From: Pseudomonas triclosanedens
GTDB taxonomy: Bacteria; Pseudomonadota; Gammaproteobacteria; Pseudomonadales; Pseudomonadaceae
DNA length: 64,000 bases
Direction of reading: 5' to 3'
Assembly: GCF_026686735.1 (NCBI RefSeq)
Contig: NZ_CP113432.1
Coordinates: 2,276,001 to 2,340,000 of the forward strand
Of the stretch, positions 1-64,000 are shown piece after piece (positions within the stretch are counted from its first letter, which is position 1; the number at the start of each line of letters is the position of its first letter). A program made the translations under genes and the position numbers. The notes beneath the pieces are model-generated. The model saw nothing but the letters and a program-made list of their open reading frames with translations, was not told the origin of the DNA and did no database searches.

Positions 1-1
1 T

Positions 2-2116
2 CGAGCAATGACCATTGAGGTAAACGCAGACAAGAAGGGCAGCTACCTCAAAGACGATTACCTGCGTCTCGATGAGCATTACAGCGAAAAGCGTATCCAG
101 GTCCATGTGATGCGTGAATATGCCGAGGTCGCGCTCGGCGCTATGGCGAGTGCGCTGGAGCTGGTGCTGCACTATTTCACGGACTCAAAAGATGCCTTCT
201 TGCAGCGCTATTTCTCTGGCCGCGAAGAGGTGCTTAAGCATGCCACCAGTGAAGAGTCCTGGAGATCCATCGTTGAGGATCTGAGCACTCAACAGCGACT
301 CATTGTGGTCGATGACGACGACGTTAATCGCTTGGTGTTGGCAGGGCCAGGGTCTGGCAAAACTCGCGTAATCGTTCACCGTATTGCGTACCTGCTGCGT
401 GTTCGACGGGTTCCTGCCAATGCAATTGTGGCGTTGACCTTCAATCGGCATGCGGCCAATGAAATACGGCGGCGACTTTTGAGCCTTGTCGGAGCTGATG
501 CCTACGGCGTCAGCGTCATGACCTACCACAGCATGGCCATGCGACTGACCGGCACTCGTTTTGAGCGTAGGGATGTTGTCGACGAGGGGGCTCTTAAACA
601 GGTTCTGGAGGACGCTGTTGAGCTTTTGGAGGGCAAGGGAACAGCCGATGGAGAGGACGACCTGCGAGAGCAGTTGTTGCGTGGCTACCGCTACATCCTG
701 GTTGATGAATACCAAGACATCGATGCCCTGCAATACCGTTTGGTGAGTGCGCTTGCCGGTAGACAATCCAGTGAGGAAGGGCGTTTGTGCATTCTGGCGG
801 TAGGTGATGATGATCAGAACATCTACGCCTGGCGCGATACCAACAACCGCTACATTGAGCGCTTTCGCGAGGATTACTCCGCTGCTACCAGCTACCTCGT
901 TGAGAACTATCGATCGACTCAGCGCATCATTGCTGCGGCCAATCACCTGGTTGGCAACAACCCTGGGCGCCTGAAAGCGTCCTATCCCATCCGAATCAAC
1001 CGGGAGCGCCAGTCAGATCCTCTCGGGGGGCAGTGGCAGGCGCTTGATCCAGGTCGCTCTGGACGGGTTGCACGATTGGCAATTGATCCCAGCGATAGAG
1101 CTGTCGGCAACCTTCAGGCGCAGGCTGCTATAGGTGAACTCAAGCGACTGCTGGCGCTGGAAGAGGGTAGCTGGAGTGGATGCGCCATTCTTGCACGCAC
1201 TCATCAGTATCTGTGGCCAGTCCAGGCGCTTTGCGAGCTTGCCGGCGTTCCGTACTTTCTGGCCTCGGATAAAGACAGTGCGCTGCCCATCACTCGGCAG
1301 CGTGATTTCGTGGCTGTTGTTGATCGGCTTCGAGAAATCAACGAGGCGCTTTCGGCTGCTATGGCGTGGCAGCAGGTGTCTGCTGGGGTGAGTGAGAGCT
1401 GGCGTAGCTTTTTCCAGGAGGCTTTTACCCAATTACAGGTCGAGCTGGGTGAGTGCCAGCTCAACAGTGCTGCAATCGTGGACTGGCTCTATGACTACGC
1501 ACGAGAGATGCGGCAGCAGGCCAAGAGTGGCCTGTATCTAGGCACGGTTCATTCAGCGAAAGGCCTCGAATTCAGGCATGTCGTTGTGCTTGATGGCGGC
1601 TGGAGTGTGCAGGCTGAGGGGCTTAACGATGAGCGCCGGTTGTACTACGTAGGTATGACGCGTGCAGAGCAGACGCTGACGCTGTGTGAGTTCAGCGCAG
1701 TGAATCCATTCAGTGGAAGTCTGTTGGCTGAGATCGCGCAGCAGATCTTTACCGGCGATTACAACTCAGCATTGGAGCGGCGTTATCTGCAGCTCAGTTT
1801 GAAGGACATCGACATTGGTTTTGCCGGACGTAGCCCTGTAACAGACCCTATCCATGAGGCACTGAGGTCCCTGGAGCCGGGGGCGACGCTGAAGCTTGAG
1901 CAGCGAGGCGAGCGTTATGTGATTCTGGACGACCATGGTCGGGTTGTCGGGCGGACTTCTCAGTCCTTTAGGCTGGATCTTGAGGTTGAATACTGCGAGG
2001 TTGCGGGTGTGGTGGTTCGGTTCCTAGAGGACAGCGAGGAGCAGTATCGGTCTCTGCAGAAATGCGAGCGCTGGACGATCGTTATCCCAAGGGTTTGTGG
2101 AGTACCTAGCCACTGA
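2..2116 (+). CDS. UvrD/Rep-type superfamily I DNA helicase, 5' end outside window
   Basis: ATP-dependent 3'-5' DNA helicase/translocase. The frame is open through the left edge; the first ATG in the window is at 8. Counted from that ATG, Walker A is GPGSGKT at residues 113-119. The Walker B region ILVDEYQD lies near 233, GDDDQNIYAWR near 267, ENYRSTQRI near 298, HSAKGLEF near 516 and VGMTRAE near 547, so the full SF1A motif set is present. The roughly 100 residues before Walker A do not look like a natural UvrD N-terminus. They resemble the linker of very large RecQ-UvrD fusion helicases, so this is probably the C-terminal part of such a protein (inference). The downstream neighbours are a DUF6361 gene and a PLD gene in the same orientation. 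The 3' end may be frameshifted near 2090: the next frame stays open with coding-like sequence to a TGA at 2222-2224. Confidence 0.85.
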   Translation, partial: RAMTIEVNADKKGSYLKDDYLRLDEHYSEKRIQVHVMREYAEVALGAMASALELVLHYFTDSKDAFLQRYFSGREEVLKHATSEESWRSIVEDLSTQQRLIVVDDDDVNRLVLAGPGSGKTRVIVHRIAYLLRVRRVPANAIVALTFNRHAANEIRRRLLSLVGADAYGVSVMTYHSMAMRLTGTRFERRDVVDEGALKQVLEDAVELLEGKGTADGEDDLREQLLRGYRYILVDEYQDIDALQYRLVSALAGRQSSEEGRLCILAVGDDDQNIYAWRDTNNRYIERFREDYSAATSYLVENYRSTQRIIAAANHLVGNNPGRLKASYPIRINRERQSDPLGGQWQALDPGRSGRVARLAIDPSDRAVGNLQAQAAIGELKRLLALEEGSWSGCAILARTHQYLWPVQALCELAGVPYFLASDKDSALPITRQRDFVAVVDRLREINEALSAAMAWQQVSAGVSESWRSFFQEAFTQLQVELGECQLNSAAIVDWLYDYAREMRQQAKSGLYLGTVHSAKGLEFRHVVVLDGGWSVQAEGLNDERRLYYVGMTRAEQTLTLCEFSAVNPFSGSLLAEIAQQIFTGDYNSALERRYLQLSLKDIDIGFAGRSPVTDPIHEALRSLEPGATLKLEQRGERYVILDDHGRVVGRTSQSFRLDLEVEYCEVAGVVVRFLEDSEEQYRSLQKCERWTIVIPRVCGVPSH

Positions 2117-2240
2117 TCTGGGCTTGCTCGGCAGGCCAAATCGGGTTCGCGGATTACTCAAGTCTGGGGATCCTCTCTGCTATCAAGCTCATGGTAGTGC
2201 TTCTAAAACAGGGAGCTATTTTTGAACGGAGGCACGGAAT

Positions 2241-3452
2241 TTGACTGCATCTTTAACCTGGCTGGACCTGACCTCAGCCGATCGCGATAAGGTTCGCCAA
2301 ATCCTTGATCTGTTCAAGGAGCAGGGCACTGTTGACGAACTTGGCCTCGGTAGTCTCCGCGATGCCCTGTCTGATGCACTGTTCCCAGGGACTTCTGTAC
2401 TGCATACACGCTTGCGCTATGTGCTGTTTATCCCTTGGATTTACAAGCGTCTCGAGCAAACGGGGAGTGGAGGTGATGTCGCCAGAACTGCGCGCTCTAA
2501 AGAGGTGGAGTTGATCTCCCATCTTGCGGATCAAGGCAATGACGGCGTGATCGGCATACAGGCGCGAGAGTCCCTTGCTCGTCTGCCAAGCAGCGTTTAT
2601 TGGGTCGCACTTTCACGTTGGGGGATTTTCGTACCTCGGCAGAGCCTGAGCTGGTATCACACCCATTTTGATGAGTTACGCCGCGGGGCTCGCCGCCCTG
2701 ATGCATCGGCAGACGACCCTGGTGTGCTTTTGTCCGGTCGCTATACCTGGCACCCGAGACTGCCTTCAGCACCGGCTGGATTCCCTGTAGGAGCAGAGTT
2801 TTCTCTGAGTCGTGAAGAGGCCGAGTTCGTTCAGGCCCAGATCCGTGCCAACTGTAATGGCTCTTTGCTGGGTTGGCTGGCTGATCATCATCTTGCCGAG
2901 CAGGCTCATAAGCTTTGGGAGGTTCACCTGCCACCTGATGCTCCCTCCCAGATAGTTTCCACACTCGAGTTGGCTCGCCAGTTTTCATTGGTTGTTGAAG
3001 GTGCGCCGCTCCTTTACAACCTGATGTTGGCGGAGAAGCGTGGCAAGACCAATCAGTCGAAAGCCGATATGGAAGCAGCTGACTACTACCGTCAGGAGTT
3101 TTCCGAATGGATGGTGCGGGCCAAGGCAGACCTGCAGACCTTCCAGCCAGAGGTCTTGTGGGCTTTTGTGCTGCGTCAGCAGGTGCGTAGTCCGGAGCCT
3201 CAACGCCGTTTTGTAGAGCGCTGGTTGCAGTGCGTCAGTCATGGGGATGCTGAACGAGCGCTTGAGGATCGAGAATTACGCTCCCTGATTGAAATGCGAG
3301 AGCGGCACCTCAAAGGCCCCAAGCGGGCGCGACTTGCAAATGCTGGCCGGTTGGCAGATTGGAGTGGCCGTGTAGGAGTTGGGCGTATGGAGTTTCGCTG
3401 GAGTCAGGTGCGCCGACTGTTGATGGATCTACATGAGGGGTTGTCGCACTGA
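2241..3452 (+). CDS. DUF6361 family protein
   Basis: A 403-residue protein that I recognise as DUF6361 from its N-terminus (SLTWLDLTSADRDKVRQIL, then LGLGSLRDALSDALFPGTS and RYVLFIPWIYKRLE). No catalytic motif is evident and the molecular function is unknown. The start is a TTG at 2241, supported by a GGAGG about 8 nt upstream; no ATG is better placed. The stop TGA overlaps the ATG of the next gene (TGATG at 3450-3454), which indicates translational coupling with the phospholipase-D-like protein. With the upstream helicase it forms a three-gene operon. Helicase plus PLD nuclease plus an unknown protein is a common layout in anti-phage islands, but the defence role is an inference. Confidence 0.75.
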   Translation: MTASLTWLDLTSADRDKVRQILDLFKEQGTVDELGLGSLRDALSDALFPGTSVLHTRLRYVLFIPWIYKRLEQTGSGGDVARTARSKEVELISHLADQGNDGVIGIQARESLARLPSSVYWVALSRWGIFVPRQSLSWYHTHFDELRRGARRPDASADDPGVLLSGRYTWHPRLPSAPAGFPVGAEFSLSREEAEFVQAQIRANCNGSLLGWLADHHLAEQAHKLWEVHLPPDAPSQIVSTLELARQFSLVVEGAPLLYNLMLAEKRGKTNQSKADMEAADYYRQEFSEWMVRAKADLQTFQPEVLWAFVLRQQVRSPEPQRRFVERWLQCVSHGDAERALEDRELRSLIEMRERHLKGPKRARLANAGRLADWSGRVGVGRMEFRWSQVRRLLMDLHEGLSH

Positions 3453-4491
3453 TGCTGTCTCCCGACTCCCGTGCAGTGGCCATGGATTTGCTCAAGCCGC
3501 CACCAGGTTACCGACTTGAACGCACCGTACTGACGACCTACAGCCTGGATCTAGAAGTTCTGCTGGCTCTGCCGCTGGCTGTATTGGCTCAGACAGATGC
3601 TGGAGTCGAGCAGCTCTTGCTGGATCCGCTGGTGTTGCTCGAGGCTATTCGAGAGGCAGGTGAGCGTATACAGGTTTTTGTCGACGAAGCTGGCATTGCC
3701 GTGCCCGCTAACAGCCGGGCTCTATATGGGGCGTTGGAGTCCAGCGTTCATCAGGTAAAAGCGCCTAACGGCGGAGCATTCCATCCAAAAGTCTGGGTGG
3801 CCCGTTTTGTTCGTGAAAATGAACCACCGCTGATTCGTGTATCTGTGGCTTCTCGCAATTTAACCTTTGATCGGTCTTGGGATATTGCCCTGACGTCGGA
3901 GGCGACTCCTGGCAAAAAAACAATTGCAGCAAGCAAGCCGCTGTCTGACTTGTTGCGTCGATTACCAGGCCTAGGAGATGAAACACTGGATGACGCAGTC
4001 ATTGCAGGCATTCAGCAACTGGCGGATGAAGTACAGCGGACCGCGTTTCCGGCGCCGGAGGGATTCGATAGCGGTCTTGAGTTTCATGTGTTGGGTTTTG
4101 GTAAGCAGAAGGGACACTGGAGCCCAGTCGAGCAGGCAACTCGGGTGCTGGCCATAGCTCCCTTCCTGTCTGACAAGGCGCTGCAAAAAATCGCCAGCCT
4201 GGCATCGAGTGAGTCACTGTTGGTTAGTCGTGCAGATCAGCTCTCGCAGCTTGAAGTGGATCTGGCCAAGGATTGGAGCCTCGTACAAGTACTGAGTCCG
4301 ACGGCCGATGGAGAAGCGGAGGATGGATCTCAGCTACGGCCATCTGGCCTCCATGCCAAGCTGATGGTATTTGAGCATGGGCACCGAGCCAGCTGGTTTG
4401 TCGGCTCTGCCAATCTGACTGATGCAGCTTTTACCGGGAGAAATGTTGAGGTGATGGCATCAGCCTCAGGTCCTAAAGGATGTGCTGGGGG
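3452..4491 (+). pseudogene. Phospholipase-D-like nuclease family gene, 3'-truncated by IS21
   Basis: The first 346 or so codons of a PLD-superfamily protein. Two HKD-like motifs are visible: HPKVWVARF near residues 111-119 and HAKLMVFEHG near 301-310, the latter followed by WFVGSANLTDAAF, the typical GSxN strand. The reading frame runs across the IS21 end at 4492 and stops at 4531, so the natural C-terminus is replaced by IS-derived residues. The missing 3' part does not reappear on the other side of the element. The start ATG overlaps the stop of the DUF6361 gene. PLD-like proteins of this kind act as nucleases in several defence systems; the product is probably non-functional here, although both HKD-like motifs are retained. 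Confidence 0.8.
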
Positions 4492-4685
4492 TGTTGGCGC
4501 TGATGGAAAATTGACCCACCCTGCCGATTGAAATTTGACCCAGGGCGGATTGCTGATTTTGTTACCAGCAACTGTGGATAAGTCTACCAGCGCAGCTGCT
4601 GTTGCCCCCACTCCTTCGCTAGCCCAGTTCAGTTGTTTAAGACCTGCCACACGCAGCCATGTAGCAGGCCGTCGTCGCCATGAAA

Positions 4686-5489
4686 TCAGAACGGCTCATC
4701 GTCCTCCGGTTCTTGGCCGCCCTTACGCTTTCGCTCCCGTGATTTGATCTTGGCCTGGGCCGCCAAGCTACTGTGTTGCAGGCGATAGGACTCGTTACCG
4801 GTTTCGACGATGTGGCAGTGGTGGGTCAGCCGATCCAGCAGGGCGGTGGTCATCTTGGCGTCGCCGAACACGCTCGACCATTCGGCGAAGCTCAGGTTGG
4901 TGGTGATCACCACGCTGGTGTGTTCGTACAGCTTGGACAGCAGGTGAAACAGCAACGCACCGCCAGCCTGGCTGAACGGCAGATAACCCAGTTCGTCGAG
5001 GATGACCAGATCCATGCGCAGCAGTGCCTGGGCGATCCGCCCGGCTTTGCCGTCGTGTTTTTCGCGCTCCAGCAGATTGACCAGATCGACCGTGGAGTAG
5101 AAGCGCACGCGCTTACCGTGCCGGGTGATGCCGGACACGGCCAGCGCGGTGGCTAGGTGGGTTTTACCGGTGCCTGGCCCACCGATCAGCACCACGTTCT
5201 GCGCGGTGTCGGTAAAGGCCAGGCTGGCCAGCTCGCTGATCAGGCGTGCGTCGGCGCTAGAGGCGTTGAAATCGAAGCTGGCCAGATCGCGGTGCATCGG
5301 CAGCTTGGCCATGTTCATCTGGTGGCTCACCGAGCGCATGGCGCGATCTGTGTGCTCTTGTTCCAGCAGGTGTTCGAGCAGCCACTTGGACGAGGCTGTG
5401 TTCGACTCACCCTGTGCAGTTAACTCCGCCCAGGCCGTGGCCATGCCGTGCAGGCGCAGCTCCTTGAGTTCCGCCATCAAATCACGCAT
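4686..5489 (-). CDS. istB: IS21-family helper ATPase IstB
   Basis: A 267-residue AAA+ ATPase that assists IstA in target selection. It starts [16 protein letters not shown] and shows Walker [10 protein letters not shown] near residue 105, Walker [12 protein letters not shown] near 168 and the VVITTNLSF sensor segment. The ATG at 5489 overlaps the 3' end of istA (istA stop at 5484-5482), the arrangement expected for translationally coupled istAB. The length is normal for the family and there is no sign of inactivation. Confidence 0.95.
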
Positions 5490-6981
5490 GACCGACCTCC
5501 TCGGCCTGGCCACGCAGGCGGTCGTAGCGCGCCGTGTTAGCGACGGGGGCTTCCTTGAGCGACAAGTGGGTTTCGACGCTGGGTGGTGGTTCGGATGCTG
5601 TCAGCCGTGCCACGACATTGAGGATGTGTTCGGCGCTCAGGCTGCCGCTCTCCAGTACCAGCTCAACGGCTACCAGCACCGCATCGAGCCCGGCGACCGG
5701 TACGGCAGCCAGGACTTGCGCCATGATCCTGTCACCGCCGGCATGACGCCCCAGACCATGCTTGAGATGACGCAGCGGCGCTGGCAGATCAGCAAAGGGC
5801 GCGCCGTTGCGCAGCGCGCCGGGCTTGCGCTCAATCAGCGGGATGTAGTGCTGCCAGTCGTAGCTGACCTGTTCGCGATCCAGCAAGCGCGCATGGCTGG
5901 CAATCAGCGCATCATCGGCCACCACCTCGATGCGGGTCGGATACAAACGGCTGCTGATCCACTTACCCGCGTACTCACACGGCACCGAGTAACGGTTGCG
6001 CCCGACACTGACCAGGCAGGTGCTGGAGACCCGCGCAGGCCGCTCGACGTAACCGTCGAAGGCCGCGGGCATAGGCATCAGTTCGGCGCGCTCCAACTCC
6101 AGTACCTCGGCCACACTGAGCCCGCTGTATTGAGGGTGCGTCAGCTCGTTCCAAAGCGCGCGGCAGCGCTGGCCCAGCCAGGCATTGAGTTCCTCGAAGG
6201 AGTGAAACTGGCAGTCCTGGGCGTCTAGCCAGATACGCCTGCGGCTGTCTTGCACGTTCTTTTCAACGATGCCCTTTTCCCAACCAGCGGCGACGTTGCA
6301 GAAGTCCGGATCGAACAGGTAATGCGCGCACATCACCGCAAAGCGCGCATTCACCGCCCGGCCTTTGCCCTTATTGACCTTGTCGACGGCGGTCTTCATG
6401 TTGTCGTAGATGCCCCGGCGCGGCACGCCGCCCAAGGAGCCGAACGAGCGTGTATGGGCGTCAAATAACATCTCATGGCCCTGGCTCGGATACGCCACAA
6501 GCCAGAACGCACGGCTGGCACACAGCTTCAGATGTGCCACCTGCATACGCCGGTAAATGCCGCCGACCAGCAAGCCTTCCTCGCTCCAGTCAAACTGAAA
6601 CGCCTCGCCAAGAGCAAAGGTCAGCGGCACAAAGGCCTGCGACGCCTTGCCCTGTCCCCCTCGCCAGGCACGGATAAACGCGGTGAGCTGGCTGTAGCCA
6701 CCGTCATAACCTTCGGCTTTGATTTGCGCCAACAGCGCCTTGGCACTGCGCCGCTGTTGCTTGGGCCGCAGCGAATCGGCTTTTAGCGCCTGCTCCAGCG
6801 TGGCGTGAAAAGGGCTGAGTTTGTTGAAGATCGCGCGGCGTTGGTAGACCGGCGGCTTGGCCTCAGGTGCTCTGACCCACTTGCGAATCGTGTTGCGCGC
6901 CAACCCGGTGCGCTTGGCTATCTCATGCAGCGACAGCTTGTCGCGGAAATACATCCGGCGAATTTTGCCCATCATTTCCAT
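5482..6981 (-). CDS. istA: IS21-family transposase IstA
   Basis: A 499-residue DDE transposase. The N-terminal helix-turn-helix ([20 protein letters not shown], then [11 protein letters not shown]) precedes a retroviral-integrase-type core beginning at FQFDWSEEG. Further core landmarks are [11 protein letters not shown] and [12 protein letters not shown]. The C-terminal beta region ([16 protein letters not shown]) is typical of IstA. The ATG at 6981 is preferred because AGGGTGA lies about 6 nt upstream; a GTG at 6990 is also in frame. The gene is full length, so the element may be active. Confidence 0.95.
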
Positions 6982-7096
6982 ACTGATCACCCTGTGTTCT
7001 CCTGCTCAAAAATTGAGCAGAAGCAGTTGAACACCTGGGTCAGTTTTCAGTCGGCAGAACAGCCTCTACTGGGTCAGTTTTCGGTCAGCGGCAACA

Positions 7097-7879
7097 ACCC
7101 CAGTGCAAATGCTCGCGCCGGGCGAGAAGAAAACCCATCGGGCTTACGTGTGGGCCTACAGCACCACCCCCTTTGCTGATCTCAGGGCGGTGGTGTACGA
7201 CTTCAGCCCCAGTCGTGCGGGCGAACATGCGCGCCACTTCCTTGGTCAGTGGAATGGCAAGCTGGTCTGCGACGACTTCGCGGGCTACAAGGCCAGCTTC
7301 GAGCAGGGCATCACCGAAATTGGCTGCATGGCTCACGCCCGCCGCAAGTTCTTCGATCTTCACGCGGCGAACAAAAGCCAGTTGGCCGAACAGGCACTGC
7401 ACTCAATTGCCGGCCTGTACGAAATCGAACGGCAAGCGCGCGACTTGAGCGATGAAGATCGCTGGCGAATACGGCAGGAAAAAGCGGCTCCCATCCTCGC
7501 CACACTGTATGCCTGGATGCTCGCCCAGCGCGACCTCGTGCCCGAGGGCTCGGCCATCGCCAAAGCCCTGGATTACAGCCTCAAACGCTGGGCAGCGCTG
7601 ACGCGCTACCTGAATGACGGCGCTGTGCCTATCGACAACAATTGGGTCGAGAACCAGATCCGGCCGTGGGCACTGGGGCGCTCGAACTGGCTGTTTGCCG
7701 GCTCACTGCGCAGCGGCAAGCGGGCGGCGGCGATCATGAGTTTGATCCAGTCGGCGCGGATGAATGGGCATGATCCGTATGCCTATTTGAAAGATGTGCT
7801 GACGCGGTTGCCGACGCAGCGGGCGAGTGAGATCGAGCAATTGCTGCCGCATCGGTGGGGCCTGCCTAACCCACGCTAG
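7097..7879 (+). pseudogene. IS66-family transposase (tnpC) C-terminal half
   Basis: The frame begins exactly at the IS21 boundary with T-P-V-Q-M-L-A-P-G. That is the middle of the IS66 transposase motif usually written DETPVxxLxPG, followed by HRAYVWAY. The remainder includes CDDFAGYK, GCMAHARRKFFDLH, PIDNNWVENQIRPWALGR and WLFAGSLRSGKRAA, so the DDE C-terminal portion is intact while the N-terminal half plus tnpA and tnpB are absent. About 15-20 bp after the stop, GGGCAGACGCTTAAC could be the decayed terminal inverted repeat of the IS66 element (tentative). It is not expected to produce a functional transposase. Confidence 0.88.
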
Positions 7880-7942
7880 CTGAGTTGGGCAGACGCTTAA
7901 CAGTGCGGAATAGGATGCATCCCGTGGAACAAGCGTGAGGGC

Positions 7943-8482
7943 TTAGCGAGGCGATGTGCCCATGTGCTGCTGATGCTGCATCATCTGATCCATCATCATC
8001 TGCTGCATGCCCATGTACCTGTCCATCATGTACTGATGCTGCCTCATCTGCTCAGGTGTCATCTGGGAGTAGTGACCTCCCATTTGACCCCAGCCCATCA
8101 TGTGACCATCTCCCATCATCTGGCCGTTGCCCATCATGTGGCCGCCCATCATGTGGCCGCCCATCATGCCGCCCGCGCAACACCCCATCATCCCGCCATC
8201 CCACATCCCATTCATCATGTGCATGCCTTGTTGCATCATGGCTTGGTGCTCTTGCATCAGCTTCTGACGCTGTGCTGGTTCGGTGGCCTTCTGAATTTGG
8301 CTCATTTGCTCCTGCATTCTTTTGAGGTTTTCTTGTGCCTTTGCCATCTCCTGGTCGAATTGCTCAACGCTCATCGGTTGCTGTTGGGCCGGTTTAGCAG
8401 CGGTAGAGTCCTGCTGCGCGGAGGCTAACGCGGGAAAAAGCGCTGCCGCTAAAGCGAAGGCGGCGAGTCGGGATGCTTTCAT
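7943..8482 (-). CDS. Met/His/Gln-rich periplasmic protein, probable metal-binding
   Basis: A 179-residue protein with a Sec signal peptide (MKASRLAAFALAAALFPALASA, cut after ALASA) and an alpha-helical segment rich in K, Q and E. A Met/His/Gly-rich part follows, with reiterated GGHMMGGHMMG-type units near residues 107-140. The C-terminus is rich in MMDQMMQHQQH. Met- and His-rich periplasmic proteins often bind copper or silver, or other soft metals (family-level knowledge); no defined domain is recognised. The start at 8482 follows AAGGAACAGAAG; an upstream ATG-like start at 8524 would spoil the signal peptide. It diverges from the CDF transporter at 8637, which suggests a shared metal-resistance role. 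Confidence 0.75.
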   Translation of the reverse strand: MKASRLAAFALAAALFPALASAQQDSTAAKPAQQQPMSVEQFDQEMAKAQENLKRMQEQMSQIQKATEPAQRQKLMQEHQAMMQQGMHMMNGMWDGGMMGCCAGGMMGGHMMGGHMMGNGQMMGDGHMMGWGQMGGHYSQMTPEQMRQHQYMMDRYMGMQQMMMDQMMQHQQHMGTSPR

Positions 8483-8576
8483 CTTCTGTTCCTTGCAGCT
8501 GGTGGTTGATCGAGGGTGAGTCACTGCCTTCCAATATAGTCCTCGGTTCTGGGCATAACCTGATTGGGATCAATGG

Positions 8577-8607
8577 TTGACCCTGTACCTGTTACAGGGT
8601 GTATTCA
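8577..8607 (+). promoter_or_regulatory. MerR-family (ZntR/CadR/PbrR-type) promoter-operator
   Basis: The -35 hexamer TTGACC (8577-8582) and -10 TATTCA (8602-8607) are separated by 19 bp. Between them is the perfect dyad ACCCTGT-N7-ACAGGGT (8580-8600). The over-long spacer with a centred dyad is the hallmark of promoters untwisted by MerR-type activators of the Zn/Cd/Pb class. It lies 30 bp upstream of the cation transporter ATG. No merR-like gene is present in the window, so the regulator must act from elsewhere. Confidence 0.85.
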
Positions 8608-8636
8608 GGCTGCCTACTGGTGAGGAGGTGAGGGAG

Positions 8637-9527
8637 ATGAGTTGTGACAAGGCTTGTGGTTGTGCGAATGGCGCTGCACCGTCGAATCAGGTGTCCACCC
8701 CAAGCAATGGGGCTGCGTGGGTCAGTGAGTTTTCTGTACCCAAGATGGACTGTCCTTCTGAAGAGCGCATGATTCGCTTGGCCTTGGAGGGGCGGGAAGG
8801 TATCGAGTCGTTATCCTTTGATCTCAGTCAGCGGCGTGTTCACGTATATCACTCGGGGGCGATAGATCTGCACGCTAACAAGCTCGACTCCTTGGGGTTG
8901 GGCTCGATCCTGATAGGGACTCGGGCTTGTGCAGCAGACGAGGTCGCGCAGAGGGGGCAGGCTGACGTCCAGGAGGCCTTAGGCGAGTCCAGGGTGCTTA
9001 AAGCCTTGTTGGCTATCAACGCTCTTATGTTTGTGGCCGAGCTGGCTCTTGGGGTTATTGCTGAGTCCGCAGGCTTGATTGCGGATTCGCTGGATATGTT
9101 CGCAGATGCCGCTGTCTATGGCCTTGCCTTCTATGCCGTTGGGCGGAGCAAGGGGCTACAGCTTAAGGCCGCGCATTTGTCGGGCTTTCTACAAATAGCG
9201 CTCGCGTTGGGCGTTTTACTGGAAGTTGTGCGCAGATTTATCTTCGGCAGTGAACCTGAGTCGCTGTTGATGATGGGGGTTGGCTTAGTTGCCCTTGTTG
9301 CCAATGTTGGCTGCTTGCTATTGATAGCAAGGCACCGGGATGGCGGGGCTCATATGCGGGCAAGCTGGATATTTTCAGCAAACGATGTATTAGCCAACCT
9401 TGGGGTGATTGTTGCTGGCTTGCTGGTGATGATTACAGGTTCTCCCTATCCAGACCTGATCATTGGTTTTGCTGTAGGGCTGCTTGTCCTCAACGGCGGG
9501 CGGCAAATTCTTGCCATGAAGGATTGA
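8637..9527 (+). CDS. CDF-family cation transporter with N-terminal metal-binding (HMA-like) domain
   Basis: A 296-residue inner-membrane efflux protein. Residues 1-20 are cysteine-rich (MSCDKACGCANG). Residues 33-100 resemble a heavy-metal-associated domain with PKMDCPSEE in place of GMxCxxC, so a single Cys is retained. The CDF transmembrane domain follows, with about five to six helices from residue 120. It includes LIADSLDMFADAAVYG, the CDF signature carrying the HxxxD/DxxxD metal site, and IFSANDVLANLGV. It likely exports Zn, Cd or a related ion using the proton gradient. The ATG at 8637 has a strong GAGGAGGTGAGGG upstream. The MerR-type promoter just upstream indicates metal induction. 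Confidence 0.85.
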   Translation: MSCDKACGCANGAAPSNQVSTPSNGAAWVSEFSVPKMDCPSEERMIRLALEGREGIESLSFDLSQRRVHVYHSGAIDLHANKLDSLGLGSILIGTRACAADEVAQRGQADVQEALGESRVLKALLAINALMFVAELALGVIAESAGLIADSLDMFADAAVYGLAFYAVGRSKGLQLKAAHLSGFLQIALALGVLLEVVRRFIFGSEPESLLMMGVGLVALVANVGCLLLIARHRDGGAHMRASWIFSANDVLANLGVIVAGLLVMITGSPYPDLIIGFAVGLLVLNGGRQILAMKD

Positions 9528-9840
9528 TGACCATGCTCAATAAGGGCTATCGCGTCCGATTAAGAAAACGCGGACACCGTCGGCCTTAATGCTGGAGTTC
9601 GGAAGGTGACTTGGCTGGACGCTTACCAATGACGCACCTGCCACACGTGTCGTTAGTGACGACATATGAGCGTAACGTGTACTCGAAATGTGCTTTTTGC
9701 GACACGTTGCTTCACGGTTTTTGCAGTCAGCAAATAGGCATATCGCTCGCCCATCCGGCGAGCATAGTGCGGGAGTTGCTGAGGTAGTGGTAGGTCAGGG
9801 GGAGGCGGGGCTACTCACTTCAGGGAAACTGATGGCCCCG
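9528..9840. other. Intergenic region without recognisable gene
   Basis: A 313-bp gap between the transporter stop and the stop of the SRAP-like gene. It contains a weak GCGTCCG/CGCGGAC inverted repeat near 9551-9575 that could be a poor terminator. No credible coding sequence, promoter or repeat was seen otherwise. Confidence 0.5.
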
Positions 9841-10272
9841 CTACTGGGCTGTATTGCGTAGATTTGTATGCAGTCGCGGCCACCGGTCATGTGCCCAGGC
9901 ATAGCCCTCGGGCGAGGTGGTGGTCACTACATACACCCGCCGCTCTATGCCTGTCTCCAGCAATAGCCCCTCTATAGTCTGACCTGGCCCCAGGTCGAAC
10001 CAATGCGACACTCGCTCGGCATCTTTTTCCATGAACCGTTCCGCCAGGATGCTTACCGTTCGCGGTTGGTAGCGTGCCCACTTGCCGGCTGTGATTGAGT
10101 CGTGCCGTGCCCAGCCGGTGGTGGGTAGGTGGCCAGGTTCTTCGCGTCGTCGGCCCCAGAGCACCCACTCGGTGGTACCGTCTGCCTGCAGCACGGGCAA
10201 GGCGGCCTTGGGGTTGGGAAAGTAGATCTTCCACACCTGGTCGGCCACGCGGGCCTGCACACCACCACACAT
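9841..10272 (-). CDS. Small protein with SRAP/YedK-like MCG N-terminus, function uncertain
   Basis: A 143-residue protein starting MCGGVQARV. Exposure of Cys2 after Met removal is the catalytic feature of SRAP (HMCES/YedK) proteins, which cross-link to abasic sites in single-stranded DNA. The later segments WVLWGRRREEPGHLPTTGWARHDSI and LPVLQADG loosely match the SRAP WG-(x)n-GWA core and PVL strand, but the protein is far shorter than the usual 200-230 residues and lacks a clear INARAE motif. The start has GAGGAGTCAAGA upstream. It is divergent from the csrA-like and umuDC-like genes, a DNA-damage context that fits. The family assignment is tentative and rests on motif resemblance only. Confidence 0.5.
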   Translation of the reverse strand: MCGGVQARVADQVWKIYFPNPKAALPVLQADGTTEWVLWGRRREEPGHLPTTGWARHDSITAGKWARYQPRTVSILAERFMEKDAERVSHWFDLGPGQTIEGLLLETGIERRVYVVTTTSPEGYAWAHDRWPRLHTNLRNTAQ

Positions 10273-10364
10273 TCTTGACTCCTCGCGCTTTCGCGCCGTT
10301 TGTCATGTTCTAGACTGCCGGAGCAGGACGCACATTCCCTACCCAGCGGAAAAGGAGTTCCATC

Positions 10365-10604
10365 ATGGGCAATCTATGTCTTACCCGGCGTGCCGGCGAA
10401 CAGATCCGGCTTACCATCGATCCTGCCGTAGATACCGACAAGCTGCTGCGTCTGCTGCTGCGCGACGGTATTACCGTGCAGATGTTGGAGGTGGATCATG
10501 GCAAGGTGCGCCTGGCTATCGAGGCACCCAACCAGGTGAAGATCCTGCGTGCCGAGCTGGTGAACGACTGGCCAACTGTCGGCGGGGTGATACTGGCGGA
10601 TTGA
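10365..10604 (+). CDS. Divergent CsrA/RsmA-family RNA-binding regulator
   Basis: A 79-residue protein matching the CsrA fold: LCLTRRAGEQIRL corresponds to the usual LxLTRRxGE, and HGKVRLAIEAPNQVKILRAEL corresponds to xxxVRxGIxAPxxVxVxRxE. The Arg of the RNA-binding C-terminal strand is present. It differs from chromosomal CsrA (about 61 residues) by an insertion around DPAVDTDKLLRLLLRDGI before the third strand and a longer C-terminus. It has a good RBS (AAAGGAG) and stands alone between the SRAP-like gene and the LexA-controlled umuDC pair. CsrA paralogues on mobile elements can reprogram host translation; that role here is an inference. Confidence 0.8.
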   Translation: MGNLCLTRRAGEQIRLTIDPAVDTDKLLRLLLRDGITVQMLEVDHGKVRLAIEAPNQVKILRAELVNDWPTVGGVILAD

Positions 10605-10625
10605 CCGAATTGGGCTCTTCTCGAA

Positions 10626-10645
10626 TACTGTATGCATAAACAGTA
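10626..10645. promoter_or_regulatory. LexA (SOS) box
   Basis: TACTGTATGCATAAACAGTA fits the gamma/betaproteobacterial LexA consensus CTGT-N8-ACAG exactly, with outer TA/TA matches. It lies 19-38 bp upstream of the umuD-like ATG, so the umuDC-like operon is expected to be induced by DNA damage. Confidence 0.93.
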
Positions 10646-10663
10646 TTTTGCGGAAGTGCCCAG

Positions 10664-11101
10664 ATGTCCCTTTCCATCCTTGCCCGCGGTGCTCGCCTGC
10701 GTGAGCGCCTACTCTCCGACGCCGCAGACCTTCGTATCACCGGCTTCCAGTCGCCCGCCGAGGACGAGAAGGAAGAGGGGCTTTCCCTCGACCGCCTCAC
10801 CGGCCTGGGCGCGCCGCATATCTGGGGTGTGCAGGTGCTGGATGACACTCTGATCGGGTTCGGTATTTTTCCGGGTGACCGCTTGATCGTTAACCGTGCT
10901 GCCGGCCACCTGGAGGGCAGGCTGGTGGTGGTTGATCTGGGAGGCGAGGGCTACCGCGTGCGGCTGGTGGCGCGGGATCTGTTCGGCGGTCTGTGGCTGA
11001 GGGCTGCCGATCCGGCGGTGCCGGATGTGCAGCTGGATGGTGAAGAGCCTATCGAGGTGTGGGGCGTGGTGAGCTGGGTGGTCAGCCACGTTGCGCCATG
11101 A
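10664..11101 (+). CDS. UmuD-like protein lacking the Ser-Lys protease dyad
   Basis: A 145-residue member of the LexA/UmuD (S24) fold, the accessory subunit of the error-prone polymerase. Alignable blocks are ITGFQSPAEDE (UmuD CGFPSPAAD), IFPGDRLIVNRA (ISDGDLLIVDSA) and VWGVVSWVV (VFGVVIHVV). At the UmuD self-cleavage site Cys24-Gly25 the sequence is T-G. At catalytic Ser60 (GDSM) it reads DDTL, so Thr replaces Ser. At catalytic Lys97 (TVKK) it reads RVRL, so Arg replaces Lys. Self-cleavage is therefore unlikely and the protein may act directly as a UmuD'-like form or as a dominant partner. It is preceded by a LexA box and overlaps umuC by 4 nt. Confidence 0.85.
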   Translation: MSLSILARGARLRERLLSDAADLRITGFQSPAEDEKEEGLSLDRLTGLGAPHIWGVQVLDDTLIGFGIFPGDRLIVNRAAGHLEGRLVVVDLGGEGYRVRLVARDLFGGLWLRAADPAVPDVQLDGEEPIEVWGVVSWVVSHVAP

Positions 11102-12372
11102 ACGGTACCGGGCGCGTGTTCGCGCTAATCGACTGCAATTCCTTCTACTGCAGCTGCGAGCGTATCTGCCAGCCGGAGCTGAAGCGCCGGCCGTTGGTAG
11201 TGCTTTCGAACAACGACGGCTGCGTGATCGCCCGATCGGCGGAGGCCAAGGTGCTGGGCATTGGCATGGGCGCCGCCTACTACCAGGTGCGCGAGCAAAT
11301 GCGCCGGCATGGTGTGGTGGCGCGCTCCAGCAACTACACCCTGTATGCCGACATCAGCAACCGCGTGATGCGGGTTATGGCCGAGGAACTGGCCGGCATT
11401 GAGGTGTATTCCATCGATGAGGCCTGGGGCGACATGACCGGCATCGCCGATATCGAGGCACACGGCCGGCACATCCGGCAGCGCCTAGCGCGTGAGATTG
11501 GCATGCCGGTGGGGGTCGGAGTCAGCACCACCAAAACCCTGGCGAAGTTGGCCAATTGGGCCGCGAAGAAGTGGAAGGGCACCGGCGGTGTGCTCGATCT
11601 GACCTCCCCGGCCCGGCAGGAGAAGCTGCTGCGCATAGCACCTGTAAGCGAGGTGTGGGGCGTTGGCCATCGCTCGGCGGCCAAGTTGGCGGCGCTAAAT
11701 ATCACCACCGCGTGGGATCTGGCCCAGTTCGATATCGGTACGCTGCGCCAAACCTTCGGCGTGACCATGGAGCGCACTGCGCGCGAGCTGGGTGGCATCA
11801 GTTGCATCGGCTTCAACGAGGGGCCAGCACCAAAAGAGGCCATCTGCTCAAGCAAGATGTTCGGCGTGCGCCAGACGGAGCTGGCGCCGATTCGCGAGGC
11901 GCTGGCCGCCTACGTGAGCCGGGCGGCGGAGAAGTTGCGTAGCCAGACCTCGTTGTGCAGCACCATCCAGGTAGGCCTACAAACCCAGCTGGCAGACCTT
12001 AGGGGGCCGCGCTACGCCAATGCAGTTACCCTGGCACTGCCAGCGCCGACAGACGACACACGTGAGATCCTGGCGCTCGCCCAGCAAGGGCTGACGCAGA
12101 TATATCGCCCCGGCTACCCATATTCGAAATGCTCCATCCTGCTGATGGGCCTAAGCCGGCGCGGCGAGCTGACGCCAGACCTGTTCTCGCCGGCGCCACG
12201 CCGCGGAGCTGAGCGGCTGATGGCGGTGGTCGACCAAATCAATCAGAAGGAAGGACGAGGCACCGTGCGTATCGGCAGCGTGCCTGCTGCACCGGCCTGG
12301 GCTATGCGCAGAGAAATGCTCAGCCAGCGCTACACGACGCGCTGGGAAGAGGTGATTGGGGTACGTGGATAG
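11098..12372 (+). CDS. umuC: Y-family DNA polymerase V catalytic subunit, UmuC/RulB-like
   Basis: A 424-residue translesion polymerase of normal UmuC length. The N-terminus FALIDCNSFYCSCERICQP carries the first catalytic Asp. VYSIDEAWGDM near residue 101 holds the DE catalytic pair. GVGVSTTKTLAKLANWAAKK is the palm/fingers segment and VWGVGHRSAAKLAAL is the helix-hairpin-helix. The ATG at 11098 sits in an ATGA overlap with the umuD-like stop, so the two genes are coupled and share the LexA box. It probably belongs to the mobile element, as rulAB-type operons often do. Confidence 0.93.
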   Translation: MNGTGRVFALIDCNSFYCSCERICQPELKRRPLVVLSNNDGCVIARSAEAKVLGIGMGAAYYQVREQMRRHGVVARSSNYTLYADISNRVMRVMAEELAGIEVYSIDEAWGDMTGIADIEAHGRHIRQRLAREIGMPVGVGVSTTKTLAKLANWAAKKWKGTGGVLDLTSPARQEKLLRIAPVSEVWGVGHRSAAKLAALNITTAWDLAQFDIGTLRQTFGVTMERTARELGGISCIGFNEGPAPKEAICSSKMFGVRQTELAPIREALAAYVSRAAEKLRSQTSLCSTIQVGLQTQLADLRGPRYANAVTLALPAPTDDTREILALAQQGLTQIYRPGYPYSKCSILLMGLSRRGELTPDLFSPAPRRGAERLMAVVDQINQKEGRGTVRIGSVPAAPAWAMRREMLSQRYTTRWEEVIGVRG

Positions 12373-12464
12373 TTGAAATTTGGTGTCTGCCCTCGGTCAT
12401 ATACGGTCTTCCGCCAGTGACTGTTTCCGCCAGAGGCACTGCTTTCTCTGCGTATTACCTCACC

Positions 12465-12845
12465 TCACGACTGCGCGGTTGGCCGAGGCTCGTGTACGTA
12501 CAGATCAGAACGCTCATCGATTTTTCCAAGTCGGACTAGACGTGCAGCAATCCCACCCTTGCTGCGCTCGTGAGCTATCGACATCTGTTCGATTGAAGCG
12601 CCGCTTTCAAACTCGGCGATCAGACGCTGCTCTTCGTCGACAGTCCACGGTTTTCCTGCTTGCCCACCGGAGCTGGGTTTCTGAAGTTTGACTGGACCAG
12701 TGTCGAGAGCTTGTGCAGCCAAGAACAGTGCCCTTATCACGTCAGGTGAGTTCACCACATGATTTCCAGGCAAAATTTCGCCGGTGACGGGATCTACGCC
12801 GTTGGCGAGGAGCTCGAGAATACGCTTGGCTTCCTTCGGTGACAC
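12465..12845 (-). CDS. Small conserved protein with Myb/SANT-like helix-turn-helix
   Basis: A 126-residue protein with no assigned function. The N-terminal part (SPKEAKRILELLANGVDPVTGEILP) recurs in Pseudomonas hypothetical proteins. The C-terminal part, PWTVDEEQRLIAEFESGASI then SIAHERSKGGIAARLVRLG, looks like a Myb/SANT-type or sigma-like trihelical DNA-binding unit. The start is a GTG at 12845 with GGAGGAGG upstream. It lies convergent to umuC and just downstream of the region separating it from the DUF4143 ATPase. It may be a DNA-binding protein; no direct evidence of a target is visible. Confidence 0.6.
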   Translation of the reverse strand: MSPKEAKRILELLANGVDPVTGEILPGNHVVNSPDVIRALFLAAQALDTGPVKLQKPSSGGQAGKPWTVDEEQRLIAEFESGASIEQMSIAHERSKGGIAARLVRLGKIDERSDLYVHEPRPTAQS

Positions 12846-12921
12846 GTGAAAGGCCTCCTCCGAGGTTTAAGGTTTGGATGTTTGGGGTGGCCAGCGATGT
12901 CTGTATGCGTAGAGCTCAAGG

Positions 12922-14166
12922 CTAACCTTTCTGCCACAGCTGGTTCATGGGGACTGCAAAGGCGTTCGGTATATCCGCTAACGGGAGGGTGCTGGTGCCT
13001 GTGTACAGCAGGATGCCGCCCTGCCAGCTACGGCCAGCCTGCTCGGCCAATCGTGCCAGCCCGCGAGCGTCGCGTCCCTGTATGGAGGCGGACTTTTTCA
13101 CTTCCACCCCCCAGAGGCGGTCTTCCTGCTCAATGACCAGATCCACTTCGAGCTGATCCTTGTCGCGGTAATGGGAGAAGCGCAGTTCGCTGTCACACCA
13201 GCCGGACTGGCAGATCAGTTGCTGTACGACAAAGCTCTCTAGCATCCCGCCAAAGGCGTTGTCGGGCTTGTTCCAATCGGCTGCCTTCAGGCCAGTGAGT
13301 GCGCTACCCAGGCCTGAGTCGATGATGTGGATCTTGGGGGCCTTGATCAGTCGTTTGGCTGCATTGCGGTGCCATGCCGGCAGCGTGCGTACCAGGAACA
13401 ACCGCTCCAGCACTGACAGGTAGCGACTGATAGTGTCGCGCTGCAGACCGATGTCCTGCATCAGATTGCTGATGTTGATTAGGTTGCCGGTGCGCAGGGC
13501 GATGAGTTGGAGCAGGCGCAGTAGCTCATCTCCGTCGCGGATGTTGGCGATGTCCTGCACATCTCGCTGAATGATGGCATTCAGGTATTGGCGGTACCAC
13601 TGGCGTGCACGCGCCTCCGTTCTGGTGTTTGGTTCGGGGTAGCCGCCGCCTACGACTGCTTCGGCAATGCCGGCAACAGGGGGCTGGACGCCCGTGATGG
13701 CGGGTTTGATCTGGTTGGCCAGCAGGGCTTCCAGGAGCGAGAAGTCGCTGTGGTGTTTTTCCTGCTCCGACAGCGGGTTGAGATAGATCACCTCCATCCG
13801 TCCTGCGAGCGACTCCTGTACGTTGGGCAACAGCAGCAGATTGGCCGACCCGGTCAGAATGAAGCGACCAGGGCGACGATCATTGTCGACCGAGAGTTTG
13901 ATCGCTGTCAGCAACTCGGGAACGCGTTGTACTTCATCGAGTATCACCCGGTCCGGAAGGCCTGCCACAAAACCCAGTGGGTCATAGCGGGCGGCAGCCA
14001 GCATTGTGTTGTCGTCGAAGGAAACGTAGGTGCGTCCTGGCTCCAGCTGGCGAGCTAGGGTGGTTTTGCCGACCTGGCGTGGGCCAAGGATGCACACGAC
14101 AGGCGTGTCGCTGAGGGCATCGAGCACCTGTTGCTGCAGATAACGAGGGTGAAGGGTCGTAGTCAC
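12922..14166 (-). CDS. AAA ATPase with DUF4143 C-terminal domain
   Basis: A 414-residue ATP-binding protein of the archaeal/bacterial AAA_14-DUF4143 family. Walker A is GPRQVGKTTL near residue 27, Walker B RVILDEVQRVPEL near 75, and sensor RFILTGSANLLLL follows. The C-terminal DUF4143 part contains LLRLLQLIALRTGNLINISNL (a winged-helix-like segment), then a PD-(D/E)XK-like region (FSHYRDKDQLEVDLVIEQED, then WGVEVKKSAS). That region has the D-x(n)-E-x-K layout, so nuclease activity is possible. The preferred start is a GTG at 14166 behind AGGTAG; a TTG at 14193 is also in frame. The family is very common in mobile DNA, and its function is poorly understood. Confidence 0.8.
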   Translation of the reverse strand: MTTTLHPRYLQQQVLDALSDTPVVCILGPRQVGKTTLARQLEPGRTYVSFDDNTMLAAARYDPLGFVAGLPDRVILDEVQRVPELLTAIKLSVDNDRRPGRFILTGSANLLLLPNVQESLAGRMEVIYLNPLSEQEKHHSDFSLLEALLANQIKPAITGVQPPVAGIAEAVVGGGYPEPNTRTEARARQWYRQYLNAIIQRDVQDIANIRDGDELLRLLQLIALRTGNLINISNLMQDIGLQRDTISRYLSVLERLFLVRTLPAWHRNAAKRLIKAPKIHIIDSGLGSALTGLKAADWNKPDNAFGGMLESFVVQQLICQSGWCDSELRFSHYRDKDQLEVDLVIEQEDRLWGVEVKKSASIQGRDARGLARLAEQAGRSWQGGILLYTGTSTLPLADIPNAFAVPMNQLWQKG

Positions 14167-14408
14167 AGGGCTACCTGATCGGTATGGGTTCAATGGGCGC
14201 AGTGTAGGATCGGTGCTTTTGACCGTCTACCTTCATGGTTGTTGATCGACTATTTTAATATTTATATTCCGTCCAAATTAATGATTCGACTGCGTCTATC
14301 TTTTATTTTCGCGGTTTGGGTTCGATGTGGTGGGGCTTCAGTAGGGCCTTTCTGCTGTGCTCATTGAGTGCATTCCCCGCCGGGGTGATGAGCGCCCAAA
14401 GGGGACGG

Positions 14409-14992
14409 CTAGCCCCATAAGTTGTTGCAGATCCGCTTTACGGCGGCGTCGGCTGCTCGACGATCAAATAGGTCGGGATCGAACGTACCTCCCGCCCACT
14501 CAAGTGAGCGGCGGCCTTCTTCACTGCTTGGCTGCTGGATGCTGTCCAGGAAGTGCTGATAGCCCGGCACTCCGCCGACATCCTCAGGTGGGCAGGCGCG
14601 GGCGCCATCGAGTACCTCGCACCAGCTGCCTGTGAAGTCGCTGAGCTCAATGGCCTCCACAGCAATCACGTGCTGCCAGCTATCACCGAAGTCGTAGAGA
14701 TAGCGCAGGCGGTCCGCTTCTTTCAACACGCGTCGCAGTTTGGTTTTGCGGTCATCCAGCGCGTCGTCATGCATGTCCATGAATTCAGCATCCAACGGCA
14801 TGAAGCGCCTGATGCCATCGCTGCGACGTCGTGCAGATGGCTGCTATGCCAGCCAAAGGCAGCTTGGATGAAATGGTGCAGCTTGCGCAGCGTGCAGTCG
14901 CCGGTCACGCGGAGGCGCCGCCATATCGGTGGGTTGAAGTGAAGCGGTTCCAGTTGGATATGCAGGGTGTACAGCAAGGGTTGGGTGGCCAT
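14409..14992 (-). pseudogene. pRiA4b ORF-3-like family gene, frameshifted
   Basis: Two overlapping frames together encode one plasmid pRiA4b ORF-3-like protein. The upstream frame from 14992 gives YTLHIQLEPLHFNPPIWRRL, then LRKLHHFIQAAFGWHSSHLHD. After about 14840 the homology continues in another frame with MPLDAEFMDMHDDALDDR, YLYDFGDSWQHVI and GGVPGYQHFLDSI, ending at 14409. A single-base indel around 14820-14850 explains this. If real, it inactivates the gene. The family has no established biochemical role. Confidence 0.8.
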
Positions 14993-15283
14993 GTGAATTG
15001 CGTCAGTTCAGTTGTGCTGCCAGGGTTGTAGACCATCTAGAGGGCGTGCACGATCTTCAGGGTTGCATAGCTGATGCCGATTCTTCGCAGCAACTTGGTG
15101 CTGGCATGTAGAGTGGTCTACTGGAAGATCTGGCCTTTGCCCGTCAGCAGAATTTTGCTTGGCTCCCTGGATATTGATCTCCAGGTGAGGATCGCTGCCC
15201 TGGCCGATGATCGTCATGCTCTTGTTGGCAAAGTCTTCCAGCAAGAGAAGAGGGCTTGCGACATCTCATGCACTTCAATTTTG

Positions 15284-16132
15284 TTAAGGCTGTTCATCAG
15301 GGTCGGCTCCCTGTTCATTGGATGAATCTGTCTCGTTGGCAGGAGATGCACAATCCTGCTGTCGCTGAAGAAAAGACAGGCGCTGGTCGAAGGTTAAATC
15401 GGCATTTGTTTTAGCATTCTGAGAATTAATTTGGTCGCTGGGGGTTGAGTCAGTATCGACCTTGTCTTTTACTGCTTTCTTGTATGACAAAAAAGCATCC
15501 TTTACTAAGCCTTTCTTGCTCAGGGAGTTGTCAATAAAGTTGTCGGCCATAAAAGAAAAGAGCGGGTATTTTTTATTGATATATGATTGAAGTCTCTGCT
15601 CGCAGTCTCGGATTACATCTTCTTTAGATTTCCAAGTCGAGCCTTCTTTGATGGGGCCTGATTGTATGTATCTAAAGAGCTCGATGTAGGCATCTTCTCT
15701 TATGGCTTTTCCAGCCTCTCCACCTTTAATGCGGCCGTTGTAGGGCGCATTTATAGTTTCCATGCATGCGCGCCACCCATCAAATCGACCAAGCTCATGT
15801 GCCGATCTCATGGCAAGTAATCCAGCGGCACCATGATTGCCTTTATAGTACTCCTGCTCTGCTCCAATATGGTAAAGCATTGCATAGAAAAAACGCTCTT
15901 TTAACTCGGTGCTTCCGGATTGACGAAAATCAGCGGTCCAGCAGCGAATAATTTTTTTCTCATCAATAATTCCGTCTTCTTTGAAAAGCTTTCTGCACTC
16001 CCTTTCAAAATGAGAAAAAATATCCTCCCGCCAATAGTTGTTAAAAACATTACGCAACTCAATCGCAATCTGTTTAAGCCCAGCGTTGAGTCCGAGCGAC
16101 TTTATTGAGTTTATAGGCTCGTAAGCATACAT
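15284..16132 (-). CDS. Protein of unknown function
   Basis: About 282 residues, not recognised. It is mainly alpha-helical and rich in charged residues, with a Gln/Asn/Asp-rich hydrophilic tail from residue 230. The ATG at 16132 has GAGG 8 nt upstream. An in-frame ATG at 16198 would add MHSLPLAFSLITFSAC, which resembles a poor lipoprotein signal but has no RBS. Base composition is much more AT-rich than the neighbouring umuDC and catabolic genes and resembles the YfjI-like gene upstream. The two probably travel together and may be co-transcribed from the AlpA-YfjI unit. Confidence 0.6.
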   Translation of the reverse strand: MYAYEPINSIKSLGLNAGLKQIAIELRNVFNNYWREDIFSHFERECRKLFKEDGIIDEKKIIRCWTADFRQSGSTELKERFFYAMLYHIGAEQEYYKGNHGAAGLLAMRSAHELGRFDGWRACMETINAPYNGRIKGGEAGKAIREDAYIELFRYIQSGPIKEGSTWKSKEDVIRDCEQRLQSYINKKYPLFSFMADNFIDNSLSKKGLVKDAFLSYKKAVKDKVDTDSTPSDQINSQNAKTNADLTFDQRLSFLQRQQDCASPANETDSSNEQGADPDEQP

Positions 16133-16234
16133 GCGGATAACCTCGGTTTGGCATGCTGAAAAAGTTATTAAAGAAAAAGCCAGAGGCAGCGAGTGCATGG
16201 CTTTGGGTCAATATAGTGCTGCGGTCTGGATAAA

Positions 16235-17707
16235 TCAATTTAGAAGTATGATCTTTGCCTTGCCTTCAGTAATGATTCGTATCAGTCTGTCATTTTCAAG
16301 CTTATCGTAAATCAGCTCTAAGTATTTTGGGTCTCCCCTCAGTCCGGAAGGGCAGTGTCGGCCAATATATGTTCTGTCAAATCTTCTGGAGCTGTCTTCA
16401 TCATATTTCGACCTTAGCCATGCGTGCAGCTCACTTGCATCATTTTCCAGTTTCGCTTCTGGACTAAACATTCTTTCGAATTGACGAGAGAACCAATATC
16501 CCAGCTCGATTGAAGCCCGCATGGTGGTTTCAGAAACGTCGCCTTCGCGTCCTTCAAATACGTGAAAATTTACTGCAAGCCTAAGCATAACTTCCGCAAG
16601 CTTTGAAGCATGATCTGGTGCCCAAGCATAACGCCCACCTTCCAGCATTTGTTTTTCTATTTCATTCCGGGTTTCTATCCATATTGCGGTAGCTCGATCT
16701 GACAAGCGAATTTCTTCACGGGCAAAATTGCCGCGAGAGAATTTTTCTACATAGGATTTATAAAGCTCAACGGTCCTAGCTCTAAACCGTTCGCAAGCCG
16801 ACCAGGTCTGCTCAGCCCCATCAAAAATTCTAGTACCTTGCGTGCTTTTAGAGTTGATAAATAAGCACCTTGCAAAAAAACCAGTCCCCCTTGCGGCCTC
16901 GCCCCGTTTGTTTTCGAAACTTTTCAGGGCGGATGGCTGAATCATTAAGCAAAGAGAAACCCTTACATCCGACAGGTAGTATGATTCTCGAGAGGCTCGC
17001 TCAACCCTTACGCCATCGCCACCCATAATTGCATTTAATTTGTCGAAGTGGTGGAAAGCGCTGCTATTCATTATTCCTGATGCCTCGCTCGATATCCATC
17101 CAGCGGACTGTAATCCACCATTCATATTTCCATACAGGGCTGGCTCTGTGGTGTCCTCGTAAAGAAAGCCGAGCTTCATCGGTTCTTTTGGTTCTTTTAA
17201 ATAATGATCGGATATGACCTCTATTATGTCGTCAGTATTTGCGCCGTCTTTTACTAAGCTTCTTAGCTCGGATTTATGGGCTTTTAAAATTTCCGACCAT
17301 ATTGCGTGCGCGTGTTTAAATTTCTTTAATTCCAAATCTCTATTGGCTAGAATTTCTTTTTGATAATTAAATAAGCCCCCTCCCATTTTATTTAAATACG
17401 GCGTTTTGCCCACTCCGGAACCGGCACTCACTATCAGCGGTAGTGATGTTGGGCATATCTGTCCAAGTGGTGACCGTGCATCGTGTAGTCCTTGAACAGA
17501 CAATGATATAAAGGAAATCGCTGTGCCAAGTGCTAGATCTTTTGGGTTTTTAATATTTCTGAAGCACTCATCAATTGCCTCTGAAGTAATTTCAAAGGGT
17601 AGAGCCGGTATTGGGTCATCAATCAAGTGCCTATTGCTTGCCTCTTTTGGTCCGAGTGGATGATGGTCCCAGGACGGCTGGGGTGCGGCCCTCTTATAGT
17701 CGATCAT
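16235..17707 (-). CDS. YfjI/DUF3987-family protein (primase-helicase-like ATPase)
   Basis: A 490-residue protein of the YfjI family found in P4-like satellites and genomic islands. The Walker A-like SAGSGVGKTPYLNKM lies near residue 92. FLYEDTTEPALYGNM and GWISSEASGIMNSSAF, followed by a Walker B/sensor area LSDVRVSLCLMIQP, are typical of DUF3987. No primase catalytic triad is evident. The ATG at 17707 has GGAGG upstream and overlaps the stop of the AlpA gene by 4 nt. The coupling of an AlpA-type regulator to YfjI suggests control of satellite excision or replication. Confidence 0.85.
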   Translation of the reverse strand: MIDYKRAAPQPSWDHHPLGPKEASNRHLIDDPIPALPFEITSEAIDECFRNIKNPKDLALGTAISFISLSVQGLHDARSPLGQICPTSLPLIVSAGSGVGKTPYLNKMGGGLFNYQKEILANRDLELKKFKHAHAIWSEILKAHKSELRSLVKDGANTDDIIEVISDHYLKEPKEPMKLGFLYEDTTEPALYGNMNGGLQSAGWISSEASGIMNSSAFHHFDKLNAIMGGDGVRVERASRESYYLSDVRVSLCLMIQPSALKSFENKRGEAARGTGFFARCLFINSKSTQGTRIFDGAEQTWSACERFRARTVELYKSYVEKFSRGNFAREEIRLSDRATAIWIETRNEIEKQMLEGGRYAWAPDHASKLAEVMLRLAVNFHVFEGREGDVSETTMRASIELGYWFSRQFERMFSPEAKLENDASELHAWLRSKYDEDSSRRFDRTYIGRHCPSGLRGDPKYLELIYDKLENDRLIRIITEGKAKIILLN

Positions 17708-17928
17708 CGAGCCTCCATTTTTTTCATCTCAACAAATTTAACGACCTCGCGTAGATCCCAGCCCACTGCGTAGCCTCCAATTTTGAATGGTTTTGGAAAG
17801 TCGGGATCGAACCACTTTGATTTCGGATCAACCCTCGAGTAAATCGTTGACCTGCTTATTCCAAGCATGTCTTGCAATCGCTTCACGCGAATGACCCTCA
17901 GTTCCTCGTCGTCAAATTTTTCTTTCAT
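17704..17928 (-). CDS. AlpA-family phage-type transcriptional regulator
   Basis: A 74-residue MerR-like winged-helix protein. It shows VKRLQDMLGISRSTIYSRV, then WFDPDFPKPFKIGGYAVGWDLREVVKFVE, the classic AlpA layout (RLxxVxxxxGxSRSTIYR...FPxPxxxGxRxVxWxxxEV). AlpA proteins activate integrase or excisionase genes in cryptic satellites. The ATG at 17928 follows GAGGAGACGCCCT; a TTG at 17943 inside this RBS is not credible. It is the first gene of the AlpA-YfjI unit. Confidence 0.9.
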   Translation of the reverse strand: MKEKFDDEELRVIRVKRLQDMLGISRSTIYSRVDPKSKWFDPDFPKPFKIGGYAVGWDLREVVKFVEMKKMEAR

Positions 17929-18570
17929 AGGGCGTCTCCTCAAGAAGCCCTAAGTTATCTATTTGGCGATCAAGAATTAGTGCGAGCGCTGAACGTTATT
18001 TATTTTTAAGCGGTAGGCTTGATTTTCTGTCTGGATTCTGGTTTGCATCTGGGTGTGTCGTTGCATGTGATGGATTAGTCTCGGGGTCTTGGGTTAATCG
18101 CGCGTGAAATGCCCCTATGGCCTCAGCCGAGTCGGCTGGCTAAGTGCTTGCGCGTTTAGGTCGATATCACGCGTTGGGGGGGGGTACCGACAAGCCATTA
18201 CTAAATTGGTCAGTGCGCGTCCGGCGTAACTTTTAGAGGGGAGGGCATCAGTCAGTGCTCTGTCGCGTGAGGAGCGTTAATGCCTGAGTGCAAAATCACC
18301 TGGATGCTCACCACAGAGTGGCCGCAGGAAAGCACCTTGGTTGGCTCCGCTGGTACGAGCGTTGCGCCAGAAATCCAACTGTCAACATGGCTGTTGTCGT
18401 CGTCACAGATACTGTTTTTTATAGCGCCACCCCCAGCTACCTGCTTCCTCAGCTTCTTATGAAGCTGAGGAAGCAAGTAGCTGGCAGTCATTCACTTAAT
18501 GAAATTTCAATTCGTCATTTTTTTGACAACACATAACTGCCATGACATCAGCACCAAGGAGGTTCGTTCC
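17929..18570. other. Long intergenic region, presumed control region of two divergent units
   Basis: A 640-bp gap between the AlpA gene (leftward) and the zinc-ribbon gene (rightward). It holds a run of eight or nine G at about 18178-18186 and the long hairpin at 18433-18484 listed separately. Several short open frames have no RBS and no recognisable product. It probably contains the AlpA-YfjI promoter and the promoter of the 18571-22740 gene set. Confidence 0.5.
18433..18484. repeat. Long near-perfect inverted repeat (24-bp arms, 4-nt loop)
   Basis: The left arm 18433-18456 and right arm 18461-18484 are complementary over 24 bp with one mismatch, closed by TTAT; the arms begin CCAGCTACCTGC and end GTAGCTGG. 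No T-run follows, so it is not a standard terminator. It sits 87 bp upstream of the zinc-ribbon gene. It could be an origin-type or cruciform element, a transposon-derived hairpin or an RNA structure; nothing in the sequence decides between these. Confidence 0.85.
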
Positions 18571-18900
18571 ATGTCATTGCAGTGCCCCCGCTGTCACTCC
18601 CCCAAAGTCGCTTCTTTCCATCACGCCATGAAAGCCGGCGCAGCCATCGGCGCTGTCGGTGGCCTCGCACGTGGTATCAGTGCTGCTCTGGCAGGCGGCA
18701 AGGCCGGTGCAGCACTCGGCCTAATCGCCGGCCCTGTCGGTATCACACTTGGCTCGGTATCCGGCGCCATTCTCGGCGGCCTGGCCGGAAGCGTCGGCGG
18801 CTGTGCGATCGGTGCTCAACTCGGCGAGTCGCTCGACCGTCACGTCCTGGCTCACAATCTCTGCCTGCTCTGCGGTCACCGCTTCAACCTGCCGACCTGA
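18571..18900 (+). CDS. Small protein with split zinc ribbon and glycine-zipper segment
   Basis: A 109-residue protein. The N-terminal CPRC (residues 5-8) and C-terminal CLLC (97-100) would form one zinc ribbon. Between them is a long Gly/Ala-rich hydrophobic stretch (residues 22-88) with many GxxxG repeats, resembling glycine-zipper membrane or oligomerising segments. The strong RBS AAGGAGG supports the ATG at 18571. It begins a same-strand series with the DUF932, YqaJ, metal-binding-like and RadC genes common on Pseudomonas plasmids and ICEs. Function unknown. Confidence 0.7.
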   Translation: MSLQCPRCHSPKVASFHHAMKAGAAIGAVGGLARGISAALAGGKAGAALGLIAGPVGITLGSVSGAILGGLAGSVGGCAIGAQLGESLDRHVLAHNLCLLCGHRFNLPT

Positions 18901-18992
18901 TTCGGCTGCCTTCATCTCTCATTCGTCTCTGATTGCCGGTGCTGCGCCATGCGCGGCGCTTTATGCCGGCCTGCACCCAAAGGAAATTCGTC

Positions 18993-19961
18993 ATGGCTCA
19001 TCAAATCGAACAAATGGCGTACGTTGGCGCTACTCCGTGGCACGGCCTGGGCAACAACCTGCCACAGAAACAGCCCATCGAAGTCTGGCAACGCGAAGCC
19101 GGCATGGACTGGCAGATCCTGGAAAGCCCAGTGCACTTCAAGTCGGACGCCATCGGCCATCTGGGCGCGATCCACTCCTTCCCCGAACAGAAGGTGCTCT
19201 ACCGTTCGGATACCAAGGCACCGCTGTCGGTGGTCTCGCAGCGTTATCACACCGTTCAGCCGCGCGAGGTGCTGGAGTTCTACCGAGATCTGACCGAGGT
19301 CTCAGGCTACGAGTTGGAAACCGCTGGCGTTCTTAAGGGCGGGCGCAAGTTCTGGGCGCTGGCACGTACCGGCCAGGGCGCTGCGATCAAAGGTAACGAC
19401 CAGGTGAATGGCTATCTGCTGTTGGCCACTTCCTGCGACGGCACTCTGGCCACCACAGCAACGCCCACCACCATCCGCGTGGTCTGCAACAACACGCTGA
19501 CCATCGCTTTGGACGGCACCAGCCGTGCGATCAAGGTGCCGCACAGCACCCGTTTCGATGGCGATCTGGTCAAGAAGCAGCTGGGTATCGCCATCTCGCA
19601 GTGGGATGACTTCATGTACCGCATGCGCCACCTGGCTGAACGCAAAGTGCAGTGGCATGAGGCGCTGGGCTTCTTTATGAACGTGATGTGCGACACCGGC
19701 CCGACCGGTGCTCTGCCGGAGCAACTGCCTAACGAACGCGCTCTGCGCAAAGTGCAGGAGCTGTACGAAGGTCGTGGTCGCGGCAGCCAGCTGGACTCGG
19801 CACGTGGCACCGCCTGGGGTCTGCTCAATGCCGTGACCGAGTACGTCGATCACGAGCGCCGGGCACGCAGCACGGAGTACCGCCTCGACTCTGCCTGGTT
19901 CGGCCAGGGCGCACAGATCAAGCAACGCGCTCTCGATACTGCCCTGCAACTGGTCGCCTGA
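18993..19961 (+). CDS. DUF932 family protein
   Basis: A 322-residue protein recognised as DUF932 (phage/plasmid-like protein) from WHGLGNNLPQ near the N-terminus, FPEQKVLYRSDTKAPLSVVS and RYHTVQPREVLEFYRDL. Other supporting segments are TTIRVVCNNTLTIALDG and GTAWGLLNAVTEYVDHERRAR. The biochemical function is unknown; the gene is typical of conjugative elements and large plasmids. The start follows AAAGGAA. A terminator-like hairpin separates it from the YqaJ gene. Confidence 0.88.
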   Translation: MAHQIEQMAYVGATPWHGLGNNLPQKQPIEVWQREAGMDWQILESPVHFKSDAIGHLGAIHSFPEQKVLYRSDTKAPLSVVSQRYHTVQPREVLEFYRDLTEVSGYELETAGVLKGGRKFWALARTGQGAAIKGNDQVNGYLLLATSCDGTLATTATPTTIRVVCNNTLTIALDGTSRAIKVPHSTRFDGDLVKKQLGIAISQWDDFMYRMRHLAERKVQWHEALGFFMNVMCDTGPTGALPEQLPNERALRKVQELYEGRGRGSQLDSARGTAWGLLNAVTEYVDHERRARSTEYRLDSAWFGQGAQIKQRALDTALQLVA

Positions 19962-19983
19962 ACTTATACCTACTCCACCCCAT

Positions 19984-20020
19984 AACGCCCGACCCGCTTT
20001 GTTGCAGATCGGGCGTTTCT
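19984..20020 (+). terminator. Terminator-like hairpin after DUF932 gene
   Basis: AACGCCCGA (19984-19992) pairs with TCGGGCGTT (20009-20017) around a 16-nt loop, followed by TTCTATTTCT. The tract is moderately U-rich, so termination may be partial. Confidence 0.6.
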
Positions 20021-20040
20021 ATTTCTGCAAGGTGAACGCT

Positions 20041-21045
20041 ATGAAAGCTACTTCATTGAATCGCAGCATCAGCAAAACCCGTCCGGCTCTGCGCCTGGTC
20101 AGCACCAAGGAGCTGCCGCGCGAGGACTGGCTACAGATACGTAAGCAAGGCATCGGCAGCTCGGATGCAGCTGCGGCCGTTGGCCTCAACCCTTACAAGT
20201 CGCAGCTGGAGCTCTGGCTGGAAAAGACCGGTCGTGATGGTGGCCTGCCGAAGGCTGATCCGCACGATGAGGAAAGCCCGATGTACTGGGGCAACGTCCT
20301 GGAGCCCATCGTGGCCTGGCATTACAGCAAGCGCACCAAGAACAAGGTACGTCGCATCAATGCCGTGCTGCAGCACCCGGATCCGGAGCTGCCCTGGATG
20401 CTGGCCAACATCGACCGCGAGGTGATCGGGGTCGACGATGTGCAGATCCTCGAATGCAAGACAGCCGGCATAAACGGGGCACGCCTCTGGAAAGAGGGCG
20501 TGCCTGAGTATGTGCAGCTGCAGGTGATGCACCAGCTCGCCGTAACCGGCAAGCAGGCGGCGGATGTGGCGGTACTTCTGGGTGGCCAGACACTGGAGAT
20601 CCACCGCATCGAGCGGGACGAGCAGATGATCGCTCGCCTGATCGAGCTGGAGCGTAAGTTCTGGCACTACGTGGAGACTGATACGCCGCCTCCTGCTGAT
20701 GGCACAGCTTCCGCTGAATCAGCCCTGCGCTGCCTCTACCCGGAGGACAACGGCCGGGTCGTCGACTTCAGCGGACAGGCCGGACTGGCCGCAGCCTTTA
20801 TTGAATTGAAGGCCGTTCGCCAGTCGATTGCCGACAAGGAAAAGCGTGAGGCCGAGCTCAAGCAGATGCTGCAGCAGGCCATGGGCGAGGCCAGCCGTGC
20901 GGAGTTTTCCAGCGGCTACGTCAGCTGGCGCAAGGCCAAGGACAGCATCGGTCTCGATGTCGCTCAGTTGCTTAAGGACAAGCCCTACCTGCAGGCCAAG
21001 TACCCACTGCTGAAACATGGTGCTCGACGCTTCCTCGTCGGCTGA
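20041..21045 (+). CDS. YqaJ-family phage-type exonuclease (viral recombinase)
   Basis: A 334-residue member of the lambda-exonuclease/YqaJ family (PD-(D/E)XK). Landmarks are WLQIRKQGIGSSDAAAAVGLNPY near residue 32, YWGNVLEPIVAWHYSKRT, WMLANIDREVIGVDDVQILECKTA (Asp and ExK catalytic residues) and VPEYVQLQVMHQLAVTG. It degrades or resects double-stranded DNA and would work with a single-strand annealing protein. No recognisable annealing protein is adjacent, although the next gene is a candidate partner. The ATG follows AAGGTGAA. Confidence 0.9.
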   Translation: MKATSLNRSISKTRPALRLVSTKELPREDWLQIRKQGIGSSDAAAAVGLNPYKSQLELWLEKTGRDGGLPKADPHDEESPMYWGNVLEPIVAWHYSKRTKNKVRRINAVLQHPDPELPWMLANIDREVIGVDDVQILECKTAGINGARLWKEGVPEYVQLQVMHQLAVTGKQAADVAVLLGGQTLEIHRIERDEQMIARLIELERKFWHYVETDTPPPADGTASAESALRCLYPEDNGRVVDFSGQAGLAAAFIELKAVRQSIADKEKREAELKQMLQQAMGEASRAEFSSGYVSWRKAKDSIGLDVAQLLKDKPYLQAKYPLLKHGARRFLVG

Positions 21046-21076
21046 AACCCAACTCCTCCAACTCTTCCATCCCCTT

Positions 21077-21117
21077 GGCCAGTCCATGCAGTGACCGCTG
21101 CATGGCTGGCCTTTTTT
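21077..21117 (+). terminator. Rho-independent terminator after YqaJ gene
   Basis: GGCCAG-T-CCATGCAG pairs with CTGCATGG-CTGGCC (21077-21111) and is followed by six T. It is a strong GC-rich stem with a 6-nt loop, directly upstream of the next RBS. Confidence 0.85.
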
Positions 21118-21136
21118 CATTTCTAGGAGACACACC

Positions 21137-22087
21137 ATGCTCAAAGGTCTGGCTATCACTCCGCCGGTACTCGGGCGGATTTCCATCGGCAAGGTCATCG
21201 AGAAGAACGGCAAGCGACTTCCGGAGAAGGATGACCAATTCACCATCACGTCCCAGGTGCAGGGAAAGGACGGATGGCTGCTGCACCCGCTCAATGACGA
21301 GCTGCGTCAGGGCAAGGACGACAAGCTGCGCAGCATTCCGGTACGCCTTCTGTTCAACGAGCCGGAGCTGAATTTCCGCGCTGACTACACGCTGTTTGAC
21401 CGGCAGTCCGGACGTCCGATCTGCGTCGGCAATGGCGAGTCTTGCAGGCGGGTTACCCAAGACGGTCTGCAGTCGCTGCCATGCCCGTCGCCGGATGCCT
21501 GCCCACTGGCCAAAGGCGGTGCCTGCAAACCCTATGGTCGGCTGAATGTGCTGATAGGTGATGACGATCCGCTAGGCAGCTTTGTGTTTCGCACCACCGG
21601 CTTCAACAGCATCCGCACCCTCGCTGCACGACTGCATTACTTCCAGGCCATATCAGGCAACCGCCTGGCATGCCTGCCGCTGGAACTGCGGCTGCGTGGC
21701 AAGTCAACTCGCCAGAGCCATGGCACACCGATCTTCTACGCCGATCTGACGGTACGCAGCGGCATGGACATGGCTGAAGCACTGGTGACAGCCAGCGAAC
21801 TCGATTCGCGACGGCTGGCTGCGGGCTTCGATCAAGCGGCTTTGGACGAGGCAGCAAGACGTGGCTTCGGCAATGGTGCCTTCGAGGACAGCGAGGAGGA
21901 TGCCAGCGCCATCGTGGAAGAGTTCTACCCCGAGGGTGAAGCACCAGCTGCAGTGATTTCATCTCACCCCAGCCCCAGCAAATCCAGCCTGGCTGAAAAG
22001 CTTGATGCACAGGCTGCTCGTCAAACCCCACCCACAGACCGAGACCAAGGAGGCCGCCATGCGCCTGCACAAGCTGAAAGCCAGTGA
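21137..22087 (+). CDS. Phage/ICE-type protein with cysteine cluster (hydrolase or metal-binding-like)
   Basis: A 316-residue protein commonly found beside YqaJ and DUF932 genes in Pseudomonas elements and usually annotated only as a hydrolase or metal-binding protein. The Cys pattern C-x6-C...C-x5-C-x6-C between residues 96 and 131 (CVGNGESC, then CPSPDACPLAKGGAC) suggests a structural metal site. The C-terminal 60 residues are low-complexity and acidic, then Ser/Pro/Gln-rich. It could be the single-strand annealing partner of the YqaJ nuclease (inference from position). The start has TAGGAGA upstream; the 3' end overlaps radC by 29 nt. Confidence 0.7.
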   Translation: MLKGLAITPPVLGRISIGKVIEKNGKRLPEKDDQFTITSQVQGKDGWLLHPLNDELRQGKDDKLRSIPVRLLFNEPELNFRADYTLFDRQSGRPICVGNGESCRRVTQDGLQSLPCPSPDACPLAKGGACKPYGRLNVLIGDDDPLGSFVFRTTGFNSIRTLAARLHYFQAISGNRLACLPLELRLRGKSTRQSHGTPIFYADLTVRSGMDMAEALVTASELDSRRLAAGFDQAALDEAARRGFGNGAFEDSEEDASAIVEEFYPEGEAPAAVISSHPSPSKSSLAEKLDAQAARQTPPTDRDQGGRHAPAQAESQ

Positions 22088-22556
22088 CACGACCGGCACC
22101 TACCTGGTCGAGTCGCCGGTGACGGAAAACGACATCCTGCTGATGGCCAAGCAACTGGCCAGCCTGCGTCTGCGCAAAGGCCGTGAACTGACTTCACCGA
22201 AGGAAGTGTTCAGCCACCTGCAAGCACTGCTGGCCGGATACGAGCATGAGGTGTTCGCACTGCTCATGCTCGATAGCAGGCACCGGGTGATCGCATTTGA
22301 GGAGGTGTTTCGAGGGACCCTAGACAGCGCCAGCGTCTACCCACGGGAAGTCGTGAAGATCGCCTTGGAACACAACGCAGCCGCAATCATCCTGGTGCAC
22401 AACCACCCCTCAGGTGATCCCGAGCCCAGCCAGGCGGATCGCAATCTCACCACGAAACTGCAGGACGCACTGAATCTGGTCGGAGTCAGAACGCTCGATC
22501 ACGTTGTGGTAGGCCTGGAGGATTGTGTGTCGCTGGCTGAGCGCGGCTACCTATAA
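22059..22556 (+). CDS. radC: RadC/JAB-domain protein
   Basis: A 165-residue short RadC of the mobile-element type. It holds the complete JAMM metalloprotease-like motif (HNHPSGDPEPSQAD near residues 113-126) with an upstream Glu in FEEVFRGTLDSA, but lacks the N-terminal HhH domain of chromosomal RadC. The strong RBS AAGGAGG supports the ATG at 22059. Its function remains uncertain despite the DNA-repair label, and it is very frequent in ICEs and plasmids. A 57-residue membrane protein gene follows by 10 nt. Confidence 0.9.
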   Translation: MRLHKLKASDTTGTYLVESPVTENDILLMAKQLASLRLRKGRELTSPKEVFSHLQALLAGYEHEVFALLMLDSRHRVIAFEEVFRGTLDSASVYPREVVKIALEHNAAAIILVHNHPSGDPEPSQADRNLTTKLQDALNLVGVRTLDHVVVGLEDCVSLAERGYL

Positions 22557-22566
22557 GGAGGTGCCA

Positions 22567-22740
22567 ATGAAACTGCTGTTAAGGACTCTTGCCTCGGCAT
22601 TCATGTTTGCCGGTATCTTGGCCGGTTGTCTGGCGATATTGCTGCTGGTGATTCTGATGGTGCGGTTTCCAGCATTGTTGATTGCTTTGGTGCTGGCGTG
22701 CTGGATCTACCGGAAGCAGAAAGTAAGAATGAACCCTTGA
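22567..22740 (+). CDS. Small membrane protein
   Basis: 57 residues with a long hydrophobic stretch (residues 8-46) that can form one long or two short transmembrane helices and a positively charged C-terminus (YRKQKVRMNP). The strong RBS AAGGAGGTG is 5 nt before the ATG and the gene follows radC by 10 nt. The family is not recognised. Confidence 0.65.
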   Translation: MKLLLRTLASAFMFAGILAGCLAILLLVILMVRFPALLIALVLACWIYRKQKVRMNP

Positions 22741-22809
22741 GCGTTGAGCCAGCGTGGGTAGTCGAAAGACTGCCTGCAATGGCTCTCACTTTTTCTTTTG
22801 CCCTGGTAG

Positions 22810-23091
22810 CTAACGCTTACCTGCTGCCTTGTAAGCTGTACTTCGTTCACGCTTGCTCACTGCGACCACCATCACAACCACCCGATCATCTTCGACCCGA
22901 TATACCAATCGATAGCTTGCTGTTCGGAGCTTGATCTTGTAGTGCCCAGGCAGATCCCTGAGGGCATCAGCCTGTACCTTTGGTGCTTCCAGCCGCTCAC
23001 CCAGTTTTTTCTTTGCCTGCTCACGCACCGTATGACCCAGCTTCTCCCATTCCTTCAGCGCTGAGGGCAGGAATTCGAGCTTATAGGTCAT
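22810..23091 (-). CDS. relE: RelE/ParE-family toxin
   Basis: A 93-residue toxin of type II systems. YKLEFLPSALKEWEKLG, LRDLPGHYKIKLRTASYRLVY and VVMVVAVSKRERSTAY are the RelE core, with Arg/Lys-rich catalytic strands (KIKLR, YRLVYRV) and the terminal Y. It probably cleaves mRNA at the ribosomal A site. It starts within the 3' end of the antitoxin gene (11-nt overlap), the usual antitoxin-first order. Confidence 0.92.
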   Translation of the reverse strand: MTYKLEFLPSALKEWEKLGHTVREQAKKKLGERLEAPKVQADALRDLPGHYKIKLRTASYRLVYRVEDDRVVVMVVAVSKRERSTAYKAAGKR

Positions 23092-23326
23092 CCAGGTTTA
23101 CCGGCACACCCTTCTCACCGGAGCGTACGTTAACGACATCGATCAGATCCAGATCGTCCAGACGTTCCAGCATCTGCTCGTACAGCTCGGCGGGCACCAT
23201 GTACCCCATCACGCGGTTATGATTGAGAACGGCGACCGGCATGCCCCCAGCACCAGCCATGACGCCAGTGGGGTTTTTCTTCAGCTCAGAAACGCTCACG
23301 GCAACGTCAGCCAAAACACTCTGCAT
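23081..23326 (-). CDS. relB: RelB/Phd-type antitoxin
   Basis: An 81-residue antitoxin. The N-terminal DVAVSVSELKKNPTGVM and PVAVLNHNRVMGYMVP form a Phd/YefM-type DNA-binding domain, and the acidic tail LDDLDLIDVVN would wrap the toxin. The ATG follows AAGGAG. Upstream, GGTCTT repeated at 23345-23350 and 23357-23362 could be the autoregulatory operator. The pair may stabilise the island. Confidence 0.9.
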   Translation of the reverse strand: MQSVLADVAVSVSELKKNPTGVMAGAGGMPVAVLNHNRVMGYMVPAELYEQMLERLDDLDLIDVVNVRSGEKGVPVNLDDL

Positions 23327-23514
23327 ACCATAGCTCCTTTTTTAGGTCTTTATTTTGGTCTTAAGGTGCATAGCATAGCAAGGCATCCCCATGAGCAATC
23401 TTCCGAATGGCAGGAGGATGCGTCCAGTTTTGAGCATCCGCCAATCTGACAGCACCGATAGCCCTTAGGCCTTTCATCCAGCTGTGAGTCTATGGGGATT
23501 GTGCTGACCGCTTG

Positions 23515-24219
23515 CTACCCCCGACTGGTATCGAAACTCCGCTGACGGTCACCAAAATACTTGGTCGCTTTCTTACACAGGTAGCTGGCTCGGAAGAACA
23601 GTTCATGGAGCTCATCAACCTTATCTCGACGGATTTCTCGATTGATAAAGTACTCAGGGTTCGGTGGTCTGTTAACCAACCCCCCAACCTGATCGATTGA
23701 TAATCCAAGTACACTTGCCCAAGACTCTTCAATTCGTCTGAACATATTGATCTTTTCCGATCGTAATAAGCCTAATTTGTAGTATGCGTCGCGATTTAAA
23801 AGAATCAACAGATGATAGTGCAGTCTACCTCCCTGGCCGATCTCTCTCGACCAGACGTACCGCACTTTGCAACCACGTGAGTAGCCGCGCTCAGCCACCC
23901 GATTCTGGTGGTACTTGATCTTTTTTGTAAATGACTCAAAGAACTTGGTTATGACCTTGTTCGTGTATGCATAGTCAGGTAGTTTAATTTTTTTAGGTAC
24001 GTAAAGATCCACTCTGAAAGCCAGGATCCTCGAGTAATCAGTCAGAGCCAAGTCGATAGTATGCTTGAGGGCGGAGAGGCTCTCTCGAATGAAAGGCCCC
24101 TTGTCACGCATTAGTTGGAAGCCTTCAAACGTGTCATCGTAGTGCAGGTGGAGGTTTTTATTATCAGGGTGTCTGAGTGGGTGGTGCGGTAAGGTATTAG
24201 TGTCGTTGAGCATGGTCAT
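23515..24219 (-). CDS. Inovirus-Gp2-like (YagK/YfjJ C-terminal-type) replication-related protein
   Basis: 234 residues. ILAFRVDLYVPKK, a C-rich/basic middle (YSRGCKVRYVWSREIG) and the HUH-like GGRLHYHLLILLNRDAYYKLG match inovirus-type Gp2 proteins found in satellites beside integrases. In phage f1 Gp2 is a rolling-circle nickase; here only the YagK/YfjJ-type domain is present. The gene lies alone upstream of the integrase on the same strand, with AT-rich non-coding DNA on both sides. ATGs at 24219 and 24213 are both possible. It may initiate replication of the excised element. Confidence 0.8.
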   Translation of the reverse strand: MTMLNDTNTLPHHPLRHPDNKNLHLHYDDTFEGFQLMRDKGPFIRESLSALKHTIDLALTDYSRILAFRVDLYVPKKIKLPDYAYTNKVITKFFESFTKKIKYHQNRVAERGYSRGCKVRYVWSREIGQGGRLHYHLLILLNRDAYYKLGLLRSEKINMFRRIEESWASVLGLSIDQVGGLVNRPPNPEYFINREIRRDKVDELHELFFRASYLCKKATKYFGDRQRSFDTSRG

Positions 24220-24511
24220 GAGCTCTATGGTTTAACTCATACTCAATAGGTGATTATTAATTTAAAAAATTCAATGGGCTGGATTGAGATTGGTCAATTG
24301 TGTTGTTGGGTTTTGGTGTTGTAAGGGGTTATTAATAAACATAATACTTGTGCCGCAATGTGTGGTGTATGAATTACGCGGCATTGCCTTATGTTTTTAA
24401 TGTAAAGTAAAAGTATTTTCATGATTTTAACTCCGAGTGTGGTTTCGGAATTAAATTATCTGCGCTAAGAGCTTTTTGGGGTTGGGGTGTCCTTGTAAGG
24501 CTAAGTATTAG

Positions 24512-25858
24512 CTACGTAGTATGGACAACTTTTCCCAGGTATTGACCAAGAGCTAACCAAGCTTCTGCCATTTCCTTGCTATAGCTGTGGCGTTGGTAGA
24601 TTCGTTTAACTTTATTTTCCTCGGTATGGTTGAGGCAGCGCTCCGCCACTTCTGGTAATACGCCGAGCGCCGTCATGATCGTGGCCCCAGTTCGCCTAAG
24701 ATCATGAGGAGTCCACTTTCCACCAGGGAGTAGCAGCGCCTGAGCATTCGCGCTTCTATTGCTCAGAGTCCCCTGGCCATGCATGCGTTGCCGATCACCA
24801 AGTTGTTTGGTTACTGTCTTTGAACAGACTGGTCCGCTGTTTTGGACGTTGGGATAGCACCACTCACTAGCAGTAGTGAATGCCCTGACTCTTTTGAACT
24901 GTTTGATGGCGAAAGGTGAGAGGGTTATGTTGTGGGCCTTGCCATTCTTGCTGTGATCGGCGGGAATGTGCCAGTTTGCTTTTTCAAGATCGACGTTTTC
25001 CCATCGTGCGTTCAGCAGCTCACCAATGCGGCAGCAGGTCGATAAAGCAATCCAGATTGCAGCCTCTGAGGATGGAAGCAGGCCAGCCTCAGGGGCGAGC
25101 TTTGCTAATGTGCGGATTTCCTCTTCGCTCAAAACGCGATCACGCTCGACCTCTTTGCCGCCTATCTTGGCTTTGCGAATGCTCGAAGTGGGGTCGTGAT
25201 CAATTAGGTCACGATCTACGGCGAACCTGAACATTTGTCGCATCAGACTGAAAATCATCTTCGCCATGCGATTAACGCCACGCGAGAGCAACGCATCAGT
25301 AACTTCTGTGATGTGACCTTTTTTCACGTCTTCGACTGCCAGCTTGCCGAGATAAGGCAAGACATCCTTTTCGAACATTCGGCGAACTTCTGCGCCGCCA
25401 TCCTTGCGGTTGATTAAGTCGACCTTGGCCCAGTGCTCGAACAAATGCTGGACGGTTTTTCTGGCTGCTTGTCGGGATTTGGCTTCCTCCAGTGCTGCTT
25501 GCTCCGCAGCAATCCGTGCAAGCTCGGCGTCGCGCGCTGCCACACGAGCAGCTTCCTCGGCTTCCAGATGCTCCTTCAAATCCCTGACTCCAGACTTATG
25601 GAGTCCTGCAAGCTCCTTCGCTCGCTGTCCTGCCTCTGCCAGGGTCATTGTGCCTTCGCTACCATCGCGGCTGTAGGTACCTATAGGGAAGGTGATGCGT
25701 TCACTGCTGCTATTTGTGTAGCGGAAATAAAAGAGTCGCTCGCCGCTGGGGGTTATTCGAGCTACCAGACTGCCATGCCCCCAGATGGCGACTTCGCTGA
25801 GCCACTTGTCGCTTGCGCCAGGTTTAGCCGTCATCTGGCGGTCTGTAATCTTGGCCAT
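24512..25858 (-). CDS. int: Tyrosine recombinase integrase, P4/CP4-type
   Basis: A 448-residue integrase. The start MAKITDRQMTAKPGASDKWL matches the family's N-terminal DUF4102 arm-binding domain; longer in-frame extensions to 26122 would read through the attachment site and are rejected. The catalytic domain shows STCCRIGELLNARWENV (Arg I), HDLRRTGATIM (HxxR) and HTEENKVKRIYQRHSY with the nucleophilic Tyr. Residues 80-130 form a coiled, Ala/Glu-rich linker. It sits 196 bp from the tRNA-Pro fragment at 26055-26099, so it is the recombinase of the island that extends leftward. Confidence 0.95.
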   Translation of the reverse strand: MAKITDRQMTAKPGASDKWLSEVAIWGHGSLVARITPSGERLFYFRYTNSSSERITFPIGTYSRDGSEGTMTLAEAGQRAKELAGLHKSGVRDLKEHLEAEEAARVAARDAELARIAAEQAALEEAKSRQAARKTVQHLFEHWAKVDLINRKDGGAEVRRMFEKDVLPYLGKLAVEDVKKGHITEVTDALLSRGVNRMAKMIFSLMRQMFRFAVDRDLIDHDPTSSIRKAKIGGKEVERDRVLSEEEIRTLAKLAPEAGLLPSSEAAIWIALSTCCRIGELLNARWENVDLEKANWHIPADHSKNGKAHNITLSPFAIKQFKRVRAFTTASEWCYPNVQNSGPVCSKTVTKQLGDRQRMHGQGTLSNRSANAQALLLPGGKWTPHDLRRTGATIMTALGVLPEVAERCLNHTEENKVKRIYQRHSYSKEMAEAWLALGQYLGKVVHTT

Positions 25859-25873
25859 TCGCTCAGTTTTCCC

Positions 25874-25926
25874 GTTGCCAATTGGTTGCCAATTGAGATT
25901 CTCTGGTTGCCAATTCGTTGCCAATT
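25874..25926. repeat. Four direct repeats GTTGCCAATT upstream of int
   Basis: Identical decamers begin at 25874, 25885, 25906 and 25917. They are two 11-bp-spaced pairs, 32 bp apart, and each pair is followed by GAGATT or another near-identical extension. The helical spacing and the position between int and the attachment site fit arm-type integrase or excisionase binding sites; a recent 32-bp tandem duplication is an equally simple explanation. Confidence 0.8.
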
Positions 25927-26054
25927 GAGATTGGCTTTGACTGAATCGCTTCGAGCTATTTTGGACGATAAATTGGCTGCGGGCCAGTAGATTCAAGGGT
26001 TTAGAGAGGGAGGCTTGGATTGGCCTGGACAAGCTCGGAAGGGTTATTACCTGT

Positions 26055-26099
26055 ATGGGGTGCAAGGGGTAGAGTGTTCGAATCACTCCGTCCCGACCA
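26055..26099 (+). other. attR-like site: 3' half of tRNA-Pro(GGG)
   Basis: ATGGGGTGCAAGGGGT corresponds to the anticodon loop and 3' stem of tRNA-Pro(GGG). It is followed by a T-arm (GAGTG-TTCGAAT-CACTC), the acceptor 3' strand CGTCCCG, discriminator A and CCA. The 5' half (expected to start CGGGACG) is not upstream; integrase-proximal DNA is there instead. This is the remnant left when an element inserts into the 3' part of the tRNA gene. The intact tRNA is predicted at the left end of the island, outside the window. Confidence 0.85.
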
Positions 26100-26103
26100 A
26101 AAT

Positions 26104-26147
26104 CCATAAAAAATCCAACCACTTTCTAGTGGTTGGATTTTTTATGG
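26104..26147 (+). terminator. Terminator of the tRNA-Pro gene
   Basis: A perfect 20-bp inverted repeat (arms 26104-26123 and 26128-26147) closed by TTCT, with a six-T tract at the end of the stem. It lies 4 bp after the CCA of the tRNA remnant, as expected for the original tRNA transcription unit, and marks the return to the ancestral chromosome. Confidence 0.92.
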
Positions 26148-26319
26148 GCTGGATATTTTCTGTTCTTCGAATCTTTCCTGCTTTTTATCCCGCCAAAGAT
26201 CGGTAGCTTTAACGAGACTCTTTCATCGAGTCATGCACGTCATGATTCTCTTGCGATTGGGTGCCAGCCATTGCAGCCTGGGGGACGGCTGTGGCCCAGG
26301 GAGTGAAAATCCTCCTGGA

Positions 26320-26400
26320 CGCTGTCCTGTTCGGCGAGATCCTCGACGCTGCCGACCTGCCCGCTGGTGTGTTCAACCTGATGAGCGGCGGCGCTAGCGG
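26320..26400 (+). pseudogene. Aldehyde dehydrogenase fragment
   Basis: The plus strand from about 26324 reads LFGEILDAADLPAGVFNLMSGGASG. This is the ALDH-superfamily segment (xxAEILxxAGLPxGVxNVVxGxG) that follows the proton-relay Lys/Pro region. No start, catalytic Cys or remainder of the gene is present nearby. It is a relic showing that DNA was lost between the island and the adjoining nitronate monooxygenase gene. Confidence 0.7.
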
Positions 26401-27377
26401 GCCGCGGGAGTGGAGGGAGCACCCACAACAGTCATAGCCGTTTCTGCATACTCACGGCGCAGGCGCGATACCAACTCCGACACCGGGGGAACATCGTCAA
26501 TCAGATCGACGCCCTGGCCGGCGCTCCAGATGTCCCGCCATGCCTTCAGGCCATTCGGCAGGTTTGGAGTGCGCGGGGCGCGTAGTGGTGGCAGGTCGTC
26601 CGGGTCAAGCCCAACTCGGGTGATGGCGCCTTTCAGGAATGTAGCAACGACTCCGGATAGTCGGTCAGTCACCACGACATCCGACATCCGTTGCGACACC
26701 AGTAGAGACTTGTAGTCTTCGCCGGCCAGCGACTCTCGCGTCGCCGCGAAGCGGGTGCCCATATAGGCGAAGTCCGCTCCCAGTACTTCTGCGGCATGGA
26801 TCCCCCGGCCATCGGAAATGGTCCCAGCCAGCAGCACGCCGCCATCCCATATCTTGCGGATGGCCGGTACCAGTGCGAAAGGATTGGCTATTCCGGTATG
26901 CCCGCCGGCGCCAGCCGTAAGCACGATCAGCCCGTCCACACCCGCGTCCATGGCCTTATGCGCATGTCGTAAGGTCGCTACGTCGTGGAAGACCAGGCCG
27001 CCATAGCGCTGGACCCGCTCGACCACATCGCCTGGTGCGCCAAAGCTGGTAATCACGATAGGGGGGGCGAAGCGCTGGATCAGCTCGAGAGTTGCCTGAA
27101 AGCGAGCGGAGTGCACATCCTGCACCACCAGGTTCAATGCCCAGGGTGCGAACCGGTGATCTCCCGTTTGGCGGGCGAGGGTGGCTTCGCGCTCGATGTG
27201 CTCCAGCCACGAACTGAGTTGTTCGACGCTTCGCGCATTGCCCGCCGGCAGGCTGCCGACCACCCCGGCGCGGCAGCAGGCGAGCAGCAATTCGGTACCC
27301 GAAACGAGGAACATCGGTGCCGCCACCACGGGCAGCGCCAGCTTGGATTTGAGGGCCTTGATCCGTGCCGTGCTCAT
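26394..27377 (-). CDS. Nitronate monooxygenase-family flavoenzyme (NAD(P)H-independent, FMN)
   Basis: A 327-residue TIM-barrel FMN enzyme. PVVAAPMFLVSGTELLLACC, GVVGSLPAGNARS, VHDVATLRHAHKAMDAGVDGLIVLTAGAGGHTG (the phosphate-binding GxGGH) and GTISDGRGIHAAEVLGADFAYMGTRF match the 2-nitropropane dioxygenase family. It oxidises alkyl nitronates, or in distant members other enolisable substrates. The ATG at 27377 was chosen over 27398; the latter lies in the tail of the terminator of the upstream ABC operon. A second, only distantly similar, family member is encoded at 43984-45096. Confidence 0.9.
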   Translation of the reverse strand: MSTARIKALKSKLALPVVAAPMFLVSGTELLLACCRAGVVGSLPAGNARSVEQLSSWLEHIEREATLARQTGDHRFAPWALNLVVQDVHSARFQATLELIQRFAPPIVITSFGAPGDVVERVQRYGGLVFHDVATLRHAHKAMDAGVDGLIVLTAGAGGHTGIANPFALVPAIRKIWDGGVLLAGTISDGRGIHAAEVLGADFAYMGTRFAATRESLAGEDYKSLLVSQRMSDVVVTDRLSGVVATFLKGAITRVGLDPDDLPPLRAPRTPNLPNGLKAWRDIWSAGQGVDLIDDVPPVSELVSRLRREYAETAMTVVGAPSTPAAR

Positions 27378-27387
27378 GTCGTGCCTC

Positions 27388-27420
27388 AAAAAAACCACAG
27401 GCCACTGACGTGGCCTGTGG
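27388..27420 (-). terminator. Rho-independent terminator of the ABC transporter operon
   Basis: CCACAGGCCAC (27395-27405) and GTGGCCTGTGG (27410-27420) form a perfect 11-bp stem with a TGAC loop. On the minus strand seven T follow (27394-27388). It lies between the permease stop at 27515 and the nitronate monooxygenase ATG at 27377. Confidence 0.92.
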
Positions 27421-27514
27421 ATGCCGCGAAGCTGGAGTCGCTGGCCGACATTTCAGCTCGTCCGGGCATCGCCAGCATTGGGATGCCGCCCGAATCGGGC
27501 GGCGTTCGTCGACT

Positions 27515-28174
27515 CTATCGCTCGTGCCGGCTCAAGTGGTGCTCAAGGCGCCCCACGAGGAGGGTCGCCGGGATGCAGACTGCTGCGTACATGAGGCCGG
27601 TCAGGACCATCACCGACATGTAGTTGAAGGTGTTGGAGCCGATCTCGTTCGCCACGCCCACCAGTTCGGGCAGGGCGATGGTGAAGCACAACGATGTGGT
27701 CTGCAGAATCACCAGGGCGAAGCCCAGCAGCGGTGGAATGGCGATCCGCAGGCCCTGGGGCAGGATGACGATACGCAGGGTATCGAGGTAGCTCAGGCCG
27801 ATGGTGGTGGCAGCCTCCTGCTGTCCTTTGGGGACCGCATTCAGGCCAGCACGGATGATCTCGCTGGTGTACGAGCCGGTACACCAGGCCAGCGCGATGA
27901 TCGACGCGGTGAAGGAGGAAAGTGTGAGTCCGGCCTGAGGTAGTCCGAAATAGAAGAACTGCAGCAGGATCAGCACCGGGCCGCCACGGCCTACCTCGAT
28001 CAGGCACAGAACGAGGGCTCGAGTGGCTTTCGAGCGGGCGCCGACCGTCAGCGCGAAAAACAGCCCCAGGGGAATACCCACCAGGATGCTGACGCCCGCT
28101 ACCTTCAGGCTGAGAAGGTAGCCGTCGACCAATTGCGGGAACCATTCGACCCACATGAGCAGCATCTCTTTCAT
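27515..28174 (-). CDS. Amino-acid-type ABC transporter permease (second subunit)
   Basis: A 219-residue inner-membrane permease of the His/Glu/Gln/Arg/opine family. It has about five transmembrane helices and the EAA loop IRAGLNAVPKGQQEAATTIGLSYLDTLRIVILPQGLRIAIPP. The ATG at 28174 overlaps the stop of the preceding permease by 4 nt. With the partner permease and the ATPase it forms an importer for a polar amino-acid-like solute. The binding proteins are encoded separately at 41953 and 50802. Confidence 0.93.
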   Translation of the reverse strand: MKEMLLMWVEWFPQLVDGYLLSLKVAGVSILVGIPLGLFFALTVGARSKATRALVLCLIEVGRGGPVLILLQFFYFGLPQAGLTLSSFTASIIALAWCTGSYTSEIIRAGLNAVPKGQQEAATTIGLSYLDTLRIVILPQGLRIAIPPLLGFALVILQTTSLCFTIALPELVGVANEIGSNTFNYMSVMVLTGLMYAAVCIPATLLVGRLEHHLSRHER

Positions 28175-28818
28175 CTTTCCACCTTCGCACGCAGTTTGAT
28201 GTCCAGCCTGCGACTGGCCCACGCCATCAGGAAGCTCATCAGGAAGTAGAGGACGGCGGCCATCGCGTAAATGCTCAAGCCTTTGAAGGTTTGCTGGGAT
28301 ATGTAGTACGAGACCTGCGCCAGCTCCGGCACGCCGATCGCCGATGCCACGGCGGTGTCCTTCAGCAGGCCGATGCAGTAGGTAGCTGCGGAGGGCAGGG
28401 AGATGCGGAAGACCTGCGGGATGATCACGTCCCAGTACTTCTGCCGGAAGTTAAGGCCAAGCACCGCCGAGGCTTCGAACTGGCCTTTGGGTACTGCCGT
28501 CAGGGCGCCCCGGTAGACTTCGGCGAGGTTGGCCGCTGTGATCAACCCCAGGCCGATCACAGCGGCCACGAATGGATCGAGCTGAAAAACATGCTCGCTG
28601 AAGGCGAAGAAAATGAAGAACAGCCAGACGATGGGCGGGATGCTGCGAAAGGTCAGGATCAACGCAGCCGCCAGGTTCTTCAGAATACGGTTGCGCGATA
28701 CCCGCAGGGTGCAGATCGGTACCGCCAGGATTGCCCCGAGCACGAATGAGCCGGCGGTCAGCGCGATCGTCCAGGGCAGGCCCTTGAGAATTGCGATAAA
28801 GATGTCGGTGTAGTTCAT
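28171..28818 (-). CDS. Amino-acid-type ABC transporter permease (first subunit)
   Basis: 215 residues with the EAA motif VYRGALTAVPKGQFEASAVLGLNFRQKYWDVIIPQVFRISLP and an ILTFRSIPPIVWLFFIFF helix typical of GlnP/HisQ-type permeases. The start shares one base with the stop of the ATPase gene and the stop overlaps the next permease, so the three genes are translationally coupled. Heterodimeric permease architecture is inferred. Confidence 0.93.
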   Translation of the reverse strand: MNYTDIFIAILKGLPWTIALTAGSFVLGAILAVPICTLRVSRNRILKNLAAALILTFRSIPPIVWLFFIFFAFSEHVFQLDPFVAAVIGLGLITAANLAEVYRGALTAVPKGQFEASAVLGLNFRQKYWDVIIPQVFRISLPSAATYCIGLLKDTAVASAIGVPELAQVSYYISQQTFKGLSIYAMAAVLYFLMSFLMAWASRRLDIKLRAKVER

Positions 28819-29621
28819 CAGCGATCTCGCACGGCTGTGAGAAATTGTCTGACCCGCGCATTCTGCGGGTTGCGCATCACCTCACTGCTCTTGCCCTGTT
28901 CGATGATGACGCCGTCTGCCATCACTACTACCCGGTCGGAGACGTTCTCTGCGAAGCGCATCTCATGGGTCACCACGATCATGGTCATACCCTCGTCGGC
29001 GAGCTCGCGCATCACCGCCAGCACTTCCAGGCCGACTTCCGGGTCGAGCGCGGATGTCGGCTCGTCGAACAGCATGATCTGCGGGTCCAGGGCAAGGGCG
29101 CGGGAAATCGCGATTCGCTGTTGCTGACCACCCGAGCAGCGCGAGGGGTACATCGACGCCTTGTTTGCCAGACCTACGCGGGCCAGCAACTGCATCGAGC
29201 GTTCGTCGGCCTCGGCCTTGCTGCGCTTGAGTACGCGGCGTTGCGCCAGGCTGACGTTCTCCAGCACAGTCAGATGCGGGAACAGATTGAACGACTGGAA
29301 GACCATGCCCAGCTTCTTGTGCAACTGGGCCAATTGCTGCTTGGTGACCGGGGCCTTGGCATCAATGGTCAGGCCGTCGACGGTTATCTTGCCCTCCGTC
29401 GGTGGTTCCAACTGGTTGATACAGCGCAACAGCGTACTCTTGCCCGAGCCGCTGGGACCGATGATCGCGACCACCTCGCCGGCGGACATCTCGAAGTTGA
29501 TGTTGTCCAGAACCTTGATTGCGCCAAAGCTCTTTCCTACTCCTTCAAGACGCAGTATGGGCTTGGCATCAAGCGCCACTACTTGGCTTTGCGGATCTGC
29601 TTTGGGGAGGACTTTGTTCAT
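28818..29621 (-). CDS. Amino-acid-type ABC transporter ATP-binding protein
   Basis: A 267-residue ATPase of the GlnQ/HisP class. Walker A is GPSGSGKSTLLRCINQLE near residue 55, the Q-loop FQSFNLFPHLTVLENV, ABC signature SGGQQQRIAISRALALDP, Walker B IMLFDEPTSALD and switch VTHEMRFAENV. The first 20 residues are a non-conserved extension; the ATG at 29621 is retained although the conserved domain starts near residue 22. It is the first gene of the operon, downstream of operator box A. Confidence 0.95.
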   Translation of the reverse strand: MNKVLPKADPQSQVVALDAKPILRLEGVGKSFGAIKVLDNINFEMSAGEVVAIIGPSGSGKSTLLRCINQLEPPTEGKITVDGLTIDAKAPVTKQQLAQLHKKLGMVFQSFNLFPHLTVLENVSLAQRRVLKRSKAEADERSMQLLARVGLANKASMYPSRCSGGQQQRIAISRALALDPQIMLFDEPTSALDPEVGLEVLAVMRELADEGMTMIVVTHEMRFAENVSDRVVVMADGVIIEQGKSSEVMRNPQNARVRQFLTAVRDR

Positions 29622-30127
29622 ATTGTTCTAACACCCGTTGAAGTAAGCATCTGGCACCTGGAGTTGCGCTAGCGAGGCAGCCTGGAGCGGGACGGTGCGA
29701 TCCTCGGGACAACGATTCCGAGAGGCCTTCCTGGCATTTTCGCCTCGTATGTTTCGTCACCAGGAGGGTGATTAGACTCATGGGTACTAAAAAATGACCG
29801 TTGGGTTATTATGCACTCCGGTCCCACGGTGTCAAGCGGCGAGTGGCCATTCTTGGAATGGCTGAAAGCCTTGCAGCACTAGGCTTTCAGCAATATTTTC
29901 CGACTCCGGGGAAGATTGCTTGATGGATGGAGGTCGTTCATGCGCCTCCCTGTGAGCCAGTATCGGCCTGCCTGCCCTGGTCGATGTCGTGGTATTGATC
30001 GCGCAGCGGAGTGCCCGCACAGCGAATACTTCCCCTCCCACGGCTGTCAGGCAGGCGTAGCTGATTGGCAGATTTGCGCTTGAAAAATTGGGCGCTATCG
30101 CTGGCGTCCGAACCCTGCGAAGTGGTT
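29622..30127. other. Intergenic region upstream of ABC transporter operon
   Basis: 506 bp separating the ABC operon from the end of the seven-gene operon. Besides operator box A (29791-29810) it contains GCTGAAAGCC (29861-29870) and its exact inverted copy GGCTTTCAGC (29882-29891), a hairpin without a T-run. No credible gene was found. Confidence 0.5.
29791..29810. promoter_or_regulatory. Regulon operator box A (ABC transporter operon)
   Basis: AAAATGACCGTTGGGTTATT; its complement shares ACCCAACGGT with box B and the TGACC/GGT half-sites with the others. It lies 170 bp before the ATPase start, in the only long non-coding stretch upstream of the operon. Confidence 0.6.
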
Positions 30128-31021
30128 CTACAAGGTTGCGAAGAGCTTGCGGTACAGCTCCGGGCGGCGGTCCGTCAGTTGGCGTACTTCGCCTTTCTCC
30201 CGGGACATGCGAAGGGTCTCCAGATCCAGGCTTGCGTGCAGCAGGCCTTCGTCGGCGAAATCCGAGCGGGCGAGGGTGCCATCCTCGATTTTGAAGCGGT
30301 TATCGATCGGGCATGCCACGAAGGCCTGGCCGCTGCAGCTCACCGGGTAGTCCCTGGGAATGCCCAGATTGCCGACCAGCGTTGAGACGCAGACGAACAT
30401 CTGGTTCTCCAGCGCGCGCGCGTGCGCCGAGTGCCATACTCGCCAGGTGCCGCGCTGGTCGGTCAGAGAGGGTACGAACAGGACCTCTATCCCCTGCGCC
30501 GCCAGGTACTGTGTCAGCTCGGGAAACTGCACGTCGTAGCAGACTAAGAGGCCGCATTTCACTCCGTCGATTTCGAAGGCCAGCAGGGAGTCGCCCGGCG
30601 TGGTCCGGATGGCCTTTTCGCCGCGTGTCATGTGCAGTTTGTCTTGGCGCAGTTCGGTACCGTCCGGGGCGAACACGAAGGCACTGTTGACGCCTACGCC
30701 CTGTTCTTCGTGCCAGTAAGTGGCGCCGACGATGTGAATGTCGTATTGCCCTGCCAGGGCTGACATCAGGGCCTTGAACTCGTCGAACAATGGCGTCAGA
30801 ACCTTGCGGTAGAAGGCCGCCACACCGGCGTTGTCCACGTTAGCCGCATCGGCGTCGGTCCAGAGCAGTCCCATCGGCAGGAATTCGGGCAGCAGCACGG
30901 CCTGGCTGCCGGCGTTGGCCGCTTCGGCGACGAAGCCTTCGACATGGGCGGCGAATTCGTGGAATGCGCTGTAGTGGCGAATGCGGAAGACGGCGATGGA
31001 TACGTTCAGCTTGTTGTTCAT
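30128..31021 (-). CDS. Carbon-nitrogen hydrolase (nitrilase superfamily amidase)
   Basis: A 297-residue cytosolic amidohydrolase. Catalytic Glu is expected in QAVLLPEFLPMG, Lys in RQDKLHMTRGEK and Cys in CGLLVCYDVQFPE, the E-K-C triad of the superfamily. It probably hydrolyses an amide or half-amide to the acid plus ammonia. The ATG at 31021 overlaps the stop of the acyl-CoA ligase gene by 4 nt (the upstream start at 31114 lies inside that gene). It is the last gene of the 36698-30128 operon. Substrate not predictable. Confidence 0.9.
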   Translation of the reverse strand: MNNKLNVSIAVFRIRHYSAFHEFAAHVEGFVAEAANAGSQAVLLPEFLPMGLLWTDADAANVDNAGVAAFYRKVLTPLFDEFKALMSALAGQYDIHIVGATYWHEEQGVGVNSAFVFAPDGTELRQDKLHMTRGEKAIRTTPGDSLLAFEIDGVKCGLLVCYDVQFPELTQYLAAQGIEVLFVPSLTDQRGTWRVWHSAHARALENQMFVCVSTLVGNLGIPRDYPVSCSGQAFVACPIDNRFKIEDGTLARSDFADEGLLHASLDLETLRMSREKGEVRQLTDRRPELYRKLFATL

Positions 31022-32514
31022 TGGTTGCCGCTCTCCCACAGCGTCTTCAACGCTTTCTTGTCGATCTTGCCGGTGTTGCCCAAGGGCATCTCGTCGATCC
31101 GCAGGTATTCGCAAGGCAGTTTGAACTGCGCCAGGCGTTGGCTCGCGAACGCTTCCAGCTCCGTGTCGTCCGGGTTCTGGCCCGGGGCCAGGACTATGTA
31201 GGCCAACGGCAGCTCACCGAACTTGCTGTCGGGAATGCCGATCACGGCCGCGGCGAGCACGGCGGGGTGGGCGAGCAGGGCGTTCTCGACTTCTGCTGGT
31301 GCGATGTTCGCTCCGCCACGGATGATGATGTCCTTGATCCTACCCGTGAGATAGAAGTAGCCATCGGCGTCGACATGGCCCAGGTCGCCGGTTCGCAGAA
31401 GACCATCCTGGAAGGTGGCCTGGGTCAGCTCGGGGTTCTTGAAGTAACCATGAGTGGTGGCGGGGGCGCGTACCCAGATCTCGCCGGTCACCCCAGCGGC
31501 AACCGCTGCGCCGTTGCTGTCCACCACGATGATCCGCGCGCCGGGGGCTGCCTTGCCGATCGCTCCGTGCGGGACCCTTTCACCCTCGGCGTAGTATTTG
31601 CCGAATATCGGCCGTGCCTCGGTCAGGGCGTAGTAGTCCTCCAGCTCTTTGCCGAAACGCTGGGCGAAGCGGCTGCGCAGGTCGTCAGAGAGGGGGGCGC
31701 CCGCCGAGATGATGACCCGCATGTGCGACAGGTCGAAGTGCAGGTCGTTCTGCTCGGCGTACTCGAGCATCATGGAGAACATGGTCGGCACGCCCTGGAA
31801 GGCTGTGACGCGATGTTCCACTATGGCTTCCAGCGTTTCGCGCGGATGGAAGCGGCGCTGGATGATGATTTCGCTGCCGGCCTGCAGGGCCATCGAGCAG
31901 GAGGTCGAAAGGCCATAGAGGAAGCCCAGGGGCAGCGCCACCAGTAGCTTGTCGTCCGGCCCCATCTGCCACATCTCGATCAGCGAGGCGTTTCCTGCCA
32001 CTTCGCTTTCCTGGCTGTACAGCACCGCCTTGGGGGTGCCGGTCGAGCCGGAAGTGTAGATGATCAGGAAGTCTTCGGTCGGCGCTTGGTTCTGTTCGTA
32101 GCGGGGCGCTGTGGTCATGTCGCGGGCGAAGAATTCGTCGACCAGCAGCAGGTCCACCTCGGTGCCGGAGATCGCGTCACGGGCCACTTCGCCAAGCCTG
32201 GCGTCGGTGAACAGCACTCGGGTGCCTGCGTGTTCGAGGATATAGCGTACTTCCTGACTGCTCAGGGCGGCATTCAGCGGCACGAAGGTACCGCCGATCT
32301 TCGCCATGGCGTAGTACAGCAGCATGATCTCAGGGCGGTTCTCACAGAACACGGCGACAGTGCCGCTGGCCGATGCACCGGCCTTCTTGAGCAGGTAGAC
32401 GGTTCTGTCGATCTCTCGCGCCAGCTCACCGAAGGTGAACACCTTGTCTTCAAATCGCACAGCAGGCTGGCTGCTGCGTGCCTGTGCGTGCGCATCGATA
32501 CTACTTACGATCAT
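31018..32514 (-). CDS. AMP-forming acyl-CoA ligase/synthetase
   Basis: A 498-residue member of the adenylate-forming (ANL) family. The P-loop-like IIYTSGSTGTPKAVLYS is near residue 152, ALTEARPIFGKYY is the A5 motif, GLLRTGDLGHVDADGYFYLTGR the A7-A8 region, and MPLGNTGKIDKKAL holds the catalytic Lys. It activates a carboxylic acid to its CoA thioester via an acyl-adenylate, and so links the amide-cleavage steps to the acyl-CoA dehydrogenase and MaoC hydratase encoded just upstream. Confidence 0.93.
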   Translation of the reverse strand: MIVSSIDAHAQARSSQPAVRFEDKVFTFGELAREIDRTVYLLKKAGASASGTVAVFCENRPEIMLLYYAMAKIGGTFVPLNAALSSQEVRYILEHAGTRVLFTDARLGEVARDAISGTEVDLLLVDEFFARDMTTAPRYEQNQAPTEDFLIIYTSGSTGTPKAVLYSQESEVAGNASLIEMWQMGPDDKLLVALPLGFLYGLSTSCSMALQAGSEIIIQRRFHPRETLEAIVEHRVTAFQGVPTMFSMMLEYAEQNDLHFDLSHMRVIISAGAPLSDDLRSRFAQRFGKELEDYYALTEARPIFGKYYAEGERVPHGAIGKAAPGARIIVVDSNGAAVAAGVTGEIWVRAPATTHGYFKNPELTQATFQDGLLRTGDLGHVDADGYFYLTGRIKDIIIRGGANIAPAEVENALLAHPAVLAAAVIGIPDSKFGELPLAYIVLAPGQNPDDTELEAFASQRLAQFKLPCEYLRIDEMPLGNTGKIDKKALKTLWESGNQ

Positions 32515-32561
32515 GTCCAGGGGGCCTCAGGTAAACACTAGCGCGAGAGATTGGGACGCGG

Positions 32562-33047
32562 CTACGCCGGCTTGCGGTGCATCATCACTTTCCACTCGCC
32601 GTCCTGCACGGTCTCGCCCCGCTGGTTGACCAGGGCCACGTGGAAATTGACGATGCCGACGCCCGGCTTCTTGGTTTCGCGTTTGGAGGCGACGGTTTCC
32701 CTTACATGGATGGTGTCGCCGATCTTGATCGGGCCACGCAGGTCCCAAGTCATGCCCAGGAAGGCGATGGCGGTGCCCTCCTTGATGCCCAGGCGGCTTT
32801 CCAGCCCGGTGGCGATGGCGAAGCCGGCCGGGCCGTGCAGGATACGACCGCCGAACACGGTATGCTTGGCGAATTCTTCGTCGGTGTGCACCGGGTTGTG
32901 GTCACCGGTCAGCGCGGCGAACATGACGATGTCAGCCTCGGTGATGGTGCGGCGTGGAGTGTTCCATTCACGGCCCACTTCCAGTTCATCGAAGTACAAG
33001 GCGTTTTGACCGATTCCCAGTTCGTTGTTTTCGGCAGCGCTGGTCAT
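32562..33047 (-). CDS. MaoC-family enoyl-CoA hydratase/dehydratase
   Basis: A 161-residue hot-dog-fold protein. FAALTGDHNPVHTDEEFAKHTVFGGRILHGPAGFAIATG contains the catalytic D-x4-H dyad (DHNPVH) and the GGRILHG loop of (R)-specific enoyl-CoA hydratases. The length is normal for single-domain MaoC. It adds water to an enoyl-CoA, presumably the product of the neighbouring acyl-CoA dehydrogenase. It lies 17 nt after the deacetylase-family gene in the same operon. Confidence 0.92.
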   Translation of the reverse strand: MTSAAENNELGIGQNALYFDELEVGREWNTPRRTITEADIVMFAALTGDHNPVHTDEEFAKHTVFGGRILHGPAGFAIATGLESRLGIKEGTAIAFLGMTWDLRGPIKIGDTIHVRETVASKRETKKPGVGIVNFHVALVNQRGETVQDGEWKVMMHRKPA

Positions 33048-33064
33048 ATTTTCGTGACTCCTGG

Positions 33065-33886
33065 TTAGACAGCTTGTTGGTTTTTGAATGCGGCGGTGGC
33101 TTGCGTCATGGTCTTGAAGCGCACGCCGTCGAGGGATTGCATGTAGCGGATCAACTGGTCGAGCATCTGGATCCGCGGCCCGCGCCCGATGATTTCGGGG
33201 TGGCAGGTGAGGGTGAACACGCCTTTCATGCCGTGTGCGTAGTCGAACTCGCTGACCCAGGCCTTGTAGACGTCGCTGGGCAGTCGCAGACCGGTATTCA
33301 GCGGGCGTGGGGAGAACTGGAAGTAGGGATAGTCGTCCAGCTCCCAGGCGACCGGGAACTCCACGATCGAGCTGGTTTCGCCGGGTGTGAATTCTTCTTC
33401 CGAGAGCTTGTCGTTGCAGCGCGCATAGAACAGCTGGAAGTCATCCGACATCAGGCTGCTGTCGTACGTCAGCCCGGCCTCTTCGAGCAGGCGGATGGTG
33501 TTGTCGCTCAGGTCCCAGGCCGGCGAACGATAGCCCAGCGGTCGTTCGCCAGCGACCTTCTCGAGGATCTCGATGCTCCTGTTCAGAAGGGCACGCTCAT
33601 CATCGATCGCCATGCCCACCGGGGACTCGTGGATGTAGCCGTGGCTCGCTACTTCGTGGCCCTCGGCGACGATGCGCCGGACCATGTCGGGAAAGCTGCT
33701 GGCGGTGTGTGCCGGAACGAAGAAGGTGGCGCGCACGTCGCGCTTCTTCAGAATGTCCAGCAGCCTCGGCATGCCGACGTTGGCACCGTACTCACCACGC
33801 GATAACGGTGTCGGCGAGGTCTGCTTGAAGGTGCTCAGCCAGATGGCAACGGCGTCGAAGTCGAATGTCAGGCATACGGTGGTCAT
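33065..33886 (-). CDS. Polysaccharide-deacetylase-family amidohydrolase, possible imidase
   Basis: A 273-residue NodB-fold metal hydrolase: TFDFDA (metal and base Asp), HEVASHGYIHESPVG (metal His pair), YRSPAWDLSDNTIRLLEEAGLTYDSSLM and FTLTCHPEIIG. Cytosolic NodB-fold proteins without a signal peptide include allantoinase PuuE and bacterial cyclic imide hydrolases, not only polysaccharide deacetylases. With no signal peptide and an amide/acyl-CoA gene context, ring-opening or deacylation of a small cyclic amide is the more likely role (inference). The start overlaps the acyl-CoA dehydrogenase frame region (33886/33883, ATGA). Confidence 0.85.
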   Translation of the reverse strand: MTTVCLTFDFDAVAIWLSTFKQTSPTPLSRGEYGANVGMPRLLDILKKRDVRATFFVPAHTASSFPDMVRRIVAEGHEVASHGYIHESPVGMAIDDERALLNRSIEILEKVAGERPLGYRSPAWDLSDNTIRLLEEAGLTYDSSLMSDDFQLFYARCNDKLSEEEFTPGETSSIVEFPVAWELDDYPYFQFSPRPLNTGLRLPSDVYKAWVSEFDYAHGMKGVFTLTCHPEIIGRGPRIQMLDQLIRYMQSLDGVRFKTMTQATAAFKNQQAV

Positions 33887-35067
33887 TGCGGTAGCCCCAG
33901 TACGTCGGATTCGGAGTCGTCGATGATGCGGCGGGCAATGACGATTTTCTGGATGTCATTGGTGCCTTCGCCAACGATGTACAACGGCGCCTCGCGATAC
34001 AGCCGCTCGACCGCGAACTCGTTGATGTAGCCGTAGCCACCGTGGATGCGCAGAGCGTCTTCGGTGATCTCGCGGGCCGCTTCGCTGGCGAACAGCTTGG
34101 CCATGCCCGAGAGCATGTCGGCGCGCTCGCCGGACTGCTTGGCGCGAGCTGCCTCAGCGGTGACCAGACGGGCGGCGACAAGCTTGGTGGCCATGTCGGC
34201 CAAGCGCAGTTGCACGGCTTGGTGGTGGTCGATAGTGACGCCGAAGGTGCTGCGTTCGCTGGCATAGCGCTTGGCTTCGGCCAGGGCATTGGCGGCCAGG
34301 CCCACGGCGCTGGAGGCGATGGCGATACGACCGACCTCCAGGGCATCCAGCAGGTGACGCATACCCAGGCCCGGCTGACCGCCGACGATGGCCGAGGCAG
34401 GCACCTGCACTTTCTGCAGCAGGATCTCCATGGTATCCACCAGGCCGTAGGCCATCTTGTGGAATTCGCTCTCGACGCTGACCCCGGCGAATGCTTTCTC
34501 CAGCAGGAACAGACTGAGGCGGGGCTTGCCGCTGGCCGCGTCGACGCTGGTGCGGGCCAGGGTCAGCAGTACGGTCGCCTTGTCACCGTTGGTGACGAAG
34601 ATCTTGTTGCCGCTGAGCTCGTAGCCGTTGTCGGTGGAGCTGGCGATGGTGGTGATGCTCTGCAGGTCGGAGCCAGCGGCCGGTTCGGTCAGCAGAAGCG
34701 CGCCACGGTGTTCGCCGGTGGCCATCAGCGGAAGGTAGTGCTCCTTCTGTTCCTGGGTACCGAACCTGGTGATGGCATAGGCGACGGTGCCATGACTGTT
34801 GATGTAGGCGGCCAGGGTGGTCCAGCCGGCGGCGATCACTTCCATGACCGCGGCGAACACTGGCAGGCGCAGATGGAGGCCGCCGAACTCTTCCGGCACT
34901 GCCAGCCCGAACAGACCCATTTCCTTCATGGCGGCGACCATCTCGGTCGGGAAAGTGCGGGTGCGTTCCAGCTCCTGTACGCGTGGACGGACTTCCTTGG
35001 CGATGTACTTGCGGACGCTCTCGACAATGTCCCTTTCGACATCGGTGAAATCAGCGAACTGGCTCAT
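33883..35067 (-). CDS. Acyl-CoA dehydrogenase
   Basis: A 394-residue FAD flavoprotein. GALLLTEPAAGSDLQSI and FVTNGDKATVLL are family signature segments, and FGVTIDHHQAVQLRLADM and RIHGGYGYINEFAVERLYREA follow; the usual catalytic Glu position is in the IHGGYGYINEF segment region. It oxidises an acyl-CoA to the 2-enoyl-CoA and passes electrons to ETF; a dedicated etfBA pair is encoded at 45404-47169. The ATG at 35067 follows GGAGG and overlaps the SDR stop. Confidence 0.93.
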   Translation of the reverse strand: MSQFADFTDVERDIVESVRKYIAKEVRPRVQELERTRTFPTEMVAAMKEMGLFGLAVPEEFGGLHLRLPVFAAVMEVIAAGWTTLAAYINSHGTVAYAITRFGTQEQKEHYLPLMATGEHRGALLLTEPAAGSDLQSITTIASSTDNGYELSGNKIFVTNGDKATVLLTLARTSVDAASGKPRLSLFLLEKAFAGVSVESEFHKMAYGLVDTMEILLQKVQVPASAIVGGQPGLGMRHLLDALEVGRIAIASSAVGLAANALAEAKRYASERSTFGVTIDHHQAVQLRLADMATKLVAARLVTAEAARAKQSGERADMLSGMAKLFASEAAREITEDALRIHGGYGYINEFAVERLYREAPLYIVGEGTNDIQKIVIARRIIDDSESDVLGLPQ

Positions 35068-35852
35068 GCAGTCCAACCTCCATCAATAGCGATAGCCTGG
35101 CCAGAGATGTAGCTGGCCTCTTCGGTGGCAAGGAAGTAGATCAGGTTGGCGACTTCCTGGGCGGTGCCCTTGCGCTGCGCCGGAATGACCCGCTGGATCC
35201 ACGACGGGTCTGCCCCGACGCCTCGCTGCATGAAGGCTGCGGCGGACTTCACGATGTTCGCCGAGTTGCCGCGCACGTTGGTGTCGATGGCGCCCGGGCA
35301 TACCGCGTTGATGGTGATCCCGTACTGGCTATGGGTCTTGCTGATCTGTCGGGTCATGCCGACCACGCCGAACTTCGCCGCGGTGTAGGAGGTGCCATCG
35401 GCGCCGCCGATCAGGCCGCCGATGGACGAGGTATTGACGATCCGGCCATAGCGCTGCGCGACCATGTGTTTGAGCGCGGCCTGGCAGCCGAAGAAGCTGC
35501 CCTTCAGATTGATGTTGATCATCTGATTCCACAGCTCTTCGTTGGTCTCGTCGATACTGGCGAAGCCGTCGTAGACGCCAGCGTTGTTCACCATGATGTC
35601 GATCCGGCCATAGCGGTCGACCGCGGCCTGGACCAGGGCCTCGACTTCCCCCTGGACGCGCACGTCGGTGCGGATGAATTCCACTTCGCCGCCTGCGGCG
35701 CGAAGTTCGGCGGCGACCTGGACACCTGCCTCGTCGAGGATGCCGCCGATGAGGGTCTTCACACCGGATGCGGCAAAGGTCTTCGACAGCGCCAGGCCAA
35801 TGCCGCTCTCGCCCCCGGTAACTACGGCCACACGGCCCTTGAGCTGGAACAT
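35064..35852 (-). CDS. Short-chain dehydrogenase/reductase (SDR 1)
   Basis: A 262-residue classical SDR. TGGESGIGLAL is the cofactor loop, NNAGVYDGF the NNAG motif, SSIGGLIGGADGTSYTAAKFGV supplies catalytic Ser and YxxxK, and the C-terminus YISGQAIAIDGGW is typical. It is closely similar to the product of 43101-43892 (SDR 2), including the unusual GGESGIGLA(L/I)S and GGIL(D/Q)EAG. Probable NAD(P)-dependent oxidation of a hydroxyl or hydroxyacyl intermediate. Second gene of the operon driven from box B. Confidence 0.93.
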   Translation of the reverse strand: MFQLKGRVAVVTGGESGIGLALSKTFAASGVKTLIGGILDEAGVQVAAELRAAGGEVEFIRTDVRVQGEVEALVQAAVDRYGRIDIMVNNAGVYDGFASIDETNEELWNQMININLKGSFFGCQAALKHMVAQRYGRIVNTSSIGGLIGGADGTSYTAAKFGVVGMTRQISKTHSQYGITINAVCPGAIDTNVRGNSANIVKSAAAFMQRGVGADPSWIQRVIPAQRKGTAQEVANLIYFLATEEASYISGQAIAIDGGWTA

Positions 35853-35909
35853 TTCAGTGTCTCCGTTGAAAACTTCGGTGAGGCCGTGAGTCGCGCCGGC
35901 CTCACCCTG

Positions 35910-36698
35910 TCACTTGCCGAAGCGGGCAGAGCGGGAATACTTGCGGCGAACGTCCTGGTACTCCTCGGGGCGGCGCTGGGTCATCTGCTCGTAATAGCCC
36001 ACGCGGTTGATGCCGTAGGCACCCTTGCTGTTGAGGAAGCCCAGTGACTCCGCCATCTTCAGGGCGAAGGTATTCGGGTTGAGGATCGCGGTCGGACGCC
36101 TGGTCCCGGTTTCCAGCAGCCACTTCTCGGTGGCGGCGGAAATGATCGTGCAGGAGAGGATGACGGCCTCGACGCCGCCGGACTCCATCGCCGCTTCGGA
36201 GGCCGCCAGGGCGTCTCTGGCCACGCCCTCGATGTCGTTGATCATGTCGGTCACGTGCCAATCGATGTAGCGAACGTCGCGGCACTGCGACTCGCCGCCG
36301 TACAGGCGCACCAGGTCCCGCATGTGCGCCGCGGATTTGCGGTGGTCGGTGACCAACAGATAGTCATGGCCGTAGTACGCCGCGTGCTGCATGGTGGCTT
36401 CGAGCGGGCCTACCACCGGTATGTCCACCAGCTCGCGCGCCGCGCGCACACCCGGATCGTTGCAGCAGCCGATGATGATCGCGTCAAAGCCCTGCTCCTC
36501 GGCCTGCAGAACGCACTCGAAGACTTCCTCTTCGACCAGATGCTTCGGATACCACCAGTCGCAGTTTTCCGGGCAATTCTCGGTATTGGTCACCACCAGC
36601 TCGTTGCCTTCGTTCAGATAAGGCGTGAGGGTTTCGCTGATCAGCCGGTTATACGCCGGAGTGCCGAATGGATTGATGAAGTTGATGCGGACGCCCAT
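35910..36698 (-). CDS. Aspartate/glutamate/hydantoin racemase-superfamily protein 1
   Basis: A 262-residue member of the Asp/Glu/hydantoin racemase superfamily. The two catalytic Cys lie in IIIGCCNDPGV near residue 78 and AVILSCTIISA near 185. The superfamily also includes maleate isomerase and arylmalonate decarboxylase, so the exact reaction is open. The ATG at 36698 (MGVRINFINPFG) was chosen because it matches the N-terminus of the paralogue at 49955. First gene of the seven-gene operon, with operator box B 66 bp upstream. Confidence 0.88.
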   Translation of the reverse strand: MGVRINFINPFGTPAYNRLISETLTPYLNEGNELVVTNTENCPENCDWWYPKHLVEEEVFECVLQAEEQGFDAIIIGCCNDPGVRAARELVDIPVVGPLEATMQHAAYYGHDYLLVTDHRKSAAHMRDLVRLYGGESQCRDVRYIDWHVTDMINDIEGVARDALAASEAAMESGGVEAVILSCTIISAATEKWLLETGTRRPTAILNPNTFALKMAESLGFLNSKGAYGINRVGYYEQMTQRRPEEYQDVRRKYSRSARFGK

Positions 36699-36763
36699 GA
36701 AGATGCCTGCCTTTTCGAGTCGGAAGTAGGTGGGTCTGTCTAGCGTACCCATTGAGATAATTT

Positions 36764-36783
36764 ACGTACCGTTGGGTCAGTAT
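36764..36783. promoter_or_regulatory. Regulon operator box B (seven-gene operon)
   Basis: ACGTACCGTTGGGTCAGTAT; the complement reads ATACTGACCCAACGGTACGT. It lies upstream of the racemase gene, in the 338-bp divergent region shared with ridA; no other feature was seen in that region except box C. Confidence 0.7.
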
Positions 36784-36963
36784 GATTGAATCCTCGGTCG
36801 TGTCAATACCGCCGCAAGGCCCGCTTGAAGTTTTCCCACGACTCGTCTCTGGCAGCTGCCACAGCATCCGGAACGGGCGGATACGAGGAGTCGGCCAGCC
36901 GCTTGGCGGCAATTCGTGATGCCTGGCCCTATTGCCTAGCCAGGGGAATATTGAGTAAATTGA

Positions 36964-36980
36964 ATACCCGGTGGTCAAAT
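36964..36980. promoter_or_regulatory. Regulon operator box C (ridA-oxidase unit)
   Basis: ATACCCGGTGGTCAAAT; the complement contains TGACCACCGGGTAT, matching box F at 11 of 14 positions. It lies 57 bp upstream of the ridA ATG. Confidence 0.6.
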
Positions 36981-37036
36981 TTTTGGACTTAAAGGTCCCT
37001 ACTGCCCACTCACCGTCGACCATCAGAGGACATGTC

Positions 37037-37435
37037 ATGATTCAAGCGATCAACGCCGGCCCCGCCTTCGCAGGGGTGTCCCAAGCCACGCTGGCCTCGG
37101 AAGGCGACCTGCTGTTCCTTTCAGGCCACTGCCCCACCGATCAGGAGGGCAATGTCGTGGCTGGAACTTTCGAGGATCAGGTACGAGCGGTCTTCGAGAA
37201 CCTAAAGGCTACGCTGGCTGCAGCCGGGGTGGGCTTCGAGGCGGTGGCCAAGTTCACCATGTATGTCACCCATTTCGAGCCGAGCATGCTCGCGGACATC
37301 CGCAAGGTCCGCAGTGACTACATCAACCCTGCTTGTCCGCCAGCGAGTGCACTGGTAACGGTGGCAGGCTTGTATGACGAAGCAGTACGTATCGAAATCG
37401 ACGGTGTGGCCGTCGTCCCACGCAAAAACAAGTAG
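37037..37435 (+). CDS. RidA-family enamine/imine deaminase
   Basis: A 132-residue Rid (YjgF/YER057c/UK114) protein. SGHCPTDQEGNV, FENLKATLAAAGVGFEAVAKFTMYVTHF and SDYINPACPPASALVTVAGLYDEAVRIEIDGVAVV are the family core. The Arg of the PAR(S/T) motif is replaced in the segment PPASALVTV (Ala-Ser), so deaminase activity is uncertain. It is immediately followed by a flavin amine oxidase-like gene, whose imine product a Rid protein would hydrolyse. The ATG at 37037 was chosen over the upstream in-frame start, which would run through box C. Confidence 0.88.
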   Translation: MIQAINAGPAFAGVSQATLASEGDLLFLSGHCPTDQEGNVVAGTFEDQVRAVFENLKATLAAAGVGFEAVAKFTMYVTHFEPSMLADIRKVRSDYINPACPPASALVTVAGLYDEAVRIEIDGVAVVPRKNK

Positions 37436-37447
37436 GTACTCGTGGAA

Positions 37448-39028
37448 ATGGCTGAATTCGATGCTGTGATCGTCGGCGCTGGCCACAATGGCCTGGTCTG
37501 CGCGGCGTATCTGGCCAAGGCTGGTCACAAGGTCTGCGTCATCGAGCGCAGGAAGGTAGTTGGCGGCGCCGCCGTGACCGAGGAGCTGTGGCCCGGCTTC
37601 CGTCTATCGGTTGCCGCCTACTGGATGTCGCTCCTGCAGCCGAAGGTGATGATGGACCTCGATCTGCTCAGGCACGGAGTGAAGGTGCTTGATATTCCTC
37701 CGGGAATCCAGCCGTTCCGCGACGGCTCCTCCGTCACCTTCTGGGGGGACGAGAAGCGCATGTGTGACGAGCTGCGCAAGTACTCCGAGGCCGACGCGCA
37801 GGCGTACCCGCAGTTCGTCGCCCACATGAAGAACCTGGTCGTACATCTGCGCAAGCTGATCTACGAAGTGCCGGTGGACTTCACCACCGGCAAGGTCAAG
37901 GAACTGGCCAAGACTGCCGGCCTGGTCTGGCGCATGCGCTCCGCCGGTCCGATGTTCTATGACATCTGGGACCTGCTGACACTTAGCTGTCACGACTACT
38001 TGCAGCGCTGGTTCAGTAGCCCCGAGGTACTGACTATCTTCGGTTGCTACGCCTCGGGCAGTGGTGGGAACATCGGGCCGATGAGCCCGGGATCGGCCTA
38101 TGTGCTGGCACGCCCCTACCTGCGCGAAAGCGATACTGAAGCCGGTCCAGGCGGCTTGGTCGAGGGCGGTATGGGTGCCATCAGCGAGGCGCTCAGGGCT
38201 GTATCGGAGGAGCATGGAGTGGAGATCCGCTGCGATGCCCCGGTAGCCGAGATCATCGTTGAGAACGGTTCGGCCAAGGGGGTTCGCCTGGCCTCGGGTG
38301 AGATCATCAAATCGCGCATCGTGGTCAGCAACGCCAACGCCAAGACCCTCTTCCTGCGCCTGCTCAGGCCAGAGCACCTGCCCATCTCAGTGATCGAGGC
38401 AGTGAAGCGCATTCGCACCACATCCAGTTGCTTCAAGATCAATATGGCGCTCTCCGGGTTGCCGCAGTGGACGGCGCTCAAAGGCCAGAGCCAGGCCCCC
38501 GGCTCGATCACCATCGCCGAGAACCTGGAAGAACTGCAGGATGCCTTCCACAGCGCCCAGCACGGACGCATGGCTGAGAATCCGTACATGTGGATCCTGA
38601 CCCCCAGCGCGTTCGACAAGACTGTCGCGCCGGAAGGCAAGCACACCATGAGCCTGCTTGGCGGCCACGTACCCTACGAGCTGAAGGATGGCCGTGCCTG
38701 GGACGAGCAGAGCAAGGAAGCGCTCTTCGATATCGTGGCCAACTCCATCGAGCGCTACGCACCAGGTTTCCGCGAACTGGTCCTGCACAAGCAGGTGCTG
38801 GTCGCCAAGGATCTGGAGCAGATGTTCGACCTGCCGACGGGGCATGTGCACCACGGTGAGCTCAGCCTCGACCAGATCTTCTTCAAGCGTCCCATCGCGC
38901 ACTACGCCGACTACAAGTCTCCGATCAAGGGGCTTTACCAGTGCGGAGCTTCGGCTCACCCGGGCGGCGGTGTAACCGGCGTGCCGGGGCACAATGCCGC
39001 ACAGGTTATTCTTGCCGAACTGAAATAG
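37448..39028 (+). CDS. FAD-dependent amine oxidase/phytoene desaturase-like oxidoreductase
   Basis: 526 residues. The Rossmann motif DAVIVGAGHNGLVCAAYLAKAG is at the N-terminus, with IERRKVVGGAAVTEELWPGFRLS following, and the C-terminal FAD motif is near YQCGASAHPGGGVTGVPGHNAAQ. The overall layout is that of the NAD(P)/FAD-dependent (CrtI/pyridine nucleotide-disulfide-like) oxidoreductases. It probably oxidises a C-N or C-C bond of the substrate. ATG at 37448 with GTGGA just upstream; GTG at 37442 is an alternative. Coupled to ridA (6-12 nt gap) and followed by a terminator. Confidence 0.88.
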   Translation: MAEFDAVIVGAGHNGLVCAAYLAKAGHKVCVIERRKVVGGAAVTEELWPGFRLSVAAYWMSLLQPKVMMDLDLLRHGVKVLDIPPGIQPFRDGSSVTFWGDEKRMCDELRKYSEADAQAYPQFVAHMKNLVVHLRKLIYEVPVDFTTGKVKELAKTAGLVWRMRSAGPMFYDIWDLLTLSCHDYLQRWFSSPEVLTIFGCYASGSGGNIGPMSPGSAYVLARPYLRESDTEAGPGGLVEGGMGAISEALRAVSEEHGVEIRCDAPVAEIIVENGSAKGVRLASGEIIKSRIVVSNANAKTLFLRLLRPEHLPISVIEAVKRIRTTSSCFKINMALSGLPQWTALKGQSQAPGSITIAENLEELQDAFHSAQHGRMAENPYMWILTPSAFDKTVAPEGKHTMSLLGGHVPYELKDGRAWDEQSKEALFDIVANSIERYAPGFRELVLHKQVLVAKDLEQMFDLPTGHVHHGELSLDQIFFKRPIAHYADYKSPIKGLYQCGASAHPGGGVTGVPGHNAAQVILAELK

Positions 39029-39048
39029 CGTCTTCGTCGAACGACTTT

Positions 39049-39085
39049 CGCCCTCCCCGGGGTAGCCTTGGGGAGGGCGTTTTTC
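39049..39085 (+). terminator. Rho-independent terminator of ridA-oxidase unit
   Basis: CGCCCTCCCC (39049-39058) pairs with GGGGAGGGCG (39070-39079), followed by five T. It overlaps the 3' end of the convergent TetR gene. Confidence 0.92.
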
Positions 39086-39638
39086 ATTGGGGGCTGATGG
39101 TTGCCAGGATGATTCGGCAGATGTCGTTGGTGGCCTTGCCGATATCGGCGCCGTCCTGCGGCAGCCAGTCGATGACGCCGACCAGCATCGAGCGCACCAC
39201 GTTGATCAGTCTGGCGATATCCGCGCAGTCACTGACTCCGAGGATCGCCACCAGGATCGCCATCTGGTTGCGCCGCAGGGCCAGCACGCGCTCACGCTGA
39301 GCGTCCGTGAGGGCGTGCAGCTCACGTGCACTCAGGACGCAGGATTGGCGGTTTTTCAACATGAAGGAAATGTAGTTGGTGACGTAGACCCGCAACTGTT
39401 GCTCACGGTCCGTCGCATTGCGGCTCTTTGCCTTGACCTTGTGCAGCAGCGTGGCCTCGTACTCTTCGACGATCTCGAAGAGAAGTTCTTGCTTGCTGTC
39501 GATGTGGTGGTAGAGCGAGCCCGCTTCCAGCCCCACGGCCGATGCCAGTTTCCTCAGGCTGACTGCATGGAAGCCCTGGGTGAAGAACAGGTCCACAGCT
39601 TCCCTGCGAATGTCACAGATACCAACCGTTCTTGCCAT
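39084..39638 (-). CDS. TetR-family transcriptional regulator 1
   Basis: A 184-residue regulator. The N-terminal HTH is REAVDLFFTQGFHAVSLRKLASAVGLEAGSLYHHIDSKQELL, with a variable ligand-binding domain after it. The ATG at 39638 was chosen; an upstream start would add 29 residues of low quality. It lies between the oxidase and the citrate-synthase-like gene and is one of two candidates for the factor that binds the operator boxes in this cluster. No clear box is seen directly in front of it. Confidence 0.92.
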   Translation of the reverse strand: MARTVGICDIRREAVDLFFTQGFHAVSLRKLASAVGLEAGSLYHHIDSKQELLFEIVEEYEATLLHKVKAKSRNATDREQQLRVYVTNYISFMLKNRQSCVLSARELHALTDAQRERVLALRRNQMAILVAILGVSDCADIARLINVVRSMLVGVIDWLPQDGADIGKATNDICRIILATISPQ

Positions 39639-39693
39639 GAAGGTCCACCATCGGTTCTGTTGGCTGCGCTGGTTGATGGCCACCGGCATCTCT

Positions 39694-39729
39694 GAAAAAA
39701 ACCTTGCAGCCCGTACGGGATGCAAGGTT
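39694..39729 (-). terminator. Rho-independent terminator of the citrate-synthase-like gene
   Basis: AACCTTGCA (39700-39708) pairs with TGCAAGGTT (39721-39729), with an inner CCCG-TA-CGGG stem. On the minus strand a run of six to seven T follows. It lies just after the stop at 39757. Confidence 0.88.
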
Positions 39730-39756
39730 CCTGGCGTTGCCTGGCACCTGGTGAAG

Positions 39757-40563
39757 TTACCAGCCGGCCTTGGCCAGTTCGTCGTTGAGCGAATGGCGCT
39801 CGCGGGCGTAGTCCACCGAGTCGTCGGGGATGACGCGGATGCGAACCTTGCTCTGTAATTCCTCAGAGATGTGTGCGACCACGCCAGGCATCGTCGAGAT
39901 GACTGCCAGGCCGGTCATTTCCTGCGGGGTGAAGCCCATCTGGGCCAGGATCGCGCCCATCATGCCGACCTCGTTGATGACGATCTCCGGCTTGCCGGCC
40001 TGTTCGGTGAAGGCGCGGTGCACGGCTTCGTACCAGTCGCACAACTCCCCCCAGACGCCGGTTTCGATGGCGATGGCCTTCAATTGTTGCGCGCGTGGGT
40101 CTGTGAAGCGAAACACCGGGTGGCCGAAACCAGGCACGCGCTGCTTGCTGGCGCGCATCTGCGCGACCAGACGTCCCGCAGCGTCATCCAGGCTTTCGCC
40201 TTCAGCCAGTTGCGGCAGGGTGCTTTGCAGGAAGTTGCCGGTCTGGTCGGGAGCCAGGGAATACTCGCCGGCTGACAGCACGGCCGTGGCGAGACCGGCG
40301 ACCATGCTCGGGTTGCTCGAGACACAGAAGCGCGCTGCGGCCGTGCCTGGCTTGCGCAGCGCGTAGTCGAGCACGGAACAGAGGACTGCGTCGGTCATCT
40401 TCGACTCGCCGGGGGTGGGCAGGCGGCCGCGAATCAGCAGGAAGGTGACCGTCGGGAAGCTGAGCTTGCCAATGATTTCACCCAGATCAAAGCCGCGAAT
40501 GAACACGTTATTCGCATCCACGTCGCTGACGGCACTGCTCCAGTAAGCAGGTTGGTTAGACAT
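39757..40563 (-). CDS. Short citrate synthase-like protein (citryl-CoA lyase type)
   Basis: 268 residues, much shorter than citrate synthase (about 420). GKLSFPTVTFLLIRGRLPTPGES, the catalytic-His segment VPGFGHPVFRFTDPRAQQL and LAVISTMPGVVAHISEEL match the C-terminal two thirds of the citrate-synthase fold. Short forms of this kind are annotated as citryl-CoA lyases or ATP-independent CoA-ester lyases. In this cluster it may cleave or form a branched dicarboxyl-CoA (inference). Operator boxes D1/D2 lie 50-100 bp upstream. Confidence 0.85.
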   Translation of the reverse strand: MSNQPAYWSSAVSDVDANNVFIRGFDLGEIIGKLSFPTVTFLLIRGRLPTPGESKMTDAVLCSVLDYALRKPGTAAARFCVSSNPSMVAGLATAVLSAGEYSLAPDQTGNFLQSTLPQLAEGESLDDAAGRLVAQMRASKQRVPGFGHPVFRFTDPRAQQLKAIAIETGVWGELCDWYEAVHRAFTEQAGKPEIVINEVGMMGAILAQMGFTPQEMTGLAVISTMPGVVAHISEELQSKVRIRVIPDDSVDYARERHSLNDELAKAGW

Positions 40564-40618
40564 ACCGAATCCTCTAGCACCTTATGGTTGAGCCTCCCGG
40601 ATGGAGGCGCGCGCAATA

Positions 40619-40660
40619 ACACTGACCGTTGCGCATAACAAACTGTACGATGGGTCTAAT
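40619..40660. promoter_or_regulatory. Regulon operator boxes D1 and D2
   Basis: D1, ACTGACCGTTGCGCATA (40621-40637), and D2, ACTGTACGATGGGTCTAAT (40642-40660), lie in the divergent region between the citrate-synthase-like gene and the thioesterase gene. D2 in complement matches box B at GACCCA and CG-TAC. Confidence 0.55.
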
Positions 40661-40720
40661 TTTTTGTCTATATGGTCTGTGATTGGTTTCGGCCGCTGGA
40701 GTGGGGCTTGAGGAAAGAAT

Positions 40721-40764
40721 TTGACTTGACGGTCTATAAAAAAGACAATTTGGACGGTTTATCC
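40721..40764. promoter_or_regulatory. Regulon operator boxes D3 and D4 with promoter-like core
   Basis: D3, TTGACTTGACGGTCTATAAA (40721-40740), matches box H1 TGACTGGACGGTCTAT at 15 of 16 positions; D4, ATTTGGACGGTTTATCC (40748-40764), follows. The AAAAAAGAC after D3 is shared with boxes F and G. They lie upstream of the thioesterase-TetR2 unit. Confidence 0.6.
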
Positions 40765-40839
40765 GACAAATCCATTCGTCCAGCGCCGGGCATGTTTCCG
40801 GGCCGGAGAAACCAGGCGGGTCAGCAGAGGCCGTTGCAC

Positions 40840-41259
40840 ATGGATACTTACAAAGGGGTGGTCTACCCCGCGCAGACGGATGCCATGGGCCACATGACAG
40901 TGCAGTACTACGTCGCCGCGTTCGATCAGGCGATGTGGCATCTGGTGGCAGCGTTGGGCTACAACCCGGACTGGCGCCATGAGCGCAAGGAGGGGTGGGC
41001 CGATGTGCGGCACGAGATCAACTACCACGACGAAATAAGAGTAGGGGATCTGTTCTCGGTCAGGAGCGAGGTGAGAAAAGTCGGCAAGAGCTCTCTGGTC
41101 ACTCACCATCGACTGATGAATACTTCCAACAAACTTTGCGCTGAAATCGAAATGACCTCGGTCTATTTCGACCTCGAGAAGCGTGTCTCCAAGGCCTTGC
41201 CGGAGGCGCTGAGGAACACCGCACAGGATTGGCTGTCGCGCCAATCCACCATGAATTGA
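40840..41259 (+). CDS. 4HBT-type acyl-CoA thioesterase
   Basis: A 139-residue hot-dog thioesterase. YPAQTDAMGHMTVQYYVAAFDQAMWHL is the 4HBT active-site segment (the Asp normally in this segment aligns at QTDAMGH). INYHDEIRVGDLFSVRSEV follows. The ATG at 40840 was chosen since the upstream in-frame region carries the operator boxes; a weak AG-rich RBS precedes it. It releases CoA from pathway intermediates or protects the CoA pool. Followed after 19 nt by the TetR2 gene. Confidence 0.88.
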   Translation: MDTYKGVVYPAQTDAMGHMTVQYYVAAFDQAMWHLVAALGYNPDWRHERKEGWADVRHEINYHDEIRVGDLFSVRSEVRKVGKSSLVTHHRLMNTSNKLCAEIEMTSVYFDLEKRVSKALPEALRNTAQDWLSRQSTMN

Positions 41260-41278
41260 CTGCCGCCAGGAGGCTATC

Positions 41279-41896
41279 TTGACTCAAGAACTTCGTGAGC
41301 AACTTCGGGATCAGCTCAAGCAGAAGAAACAGGCTTACGTTCAAGACGAGATCCTGGCTTCTGCTGCCACCCTGTTCGCCGAGAAGGGGTTCAGGGCCAT
41401 CACCATCAACGATGTTGCCGCCAGCCTTGGCTACACAAAGTCCGTCGTTTACTACTACTTCAAGAACAAGAACGAGATTCTCTGGCAGATCTTCGATCGT
41501 ATGCACGACACCTATATCAATACGATCACCGAGATCATCGGGAAACAGCGCAGCAGCAGCGAAACCCTCAGGGAGATCATCTACAGCCATGCGCTGAACG
41601 TGATGCAGCGCAAAGACTGGACGGCCATCTACTTCCGTGACGAGAGCGAGTTGGAGGAAGGTCAGCGCGCCACCATCCTCAAGCGCAAGCGCGAGTACGA
41701 CAAACTCATCGAAGAGGTCTACCGCAAGGGGGTGAGCGAAGGTGTATTCAAGGACATCCCTACGCATATCGCCGTCACTGGCTTCATGGGCATGTGCAAC
41801 TGGCTGCATACCTGGTTCGACGACAAGGGCCCGCTGAGCGCCGAGCAGATCGCCGAGCATTACTGCGACATCCTCGCCGGCGGCTACAGCAAATAG
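41279..41896 (+). CDS. TetR-family transcriptional regulator 2
   Basis: A 205-residue regulator. HTH: DEILASAATLFAEKGFRAITINDVAASLGYTKSVVYYYFKNKNEILWQIFD. The C-terminal TetR_C segment FKDIPTHIAVTGFMGMCNWLHTWF resembles KstR/FadR-type repressors that sense acyl-CoA. The start is a TTG at 41279 with AGGAGG 7 nt upstream; no ATG is near. It is co-transcribed with the thioesterase behind boxes D3/D4, so it probably autoregulates. It is the better of two candidates for the shared operator. Confidence 0.92.
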   Translation: MTQELREQLRDQLKQKKQAYVQDEILASAATLFAEKGFRAITINDVAASLGYTKSVVYYYFKNKNEILWQIFDRMHDTYINTITEIIGKQRSSSETLREIIYSHALNVMQRKDWTAIYFRDESELEEGQRATILKRKREYDKLIEEVYRKGVSEGVFKDIPTHIAVTGFMGMCNWLHTWFDDKGPLSAEQIAEHYCDILAGGYSK

Positions 41897-41910
41897 TCGA
41901 CGCAAGAAGC

Positions 41911-41942
41911 AAACAAGGCGCCCAGCGGGCGCCTTGTTTTTT
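41911..41942. terminator. Bidirectional terminator between TetR2 and binding-protein gene
   Basis: AACAAGGCGCCC and GGGCGCCTTGTT form a perfect stem with an AGC loop (41912-41938), with a T-run on the plus side and an A-run on the other. It serves both convergent genes. Confidence 0.9.
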
Positions 41943-41952
41943 CCGGCTGCCG

Positions 41953-42798
41953 TTACTGGTCTGCGTAGCGGGCGGCGCCGGTGTCGGCGGCGCTGGTTTC
42001 CAGGTTGTATTTGGTAAGGATCTTGGCCATGCCGCCATCCTTCAGCTCGGCGATCGTGGCGTTGAAGGCAGCGCCCAGCTCGGGGTTTTCCTTGTTGAAC
42101 AGGTAACCGGTCTGCGCAGCGTAGATCGATGACTTAACGCGTGGATCCTGATCGGCGACCTTGATCTGAATGTCCTTGGCCAGGCCGCCCTGGCGTTGTG
42201 CCTCGACGCCGATGGCGTAGGTATTGACCGCCGCCTCGATGCGACCGGTGGACAGGTCCTGAGCCAGGGCGACGGCGTTCGGGTAGAGGCTCAGGTCGTT
42301 GCCGTACAGGCTCTTCAGCTCCGGCACCCATAGGTATCCCTGCACGGTGCCCACCTTGCGGCCTTTAAGCTGGTCGAACCTGGTTGCACCGTCGCGCGAA
42401 TAGATCGAGGTCTGCTCCAGATAGAGCGGTTGGGTGATGCCCAGAACCTTCTCGCGTGCGGAGGTGCGGTACCAGGCGCCTACGGACAGATCCGCGCGCT
42501 TGGCTACGACGTACTGGATGGCTGCGGCGCTGTCGGTGACCACATGGTTCACCTTCAGGCAGTTCTCCTGGGCGAACTTCTTCACCACCTCTGCGTCGAT
42601 GCCCATGAACTCGCCCTTCGGGCTTTTGTAGGCGAAGGGCGGGAGGATCACCGAAGTGACCGTCAGTACGCCGGGAGTGATGGTTTTGAAGTCGTGTTGC
42701 GGCTTGCAGTCTTCTGCCTTTACCCCGCTGCTCACTGCCAGTGCCAGCACCGCCATTGCAGGCACGGAGAGCAGCTTGTTCAGCTTATTTTTTTTCAT
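41953..42798 (-). CDS. Periplasmic amino-acid-type ABC substrate-binding protein 1
   Basis: A 281-residue family-3 solute-binding protein. It has a Sec signal peptide (MKKNKLNKLLSVPAMAVLALAVSSGVKA) and FKTITPGVLTVTSVILPPFAYKSPKGEFMGIDAEVVKKFA as the amino-acid-binding core start. AQDLSTGRIEAAVNTYAIGVEAQ and YKYNLE-type ends are typical. It delivers solute to the permeases encoded at 27515-28818, which lack their own binding protein. A paralogue is at 50802-51629. Box E lies 80 bp upstream. Confidence 0.92.
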   Translation of the reverse strand: MKKNKLNKLLSVPAMAVLALAVSSGVKAEDCKPQHDFKTITPGVLTVTSVILPPFAYKSPKGEFMGIDAEVVKKFAQENCLKVNHVVTDSAAAIQYVVAKRADLSVGAWYRTSAREKVLGITQPLYLEQTSIYSRDGATRFDQLKGRKVGTVQGYLWVPELKSLYGNDLSLYPNAVALAQDLSTGRIEAAVNTYAIGVEAQRQGGLAKDIQIKVADQDPRVKSSIYAAQTGYLFNKENPELGAAFNATIAELKDGGMAKILTKYNLETSAADTGAARYADQ

Positions 42799-42877
42799 TG
42801 CCTCGCCTCGAATTGGTTGGTCGCATCCCTTGCGGATTCAGGTCTTCGAGCTCCCGCATACCCATCGGCACAAAAAA

Positions 42878-42897
42878 CATACCGTTCGGTCAGTATG
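42878..42897. promoter_or_regulatory. Regulon operator box E (binding protein 1)
   Basis: CATACCGTTCGGTCAGTATG is nearly a perfect palindrome (complement CATACTGACCGAACGGTATG). A further half, ACTGACGGTCCTGTCA, follows at 42903-42918. It is the best-conserved palindrome of the set. Confidence 0.75.
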
Positions 42898-43025
42898 CGC
42901 CAACTGACGGTCCTGTCAATAGCAACTCGACTCGACACAGGCATATGGGAGCGATGTCGACGAAAAGGGGCAGAGGGAGCGGCTGCAACGAACTGCATAT
43001 GCTTGACAGCGCGGCGAATTTACCA

Positions 43026-43043
43026 ATACTGACCGTCAGGTAT
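43026..43043. promoter_or_regulatory. Regulon operator box F (SDR 2)
   Basis: ATACTGACCGTCAGGTAT, an imperfect palindrome (complement ATACCTGACGGTCAGTAT), overlaps TATATAAAAAAGAC. The TGAC...GGTATA-AAAAAAGAC module recurs in box G. It lies 58 bp upstream of the SDR 2 ATG. Confidence 0.75.
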
Positions 43044-43100
43044 ATAAAAAAGACTTAATGGTATTTCTACCCAGTGCGGTCTTTACAGAGAGGGGCTCAG

Positions 43101-43892
43101 ATGTTTGATCTAGTCGGAAAGGTAGCTGTGATCACCGGTGGAGAGAGCGGCATCGGCCTCGCAATTTCCCGTAATCTGGCGGCGGCCGGTGTGAAGGTGG
43201 TGATTGGTGGCATTCTCCAGGAGGCCGGTGACAAGGCTGCCGCCGAGATTGCCGCAGTTGGCGGCGAGGCGCTGTTCATCAGGACTGACGTGCGCTCCCA
43301 GGCCCAGGTCGAGCATCTGGTGCAGAGCGCCGTCGAGCGCTACGGCAAGCTCGATATCATGGTCAACAACGCCGGGGTTTTCGATGGCTTCGCCGATGTG
43401 CTGGAAACCACCGAAGAGTTGTGGGACCAGATCACCGGTATCAACCTCAAGGGCTGCTTCTTCGGCTGCCAGGCCGCACTCAAGCGCATGCTGCCCAATG
43501 GCACCGGGCGGATAATCAATACCTCGTCCATCGGCGGGCTGACCGGCAAGGCCGACGGCGCGTCCTACACCGCCTCGAAGTTCGCGGTGATCGGTCTCAC
43601 CCGGCAGATGGCGAGTTCGCATTCGGAGTCGGGTGTTACTTTCAATGCAGTGTGCCCCGGGGTTATAGCCACCGATATCCGCGGCAATTCGGCCGCGATC
43701 CTGCCATCGGCCGCTCACTTGATGAACCGTGGTGTAGGTGCGGCTGATCCTGAGGCTTACAAGAAGTCCATTCCCGCACGCCGCAAGGGCACCGCGGATG
43801 AAGTGGCCGCCGCGGTGCTGTTCCTGGCATCGGATGAGGCCAGCTACATCACCGGTCACTCGTTGGTGGTCGACGGCGGATTCGTCTGTTGA
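43101..43892 (+). CDS. Short-chain dehydrogenase/reductase (SDR 2)
   Basis: A 263-residue classical SDR paralogous to SDR 1. VITGGESGIGLAISRNLAAAG, NNAGVFDGFADV, NTSSIGGLTGKADGASYTASKFAV (Ser/YxxxK) and YITGHSLVVDGGFVC. The ATG at 43101 was chosen over 43074 because it aligns with the start of SDR 1; AGAGGGG lies upstream. It forms its own unit behind box F and is followed by a bidirectional terminator. Substrate not predictable; duplication with SDR 1 suggests two analogous oxidation steps. Confidence 0.93.
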   Translation: MFDLVGKVAVITGGESGIGLAISRNLAAAGVKVVIGGILQEAGDKAAAEIAAVGGEALFIRTDVRSQAQVEHLVQSAVERYGKLDIMVNNAGVFDGFADVLETTEELWDQITGINLKGCFFGCQAALKRMLPNGTGRIINTSSIGGLTGKADGASYTASKFAVIGLTRQMASSHSESGVTFNAVCPGVIATDIRGNSAAILPSAAHLMNRGVGAADPEAYKKSIPARRKGTADEVAAAVLFLASDEASYITGHSLVVDGGFVC

Positions 43893-43940
43893 CCTCTCAC
43901 CGCTGAGCCGTTGGTGCGGACCGGCACTGGCGACCCCATG

Positions 43941-43974
43941 AAAAAGGGAAGCGACTCACTCGCCTCCCTTTTTT
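43941..43974. terminator. Bidirectional terminator between SDR 2 and nitronate monooxygenase 2
   Basis: AAAAAGGGAAGCGA and CGCCTCCCTTTTTT form a stem with a short ACTCACT-type loop and one mismatch. It serves both convergent genes. Confidence 0.88.
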
Positions 43975-43983
43975 ATTCACTCC

Positions 43984-45096
43984 TTACTCATCAAGCATGG
44001 CGTTGAGGTTTTCCATGACCTCGACATACTCGCCGAGCATTTCCGCGAAGATTTGCCGAACGCTGGTCTCCTGCTGCATGTCGCCGACGATCTGCCCTAC
44101 CGCGTAGGTCCAGTAGTCCATGCGCCGAACCCGCTCGGCACGACGCAGCGGTTCGCCGCCGAGGATCGATTGCAGCGGGAAGGTCAGCGGTTTCACGTCG
44201 GCAGACTTGTCCCAGGCCTCGGTATAGTTGCTGCGCAGGATGCGGCAGTTCTTGCCGGTCAAGGCCTTGCTGACGACCGCATCTTCGGACTTGGCTTCGA
44301 ACAGGCGCTCCCTCATGACCGGGGTAAGGTCACTCTCCCGCGTACCCAGCCAGATCGAACCGCACCACGCGCCGGCGGCACCCAGGGCCATGGCAGCGGC
44401 GAACTGGCGGCCACGGCCGATGCCGCCGGCGGCCAGGACTGGTATCGGCGCCATCGCATCGACCAGTTGCGGCCACAGCACCATCGAGCCAACCCGACCG
44501 ACATGGCCGCCGGCTTCAGCGCCCTGGGCTATCAGCACGTCGACGCCGACTTCTTTCTGTTTCATGGCATGGTCGATGTTGCCCACCAGCGCGCCGACCT
44601 TGAGGCCATGCTCGTGTACCAGGTCGACCACATGCCTGGGGGCCGCGCCCATGGCGCTGACGATGAACTTGACCGACGGATGCCGCAGTGCGATCTGCAA
44701 CGAACGCTCGCTGTCGCTGGGAGTCATCTTCATCTTATCGGCATGTTCCCGGGCGAATGCCTTGGCGTCGTCCTCGGGTAGCGGAGGGATGCCGGCTTGG
44801 TCCATCAATTGGTTGACGAACTGGCGGTGCCCTGCCGGCAGGATCTTCTCCGGATCGCGGTCGTCGGTGAGCGGTGCGAAGGTTCCCGGGAACACTATAT
44901 CGACCCCGTAGGGCTTACCGTCGATCCGCTCGTCTATCCATTTCAGCGACACCTCCAGTTCTTCGGGAGTCATCCAGGCGGCGCCAAGGATGCCCATGCC
45001 GCCGGCCCTGGATGCTTCCAGCACGACGTCGCGGCAATGGGAGAATGCAAAGATCGGCAGATCGATTCCGAACATTTCTGTAACAGCGGTACGCAT
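43984..45096 (-). CDS. Nitronate monooxygenase-family flavoenzyme 2
   Basis: A 370-residue FMN enzyme. FGIDLPIFAFSHCRDVVLEASRAGGMGILGAAWM, GVDVLIAQGAEAGGHVGRVGSMVLWPQ (GxEAGGH phosphate loop) and VLAAGGIGRGRQFAAAMALGAAGAWCGSIWLGT match class-type nitronate monooxygenases. It is longer than the first homologue and not closely similar to it. It may oxidise a nitronate or an enolisable catabolic intermediate. It is divergent from etfB, with box G between them. Confidence 0.9.
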   Translation of the reverse strand: MRTAVTEMFGIDLPIFAFSHCRDVVLEASRAGGMGILGAAWMTPEELEVSLKWIDERIDGKPYGVDIVFPGTFAPLTDDRDPEKILPAGHRQFVNQLMDQAGIPPLPEDDAKAFAREHADKMKMTPSDSERSLQIALRHPSVKFIVSAMGAAPRHVVDLVHEHGLKVGALVGNIDHAMKQKEVGVDVLIAQGAEAGGHVGRVGSMVLWPQLVDAMAPIPVLAAGGIGRGRQFAAAMALGAAGAWCGSIWLGTRESDLTPVMRERLFEAKSEDAVVSKALTGKNCRILRSNYTEAWDKSADVKPLTFPLQSILGGEPLRRAERVRRMDYWTYAVGQIVGDMQQETSVRQIFAEMLGEYVEVMENLNAMLDE

Positions 45097-45188
45097 TTGT
45101 CTGAAGCCTCTCCTGTGGCCGGTAGCCCGGCCTGGTTGACCTTTATGGCGGACGACGCCCCACTCGGGACGACTCGCGAGAGCAGATT

Positions 45189-45226
45189 AGACTTGCAAGT
45201 CTTTTTTGTATACCTGTTAGTCAAAA
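45189..45226. promoter_or_regulatory. Regulon operator box G with adjacent palindrome
   Basis: Box G is ATACCTGTTAGTCAAAA (45210-45226); the complement TGACTAACAGGTATACAAAAAAGAC repeats the module of box F. It is followed by the perfect 14-bp palindrome AGACTTGCAAGTCT (45189-45202), which could be a second protein site. Confidence 0.6.
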
Positions 45227-45403
45227 AGCGCTACATTCGATGCTCGTCGTTGCTGTACTGATGGTGTTGCGCGGCCAGGCCCCGACTTTGGGGAGCGCGG
45301 CACCCCGGGTATCGGGGATCGCATGAGCTGCGCTCCAGCATCGGGTCGGCACGAACCTCACCTGAAGTGGCCGCGTGCACGGCTGGCATCGAAGGAGCGT
45401 CGA

Positions 45404-46195
45404 ATGCATATCGTGGTAACCCTCAAGCAGGTTTATGACCCGAACACTGCACCCTCGTTGTTGGGTGTTGGCGCGGATGGCAAGACACTGGAAATCCGCT
45501 CGAGCATGAGCCCCGTGCTCAATGGCTACGATGCGAACGCAGTGGAGGAGGCGATACGCCTCAAGGAGGCTCTGGGCGGCAAGGTCACCGCAATCAGCGT
45601 CGGCGACGAGTCGTCGGTCGCTCAGCTGCGCCGAGCGCTGGCCATGGGCGCCGACGCTGCGGTGATGATTCCCGGTCCCACCGGCCTGGCCTGCGACAGC
45701 GACGTCATCGCCGAGCTGATCGCCGCAGCCGTGGGCAGGCTCGATGACGTCGATCTGATTCTCTGCGGCAAGGCGGCTTCGGATACCGACGCCGGGCAGA
45801 CCCACCTGTTTCTGGCCGAGAAGCTCGGTTTCGCCTCCGTATCCCCGGTCCGGGCCATCCATGAAGCTAGTGCCGAAACGCTTGTCGTCGAGCGGATCGG
45901 TGATGGCGTCGTGCAGCGCATGCGCGCGCGCCTGCCATTGCTGCTCGGCATCTCCAACGAGATCAACAAGCCCCGGGCCCCTGCTCTGAAGGGAGTGATG
46001 ATGGCCAAGAAGGCGCAGGTACCGAACTGGTCGGCTGCCGACCTTGGGTTGGCAGGGCTGCAGCCAAAGAGCGTGGTGCGGCGCCTGTACATAGAGCCGC
46101 CGGTGAATGTGCAGACCGTGATGATCGCCGAGGGCTCCGACAGGGCCAATGGCCGCGCACTGGCCGAATGTCTGGTAGCCGAGGGGGTGCTCTGA
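45404..46195 (+). CDS. etfB: Electron transfer flavoprotein beta subunit
   Basis: 263 residues. VVTLKQVYDPNTAP, DANAVEEAIRLKEALGGKVTAISVG, LILCGKAASDTDAGQTHLFLAEKLG and the recognition segment MRARLPLLLGISNEINKPRAPALKGVMMAKK match EtfB. It accepts electrons from acyl-CoA dehydrogenases or related flavin enzymes. The ATG at 45404 follows AAGGAG. First gene of the etfB-etfA-FAD-FAD-racemase operon; the etfA ATG overlaps its stop (ATGA). Confidence 0.93.
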   Translation: MHIVVTLKQVYDPNTAPSLLGVGADGKTLEIRSSMSPVLNGYDANAVEEAIRLKEALGGKVTAISVGDESSVAQLRRALAMGADAAVMIPGPTGLACDSDVIAELIAAAVGRLDDVDLILCGKAASDTDAGQTHLFLAEKLGFASVSPVRAIHEASAETLVVERIGDGVVQRMRARLPLLLGISNEINKPRAPALKGVMMAKKAQVPNWSAADLGLAGLQPKSVVRRLYIEPPVNVQTVMIAEGSDRANGRALAECLVAEGVL

Positions 46196-47169
46196 TGAGT
46201 GGGATTCTGGTTCTTGGCGAGGTTCAAACCGGCGCAGGTGTGGAGGCATTGAGCGAGGCCGTGGCGCTCGGCCAGGCACTGGCCGCGATGGCGGAAGCGA
46301 GCGTTGTCGGCGGGTTGCTCGGCCAGGACGTCGGTGAGTCGGCCGAGCGCCTGGCGCAGTATGCTCTGGCTCGGGTCGTGGTCATCGATGATCCCCGCCT
46401 TGGCGACTGCACCTGCGAGCCCCTGGTGGTGGCCGCGGCGAAAATCGTTGAAGCGACGGCGCCGGATGTGGTGCTGGTTCCGCACAACTCCAGCAGCGCC
46501 GAGTGGGCCGTGCGCCTGGCGGCGCGCTTGGGTGCGGGTCTGTTGAGCAACTGCAGCGCGATTGTTTTCGCCCAGGGAGAGGTCAGTGCCACCCGCGCCG
46601 TGTGTGGCGGCGCGGTGCAGGCTCAGTGGTCGCTCCAGGCTCCGCTCAAGGTGCTTACCCTGGCGCCCGGCGCCCACGCGGAGCCGGCCCAGGCCGGGCA
46701 GGCTGCTATCGAAACGCTCGCGCTCGGTCCGCTGGACAATCCCGTCGAGTTGCTGGAGGTGATCGCCGAAGCAACTGGGGCTGGCCCGTCGCTGCGCACC
46801 GCGCGGGTAGTCGTTTCCGGCGGCATCGGCATCGGCAGCGCGGAAAACTGGTCGACAATCGAAGACACGGCGAAGTCCATCGGCGGCGCCGTCGGCGCGA
46901 CGCGCGCGGCCGTCGAAATGGGCTGGGCACCATCCTCGATGCAGGTCGGCTTCAGCGGCCTGAAGGTCAATGCCGAGGTCTACATCGCCGCGGGCATCTC
47001 CGGCGCGATACATCACCTGGCAGGCATCGCCCGCGTGCGGAACGTGATTGCGATCAACAGCGATCCCGAGGCGAACATCTTTTCCGTATCCCGTTACGGC
47101 GTGGTTGGCGATGCCAATGAAGTGCTACCGGCATTTTCCGCGCGCCTGAACGAGTTGAAGAGCAAGTAG
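46195..47169 (+). CDS. etfA: Electron transfer flavoprotein alpha subunit
   Basis: 324 residues. It binds FAD: VVVSGGIGIGSAENW and VGATRAAVEMGWAPSSMQVGFSGLKVNAEVYIAAGISGAIHHLAG contain the FAD/AMP-binding GxSGAIxHxxG signature, and AINSDPEANIFSVSRYGVVGD ends the domain. ATGA overlap with etfB. Presumed to serve the acyl-CoA dehydrogenase of this cluster and/or the two following FAD oxidases. Confidence 0.93.
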   Translation: MSGILVLGEVQTGAGVEALSEAVALGQALAAMAEASVVGGLLGQDVGESAERLAQYALARVVVIDDPRLGDCTCEPLVVAAAKIVEATAPDVVLVPHNSSSAEWAVRLAARLGAGLLSNCSAIVFAQGEVSATRAVCGGAVQAQWSLQAPLKVLTLAPGAHAEPAQAGQAAIETLALGPLDNPVELLEVIAEATGAGPSLRTARVVVSGGIGIGSAENWSTIEDTAKSIGGAVGATRAAVEMGWAPSSMQVGFSGLKVNAEVYIAAGISGAIHHLAGIARVRNVIAINSDPEANIFSVSRYGVVGDANEVLPAFSARLNELKSK

Positions 47170-47178
47170 GTGAATGTC

Positions 47179-48681
47179 ATGGCTACCGATGTAGAACAAT
47201 TAGTCATTGTCGGCGCAGGTACTGCCGGATGTAGCGCCGCCCTGGCGGCGATAAGGGCCGGGCTGAAAGTCATGCTCATCGATGAGCACCCGCAAGGCTC
47301 CTCGGCCATGAGTCTCGACGCGCCATACTTCTACGGCGCCAGGCTGGCGCCGGTACTGTCTGACGAGGGCACCGTTGCCGATCGGGTGTTGGGTTCCAAT
47401 GATGCTTTGATGGAGTGTCTGGAGGCCGGGGTCGAAGTCCTGGTGAACACCTGCGTGTGGGGCGTATTCATCCCCGGCCCGAACAGCCAGCACCTGGGGG
47501 GCCGGCAACTGGGGCTGGCCGATAACGAGAAGTCGTGGATCGTTGGCTTCGACAACCTCATCCTGGCCACCGGCGCGCGTGATCTGGTGCTGTCATTTCC
47601 CGGTTGGCACCTGCCCGGCGTGCTCGGCGCCATGGGTGCCGCGAACCTGCTGGGTAAGTATCAGGCTCTGGGCGGCGAGCGGATGCTCGTACTCGGCTCC
47701 GGCAACACGGCGCTGCGGCTGGCAGCCCAGGCGCTGGATTCTGGAGTGACGATCGCCGGCATCGTCGAGCCGGCCACCGAGGTTCAGGGTGACAGCGCGT
47801 TGAGGCAGCAGTTGGAAGAGCAGGGCGTTGCCTTCTTCACCGGCCAGACGCTGGTGCGTGCACTGGGCGTGAACGAGGTGTCCGGCGCACAGTTGAAGTC
47901 GCTGGGCGACGGGAGCGAGCAGAGCATCCCCTGCGACACCATCTGCATGGCGTTCGGCCTGGTGCCCAACATCGAGTTGGGAGCGGTCGCAGGCTGCGCC
48001 CATGAGTTCGACACGGCCCGCTCCGGATGGGTCCCGAGCCTCGACGAGCAGATGCAGACGAGCGTGCCGGGGATCTTCGTCATCGGCGATGCCTCCGGGG
48101 TCAGCGAGGCGGCTCTGGTCGACGAGCAGGTCGCCGTACGCCAGGCGCAAGTCGCGGTGGCGGAGATTGCCCGGCGGGAAGGCCTGCAAGCGGTCGACGT
48201 CCCCCGGACCCTGTCCGAGCCGGCGTCCGCTTCGAAACCGGTCTATCCGCCGGAGCTCTGGCTGCAGTCGTTGGTGGCTGCCGGCGGCATGGATGTGATG
48301 GTTTGCCAATGCGAAGAGGTCAGCCGTCGGGAGCTGCTTGAAGTCCGTGCCCCCCGCTATGTATGCGACGGCGCCAGCAGCCCGGCGAACGCCGTGCGGA
48401 CGCTGGTCGCCGACGGCAGGGCGAGCCAGGACATGCTCAAGCGCATGACCCGGGTCGGTATGGGGCACTGCCAGGGCCGCCGTTGTCGCGAACACTCCGC
48501 GATGCTGGTGGCCAACGCTGCGCAACTGTCGCTGTCCAGCGTTACTCCGGGCAGCTACCGCGTTCCGGTACGGCCATTGCCACTGACGATCATGCGGGCG
48601 CATGACGAACCCGCGTCCATTCGTGAGCACTGGCCAACGTGGCTTCACCCTGTCGAGGGCGAAGTGACGGGAACCCATTAA
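47179..48681 (+). CDS. FAD/NAD(P)-binding oxidoreductase with C-terminal BFD-like [2Fe-2S] domain
   Basis: A 500-residue protein resembling HcnB/OoxA/D-hydroxyproline dehydrogenase alpha subunits. LVIVGAGTAGCSAALAAIRAG, the RMLVLGSGNTALRLAAQAL NAD(P)-type domain and FVIGDASGVSEAAL are the pyridine nucleotide-disulfide oxidoreductase core. The C-terminal CQCEEVSRRELLEV ... GMGHCQGRRCREH supplies four Cys of a BFD-like iron-sulfur site. The ATG at 47179 is preferred behind AGGTGA; a GTG at 47170 is also possible. Together with the next gene it likely forms an amine/D-amino-acid dehydrogenase, with ETF as a possible acceptor (inference). Confidence 0.85.
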   Translation: MATDVEQLVIVGAGTAGCSAALAAIRAGLKVMLIDEHPQGSSAMSLDAPYFYGARLAPVLSDEGTVADRVLGSNDALMECLEAGVEVLVNTCVWGVFIPGPNSQHLGGRQLGLADNEKSWIVGFDNLILATGARDLVLSFPGWHLPGVLGAMGAANLLGKYQALGGERMLVLGSGNTALRLAAQALDSGVTIAGIVEPATEVQGDSALRQQLEEQGVAFFTGQTLVRALGVNEVSGAQLKSLGDGSEQSIPCDTICMAFGLVPNIELGAVAGCAHEFDTARSGWVPSLDEQMQTSVPGIFVIGDASGVSEAALVDEQVAVRQAQVAVAEIARREGLQAVDVPRTLSEPASASKPVYPPELWLQSLVAAGGMDVMVCQCEEVSRRELLEVRAPRYVCDGASSPANAVRTLVADGRASQDMLKRMTRVGMGHCQGRRCREHSAMLVANAAQLSLSSVTPGSYRVPVRPLPLTIMRAHDEPASIREHWPTWLHPVEGEVTGTH

Positions 48682-48714
48682 CTCCGCAGACCAGTTGAGC
48701 AGGTTGAACGACAC

Positions 48715-49875
48715 ATGCAAACGGCAGACGTAGTAATCATTGGCGCGGGGATCACCGGGTTGTCCTCCGCCTACTGGCTGGCCAAGGCGGGGGCTCAGGT
48801 GATTGTCCTCGACAAGGGCCTGACCGCAGGTGAGGCATCGTCCCGGGCCACCGGCTTCCTCAGCCTGCGCGGCGAGCAGCCAAAGGAATCGCCGCTGGCC
48901 GCCGAGGCGGAAAAGCTATGGAACACCCTGGACGAAGAACTCGGTTACCCGACCGAGTGGAAGCAGCAGGGGCGCCTGTGGGTCGCCACTAATGAAGCCG
49001 AATGGGCCGGCATGCAGTCGACCTTTGAGCTCTTCTCCACCACCGACATCGCTTTCGACCTGATCGATGGGGAGCATTGCCGGAAACTTGCGCCGTCCCT
49101 CAGCAAGGGCGTGGTGGGGGGCATCTACACCGCCCGATCGGGACATGGCAATCCGCAGAGGACCTCCCAGGCATTTGCCTGGGCCTTCCAGGATCGCGGT
49201 GGGGTGATCCTTGAGAACAGCCCGGTCACCTCTATTCTGGTCGAGGGCGGAAAGGTCAAGGGCGTGAAGACGCCCAGCCAGACCATCCACGCCCCCGTGG
49301 TGGTCAACTGTGCCGGGCCGCAACTGGCCAAGGTGGCTCGGTTGGCGGAGGTCGAGGTGCCCATCGCCACCGTGCGCCTGGAGTCCATGGTGACTGCACC
49401 TCTTCCGCCGTTGTTCGACGTTGCGATGGTCGGCAACGGGCTGTCCCTGCGCCAGACCCGGCGCGGCAACATCCATTTCAACGGCGGCCCGCATGAGTGG
49501 ATCGATGTCGAGCTGACCGGCGAAACCTCCCGGCCCAACACTCCGATCGTGCGCAGCATCGCAAGGCGCCTGGCCGAGCTTATGCCCTCCATCGCCAGCA
49601 TTCCGCTGCTGCGCTGCTGGGCTGGAGTGGTGGACGTTACGCCCGACCAGGTATGCATCGTCGACCGCCTCGGCACTCCCGAGGGACTGATCATCGCTTG
49701 CACTTCCGGTCATGGCTTCGGCATGGCGGTGAGCGTCGGTGTGGCGGTTCGCGACCTGGCCCTGGACGGCTGCACCTGCCTGCCGATCAGCGAGCTCGGG
49801 CTCGACCGCTTCCGCACCTTGCCCTCGAACTGGAAGGAACTGCGCCGCTGGCAACCGGGCGCCTACAACACCTGA
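48715..49875 (+). CDS. FAD-dependent oxidoreductase, D-amino-acid/glycine oxidase (DAO) family
   Basis: 386 residues. VVIIGAGITGLSSAYWLAKAGAQVIVLDKG (GxGxxG), CAGPQLAKVARLAE and CTSGHGFGMAVSVGVAVRDL are the DAO-family features. In HcnBC, OoxAB and hydroxyproline dehydrogenases a DAO-type beta subunit is encoded beside a BFD-containing alpha subunit, exactly as here. It probably oxidises a C-N bond of a secondary or D-amino compound. It starts 33 nt after the alpha gene. The small [2Fe-2S] gamma subunit usual in such enzymes is not found nearby. Confidence 0.9.
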   Translation: MQTADVVIIGAGITGLSSAYWLAKAGAQVIVLDKGLTAGEASSRATGFLSLRGEQPKESPLAAEAEKLWNTLDEELGYPTEWKQQGRLWVATNEAEWAGMQSTFELFSTTDIAFDLIDGEHCRKLAPSLSKGVVGGIYTARSGHGNPQRTSQAFAWAFQDRGGVILENSPVTSILVEGGKVKGVKTPSQTIHAPVVVNCAGPQLAKVARLAEVEVPIATVRLESMVTAPLPPLFDVAMVGNGLSLRQTRRGNIHFNGGPHEWIDVELTGETSRPNTPIVRSIARRLAELMPSIASIPLLRCWAGVVDVTPDQVCIVDRLGTPEGLIIACTSGHGFGMAVSVGVAVRDLALDGCTCLPISELGLDRFRTLPSNWKELRRWQPGAYNT

Positions 49876-49954
49876 ACACGCATATGCGCATGGCTGGCTC
49901 GTGTTGGCTGCTGGCCTCTTTCGCTTCGAACAATAAACAGAGGGGAAAACGAAT

Positions 49955-50746
49955 ATGGGCGTCAAGATCAACTTCATCAATCCATTCGGCACTGACATCT
50001 ACAACGGTCTCATCCACGAAACCATGAGCCCCTACCTGAACAACGGCTCGGAGCTGGTTGTCAGCAATACCCGCGACTGCCCGGAAAACATCGATTACTA
50101 CTACAGCAAGCACCTGATCGAGGAGGCGGTGTTCGAGAGCTGCATCCAGGCGGAAAAGGATGGCTTCGATGCGGTTATCGTGGGCTGCTGTTACGACCCG
50201 GGCGTGCGTGTCGCTCGCGAATTGGTGGACATCCCGGTGATCGGCCCGCTGGAGGCGACCATGCAGCTCGCTCCGTACTATGGGCATGACTACGTGCTGG
50301 TGACCGATCACCACAAGGCCGTGCCCTATCTGCGCGATATGGTCCGTCTGTACGGCGAGGAGGCGCATTGCCTGAGCGTCGATTGCATCGACTGGTGGGT
50401 GACCGACATGATCAACGACACCAATGGCGTCGCTCGTGACGCGGTGGCGGCCGCCAACGCCATCCGCGAGCGCGCCAATGCCGAAGTAGCGATCCTGGGC
50501 TGCACCATCATCTCTGCGTCTTACGAGAAATCGGTGCAGAACGGCCAGCCCCGCGATATGGCAATCCTCAATCCCAATACCGCGGCATTGAAGCTGGCCC
50601 AGGCCCTGGCCGAACTGAAACAGCAGGGCGCTTATGGCGTGAGTCGCAAGGCCTATTACCAGAGCCTGGCGGATCGCAGCAGGGAAGAGTTCGAGAGCGT
50701 TCGCCTGCGCTTCGGCAAGCGCAAACCCAATCCGCTCCGGGCGTGA
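49955..50746 (+). CDS. Aspartate/glutamate/hydantoin racemase-superfamily protein 2
   Basis: A 263-residue paralogue of the 35910-36698 product; both begin MG-VKINFINPFGT-like and keep the two catalytic Cys (VIVGCCYDPGV and VAILGCTIISA). Last gene of the etf-oxidase operon, 79 nt after the DAO gene, with AGGGGAAAA upstream. The presence of one racemase in each of two operons suggests two stereo-steps or a split substrate range. Confidence 0.9.
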   Translation: MGVKINFINPFGTDIYNGLIHETMSPYLNNGSELVVSNTRDCPENIDYYYSKHLIEEAVFESCIQAEKDGFDAVIVGCCYDPGVRVARELVDIPVIGPLEATMQLAPYYGHDYVLVTDHHKAVPYLRDMVRLYGEEAHCLSVDCIDWWVTDMINDTNGVARDAVAAANAIRERANAEVAILGCTIISASYEKSVQNGQPRDMAILNPNTAALKLAQALAELKQQGAYGVSRKAYYQSLADRSREEFESVRLRFGKRKPNPLRA

Positions 50747-50749
50747 ATG

Positions 50750-50779
50750 AAAAAGGGCGACCCTGGGGTCGCCCTTTTT
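50750..50779. terminator. Bidirectional terminator after racemase 2
   Basis: AAAAAGGGCGACCC and GGGTCGCCCTTTTT are perfectly complementary around a TG loop. It serves the etf operon and the convergent binding-protein gene. Confidence 0.95.
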
Positions 50780-50801
50780 CATTGCCGGTTCGATTTCCTG
50801 C

Positions 50802-51629
50802 TCACTCGATCTCGCGTGGCGTGCCCACGTCGCTGTCCTGCGCACTCAGGCCGTAAGCTTCGAGAGCCGCGCCCACTTCGCCGTTGTCGCGCATCACTTT
50901 CAGGTTGGCGTTGATCGCCTGGCCAAGCTGGTCGTTGCCCTTCTTGTACATGAAGGCGATCTGCGCCGGCTCGATGGATGCCTTGACGCTTTCGGTCGGG
51001 GCCGCGTGCACGATCTTGTAGCCGCCCAGGGCGCCTTGCTGCTGGGCGTAGATACCGCTGGAGTAGCTGTCCAGCCCAACGTCGACACGGCCGGAAGTGA
51101 GGTCCTGCGCGAGTGCCACCGGGTTGGGGTAGAGCTTGAGATTGTTGCCGAACAGCTTCTGCAGATCGGCGGTCCAGTTGTAGCCCTGAACGCTGCCAAC
51201 GATCTTGTCTTCCCTGGAGAGCTGGACGAGGTCCTTCACACCTGTCTTGGAATACACACCCAGGCTGTCGATGTAGACCGGTTCGCTCATATCCATCACC
51301 TTGCCCCGAGCGGCGGTGCGGAACCAGTTCCCCACGGCCACGTCCGCCTTGTCGATCAGCACGTACTGCATCACCGCGCGGGTATCGACGAATATCGGCT
51401 TCAACTTGAGGCACTCCATCTCCGCGATCCGGGAAATGATCTGGCCATCCACGCCCTTGATGCCCTTCCCTTCGGGGATAGAGAAGGGCGGGATGACCAT
51501 GGTGGCCACGGTGAGTTGTCCCGGTACCAGGGTCTTCAGGTCGTGTGCCGGCTTGCAGGCATCCGCGGCAAAAGTGCTTCCAGAAGCTGCAATACAGGCA
51601 CAGACGACGTAACTAGATATCTTGCGCAT
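50802..51629 (-). CDS. Periplasmic amino-acid-type ABC substrate-binding protein 2
   Basis: A 275-residue family-3 solute-binding protein with signal peptide MRKISSYVVCACIAASGSTFAA. The mature N-terminus CKPAHDLKTLVPGQLTVATMV is almost the same as in binding protein 1 (CKPQHDFKTITPGVLTV). VALAQDLTSGRVDVGLDSYSSG also aligns. It and protein 1 presumably feed one shared transporter. Its upstream region faces the amidase gene; no operator box is obvious on its own side. Confidence 0.92.
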   Translation of the reverse strand: MRKISSYVVCACIAASGSTFAADACKPAHDLKTLVPGQLTVATMVIPPFSIPEGKGIKGVDGQIISRIAEMECLKLKPIFVDTRAVMQYVLIDKADVAVGNWFRTAARGKVMDMSEPVYIDSLGVYSKTGVKDLVQLSREDKIVGSVQGYNWTADLQKLFGNNLKLYPNPVALAQDLTSGRVDVGLDSYSSGIYAQQQGALGGYKIVHAAPTESVKASIEPAQIAFMYKKGNDQLGQAINANLKVMRDNGEVGAALEAYGLSAQDSDVGTPREIE

Positions 51630-51764
51630 TCACTACCTTCCTCATGTGTACAGTTTTTTATCGTTGGGGTTGGCCTGGCTAGGCACCCTGCATGCGACAT
51701 CTTGATGGGGGCAGAGCAAGCAACCAGTTACAGCTGACACATAGCGCCGAGTTGTTCGCGATGT

Positions 51765-51805
51765 ATACTGACTGGACGGTCTATAAGACTGACTGGTTGG
51801 TATTA
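51765..51805. promoter_or_regulatory. Tandem regulon operator boxes H1 and H2 (amidase)
   Basis: H1, ATACTGACTGGACGGTCTAT (51765-51784), and H2, AGACTGACTGGTTGGTATTA (51786-51805), are repeated with a 21-bp period, so both lie on the same DNA face. They end 64 bp upstream of the amidase ATG. Confidence 0.72.
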
Positions 51806-51869
51806 GAGTGATCTCATTACGATTGGTCTGTCAATGCCGGGTTACCGTCGAACTACCGCAGAGGACGTC

Positions 51870-53315
51870 ATGCTTGCGAGCGAATACGAAAAGCTGGATG
51901 GACTGGCTCTGGCCAAACTGCTGGAGACGGCCGAGGTATCGCCGTTCGAATTGATGGAGCTTGCCGTAAGGCTGGCGCGGGAACGCGCGGAGCCGCTCAA
52001 CGCGTTGTGCCACCAGCACTACGAGGAGGCCCTGGAGATGGCTCGCCAGGTCCCGTTGGTTGGCGCTTTCAAGGGCCTGCCGTTCCTGCTGAAGGATTCC
52101 GGATTGGCCTCGAAGCAACTGCCATCGTCACTGGGTTCACGCTTGTTCAGCCACACACGGTTCGACTACGACAGCACTCTGGTCGAGCGCTTCGGCGTTG
52201 CAGGATTGCTGAGTTTTGCCAGGACCACCGTGCCTGAGCTGTGCATGGCGCCCACCACCGAGGCCGCCGAGTATGCGGCGCCCACCCGCAACCCCTGGGA
52301 TACCGCGCGCTCGCCTGGCGGTTCGAGCGGCGGAGCCGCGGTGGCAGTGGCTGCCGGTGTGGTACCCCTGGCGCATGGTAGTGATGGCGGCGGTTCCATT
52401 CGCATTCCGGCCTCCTGCTGCGGTGTGTTCGGCCTGAAGCCGTCGCGCGGTCTGATCCCCATGGGCCCTTCGCGCGGAGAGGGTTGGGGCGGTCTGGCAA
52501 CGGACGGTGTATTGAGCCGCACGGTACGCGACAGCGCGGCGGCGCTGGACGCGATAGCGGCCCCCGAACCGGGTGCGCCCTATGCGGGACCTGCACCGGC
52601 AGGCTCCTACCTAGCGAACCTGGAACGCCCCTTCAGCCGGCCGCTGCGCATCGCGAAATGGACCACGCCCTGGGATGGCGCGGTGGCCGAACCCTGCCTG
52701 GAGGCGGTCGAAGTCGCTGCGCAGGCGCTCAGCCGTAATGGCCACCAGGTGTGTGCCATGAGCGCTCCGCCAAACCTCGACTACTGGGGGTTCATCGATG
52801 GCCTCATTGATGTGTTGGCGACCAATGCCGCCCTGACCATCACCGCAGCCACGCGCGGGCGCCCGTCGAACCAATGGGCGCAACTGCTGGAACCGGCGAT
52901 CTTCGATGCCTACCGGCGCGGCCTGGTGACCCGTTCGGTCGACTACGTGCGTGCCATTACCGGTTTTCACCAGATATCGCGGGTGATGGAGGCCTACATG
53001 GTCGGCTTCGACCTGGTGCTCACCCCCACGCTGACCCAACTGCCGCTTCCGCTCGGCAGCTTGTCGATGGACAGTGACTTCCGCTCGTTCCGGCGCGAGG
53101 CGGCGAAGTACACCCAGTTTCTTGCCATAATCAATGCCTCCGGGCAGCCGGCCTCCAGCGTGCCCCTGCACTGGACTGCCGAAGGCGTGCCAGTGGGCAT
53201 CCAACTGATCGGTCGCTATGGTGACGAGCAACTGCTGCTCAGAACCTCGGCCCAACTGGAAGCCACGCTGCCCTGGTCGGGGCGTTACGCCACGCTGAAG
53301 TTCCCCACCGCCTGA
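51870..53315 (+). CDS. Amidase (amidase-signature family)
   Basis: 481 residues with the Ser-cisSer-Lys triad: Lys in GLPFLLKDSG, cis-Ser in RSPGGSSGGAAVAVAAG and nucleophile Ser in GSDGGGSIRIPASCCGVFGLKPSRG. The C-terminal QPASSVPLHWTAEGVPVGIQLIGRYG is typical. It hydrolyses an amide (or half-amide) to acid and ammonia in the cytosol, the probable entry or intermediate step of the pathway. The ATG at 51870 is behind GAGGA; an upstream in-frame ATG at 51834 has no RBS. Regulated by the tandem boxes H1/H2. Confidence 0.93.
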   Translation: MLASEYEKLDGLALAKLLETAEVSPFELMELAVRLARERAEPLNALCHQHYEEALEMARQVPLVGAFKGLPFLLKDSGLASKQLPSSLGSRLFSHTRFDYDSTLVERFGVAGLLSFARTTVPELCMAPTTEAAEYAAPTRNPWDTARSPGGSSGGAAVAVAAGVVPLAHGSDGGGSIRIPASCCGVFGLKPSRGLIPMGPSRGEGWGGLATDGVLSRTVRDSAAALDAIAAPEPGAPYAGPAPAGSYLANLERPFSRPLRIAKWTTPWDGAVAEPCLEAVEVAAQALSRNGHQVCAMSAPPNLDYWGFIDGLIDVLATNAALTITAATRGRPSNQWAQLLEPAIFDAYRRGLVTRSVDYVRAITGFHQISRVMEAYMVGFDLVLTPTLTQLPLPLGSLSMDSDFRSFRREAAKYTQFLAIINASGQPASSVPLHWTAEGVPVGIQLIGRYGDEQLLLRTSAQLEATLPWSGRYATLKFPTA

Positions 53316-53780
53316 CGCAGGGCGCAAGTGCGCCGCGAGCTTCGCGGCGGCGATGTGGCTCTGTTCAGGCAGCATCCCTCAGTACCAGAGGTCGTCGAGA
53401 GCCGTCGCCTCCGGCCAACTCGCTGGCGATTGCGCATAGTCGATGCCAGCGGTCATGCGCTCTTCGCCTTGCATCGTGCTCGCGTACTGCGGCCCTCCTC
53501 GGTTGATGATGGAGCGCGTCGTTGCGCTACGGCGACGCAGGTTGTCGCGTTGCTGGTTTAGTGTTCTTCGTAACAGGCGCCGGTGTCGGTATCGCTGAGT
53601 TCCGGTCGCCTGGATGGCGCAGTTTGAGGGAGCGTCAATATGGCGGTTCCCACACTGCTCGCCGTGACATCGGAGCCATCTGGAGCTTCTTGGCGCCCGC
53701 ACGGGCTTGAAGGGGATCACCCCTCTGAGCGTTGATTCGGGAGCGATGAGCCGAACGCTTTCAATCAGGAGTAATTGCGT
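53316..53780. other. Intergenic region without recognised gene
   Basis: 465 bp. It contains GC-rich inverted repeats just after the amidase stop (GCGCAAGTGCGC and CCGCGAGCTTCGCGG, 53322-53347) without a T-run. The open frame on the minus strand over 53379-53720 has no RBS and no familiar features; it is not annotated as a gene. Confidence 0.5.
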
Positions 53781-53912
53781 ATGAAGAACTTGCTTGCCGT
53801 CATTGGTCTGGTCGTAGTGGTGAAGAAGGGCTACGAGCTGTATCGCGAATACAGCGAATTGAAGCGCGAGAAAGAGGGGCGCATGTCGGCCGCTTCGGAA
53901 TGCCCTGCATAA
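53781..53912 (+). CDS. 43-residue small protein with hydrophobic N-terminus
   Basis: MKNLLAVIGLVVVVKKGYEL, then YREYSELKREKEGRMSAAS. The first 13 residues form a short hydrophobic segment and the rest is a charged amphipathic helix, suggesting peripheral or single-pass membrane attachment. A good RBS (CAGGAG) lies 7 nt before the ATG, which is the main reason to accept it. It precedes the WYL regulator by 144 bp; the family is not recognised. Confidence 0.55.
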   Translation: MKNLLAVIGLVVVVKKGYELYREYSELKREKEGRMSAASECPA

Positions 53913-54056
53913 CGGGGCGAGTCGTGACGCAGGCGGAGCGGCAACTTGCCCGGCCTGTCATATGGCAAAACGCCACTTATCACGATAGGCTTGGCGTACC
54001 TCTGGCGCCAAATGGCTGACTGGCAAGCCGGAACTGGAAAATCTCAAGGTAGAACG

Positions 54057-55088
54057 ATGTCCGAAGCGAAGGATACGCTGCTCAGGCTGATTGCCCTCAT
54101 GCGCCTGATTCCCGAAGAGCCGCGGCGAATAGCAACCACTACTCTTCTGGAGAAACTCAAGGAGCGAGGATTCAGCGTTACCCTTCGCTCGGTCCAGCGG
54201 GATCTGGCACGGCTTCTCGGGCCGTGTTCGTTGCAGTGCGACACGGACGAGATCCCCTACCGCTGGAGTTTCATGCGGGACTGCAGGCCTGAGTTTGCGG
54301 ACATGGACCCGCCGACCGCGCTGGCGTTGTACCTCTCGGAGGACCATCTGAGCGGTACGCTGCCCCAGAGTGTCCTCGAACAGCTCGGGCCGCAGTTCCG
54401 TCGTGCTCGCAATTATCTCGACGGGCTTGGCCGCAACGGTTTGGCGCATTGGGCGCGCAGGGTTCGCTCGCTTCCCAATGGCAAGGCGTTGATGCCCGCC
54501 CCGCTGGCTTCCGGGGTATGGGCACAGGTGTCCGCTGCGCTGCTCGAAGGCCGCCAGTTGCAGGTCGAGTACCTGAGCCGGAGCAAGGAGGAGCTCAAGA
54601 GCCTGTGCATCCATCCGGTCGCTCTGGTCTCCCGTCACTCGATCACCTACCTGATCGGCACCGCAAACCGCTACGCCGATCTGAGGCAGTTCGCGTTGCA
54701 TCGGATGCAGTCGGCTGTCGTGCTCGATGCGCCCGCTACCGAGCACGCCGAATTCGACCTGGATCGCTACATCGCGGACGGCGCTTTTTCCTCGCGCCAG
54801 GCTGCGCATGAGGTGGAGCTGATCGCTGACGTCCATCCCCAACTTGCCTGGCTGCTGAACGAAACGCCGCTGAGCGAGCAGCAGAGTCTGCAGCCGCTGT
54901 CCGGCAGCAACTGGTTGCGCCTGCGCGCCCATGTTCCGCTCGATCAGGAGACTCTTTGGTGGATCTTCGGCCTCAACGATCAGATTCACGTTCACTCCCC
55001 GCAGGCATGGGTGGATGAAATCCGCCTGAAGCTGGAAAGCCTGCACCGCCTGTACTCAACACCACACGCGCGGGCGACGCCCCTTTAG
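54057..55088 (+). CDS. WYL-domain transcriptional regulator
   Basis: 343 residues. The N-terminal winged HTH (LLRLIALMRLIPEEPRRIAT, then LKERGFSVTLRSVQRDLARL) is followed by the WYL domain: LLEGRQLQVEYLSRSKEELKSLCIHPVALVSRHSITYLIG and LRQFALHRMQSAVVLDAP (the WYL motif region). A WCX-like C-terminus HVPLDQETLWWIFGLNDQIHV follows. WYL proteins sense a nucleic acid or nucleotide ligand and often control defence genes. The ATG at 54057 is preferred. It precedes the GTPase operon by 14-32 nt and probably regulates it. Confidence 0.92.
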   Translation: MSEAKDTLLRLIALMRLIPEEPRRIATTTLLEKLKERGFSVTLRSVQRDLARLLGPCSLQCDTDEIPYRWSFMRDCRPEFADMDPPTALALYLSEDHLSGTLPQSVLEQLGPQFRRARNYLDGLGRNGLAHWARRVRSLPNGKALMPAPLASGVWAQVSAALLEGRQLQVEYLSRSKEELKSLCIHPVALVSRHSITYLIGTANRYADLRQFALHRMQSAVVLDAPATEHAEFDLDRYIADGAFSSRQAAHEVELIADVHPQLAWLLNETPLSEQQSLQPLSGSNWLRLRAHVPLDQETLWWIFGLNDQIHVHSPQAWVDEIRLKLESLHRLYSTPHARATPL

Positions 55089-55120
55089 GGCGTGCCGCCG
55101 TCATGGAAACGGGATTTCCG

Positions 55121-55984
55121 ATGAAGCAACGGAAACAGAGACTCGCTCACCTGCAGGCTGCCTGCTGTGAGTTGTTGGATGCGGTCGAGGGCGGTAGCAA
55201 GCCTCGTATCGCGGCCTGGGGGCTGGTCAAGGCGGGCAAGAGCTCGCTGCTCAACATGCTGTCCGGGCATGTGGCCAAGGAGTTTTTCGCTACCGGGGTG
55301 GTGCGTACCACGCTGCGCAACAAGGAGCTGGAGACCGAGCGCTATGTGCTTGTCGATACGCCAGGGCTGGGCATCGACAAGCGCGACAGCGCGGAGGCCT
55401 TCAAGGGGCTGGATGCCGCTGATGTAACGGTCTTCGTCCATTCGCCGCCTGGTGAGCTCGATCAGGAAGAGATCGATTTGCTCGGTCAGGTCAATTCGGC
55501 ATACGGAGCGCAAACGGACCGTCGACTGGTGCTGGTTCTGAGCCAGTTGGACAAGTTCTCGGCACCTGACAGGGATCTCATCCGCACGCGCATTCTTGCG
55601 CAGATGCAGGAGTTCTTCGGGGTGCAGCCCGCGTGTTTCGAGGTCTCCAGTACGCGCTACGGCAAAGGTGTGAACGAAGGCAAAACGACGTTGGAGCTGA
55701 AAAGTGGCATTCCGGCCTTGCGCGACCATCTCGATGCCTTATCACAGGAAATCGAAGGCGAGATCGAAGGTGTGCGTGCTGTACGACGTGCCCAACGCCG
55801 GGCGGAAGTGCTGCGCGAGCTGGATGAGGCAATCGACGAGGAGCGAGCGCTGATTACCGGGCTACAGCAGCCATTCATCGAGAAGGTGCGTGATTTCAAC
55901 CTGATGATGGCCGAGTTGAGGCGGAGCTTCACTTCGCAAAAGGCGGATATCGATTACCTGCAGCGGAAGCTGGAAAACATTTAG
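55121..55984 (+). CDS. Small GTPase-like protein, divergent G4 motif
   Basis: 287 residues. P-loop GLVKAGKSS at 34-42, G3 DTPG at 79-82 and a G4-position SQLD at 141-144 instead of NKxD, so guanine specificity may be relaxed. The C-terminal third is helical and coiled (residues 210-287: EIEGVRAVRRAQRRAEVLREL and more), which resembles Era/dynamin-like helical tails. ATG at 55121; an in-frame ATG at 55103 is also possible. First GTPase of the operon, 14-32 nt after the WYL gene. Function not known; a P-loop GTPase with a helical tail suggests membrane or filament binding. Confidence 0.8.
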   Translation: MKQRKQRLAHLQAACCELLDAVEGGSKPRIAAWGLVKAGKSSLLNMLSGHVAKEFFATGVVRTTLRNKELETERYVLVDTPGLGIDKRDSAEAFKGLDAADVTVFVHSPPGELDQEEIDLLGQVNSAYGAQTDRRLVLVLSQLDKFSAPDRDLIRTRILAQMQEFFGVQPACFEVSSTRYGKGVNEGKTTLELKSGIPALRDHLDALSQEIEGEIEGVRAVRRAQRRAEVLRELDEAIDEERALITGLQQPFIEKVRDFNLMMAELRRSFTSQKADIDYLQRKLENI

Positions 55985-55998
55985 AGAGGGACTCGTCC

Positions 55999-56601
55999 AT
56001 GCCATTACCCTGGCTTATCGGGGCGGCTGTTGTGGCCGCCACGGCCGCCGTGATCAAGGCTGTCTCCGACGATGACAGCAGCAGTTCGTCTTCTTCCTCC
56101 AGCGCCGGCGCAGCCGAGCGTCAGAGGCAGGAACGCGAAGCCAGTCGCCAGCGCGAGCGTGGAGCGCTGGAAGCCCAACTGGCGGGCAAGAGGAAGAGTC
56201 AGCTCGAAGAAGCGAGCGCCTATCTGGCGTGCTCGCTGGAGGCCCTGGGCAAGGCACCGGACTCGATTGGCGGGCTGAGTTGCGAGCGATTCCAGGATGC
56301 CTTGAAGGCCGATGCTGCGGCCGACTTCGAATATGCGCAGTTGCTGAGTACGGCTTTGCGCTGCAATGGCGCGGAGCAAGACGCCAACGTTGCCAGGGAG
56401 CTGGATAGCGCCCTCGGAAATCTGCTGGTGCTGGAGCGTCTGTTCCTGGGCGGGCAGACCTCGCGGTTACCGGAGGCCGAGCGGCAGGCTGCGATCGAAC
56501 TCAGCAAGTCCGAGCGAAAGGACCTGGACAAGATTCTCGCAGCCGATGAGCGTCTTGAGGCGCTGCGGTCGCTCAAGCAACAGATCCAAGCACAGGGATA
56601 G
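55999..56601 (+). CDS. Membrane-anchored coiled-coil protein
   Basis: 200 residues. The N-terminal hydrophobic helix LPWLIGAAVVAATAAVIKAVS is followed by a Ser-rich linker (DDDSSSSSSSSSAGAAE) and a long charged alpha-helical region (RQRQEREASRQRERGALEAQ and beyond) that predicts coiled coil. No known domain. Within the tight GTPase operon (14 nt after the GTPase gene, 8 nt before the next), it may be a membrane scaffold for the GTPases. Confidence 0.7.
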   Translation: MPLPWLIGAAVVAATAAVIKAVSDDDSSSSSSSSSAGAAERQRQEREASRQRERGALEAQLAGKRKSQLEEASAYLACSLEALGKAPDSIGGLSCERFQDALKADAAADFEYAQLLSTALRCNGAEQDANVARELDSALGNLLVLERLFLGGQTSRLPEAERQAAIELSKSERKDLDKILAADERLEALRSLKQQIQAQG

Positions 56602-56609
56602 TTGGTGCC

Positions 56610-58379
56610 ATGCAGGAAAAATCCGTTTCACGTAGCGAGCTGATGGCGTCCTTCGAGGCGCTGCAAGGGCAGTTCGATCAGCAGACGAGCGATATTCGCA
56701 GCAAGGAGGCGGCCTTCGACCAATTGCGCCGCGACTTCGCCAGCCAGTTGAACTTGCGCAGCAAGGAGCTGAGCCGACTGATTGGTTCGGGCAATCCATT
56801 GCAGCCGCTCGCCAACGGCCTTGCCGATCAGTTGGCGGCCACTTTCGATGGTTGGGAGAAACAGGTTGCCAACCGAGCCAAAGGTACCCGGTTCCGCGAG
56901 GGCTTCGGCGACTCGTTGCTGGTGTTCATCTATGGCAAGGTCAAGTCCGGCAAGAGTTCGCTTGGGAATTACATGGCCTGGGGGCACAGCGAGCCCAGCG
57001 CTGAACTCAAGGCGCAGGCGTTGCCGCCGAGTTACTTCTCCGAAGAGCGCACGGCTGTGGTCAGCGGTGACCAGGAAAAGGAGGCTGAAACAAACCGGCA
57101 GTTCCGCGTTGGAGCGACCGAGGCTACCAGTTCCATCCAGGGCTTCCGGCTGCCAGGTCTGACCTGGGTTGACTCACCGGGGCTGCACTCGGTCAACGGC
57201 AGCAACGGCGACCTGGCGAAGGAGTACGTCGAGCACGCCGATCTCATTCTCTACACGATGAGTTCCCAGGCACCGGGGCGTGCATCGGATATGAAAGAGA
57301 TCACAGAGCTACTCGATAACGGCAAGAAAATCATGGTGTTGCTGACAGGTAGCGATACCCCTGATGAAGACGAGGACGCCGACGGAAACCTCATCAGTAC
57401 AGTCATCATGAAGAGTGAGTCGGACCGCCGGGAACAGGTGGCCTATGTGCGTAACGAGCTTGAGCAGCTTCATGCCAGTTCTGGCGTTCTGGCTGAGGTT
57501 CTACCTGTTTCGACGCGCTTCGCCGAACTCAACCCAACGCCTGAAGGTGAAGCCGCGAGTGGCATGGGCAGGCTGATGCACGAATTGCAGAGCATCTGCA
57601 CCAGCCAGGCTCTGGCCATCAAGCTGGAGGCGCCGATGAACAATCTGCGGCGCTCGATCCGAACCACTGCCGGTGATCTGGCCGGAGTGCGGGAACTGAT
57701 CGATGGCTTCGCCTCCGGCGTCTCCGCGCAGGATGGCACCCTGCAGCGCCTGCTGGCGAACCTTGGCGTAAAAGGGGCGAGCCAGATGCGCGGCTACATC
57801 AACCAGCTTTTCGCTGAAAATCGCTTTGACGATCTTGAAGGCGCGCTGCGCAGGAAGGCCGGCGAGATCATCGGGGAACTCGCAGAGGAGGCCTTCGAGA
57901 AGATCGGCGAACAGCAGCAGAAGACATTCCGCGATGCTTTCGACAGCAGCCGCCTGGGCGCCATTCCCGAGTATCGGGAGATCGTCGAGGAACGGGAGTA
58001 TTTCGTCGGTACTCGCAAGGGCAGCAAGAAGACACTCGGTGCCATCGGCGCGCTCGTGGGCGGTGGCATCGGGCTGTTCTTCGGCGGGCCGGCCGGTGCC
58101 GCGCTGGGGGCGTCGCTGGGCAGCATGGCAGGTATGGGCGGAAGCTCGGCCCGCGCTGAGTACGGCCGCCATGATGTCGTGGTCGGCGACAACCGCGAGG
58201 ATCAACGCCAGTCGGCGATGGCGAATTACGCGGGCACGCTTCCGGGCGCGCTTTCGGAGTATGTCAACGCGCGCTACAACCCGCTCCGCAGCGCCATGCA
58301 GGAGTATTGCAAAGTCCTGGATGGCGACGTGACAGCGCTGATGGGCAGTCTCGAGAAACTTTCGCAGGTGGATAGATGA
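56610..58379 (+). CDS. Dynamin-like GTPase with C-terminal glycine-zipper segment
   Basis: 589 residues. N-terminal coiled region to about 90; P-loop GKVKSGKSS at 109-117; G3 DSPG at 188-191; G4-position TGSD at 256-259 instead of NKxD. The helical segment after 320 is stalk-like. A Gly/Ala-rich hydrophobic hairpin (AIGALVGGGIGLFFGG, then PAGAALGASLGSMAGMGG, about residues 477-511) could insert in membrane. This combination matches bacterial dynamin-like proteins. Its stop overlaps the start of the third GTPase (ATGA), implying stoichiometric co-expression. Confidence 0.82.
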   Translation: MQEKSVSRSELMASFEALQGQFDQQTSDIRSKEAAFDQLRRDFASQLNLRSKELSRLIGSGNPLQPLANGLADQLAATFDGWEKQVANRAKGTRFREGFGDSLLVFIYGKVKSGKSSLGNYMAWGHSEPSAELKAQALPPSYFSEERTAVVSGDQEKEAETNRQFRVGATEATSSIQGFRLPGLTWVDSPGLHSVNGSNGDLAKEYVEHADLILYTMSSQAPGRASDMKEITELLDNGKKIMVLLTGSDTPDEDEDADGNLISTVIMKSESDRREQVAYVRNELEQLHASSGVLAEVLPVSTRFAELNPTPEGEAASGMGRLMHELQSICTSQALAIKLEAPMNNLRRSIRTTAGDLAGVRELIDGFASGVSAQDGTLQRLLANLGVKGASQMRGYINQLFAENRFDDLEGALRRKAGEIIGELAEEAFEKIGEQQQKTFRDAFDSSRLGAIPEYREIVEEREYFVGTRKGSKKTLGAIGALVGGGIGLFFGGPAGAALGASLGSMAGMGGSSARAEYGRHDVVVGDNREDQRQSAMANYAGTLPGALSEYVNARYNPLRSAMQEYCKVLDGDVTALMGSLEKLSQVDR

Positions 58380-60022
58380 TGCAGCAAAGTGTTTTGTCCC
58401 AGGCTTTCCAGACCTTCGATGCGATCGAGGGGATCTGCGAGAAGTACAACCCGTCCGGTCTCGCGCCCATTCGCGAGATGGTCGCGCAGCGGCGCGCTTC
58501 TCCGGCCGCCTCGATCATGGTGTATGGCGTTTATAACGCCGGTAAGAGCACGCTGATCAACGCACTGCTCGGGGAGGCCGATCGAGCCAAGGTGGCCGAC
58601 AGGCCGGAAACCGACAAGGTAAGCAAGTATCAGTGGCGCGAGTTCGAGATTCTCGATACACCCGGTATCGATGCGCCTATCCAGCACGAAGAGGTTACCC
58701 AGGCTCAACTGCATTCGACCGATGTGGTGATTTTCGTGGTCAATCCACTGGGCGTGGTGGAAGAGGCCGGGACGCTGTCGACGCTGCTGGATCTGGTGGA
58801 GCGCCGGAAGAAGATCGTGTTGGTGCTCAACTGCAAGAACAAGCTCGAGCCGATGGATGCCGAGCGAATCAAGGATGAGCTGCGTCAACGCCTCCAGGGC
58901 ATGGCGGCGCAGAAGGGCCTGCACGAGGTTCTGCAGTTCATTCCGATTCTTGAGGTGAATGCCAGGACGGCCCTGAAGGCGAAGGTGGAGGGCAAGCAGA
59001 ACCTGCTGGCCAGTTCCGGTCTGCCGTTGCTGGAGCGTGAGCTGTACAAGTTCCTCAGCTCTGTTGACCAGCAGGATATCGTCCGGGCATTCGTCAGCGA
59101 GCTGACCGGGCTTCTCGACGAGACGCTGCGTCTGCTCGATCAGCAGAGCGACTCTGCCTCCACTGCGAGGATCGATGAGTTCTATGCGGACATTGCCCGT
59201 CGCGAAATGGACCTGCGGGCCAGCCTGAAAGCGTTGGCCGATGCGCGGTCCGCCTTCGTCGAAAAACGTGCCTTCAGCATCATTTCCAGCTCCCAGGATA
59301 ACGCCCAGGAGCGGATTGCTGAATTGGTGCAAAGCGCCGGTAGCGAGCTGCTTGCCGAGCTGGAAAGCGAGCTTCGACGGCTGGTTGTCGATGCGTCGGT
59401 ATTGCTCGACGAGATGCTGGAGAGCGTCCGTGTCAGTGCGCAGATGGCGCCTGTGGATGCCGATCTGGATCTGCCGCCTGACGAAGAGGCGCCCGAGGCG
59501 GAAGCCAAGGGGCCGGGCATCGACCTCAGCGCGCTGGAAAGCGGCGTTCAGCAGATTGGGGGAATGCTCAAGCCCGACCATGTCGTCAGTGTACTGAAGC
59601 TGGGCAAGGAGCTGCTGCCCAGCCTGTTCAAGGGTATCGGTCCGGTGACGATGGGCAAGATCGGTGAGCAGATAGTCGGCAAGATCGTGCCGGCCATTGG
59701 GCTCGCCTACCAGGCAGGGCAGGTGCTGTATTCGCTGTTTGCCGGCGACCCGGAGGAAGAACGCGTGCGCCAGGATGCGCTCAGGCGCGAGCAGCAGGAG
59801 GAGCGCAGGAACCAGGCGATCCGTGAGCTGAGCGAGAGCATTGCCTGGGAGTTTCGCAGCACCCTCGTCAAGGTTATCGACGAGAGCATCCGGAGCAATT
59901 TCGCCGAGGTCAACGACAAGCTGAAGGCGATTCGCGGCAGCTTCAGCGTTGCCCAGCGTGAGCGCTGCGAGGACCGGACGAGCCTGGTGCAGGCGCAGAC
60001 AATCCTGAAGGCTTATGTCTGA
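58376..60022 (+). CDS. Dynamin/Era-like GTPase
   Basis: 548 residues. P-loop GVYNAGKST at 51-59 (the YNAGKST sequence of dynamin-like and Era-like GTPases), G3 DTPG at 94-97 and G4 NKLE at 155-158, close to canonical NKxD. The C-terminal half is largely helical, with an acidic linker near 360-380 (DLDLPPDEEAPEAEA). A Gly-rich hydrophobic patch (KIVPAIGLAYQAGQVLYSLF) near 437 could contact membrane. Coupled to the preceding GTPase gene. A pair of adjacent, non-identical dynamin-like proteins is typical of bacterial systems acting as hetero-oligomers (family knowledge). Confidence 0.82.
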   Translation: MMQQSVLSQAFQTFDAIEGICEKYNPSGLAPIREMVAQRRASPAASIMVYGVYNAGKSTLINALLGEADRAKVADRPETDKVSKYQWREFEILDTPGIDAPIQHEEVTQAQLHSTDVVIFVVNPLGVVEEAGTLSTLLDLVERRKKIVLVLNCKNKLEPMDAERIKDELRQRLQGMAAQKGLHEVLQFIPILEVNARTALKAKVEGKQNLLASSGLPLLERELYKFLSSVDQQDIVRAFVSELTGLLDETLRLLDQQSDSASTARIDEFYADIARREMDLRASLKALADARSAFVEKRAFSIISSSQDNAQERIAELVQSAGSELLAELESELRRLVVDASVLLDEMLESVRVSAQMAPVDADLDLPPDEEAPEAEAKGPGIDLSALESGVQQIGGMLKPDHVVSVLKLGKELLPSLFKGIGPVTMGKIGEQIVGKIVPAIGLAYQAGQVLYSLFAGDPEEERVRQDALRREQQEERRNQAIRELSESIAWEFRSTLVKVIDESIRSNFAEVNDKLKAIRGSFSVAQRERCEDRTSLVQAQTILKAYV

Positions 60023-60311
60023 TGAACAGCGCAGCTTTCCCTGCAATCAGTGCGGGGAGTGCTGCCGGCGCGTCCATTTGTTGAAGGAAACCGCGGCGCT
60101 GGATCGTGGTGATGGTACCTGCGTGCATTTTGATGAAGGGCAGCGCACGTGCCGCATCTACGACGAGCGCCCGGATATCTGCCGGGTCGATCGGCAATAC
60201 GAGACGATTTATCGGCAGGTCATGTCATGGGCTGAGTTCAGCGAGTTGAACCAGGCGGCTTGCAGAATGCTTCAAGGCGGCGATGTGCTGCACGACCGCG
60301 AGCAGGGCTGA
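60015..60311 (+). CDS. YkgJ-family cysteine-cluster protein
   Basis: 98 residues with CNQCGECCRR at 11-20, C35, C45 and C55 (GTCVHFDEGQRTCRIYDERPDICRVD), the YkgJ/Zn- or Fe-S-binding Cys signature. The start overlaps the stop of the GTPase gene by 8 nt. YkgJ proteins bind zinc or iron-sulfur and their roles are mostly unknown; co-translation with the GTPases suggests a linked role. Confidence 0.85.
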   Translation: MSDEQRSFPCNQCGECCRRVHLLKETAALDRGDGTCVHFDEGQRTCRIYDERPDICRVDRQYETIYRQVMSWAEFSELNQAACRMLQGGDVLHDREQG

Positions 60312-60338
60312 GCGGGTAGCAAAGAGGAGTCACCATCG

Positions 60339-61082
60339 ATGGGTATCACATACAGGCCGGATGACGATCTGGCTTTCCTTCAATATTGCTCGGAAGAGGA
60401 TATTCGCCAGTTGGCTACCTATCTCGTCCATGACAAGGATGGGAGCGAGCGGATTGCCAGTGAGATCAAGAGCAATCCCGCGTTTACGTGCCTCGACGGC
60501 CAGCCCGATCAGTGGCGCAAGTCGTGGAAGCTGGTTGCCGGGGAGCTTCAGCATTTTGGCGGCGACAGCCTGGTCAACCTGTTCCGGCGAACCGGGGTTT
60601 TCTACCGGGAGATCCTTGGCGATGTCTGCGACAAGATGAAGGTGAAGTACGCCAGGAACAGCTCCGCCTACGACATCGAGAATGCGCTGATCGAGCGCCT
60701 GGTCGAGCTCTCCTGGGAGAAAATGTCGGAGGCTGAGCGGCTGGAGGCGTTGAAGCGGCTCAATATGGCCGGCCATGCGGCGCCGGATTGGCAATCGATT
60801 CTCGACATGATCCGGGGCAAGGGGCGCGGCTCCTTCGAATGGTCCTCCTGGCTTGCTGATTCCGCGCGTTCTCTTTTCTCTCCTTTCAGTGTTGCGAATA
60901 TCGGTATCGCGGCTGCTTCCGGCTTCGTGGCCCAGCGCGGTGTGGCAGTCGTTGCCGGCCCGCTGGCCGCCGTTGCGCTGGCCGTGCCGCTGTTTACCGG
61001 CGCCGCGTACCGCGTGACCATGCCGGCGGCGATACAGATTGCTTACATGCGCCGTAAATACGAACTGAAGGATCGCTTCTGA
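60339..61082 (+). CDS. YaaW-like (UPF0174) protein
   Basis: 247 residues, clearly homologous to E. coli YaaW: DDDLAFLQYCSEEDIRQLATYLVHDKDGSERI, the invariant KSWKLVAGELQHFGGDSLVNLFR and the C-terminal hydrophobic hairpin ending AYRVTMPAAIQIAYMRRKY. Residues 150-235 contain Gly/Ala-rich membrane-prone segments. Cellular function is unknown. ATG behind GAGGAG; the stop overlaps the next ATG (TGATG). YaaW-type proteins recur near GTPase genes, which supports a functional link here. Confidence 0.9.
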   Translation: MGITYRPDDDLAFLQYCSEEDIRQLATYLVHDKDGSERIASEIKSNPAFTCLDGQPDQWRKSWKLVAGELQHFGGDSLVNLFRRTGVFYREILGDVCDKMKVKYARNSSAYDIENALIERLVELSWEKMSEAERLEALKRLNMAGHAAPDWQSILDMIRGKGRGSFEWSSWLADSARSLFSPFSVANIGIAAASGFVAQRGVAVVAGPLAAVALAVPLFTGAAYRVTMPAAIQIAYMRRKYELKDRF

Positions 61083-61975
61083 TGAACGCTACTGCAGAGT
61101 TGATGGAGAAAATCTGGGTAATCGACGAGGCCGCTCTGTCCAGGGACCTCGTCGATGCGCTGGCCCAGGGCAAGGCAGTCATTCACGACGGCGTGGCCTA
61201 TTGGGCCAAGGGGAGCGGCCAGAGTGGCATCATCCAGCACCTGCCGTTCAAGGAAACGATGGTCAAGTCGGCCGAGGAGGCGATCAAGGCTGCGCAGATG
61301 ACCACTGTGATGGCCGCAGCGGCTTCGACCTGCATCATCCTCGGCGCGCTGATCATCCAGACCAGGTATCTGGCGGCGAAGCTGGATCGGATCCAGGACA
61401 CCGTGGATGAGATTTCCCGGGACCTGCATGCTCAGAACATCATTTACTACATGGACAAGGTCACCGATTACATCGGCGGCATCGAGGTTGCACGAACCCT
61501 GCTCAGCGACCGAGAGCTGGCGCATGAGATCAAGGATATCGCCTGCCCGTTGCTCGCCTCGGCAGCCGCCAAGCGCAATCATGCGCTCTCGTTCATCGAT
61601 AACGTGCTCAACCTGGCACGCAGCACCGGCGAGCTGACCAACAAGCACTACGAACTCGTCGTCAATTTCGCTCACATGATGCTGGAGATACTCCCCCTCG
61701 GTATGCACACCGAGTACCTGCTGGCATCGCGTATCGGCAAACCCCGCCTGGCCGAGCAGATCCTGCTTGATGGCGCCAAGCGTTATGACGGCGCCATGCA
61801 GCTCTACAAGGGGTTCCTCAACGAGCAGCACCGCAAGCTGGTGCGCGGTAGCCTCGGTGACAAGGCCGAGATTTTCCACCGGATCGAGCATCGGGCGGAG
61901 CAAATGATCCGCTCCGAGGAGAGCCGTCTGCTGCTCTCGCTCCCCAATGGACGCATCGAGTCGCTGGCTGCATAA
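61082..61975 (+). CDS. Membrane-anchored protein of unknown function
   Basis: 297 residues with one strongly predicted transmembrane helix at about 72-93 (MTTVMAAAASTCIILGALII), followed by a long helical cytosolic or periplasmic domain (AAKLDRIQDTVDEISRDLH and beyond). Fold not recognised. Translationally coupled to the YaaW-like gene. It probably forms part of the same membrane assembly. Confidence 0.75.
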   Translation: MNATAELMEKIWVIDEAALSRDLVDALAQGKAVIHDGVAYWAKGSGQSGIIQHLPFKETMVKSAEEAIKAAQMTTVMAAAASTCIILGALIIQTRYLAAKLDRIQDTVDEISRDLHAQNIIYYMDKVTDYIGGIEVARTLLSDRELAHEIKDIACPLLASAAAKRNHALSFIDNVLNLARSTGELTNKHYELVVNFAHMMLEILPLGMHTEYLLASRIGKPRLAEQILLDGAKRYDGAMQLYKGFLNEQHRKLVRGSLGDKAEIFHRIEHRAEQMIRSEESRLLLSLPNGRIESLAA

Positions 61976-62155
61976 ACGAGGAGCTGCAGCGAGTTGCGGC
62001 GTGATCATCGGAGCGTGGTGGCCAGTGGCGCTTCATCCGATGATTGCGCTGCCTGGCGATGGGCATTTCCGCCGTGCAAGCCGCGGCCAGCCCAAGACGC
62101 TCGCTGCCGTACGACCGAGCCGGGCTGGCTCGCATTCATATCCTGGGGAGATCAA

Positions 62156-62362
62156 ATGCCTGTTCCTATGCGGCCCTTCGTCCTGCAATGCGGCGCATGC
62201 CGGTGGCACCGCACGGTCATACCTCGCAGCGACGTCTTGTTTCCCGGTGAGTGGGTGGAAAGTTGCCCCTATTGTGGCTCGCTCTCCATCGAGCGTCGTC
62301 CAGCCTCAGGGGCAGAGATACTGGCGGCGCGCGTCAAGCACTGGATTGCTCCGCGCTCCTGA
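62156..62362 (+). CDS. Small zinc-ribbon protein
   Basis: 68 residues. CGAC and CPYC (each C-x2-C) form a zinc ribbon; between them WHRTVIPRSDVLFPGEWVE. ATG at 62156 behind GGGGAGA. It is the last gene of the operon in this orientation, separated from the previous gene by 180 bp, so its membership is probable but not certain. Confidence 0.7.
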   Translation: MPVPMRPFVLQCGACRWHRTVIPRSDVLFPGEWVESCPYCGSLSIERRPASGAEILAARVKHWIAPRS

Positions 62363-62376
62363 GATGGAGCCGGTTG

Positions 62377-63486
62377 CTATTGCAGTGTGAATTCGCGAAG
62401 TAACTGAAGCAGGTAGTCGACGATCTTCCCGGCGGGAATGTCAGCGTCCTTGTTCGTGCGACCTCGAATGCCCGGTAGCGGCTCCGCGTAGTGCTGGCTC
62501 CGCAGGCAGCTAAGCTCCTGCAGACGCATCCTGGAGGGCATGCACGGGGCCGTTTCGGATAGCAGCAGGCAGAGGATGAGCGTTTCGCGTAATGCGCCGC
62601 GGGGTCGGCGGTCACTGGACCTGGCCGTTGCCTCGAACAGCTTGAGCAGGAAACATTCGAGATGGAACAGCTCCTCATCGCTCAGTTGATGCCGTTGGCT
62701 GATCGATACTCGTACGTGGCAGTCGAAGCGCGAATTCTTGTCGATGGAGGGGAGGTACTCGTTGGCGGCTTCCCATACATCGAGCTGTATCCCCTCGATG
62801 GCGAATTCGAATGTCTTGAGCGCTCCCTCTTCACGCGTGGGGCTGCGGTACAGCATGACCGTAAGGGGGGAGGGCTCGCGTGAAGTGGTTTCCCTCGCCT
62901 CCACCGTGCTGCAGAAATCGAGATATTCCAAGTCGCTCAGTGCCTGCACTACGGCCTGCATCAACTGCGTACGGTAGTCCTTGTTTGACTCTCCCTGCTG
63001 ATTGAAGATGTGGCCGTCGGTTTCCTTGACCTCTCCAAGCAGTTGACGCAAAGGCGCAGCGGTTTGGGAATACCAGTTGCGTAGCGCATGCGTAATTCCG
63101 GGCGGCTCGTCGAGTGGGACGTTATCGGTCTGGGCGGCAGCGGAAGCGGACTCGCCTTGCTTGTATTGAGCAGCTTTGAGTGAGGCCTGATGCTGCCGTT
63201 CGAGCGCTTTGATGTTTTTGACCAGATCGCCGCGTATCGCAAGATTCCCCAGCCGCATTTGACCGGCGGGTGCGTCATTGAAACGGGCGACAGGCACACG
63301 TACGTCGTCGCCCAGCAATTGATCGCACCAGGCGGCGAAAGTCATGTCCCGAGCTGCTTTCGCCGGCACCACGCCTTTTATCACCCGGTCCAACTGTTCA
63401 TTGTTCAGGCTGGAGAAGTCCGCTAGAACACCGTACTTCTTCAGTGCGCTCAGTTGTGCGGCTCTGATTTTTCTTGATTGACTCAA
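62377..63486 (-). CDS. Protein of unknown function, convergent to the GTPase operon
   Basis: 369 residues, not recognised. It is mainly helical, with a Gln/Ala-rich linker near residues 115-125. No signal peptide, transmembrane helix or catalytic motif is evident. It lies on the minus strand between the GTPase operon and the WYL-like gene at the right edge. In the same orientation as that gene and 194 bp downstream of it, it may be co-transcribed. Confidence 0.7.
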   Translation of the reverse strand: MSQSRKIRAAQLSALKKYGVLADFSSLNNEQLDRVIKGVVPAKAARDMTFAAWCDQLLGDDVRVPVARFNDAPAGQMRLGNLAIRGDLVKNIKALERQHQASLKAAQYKQGESASAAAQTDNVPLDEPPGITHALRNWYSQTAAPLRQLLGEVKETDGHIFNQQGESNKDYRTQLMQAVVQALSDLEYLDFCSTVEARETTSREPSPLTVMLYRSPTREEGALKTFEFAIEGIQLDVWEAANEYLPSIDKNSRFDCHVRVSISQRHQLSDEELFHLECFLLKLFEATARSSDRRPRGALRETLILCLLLSETAPCMPSRMRLQELSCLRSQHYAEPLPGIRGRTNKDADIPAGKIVDYLLQLLREFTLQ

Positions 63487-63680
63487 TGCCTGTCCTCCAT
63501 GACGGGTTCTGGCCGGCCATGATGGCCGGGCGGGGGGAGAGAATGCCAGTCCGCTGGGCGAAGTGCCAGTACGCTGATGTGCCTATCGAGAAGCTCGGCG
63601 GTTCGGGCTCGCTGATGATGCAGGGCGCTGATATCCGGCTTCCGGGAGAGGCGGAAGCCGCGGAGGGCAGGGGCAGATCG

Positions 63681-64000
63681 CTATTGGTAGATCCACTGTT
63701 GCAGTTCGTCGAGATTGGCGACGATGATCTGCTGGGCCGCTGCCTTGGTTTGAATCTTCGTCGGGTCGATCTGGAAGCGCTGCAAGACATATTGCACCAG
63801 GGCGCCGCGGCTGGTGATCAACAGGCGGCCGTCCTGCATCCCGAAGTCCTGTTCGATGATTGCCTTCTGCTGAGGTTTCAGGCGTGGGTCCGGCTCGATG
63901 ACAATCGAGACTTCGGTGCTCCAGCCTAGATCAGCTTCACGCCCGTTCGCGGTGGCGTCCAGCACATCTGGCTCACCGCGGAAGCGGCTCAGGACGAAGT
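63681..64000 (-). CDS. WYL-domain-like protein, C-terminal part (5' end beyond window)
   Basis: About 106 residues open to the right edge with no start inside the window. FVLSRFRGEPDVLDA, then DLGWSTEVSIVIEPDPRLKPQQ and LLITSRGALVQYVLQRF resemble the C-terminal half of WYL-type regulators (R-Y-F-x-L-SR...V-x-(L/I)-x-hydrophobic strands...). A second WYL protein on the other side of the GTPase operon would be a bracket typical of regulated islands. The assignment is moderate because only the C-terminal part is visible. Confidence 0.6.
   Translation of the reverse strand, partial: FVLSRFRGEPDVLDATANGREADLGWSTEVSIVIEPDPRLKPQQKAIIEQDFGMQDGRLLITSRGALVQYVLQRFQIDPTKIQTKAAAQQIIVANLDELQQWIYQ

Follow-up and report, generated by a model that had tools for sequence, protein, structure and literature searches.

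A conserved dynamin-like module of three GTPases precedes a JukAB pair in Pseudomonas triclosanedens

Giant phages begin infection inside a lipid vesicle, which is the target of Juk. In this system JukA recognises phage proteins while they are in the early vesicle and JukB perforates the vesicle, and the excerpt on which we draw for this mechanism mentions no pairing of Juk with a GTPase module (PMC13282480). Described dynamin-like systems include LeoABC, laid out as LeoA with a split or fused LeoBC, and DynA of Bacillus subtilis, which is a single fused protein (both from excerpts of PMC4159319) and has an antiphage effect (excerpt of PMC8844932). The five-gene module described here (module 1) was compared with Juk, Eleos/LeoABC, bacterial dynamin-like pairs and DynA, leaving aside the gene content of Ophion, and is apparently undescribed; likewise, no description of it was found in the open-licence literature, from which most subscription papers and preprints are absent. 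Ophion (van den Berg et al.) is reported to co-occur with Juk.

We analysed a stretch of 64,000 nucleotides from P. triclosanedens (NZ_CP113432.1, positions 2,276,001 to 2,340,000; hereafter the window), in which nine larger ORFs, all present on the forward strand and free of internal stops, bear out the one-strand gene run proposed in an earlier sequence-only reading. These encode a WYL-WCX transcription regulator (54057..55088, 343 aa; Pfam WYL 54.6 and WCX 33.2 bits, both above cut-off); G1, a small stand-alone GTPase (55103..55984, 293 aa; MMR_HSR1 41.2 bits); CC, a membrane-anchored coiled-coil protein (55999..56601, 200 aa); G2, a dynamin-like GTPase (56610..58379, 589 aa); G3, a dynamin/Era-like GTPase with a C-terminal helical part (58376..60022, 548 aa; MMR_HSR1 60.1 bits); a YkgJ-type CxxCxxCC protein (60015..60311, 98 aa; PF03692 34 bits, cut-off 23); the jumbo phage sensor JukA (60339..61082, 247 aa); the vesicle pore-former JukB (61082..61975, 297 aa); and a zinc ribbon protein with two CxxC motifs (62156..62362, 68 aa). 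G1-CC-G2-G3-YkgJ form module 1 and JukA-JukB module 2. Overlapping junctions, noted previously, occur at G2/G3, G3/YkgJ and JukA/JukB (4, 8 and 1 bp), with short gaps elsewhere (WYL-G1 and G1-CC 14 bp each, CC-G2 8 bp, YkgJ-JukA 27 bp), but the zinc ribbon starts 180 bp downstream of JukB and is not coupled. A promoter scan gave no promoter-like site, terminator-like sites numbered 4 compared with 6.3 in shuffled sequence, and Rfam gave no match. The operon probably comprises two defence modules on the same strand and in one transcript.

Profile comparison identifies the YaaW-like protein and the membrane-anchored protein that follows it as JukA and JukB, the two components of the jumbo phage killer system, and the label of a YaaW of unknown function is rejected because the protein is JukA. 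JukA matches its PADLOC model (PDLC04113) with 272 bits (E=1.1e-81, residues 1-243) and DUF3944 with 46.8 bits, while JukB matches PDLC04115 with 417 bits (E=1.1e-125) and the solved JukB structure 9jht with E=7.7e-37 over residues 10-285, the hydrophobic stretch being aligned. As in Juk, the two genes are adjacent and in order, and their 1-bp overlap (at 61082 in the window) recurs in four of the loci compared here (numbered with L; L017, L067, L025 and L036), whereas they lie 13 bp apart in L022. The difference from Juk is that a WYL regulator and the five genes of module 1 lie ahead of JukAB on the same strand. JukA also matches phrog_13238 of the PHROGs collection, of unknown function (6e-29), and a search of phage records with JukA found one record, at 34% identity.

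Eleos, which we take to be the LeoA/LeoBC system, resembles module 1 in its tandem dynamin-like GTPases and a membrane-anchored part. With the PADLOC models, G3 gives a full-length match to LeoA (E=2.6e-38, residues 32-529) and G2 matches LeoBC with 6e-16, the latter a model that finds matches in all 14 control genomes; with NCBIfam NF041922 (LeoA), which has a cut-off of 325 bits, G3 scores 34.9 and G2 26.5 bits. Module 1 has three complete GTPases as opposed to LeoA and a split or fused LeoBC, together with YkgJ and a separate anchor, CC, that lacks a GTPase domain. Plain membership of Eleos was rejected on the NCBIfam scores and on layout, and from its sequences module 1 is distantly related to Eleos/LeoABC but differently built. 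Among bacterial dynamin-like pairs, the G2 profile matches BDLP1 (2j68, E=1.5e-6) and the G3 profile matches 5owv (E=1.1e-12), presumably a member of the Campylobacter dynamin-like pair 5owv/5oxf, although the best PDB matches of the G3 profile are GTPase Der chains (up to 1.9e-20). Unlike such pairs, module 1 includes the small GTPase G1 as a third member, the anchor CC and the cysteine-cluster protein YkgJ, and its G4 motifs are unusual. DynA is similarly dynamin-like but is one fused protein, and we know of no operon of the module 1 kind for it.

Each of the three GTPases has its own P-loop and DxPG motif, G1 carrying GLVKAGKSS and DTPG. Dynamin_N scores lie above the gathering score of 27 bits for G2 (43.6 bits) and G3 (42.7 bits) and right at it for G1 (27.0 bits), and G2 contains a glycine-rich hydrophobic segment at ~480-511 whose glycines are conserved in the alignment. 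The canonical G4 motif is [NT]KxD, and the sequence-only reading held that two of the three GTPases had lost NKxD; in fact it is missing from all three window proteins (SQLD in G1, TGSD in G2 and NCKN in G3), while G2 of L018 carries TKSD, which fits [NT]KxD. The accompanying suggestion of two pseudo-GTPases was rejected as unlikely, since all three window proteins deviate at G4 and P-loop GK[ST] and DxPG are kept in every row of the GTPase alignments, with G109, G114-S116 and D188-G191 invariant in G2 (29 rows) and G51-T59 and D94-G97 invariant in G3 (10 rows). With these motifs intact, all three are probably active.

The CC protein begins with a nearly invariant MPLPWLIGAA, followed by an acidic/serine linker and long helices, and seven of its first eight residues are invariant in a 25-row alignment. 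Relatives number 69 at E<=0.001, some matching over a short part only, and a CC-like ORF of 137-200 aa with a hydrophobic N-terminus was present in all 12 module loci inspected. An AlphaFold2 model of low confidence (mean pLDDT 67.7, pTM 0.33) places helices at residues 5-20, 36-82 and 170-199 and is weakest at the proposed anchor, where residues 1-30 mostly have pLDDT <50. Three annotated loci of a comparison family with two GTPases have overlapping GTPase genes and nothing between them.

Synteny across genomes agreed with a conserved core, as G1, the CC position, G2 and G3 occur in this order in 20 of 22 loci, which are not independent and form ~13 groups by eye from the tree (close kin: L004/5; L013/14/17/67; L015/64; L018/66; L060-63). 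Two places in genome G727 that appear repeatedly (L011, L017, L024, L026 and L048; L012, L018 and L056) were each counted once, and loci of a more distant two-GTPase kind were excluded (Acinetobacter L027 and L028, Diaphorobacter L029 and the unannotated Caballeronia L032). The arrangement exceeds chance, the same gene order being found in other genera at about 28-65% protein identity, and L067, from a second genome, has all seven genes in the order G1-CC-G2-G3-YkgJ-JukA-JukB, with a GTPase identity of 48-51%. YkgJ follows in 13 of the 22 loci, overlapping G3 by 4-8 bp, and JukAB in three (the window, L017 and L067). JukAB was not seen in the other 19. Counting only the 20 module loci whose sequence extends far enough downstream, it is absent from 17; L016 and L065 stop less than 700 bp past G3 and received no presence or absence call. 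The pairwise distances of G1, G2 and G3 are correlated with one another (Mantel r 0.93-0.98, 0/5000 permutations) across 11 representatives, one per group from 19 loci after omission of L017 and L021 (no G1) and L003 (G2 as two ORFs), as expected of one inherited unit. G1-[CC position]-G2-G3 is thus supported as a conserved unit whose GTPases are inherited jointly.

Module 1 is accessory: within the genus, the window's genome is the only one of 25 that carries it, and it is present in 37 of 72,556 plasmid records. The best 120 of 683 G2 relatives past the E-value have at least 37% identity, and not all need be module 1. E. coli genomes searched for near matches with the Lelliottia and Klebsiella versions gave none, viral contigs searched with G2 gave no match, and the PHROGs matches of module 1 were all either weak or to families of unknown function. 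The suspected link to defence holds in that the module often lies in defence-like surroundings, including CRISPR genes at one locus (Csm6, Cas1, Cas2 and RAMP), type III restriction-modification genes, and TrlF in all three Klebsiella-type plasmids examined from 29 Klebsiella/Raoultella/Citrobacter records (L019, L030 and L031), with an S-4TM effector in one. It does not hold for every neighbour, however: among 18 neighbour proteins of our choosing, nine have a PADLOC hit at 1e-5, which is weak for two of them, and nine match nothing, and the L004 neighbours (GNAT, lipocalin, MlrA and a transporter) are not defence genes.

JukAB is separable from the GTPases, occurring without them in L022, L025 and L036 (three of six JukAB loci). 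Moreover, L014 and L017 share 93% DNA identity over 2700 bp and the same downstream gene, yet JukAB is absent from the former and present in the latter, where it is whole beside a module reduced by the loss of G1, CC and half of G2. In trees that carry no support values and include JukB sequences of unlocated context, the window JukB falls in a different clade from JukB of L017 and L067, and the GTPase relatives in L002 and L013/L014 are without JukAB. Repeated joining is the simplest reading of these trees, and JukAB appears to have entered the slot after YkgJ on two or more occasions. This slot accepts different cassettes, of which JukAB is one; in L060-L063 it holds a fourth GTPase, recognised by eye from its P-loop, in L002 a gene that by eye is DUF1232-like, and in L004/L005 a GNAT. 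Among the clusters listed (120 for JukB and 120 for G2), equally long longest contigs numbered 0 for JukB/G2 and 17 for CC/G2.

We consider it fairly probable that the two modules on one strand represent a dynamin-like membrane machine and JukAB, with module 1 acting on phage-disturbed membrane, and to judge from its sequences the function of module 1 is likely antiphage membrane remodelling. CC would anchor the module in the inner membrane via its nearly invariant N-terminal stretch and its helices would gather the three GTPases into a hetero-oligomer, in which G2, with its glycine-rich hydrophobic segment, and G3 may form the working dynamin pair and G1 may be regulatory. Nucleotide binding and hydrolysis would then drive assembly on membrane disturbed by the infecting phage, which the assembly would remodel by scission, tubulation or sealing, while JukA would detect the phage's proteins in its early infection vesicle, which JukB would perforate. 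A weaker form of this explanation, to which we give a little less than an even chance, is that two unrelated defence systems are stacked in a defence island and share at most their transcription. The presence of JukAB in L017 but not in L014, which have the same flanks, its occurrence without GTPases and the other defence systems in the surroundings all point that way, but the use of the same slot, in the same orientation and with very short spacing, in two lineages does not.

That placement (JukAB 10-27 bp behind YkgJ, on the same strand and in the same order, in two lineages joined separately according to the trees) instead favours a stronger form, in which the GTPases and JukAB jointly target the early phage infection vesicle as a composite anti-jumbo-phage machine: JukA would recruit or license the GTPase assembly, the assembly would constrict, cut or seal the vesicle, and JukB would perforate it. 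We regard this as doubtful. Both modules are membrane-directed, and in a genus sample of 398 genomes, module genes lie immediately upstream of JukB in two of four JukB genomes (G982, whole; G727, truncated), with a hypergeometric value of 0.0048 that takes the JukB and G2 searches to share the same 398 and counts 12 module genomes by a cut-off of our choosing, six G2-profile genomes with E 1e-7 to 1e-3 being dropped; this value concerns co-occurrence only, however, and defence genes cluster anyway. Likewise, in L013, which has no JukAB, the gene 176 bp upstream of G1 encodes an alpha/beta hydrolase, part of which resembles JukA (PADLOC JukA 2.8e-8), but this part is short (~70 residues; BLASTP 1e-4 to 1e-3, and 0.001 with a profile of our own), each module occurs without the other, and the slot behind YkgJ also holds the other cassettes described above. 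The specific course of a composite immune machine in which the vesicle of nucleus-forming phages is marked by JukA, constricted or severed by a membrane-anchored dynamin assembly of the three GTPases and perforated by JukB appears rather unlikely. Module 1 could also serve envelope maintenance or vesicle release and not phage defence, as proposed for LeoABC, where the excerpted account has leo knock-outs of enterotoxigenic E. coli with about half the vesicle-borne reporter protein (PMC4159319). Some module neighbours that are not defence genes would suit this role, but the sparse, mobile distribution and the CRISPR context at one locus make it quite improbable.

Immunity-related GTPases break pathogen vacuoles, and a composite machine, if real, would by analogy be their bacterial counterpart. 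Should module 1 be antiphage, it would be a mobile defence of the dynamin type that has its own dedicated anchor and three GTPases inherited together, and a tractable case of hetero-oligomeric bacterial dynamins. The joining of module 1 and JukAB offers a direct test of whether bacteria turn dynamin-like machines against phage-made lipid compartments.

The single assembly of eight products envisaged by the sequence-only reading is not supported: G1-[CC position]-G2-G3 is a conserved unit with jointly inherited GTPases, but JukA and JukB are separable from it and the flanking genes rarely or loosely accompany it. The start at 53781 given in that reading belongs to a separate 43-aa membrane peptide (53781..53912) with a single hydrophobic stretch. 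The peptide has matches at E<0.01 in eight loci representing seven distinct places (L013, L015, L016, L017=L024, L018, L060 and L064) and is a companion gene, probably outside the machine. For WYL, a start at 54057, which AAGGTAG precedes and where homology begins, is preferable to that of the longer TTG ORF from 53946. As WYL adjoins G1 in only two of 22 loci, the window and L002 (59% identity), a role for WYL as dedicated regulator was rejected. Similarly, the zinc ribbon start is better placed at 62156, with GGGGAG before the ATG and relatives of 66-91 aa, than in the longer TTG ORF from 61994. This protein is a loose companion, with relatives in L002, L013, L017, L018 and L060-L063, in the last four of which it lies 121-136 bp upstream of G1.

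The operon is composed of two modules, the known jumbo phage killer pair JukA/JukB (JukAB) and a conserved dynamin-type GTPase module. In the window, the plus strand encodes a 43-aa membrane peptide (53781-53912), a WYL-WCX regulator (start revised to 54057), a GTPase (G1), a membrane-anchored coiled-coil protein (CC), two dynamin-like GTPases (G2 and G3), a YkgJ-type protein, JukA, JukB and a zinc ribbon protein (start revised to 62156). Junctions from WYL to JukB are overlaps or short gaps; an earlier sequence-only reading had described overlaps at several of them. The genes which that reading named YaaW homologue and membrane-anchored protein are present but are now identified as JukA and JukB, with matches to the PADLOC models of 272 bits (1.1e-81) and 417 bits (1.1e-125), respectively, and of window JukB to the solved JukB chain 9jht (7.7e-37, residues 10-285, hydrophobic stretch included). 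According to passages of a 2026 review (PMC13282480), JukA senses early phage proteins inside the early infection vesicle, on which JukB forms tetrameric pores. Relatives of the 43-aa peptide occur in several of the islands compared below, near the zinc ribbon in L013 and L018.

We compared 22 loci with G2/G3, namely the window, L002-L005 from a genome collection, L013-L018 and L060-L067 from same-family genomes, and L019-L021 from plasmids. The order G1, CC-sized stretch, G2, G3 is kept in 20; in L017, both G1 and CC have been lost together with G2's N-terminal half, and L021 is without G1. YkgJ directly follows G3 in 13 of the 22, with an overlap of 4 or 8 bp. In a Comamonadaceae MAG (L003:9986-13236) G2 is two ORFs, with N- and C-terminal parts ~1.4 kb apart. 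The ORF between G1 and G2 encodes 137-200 aa, hydrophobic at the N-terminus and charged beyond a linker that is acidic or rich in serine (12 module loci inspected), whereas in three annotated two-GTPase loci the GTPase genes overlap with none in between. M1, L3-G8 and D25 are invariant across 25 aligned CC sequences, and an AlphaFold2 model gave separate helices at low confidence (mean pLDDT 67.7, pTM 0.33). When 69 CC relatives were compared with G2 relatives (120 among the matches listed), the longest contig was of equal size in 17 cases, as expected if CC and G2 share contigs; JukB and G2 relatives (120 each among the matches listed) gave no such coincidence. Pairwise distances of G1, G2 and G3 correlate across 11 representative loci (r=0.93-0.98; none of 5000 permutations as high for any pair), which shows that the three were inherited jointly, although descent of the whole operon suffices as the cause and physical contact is not proven by it.

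In three loci, the window, L017 (genome G727) and L067 (genome G982), a gap of 10-27 bp separates YkgJ from JukAB downstream of it; L067 repeats the complete order G1-CC-G2-G3-YkgJ-JukA-JukB. Profile searches of the remaining module loci found no JukA or JukB bar a short match in L013, with L016 and L065 ending soon after G3, and L022, L025 and L036, of 16-21 kb, carry JukAB but no GTPases. Conserved synteny, which the earlier reading had suggested checking for its eight products, was found for the GTPase unit, with JukAB joined to it in three of the 22 loci; the single membrane assembly envisaged for them divides into a conserved GTPase unit and a separate, known module. In trees printed without support values, window JukB falls in one clade and those of L017 and L067 in another, with GTPase-free L025 and L036, while window G3 is nearest to L002, and L017/L067 group with L013/L014; L002, L013 and L014 are without JukAB. 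L014 and L017 share the same operon and downstream gene, with JukAB absent in the former and present in the latter. The simplest reading would be that JukAB joined the same slot separately at least twice; a single joining followed by several losses is also conceivable. Repeated joining would suggest coupling between the modules. A 398-genome genus sample contained JukB in four genomes, strong G2 matches in 12 and both in two, side by side with the module truncated in one; the hypergeometric value (0.0048) measures co-occurrence only, and defence genes cluster anyway.

Other genes also occupy the position behind YkgJ: a GNAT gene (L004, L005), a DUF1232-like gene (L002, by eye) and, at 2-36 bp, a fourth GTPase with a P-loop recognised by eye (plus strand in L060:11196-12347, L061:11648-12775 and L062:11548-12666; minus strand in L063:4086-5204). 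Relatives of the latter lie upstream of G1 in L018 and L066. Directly upstream of G1 in L013, at a distance of 176 bp, lies an alpha/beta hydrolase gene (12256-13710, minus strand; DUF726, 45.6 bits), part of whose product resembles JukA (2.8e-8); it may encode a Juk effector of lipase type that is linked to the GTPase module.

Loss of the canonical NKxD (G4) motif had been claimed for two of the three GTPases. The deviation at this base-reading motif is real but, with exceptions, frequent in all three families, as the varied motifs show: G1 has SQLD, SKIE, SKAD, THAE, THAD, TGAE or TQIE; G2 mostly TGSD, with TRCD, TASD, TQSD and PASD, and the canon-fitting TKSD in L018; and for G3 12 of 14 rows read N-x-K-x, the other two being NYED in L018 and NAFD in L020 (L003 G2 beyond its split and the L017 remnant excluded). 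Nucleotide specificity may be relaxed, while pseudo-GTPases are unlikely, since P-loop and DxPG are retained in all three families.

The module looks like a dynamin set. The best PDB profile matches of G3 are Der GTPases, with 5owv next, so the case for G3 as a dynamin is built on the Pfam, LeoA and 5owv matches combined. G3 resembles LeoA of Eleos (LeoABC) over its full length (2.6e-38 in PADLOC), and G2 matches LeoBC (6e-16). However, G3 reaches 34.9 bits against an NCBI LeoA cut-off of 325, the LeoBC model also matches in 14 of 14 control genomes, and the layout differs, LeoABC consisting of LeoA plus a split LeoBC and the module of three complete GTPases with an anchor protein of its own; we therefore did not class the module as Eleos. 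No description of the five-gene unit was found in the open-licence literature, a scope outside which the primary Juk paper and the Ophion preprint lie (Ophion is reported to co-occur strongly with Juk). The module is apparently undescribed so far, and probably has an antiphage membrane function.

Both modules are accessory. Within the genus of the window, G2 occurs in one of 25 genomes; it occurs in six of 398 in the family (the window's genome included) and in 37 of 72,556 plasmid records. For JukB the figures are one of 369 genomes in the class, which is that of the window itself, three of 398 in the family and one plasmid record. Klebsiella, Raoultella or Citrobacter account for 29 of the 37 G2 plasmid records, with the order GTPase, small gene, dynamin, GTPase in all three examined; of the other eight, six were examined, two being among the 22 loci (L020, L021) and four of a more distant two-GTPase kind (L027, L028, L029, L032). 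Module surroundings include CRISPR genes (Csm6, Cas1, Cas2, RAMP), TrlF, an S-4TM effector, type III restriction-modification (L067) and proteins with MkoA-like parts (L061, L063), and likewise metabolic and regulatory genes, a relaxase and transposases. Of 18 chosen neighbour proteins, a set that includes three from the JukAB-only locus L025, nine matched PADLOC at 1e-5 (two weakly) and nine had no match.

On the Photobacterium plasmid locus L020 (10678-15373) the module is flanked by CRISPR genes, Csm6/Cas1/Cas2 on one side and RAMP on the other, with two more genes annotated as GTPases upstream. A 215-217 aa protein near the module in L002, L013 (6248-6898), L015, L018, L060 and L064, in some loci adjoining WYL or the zinc ribbon, carries a conserved RNQ[LMI][IM]HGG motif, which we take to recall HEPN nucleases; the one member searched had no Pfam or PADLOC match. 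Candidate ORFs just downstream, of 369 aa in the window (62377-63486, minus strand) and 1785 aa in L033 (1382-6739, minus strand; a 1731-aa ORF is antisense to it), likewise had no Pfam or PADLOC match. Elsewhere in the window, G+C falls to 0.44-0.48 at 15000-18000 and 23000-25000 against ~0.6 around, which suggests other acquired DNA.
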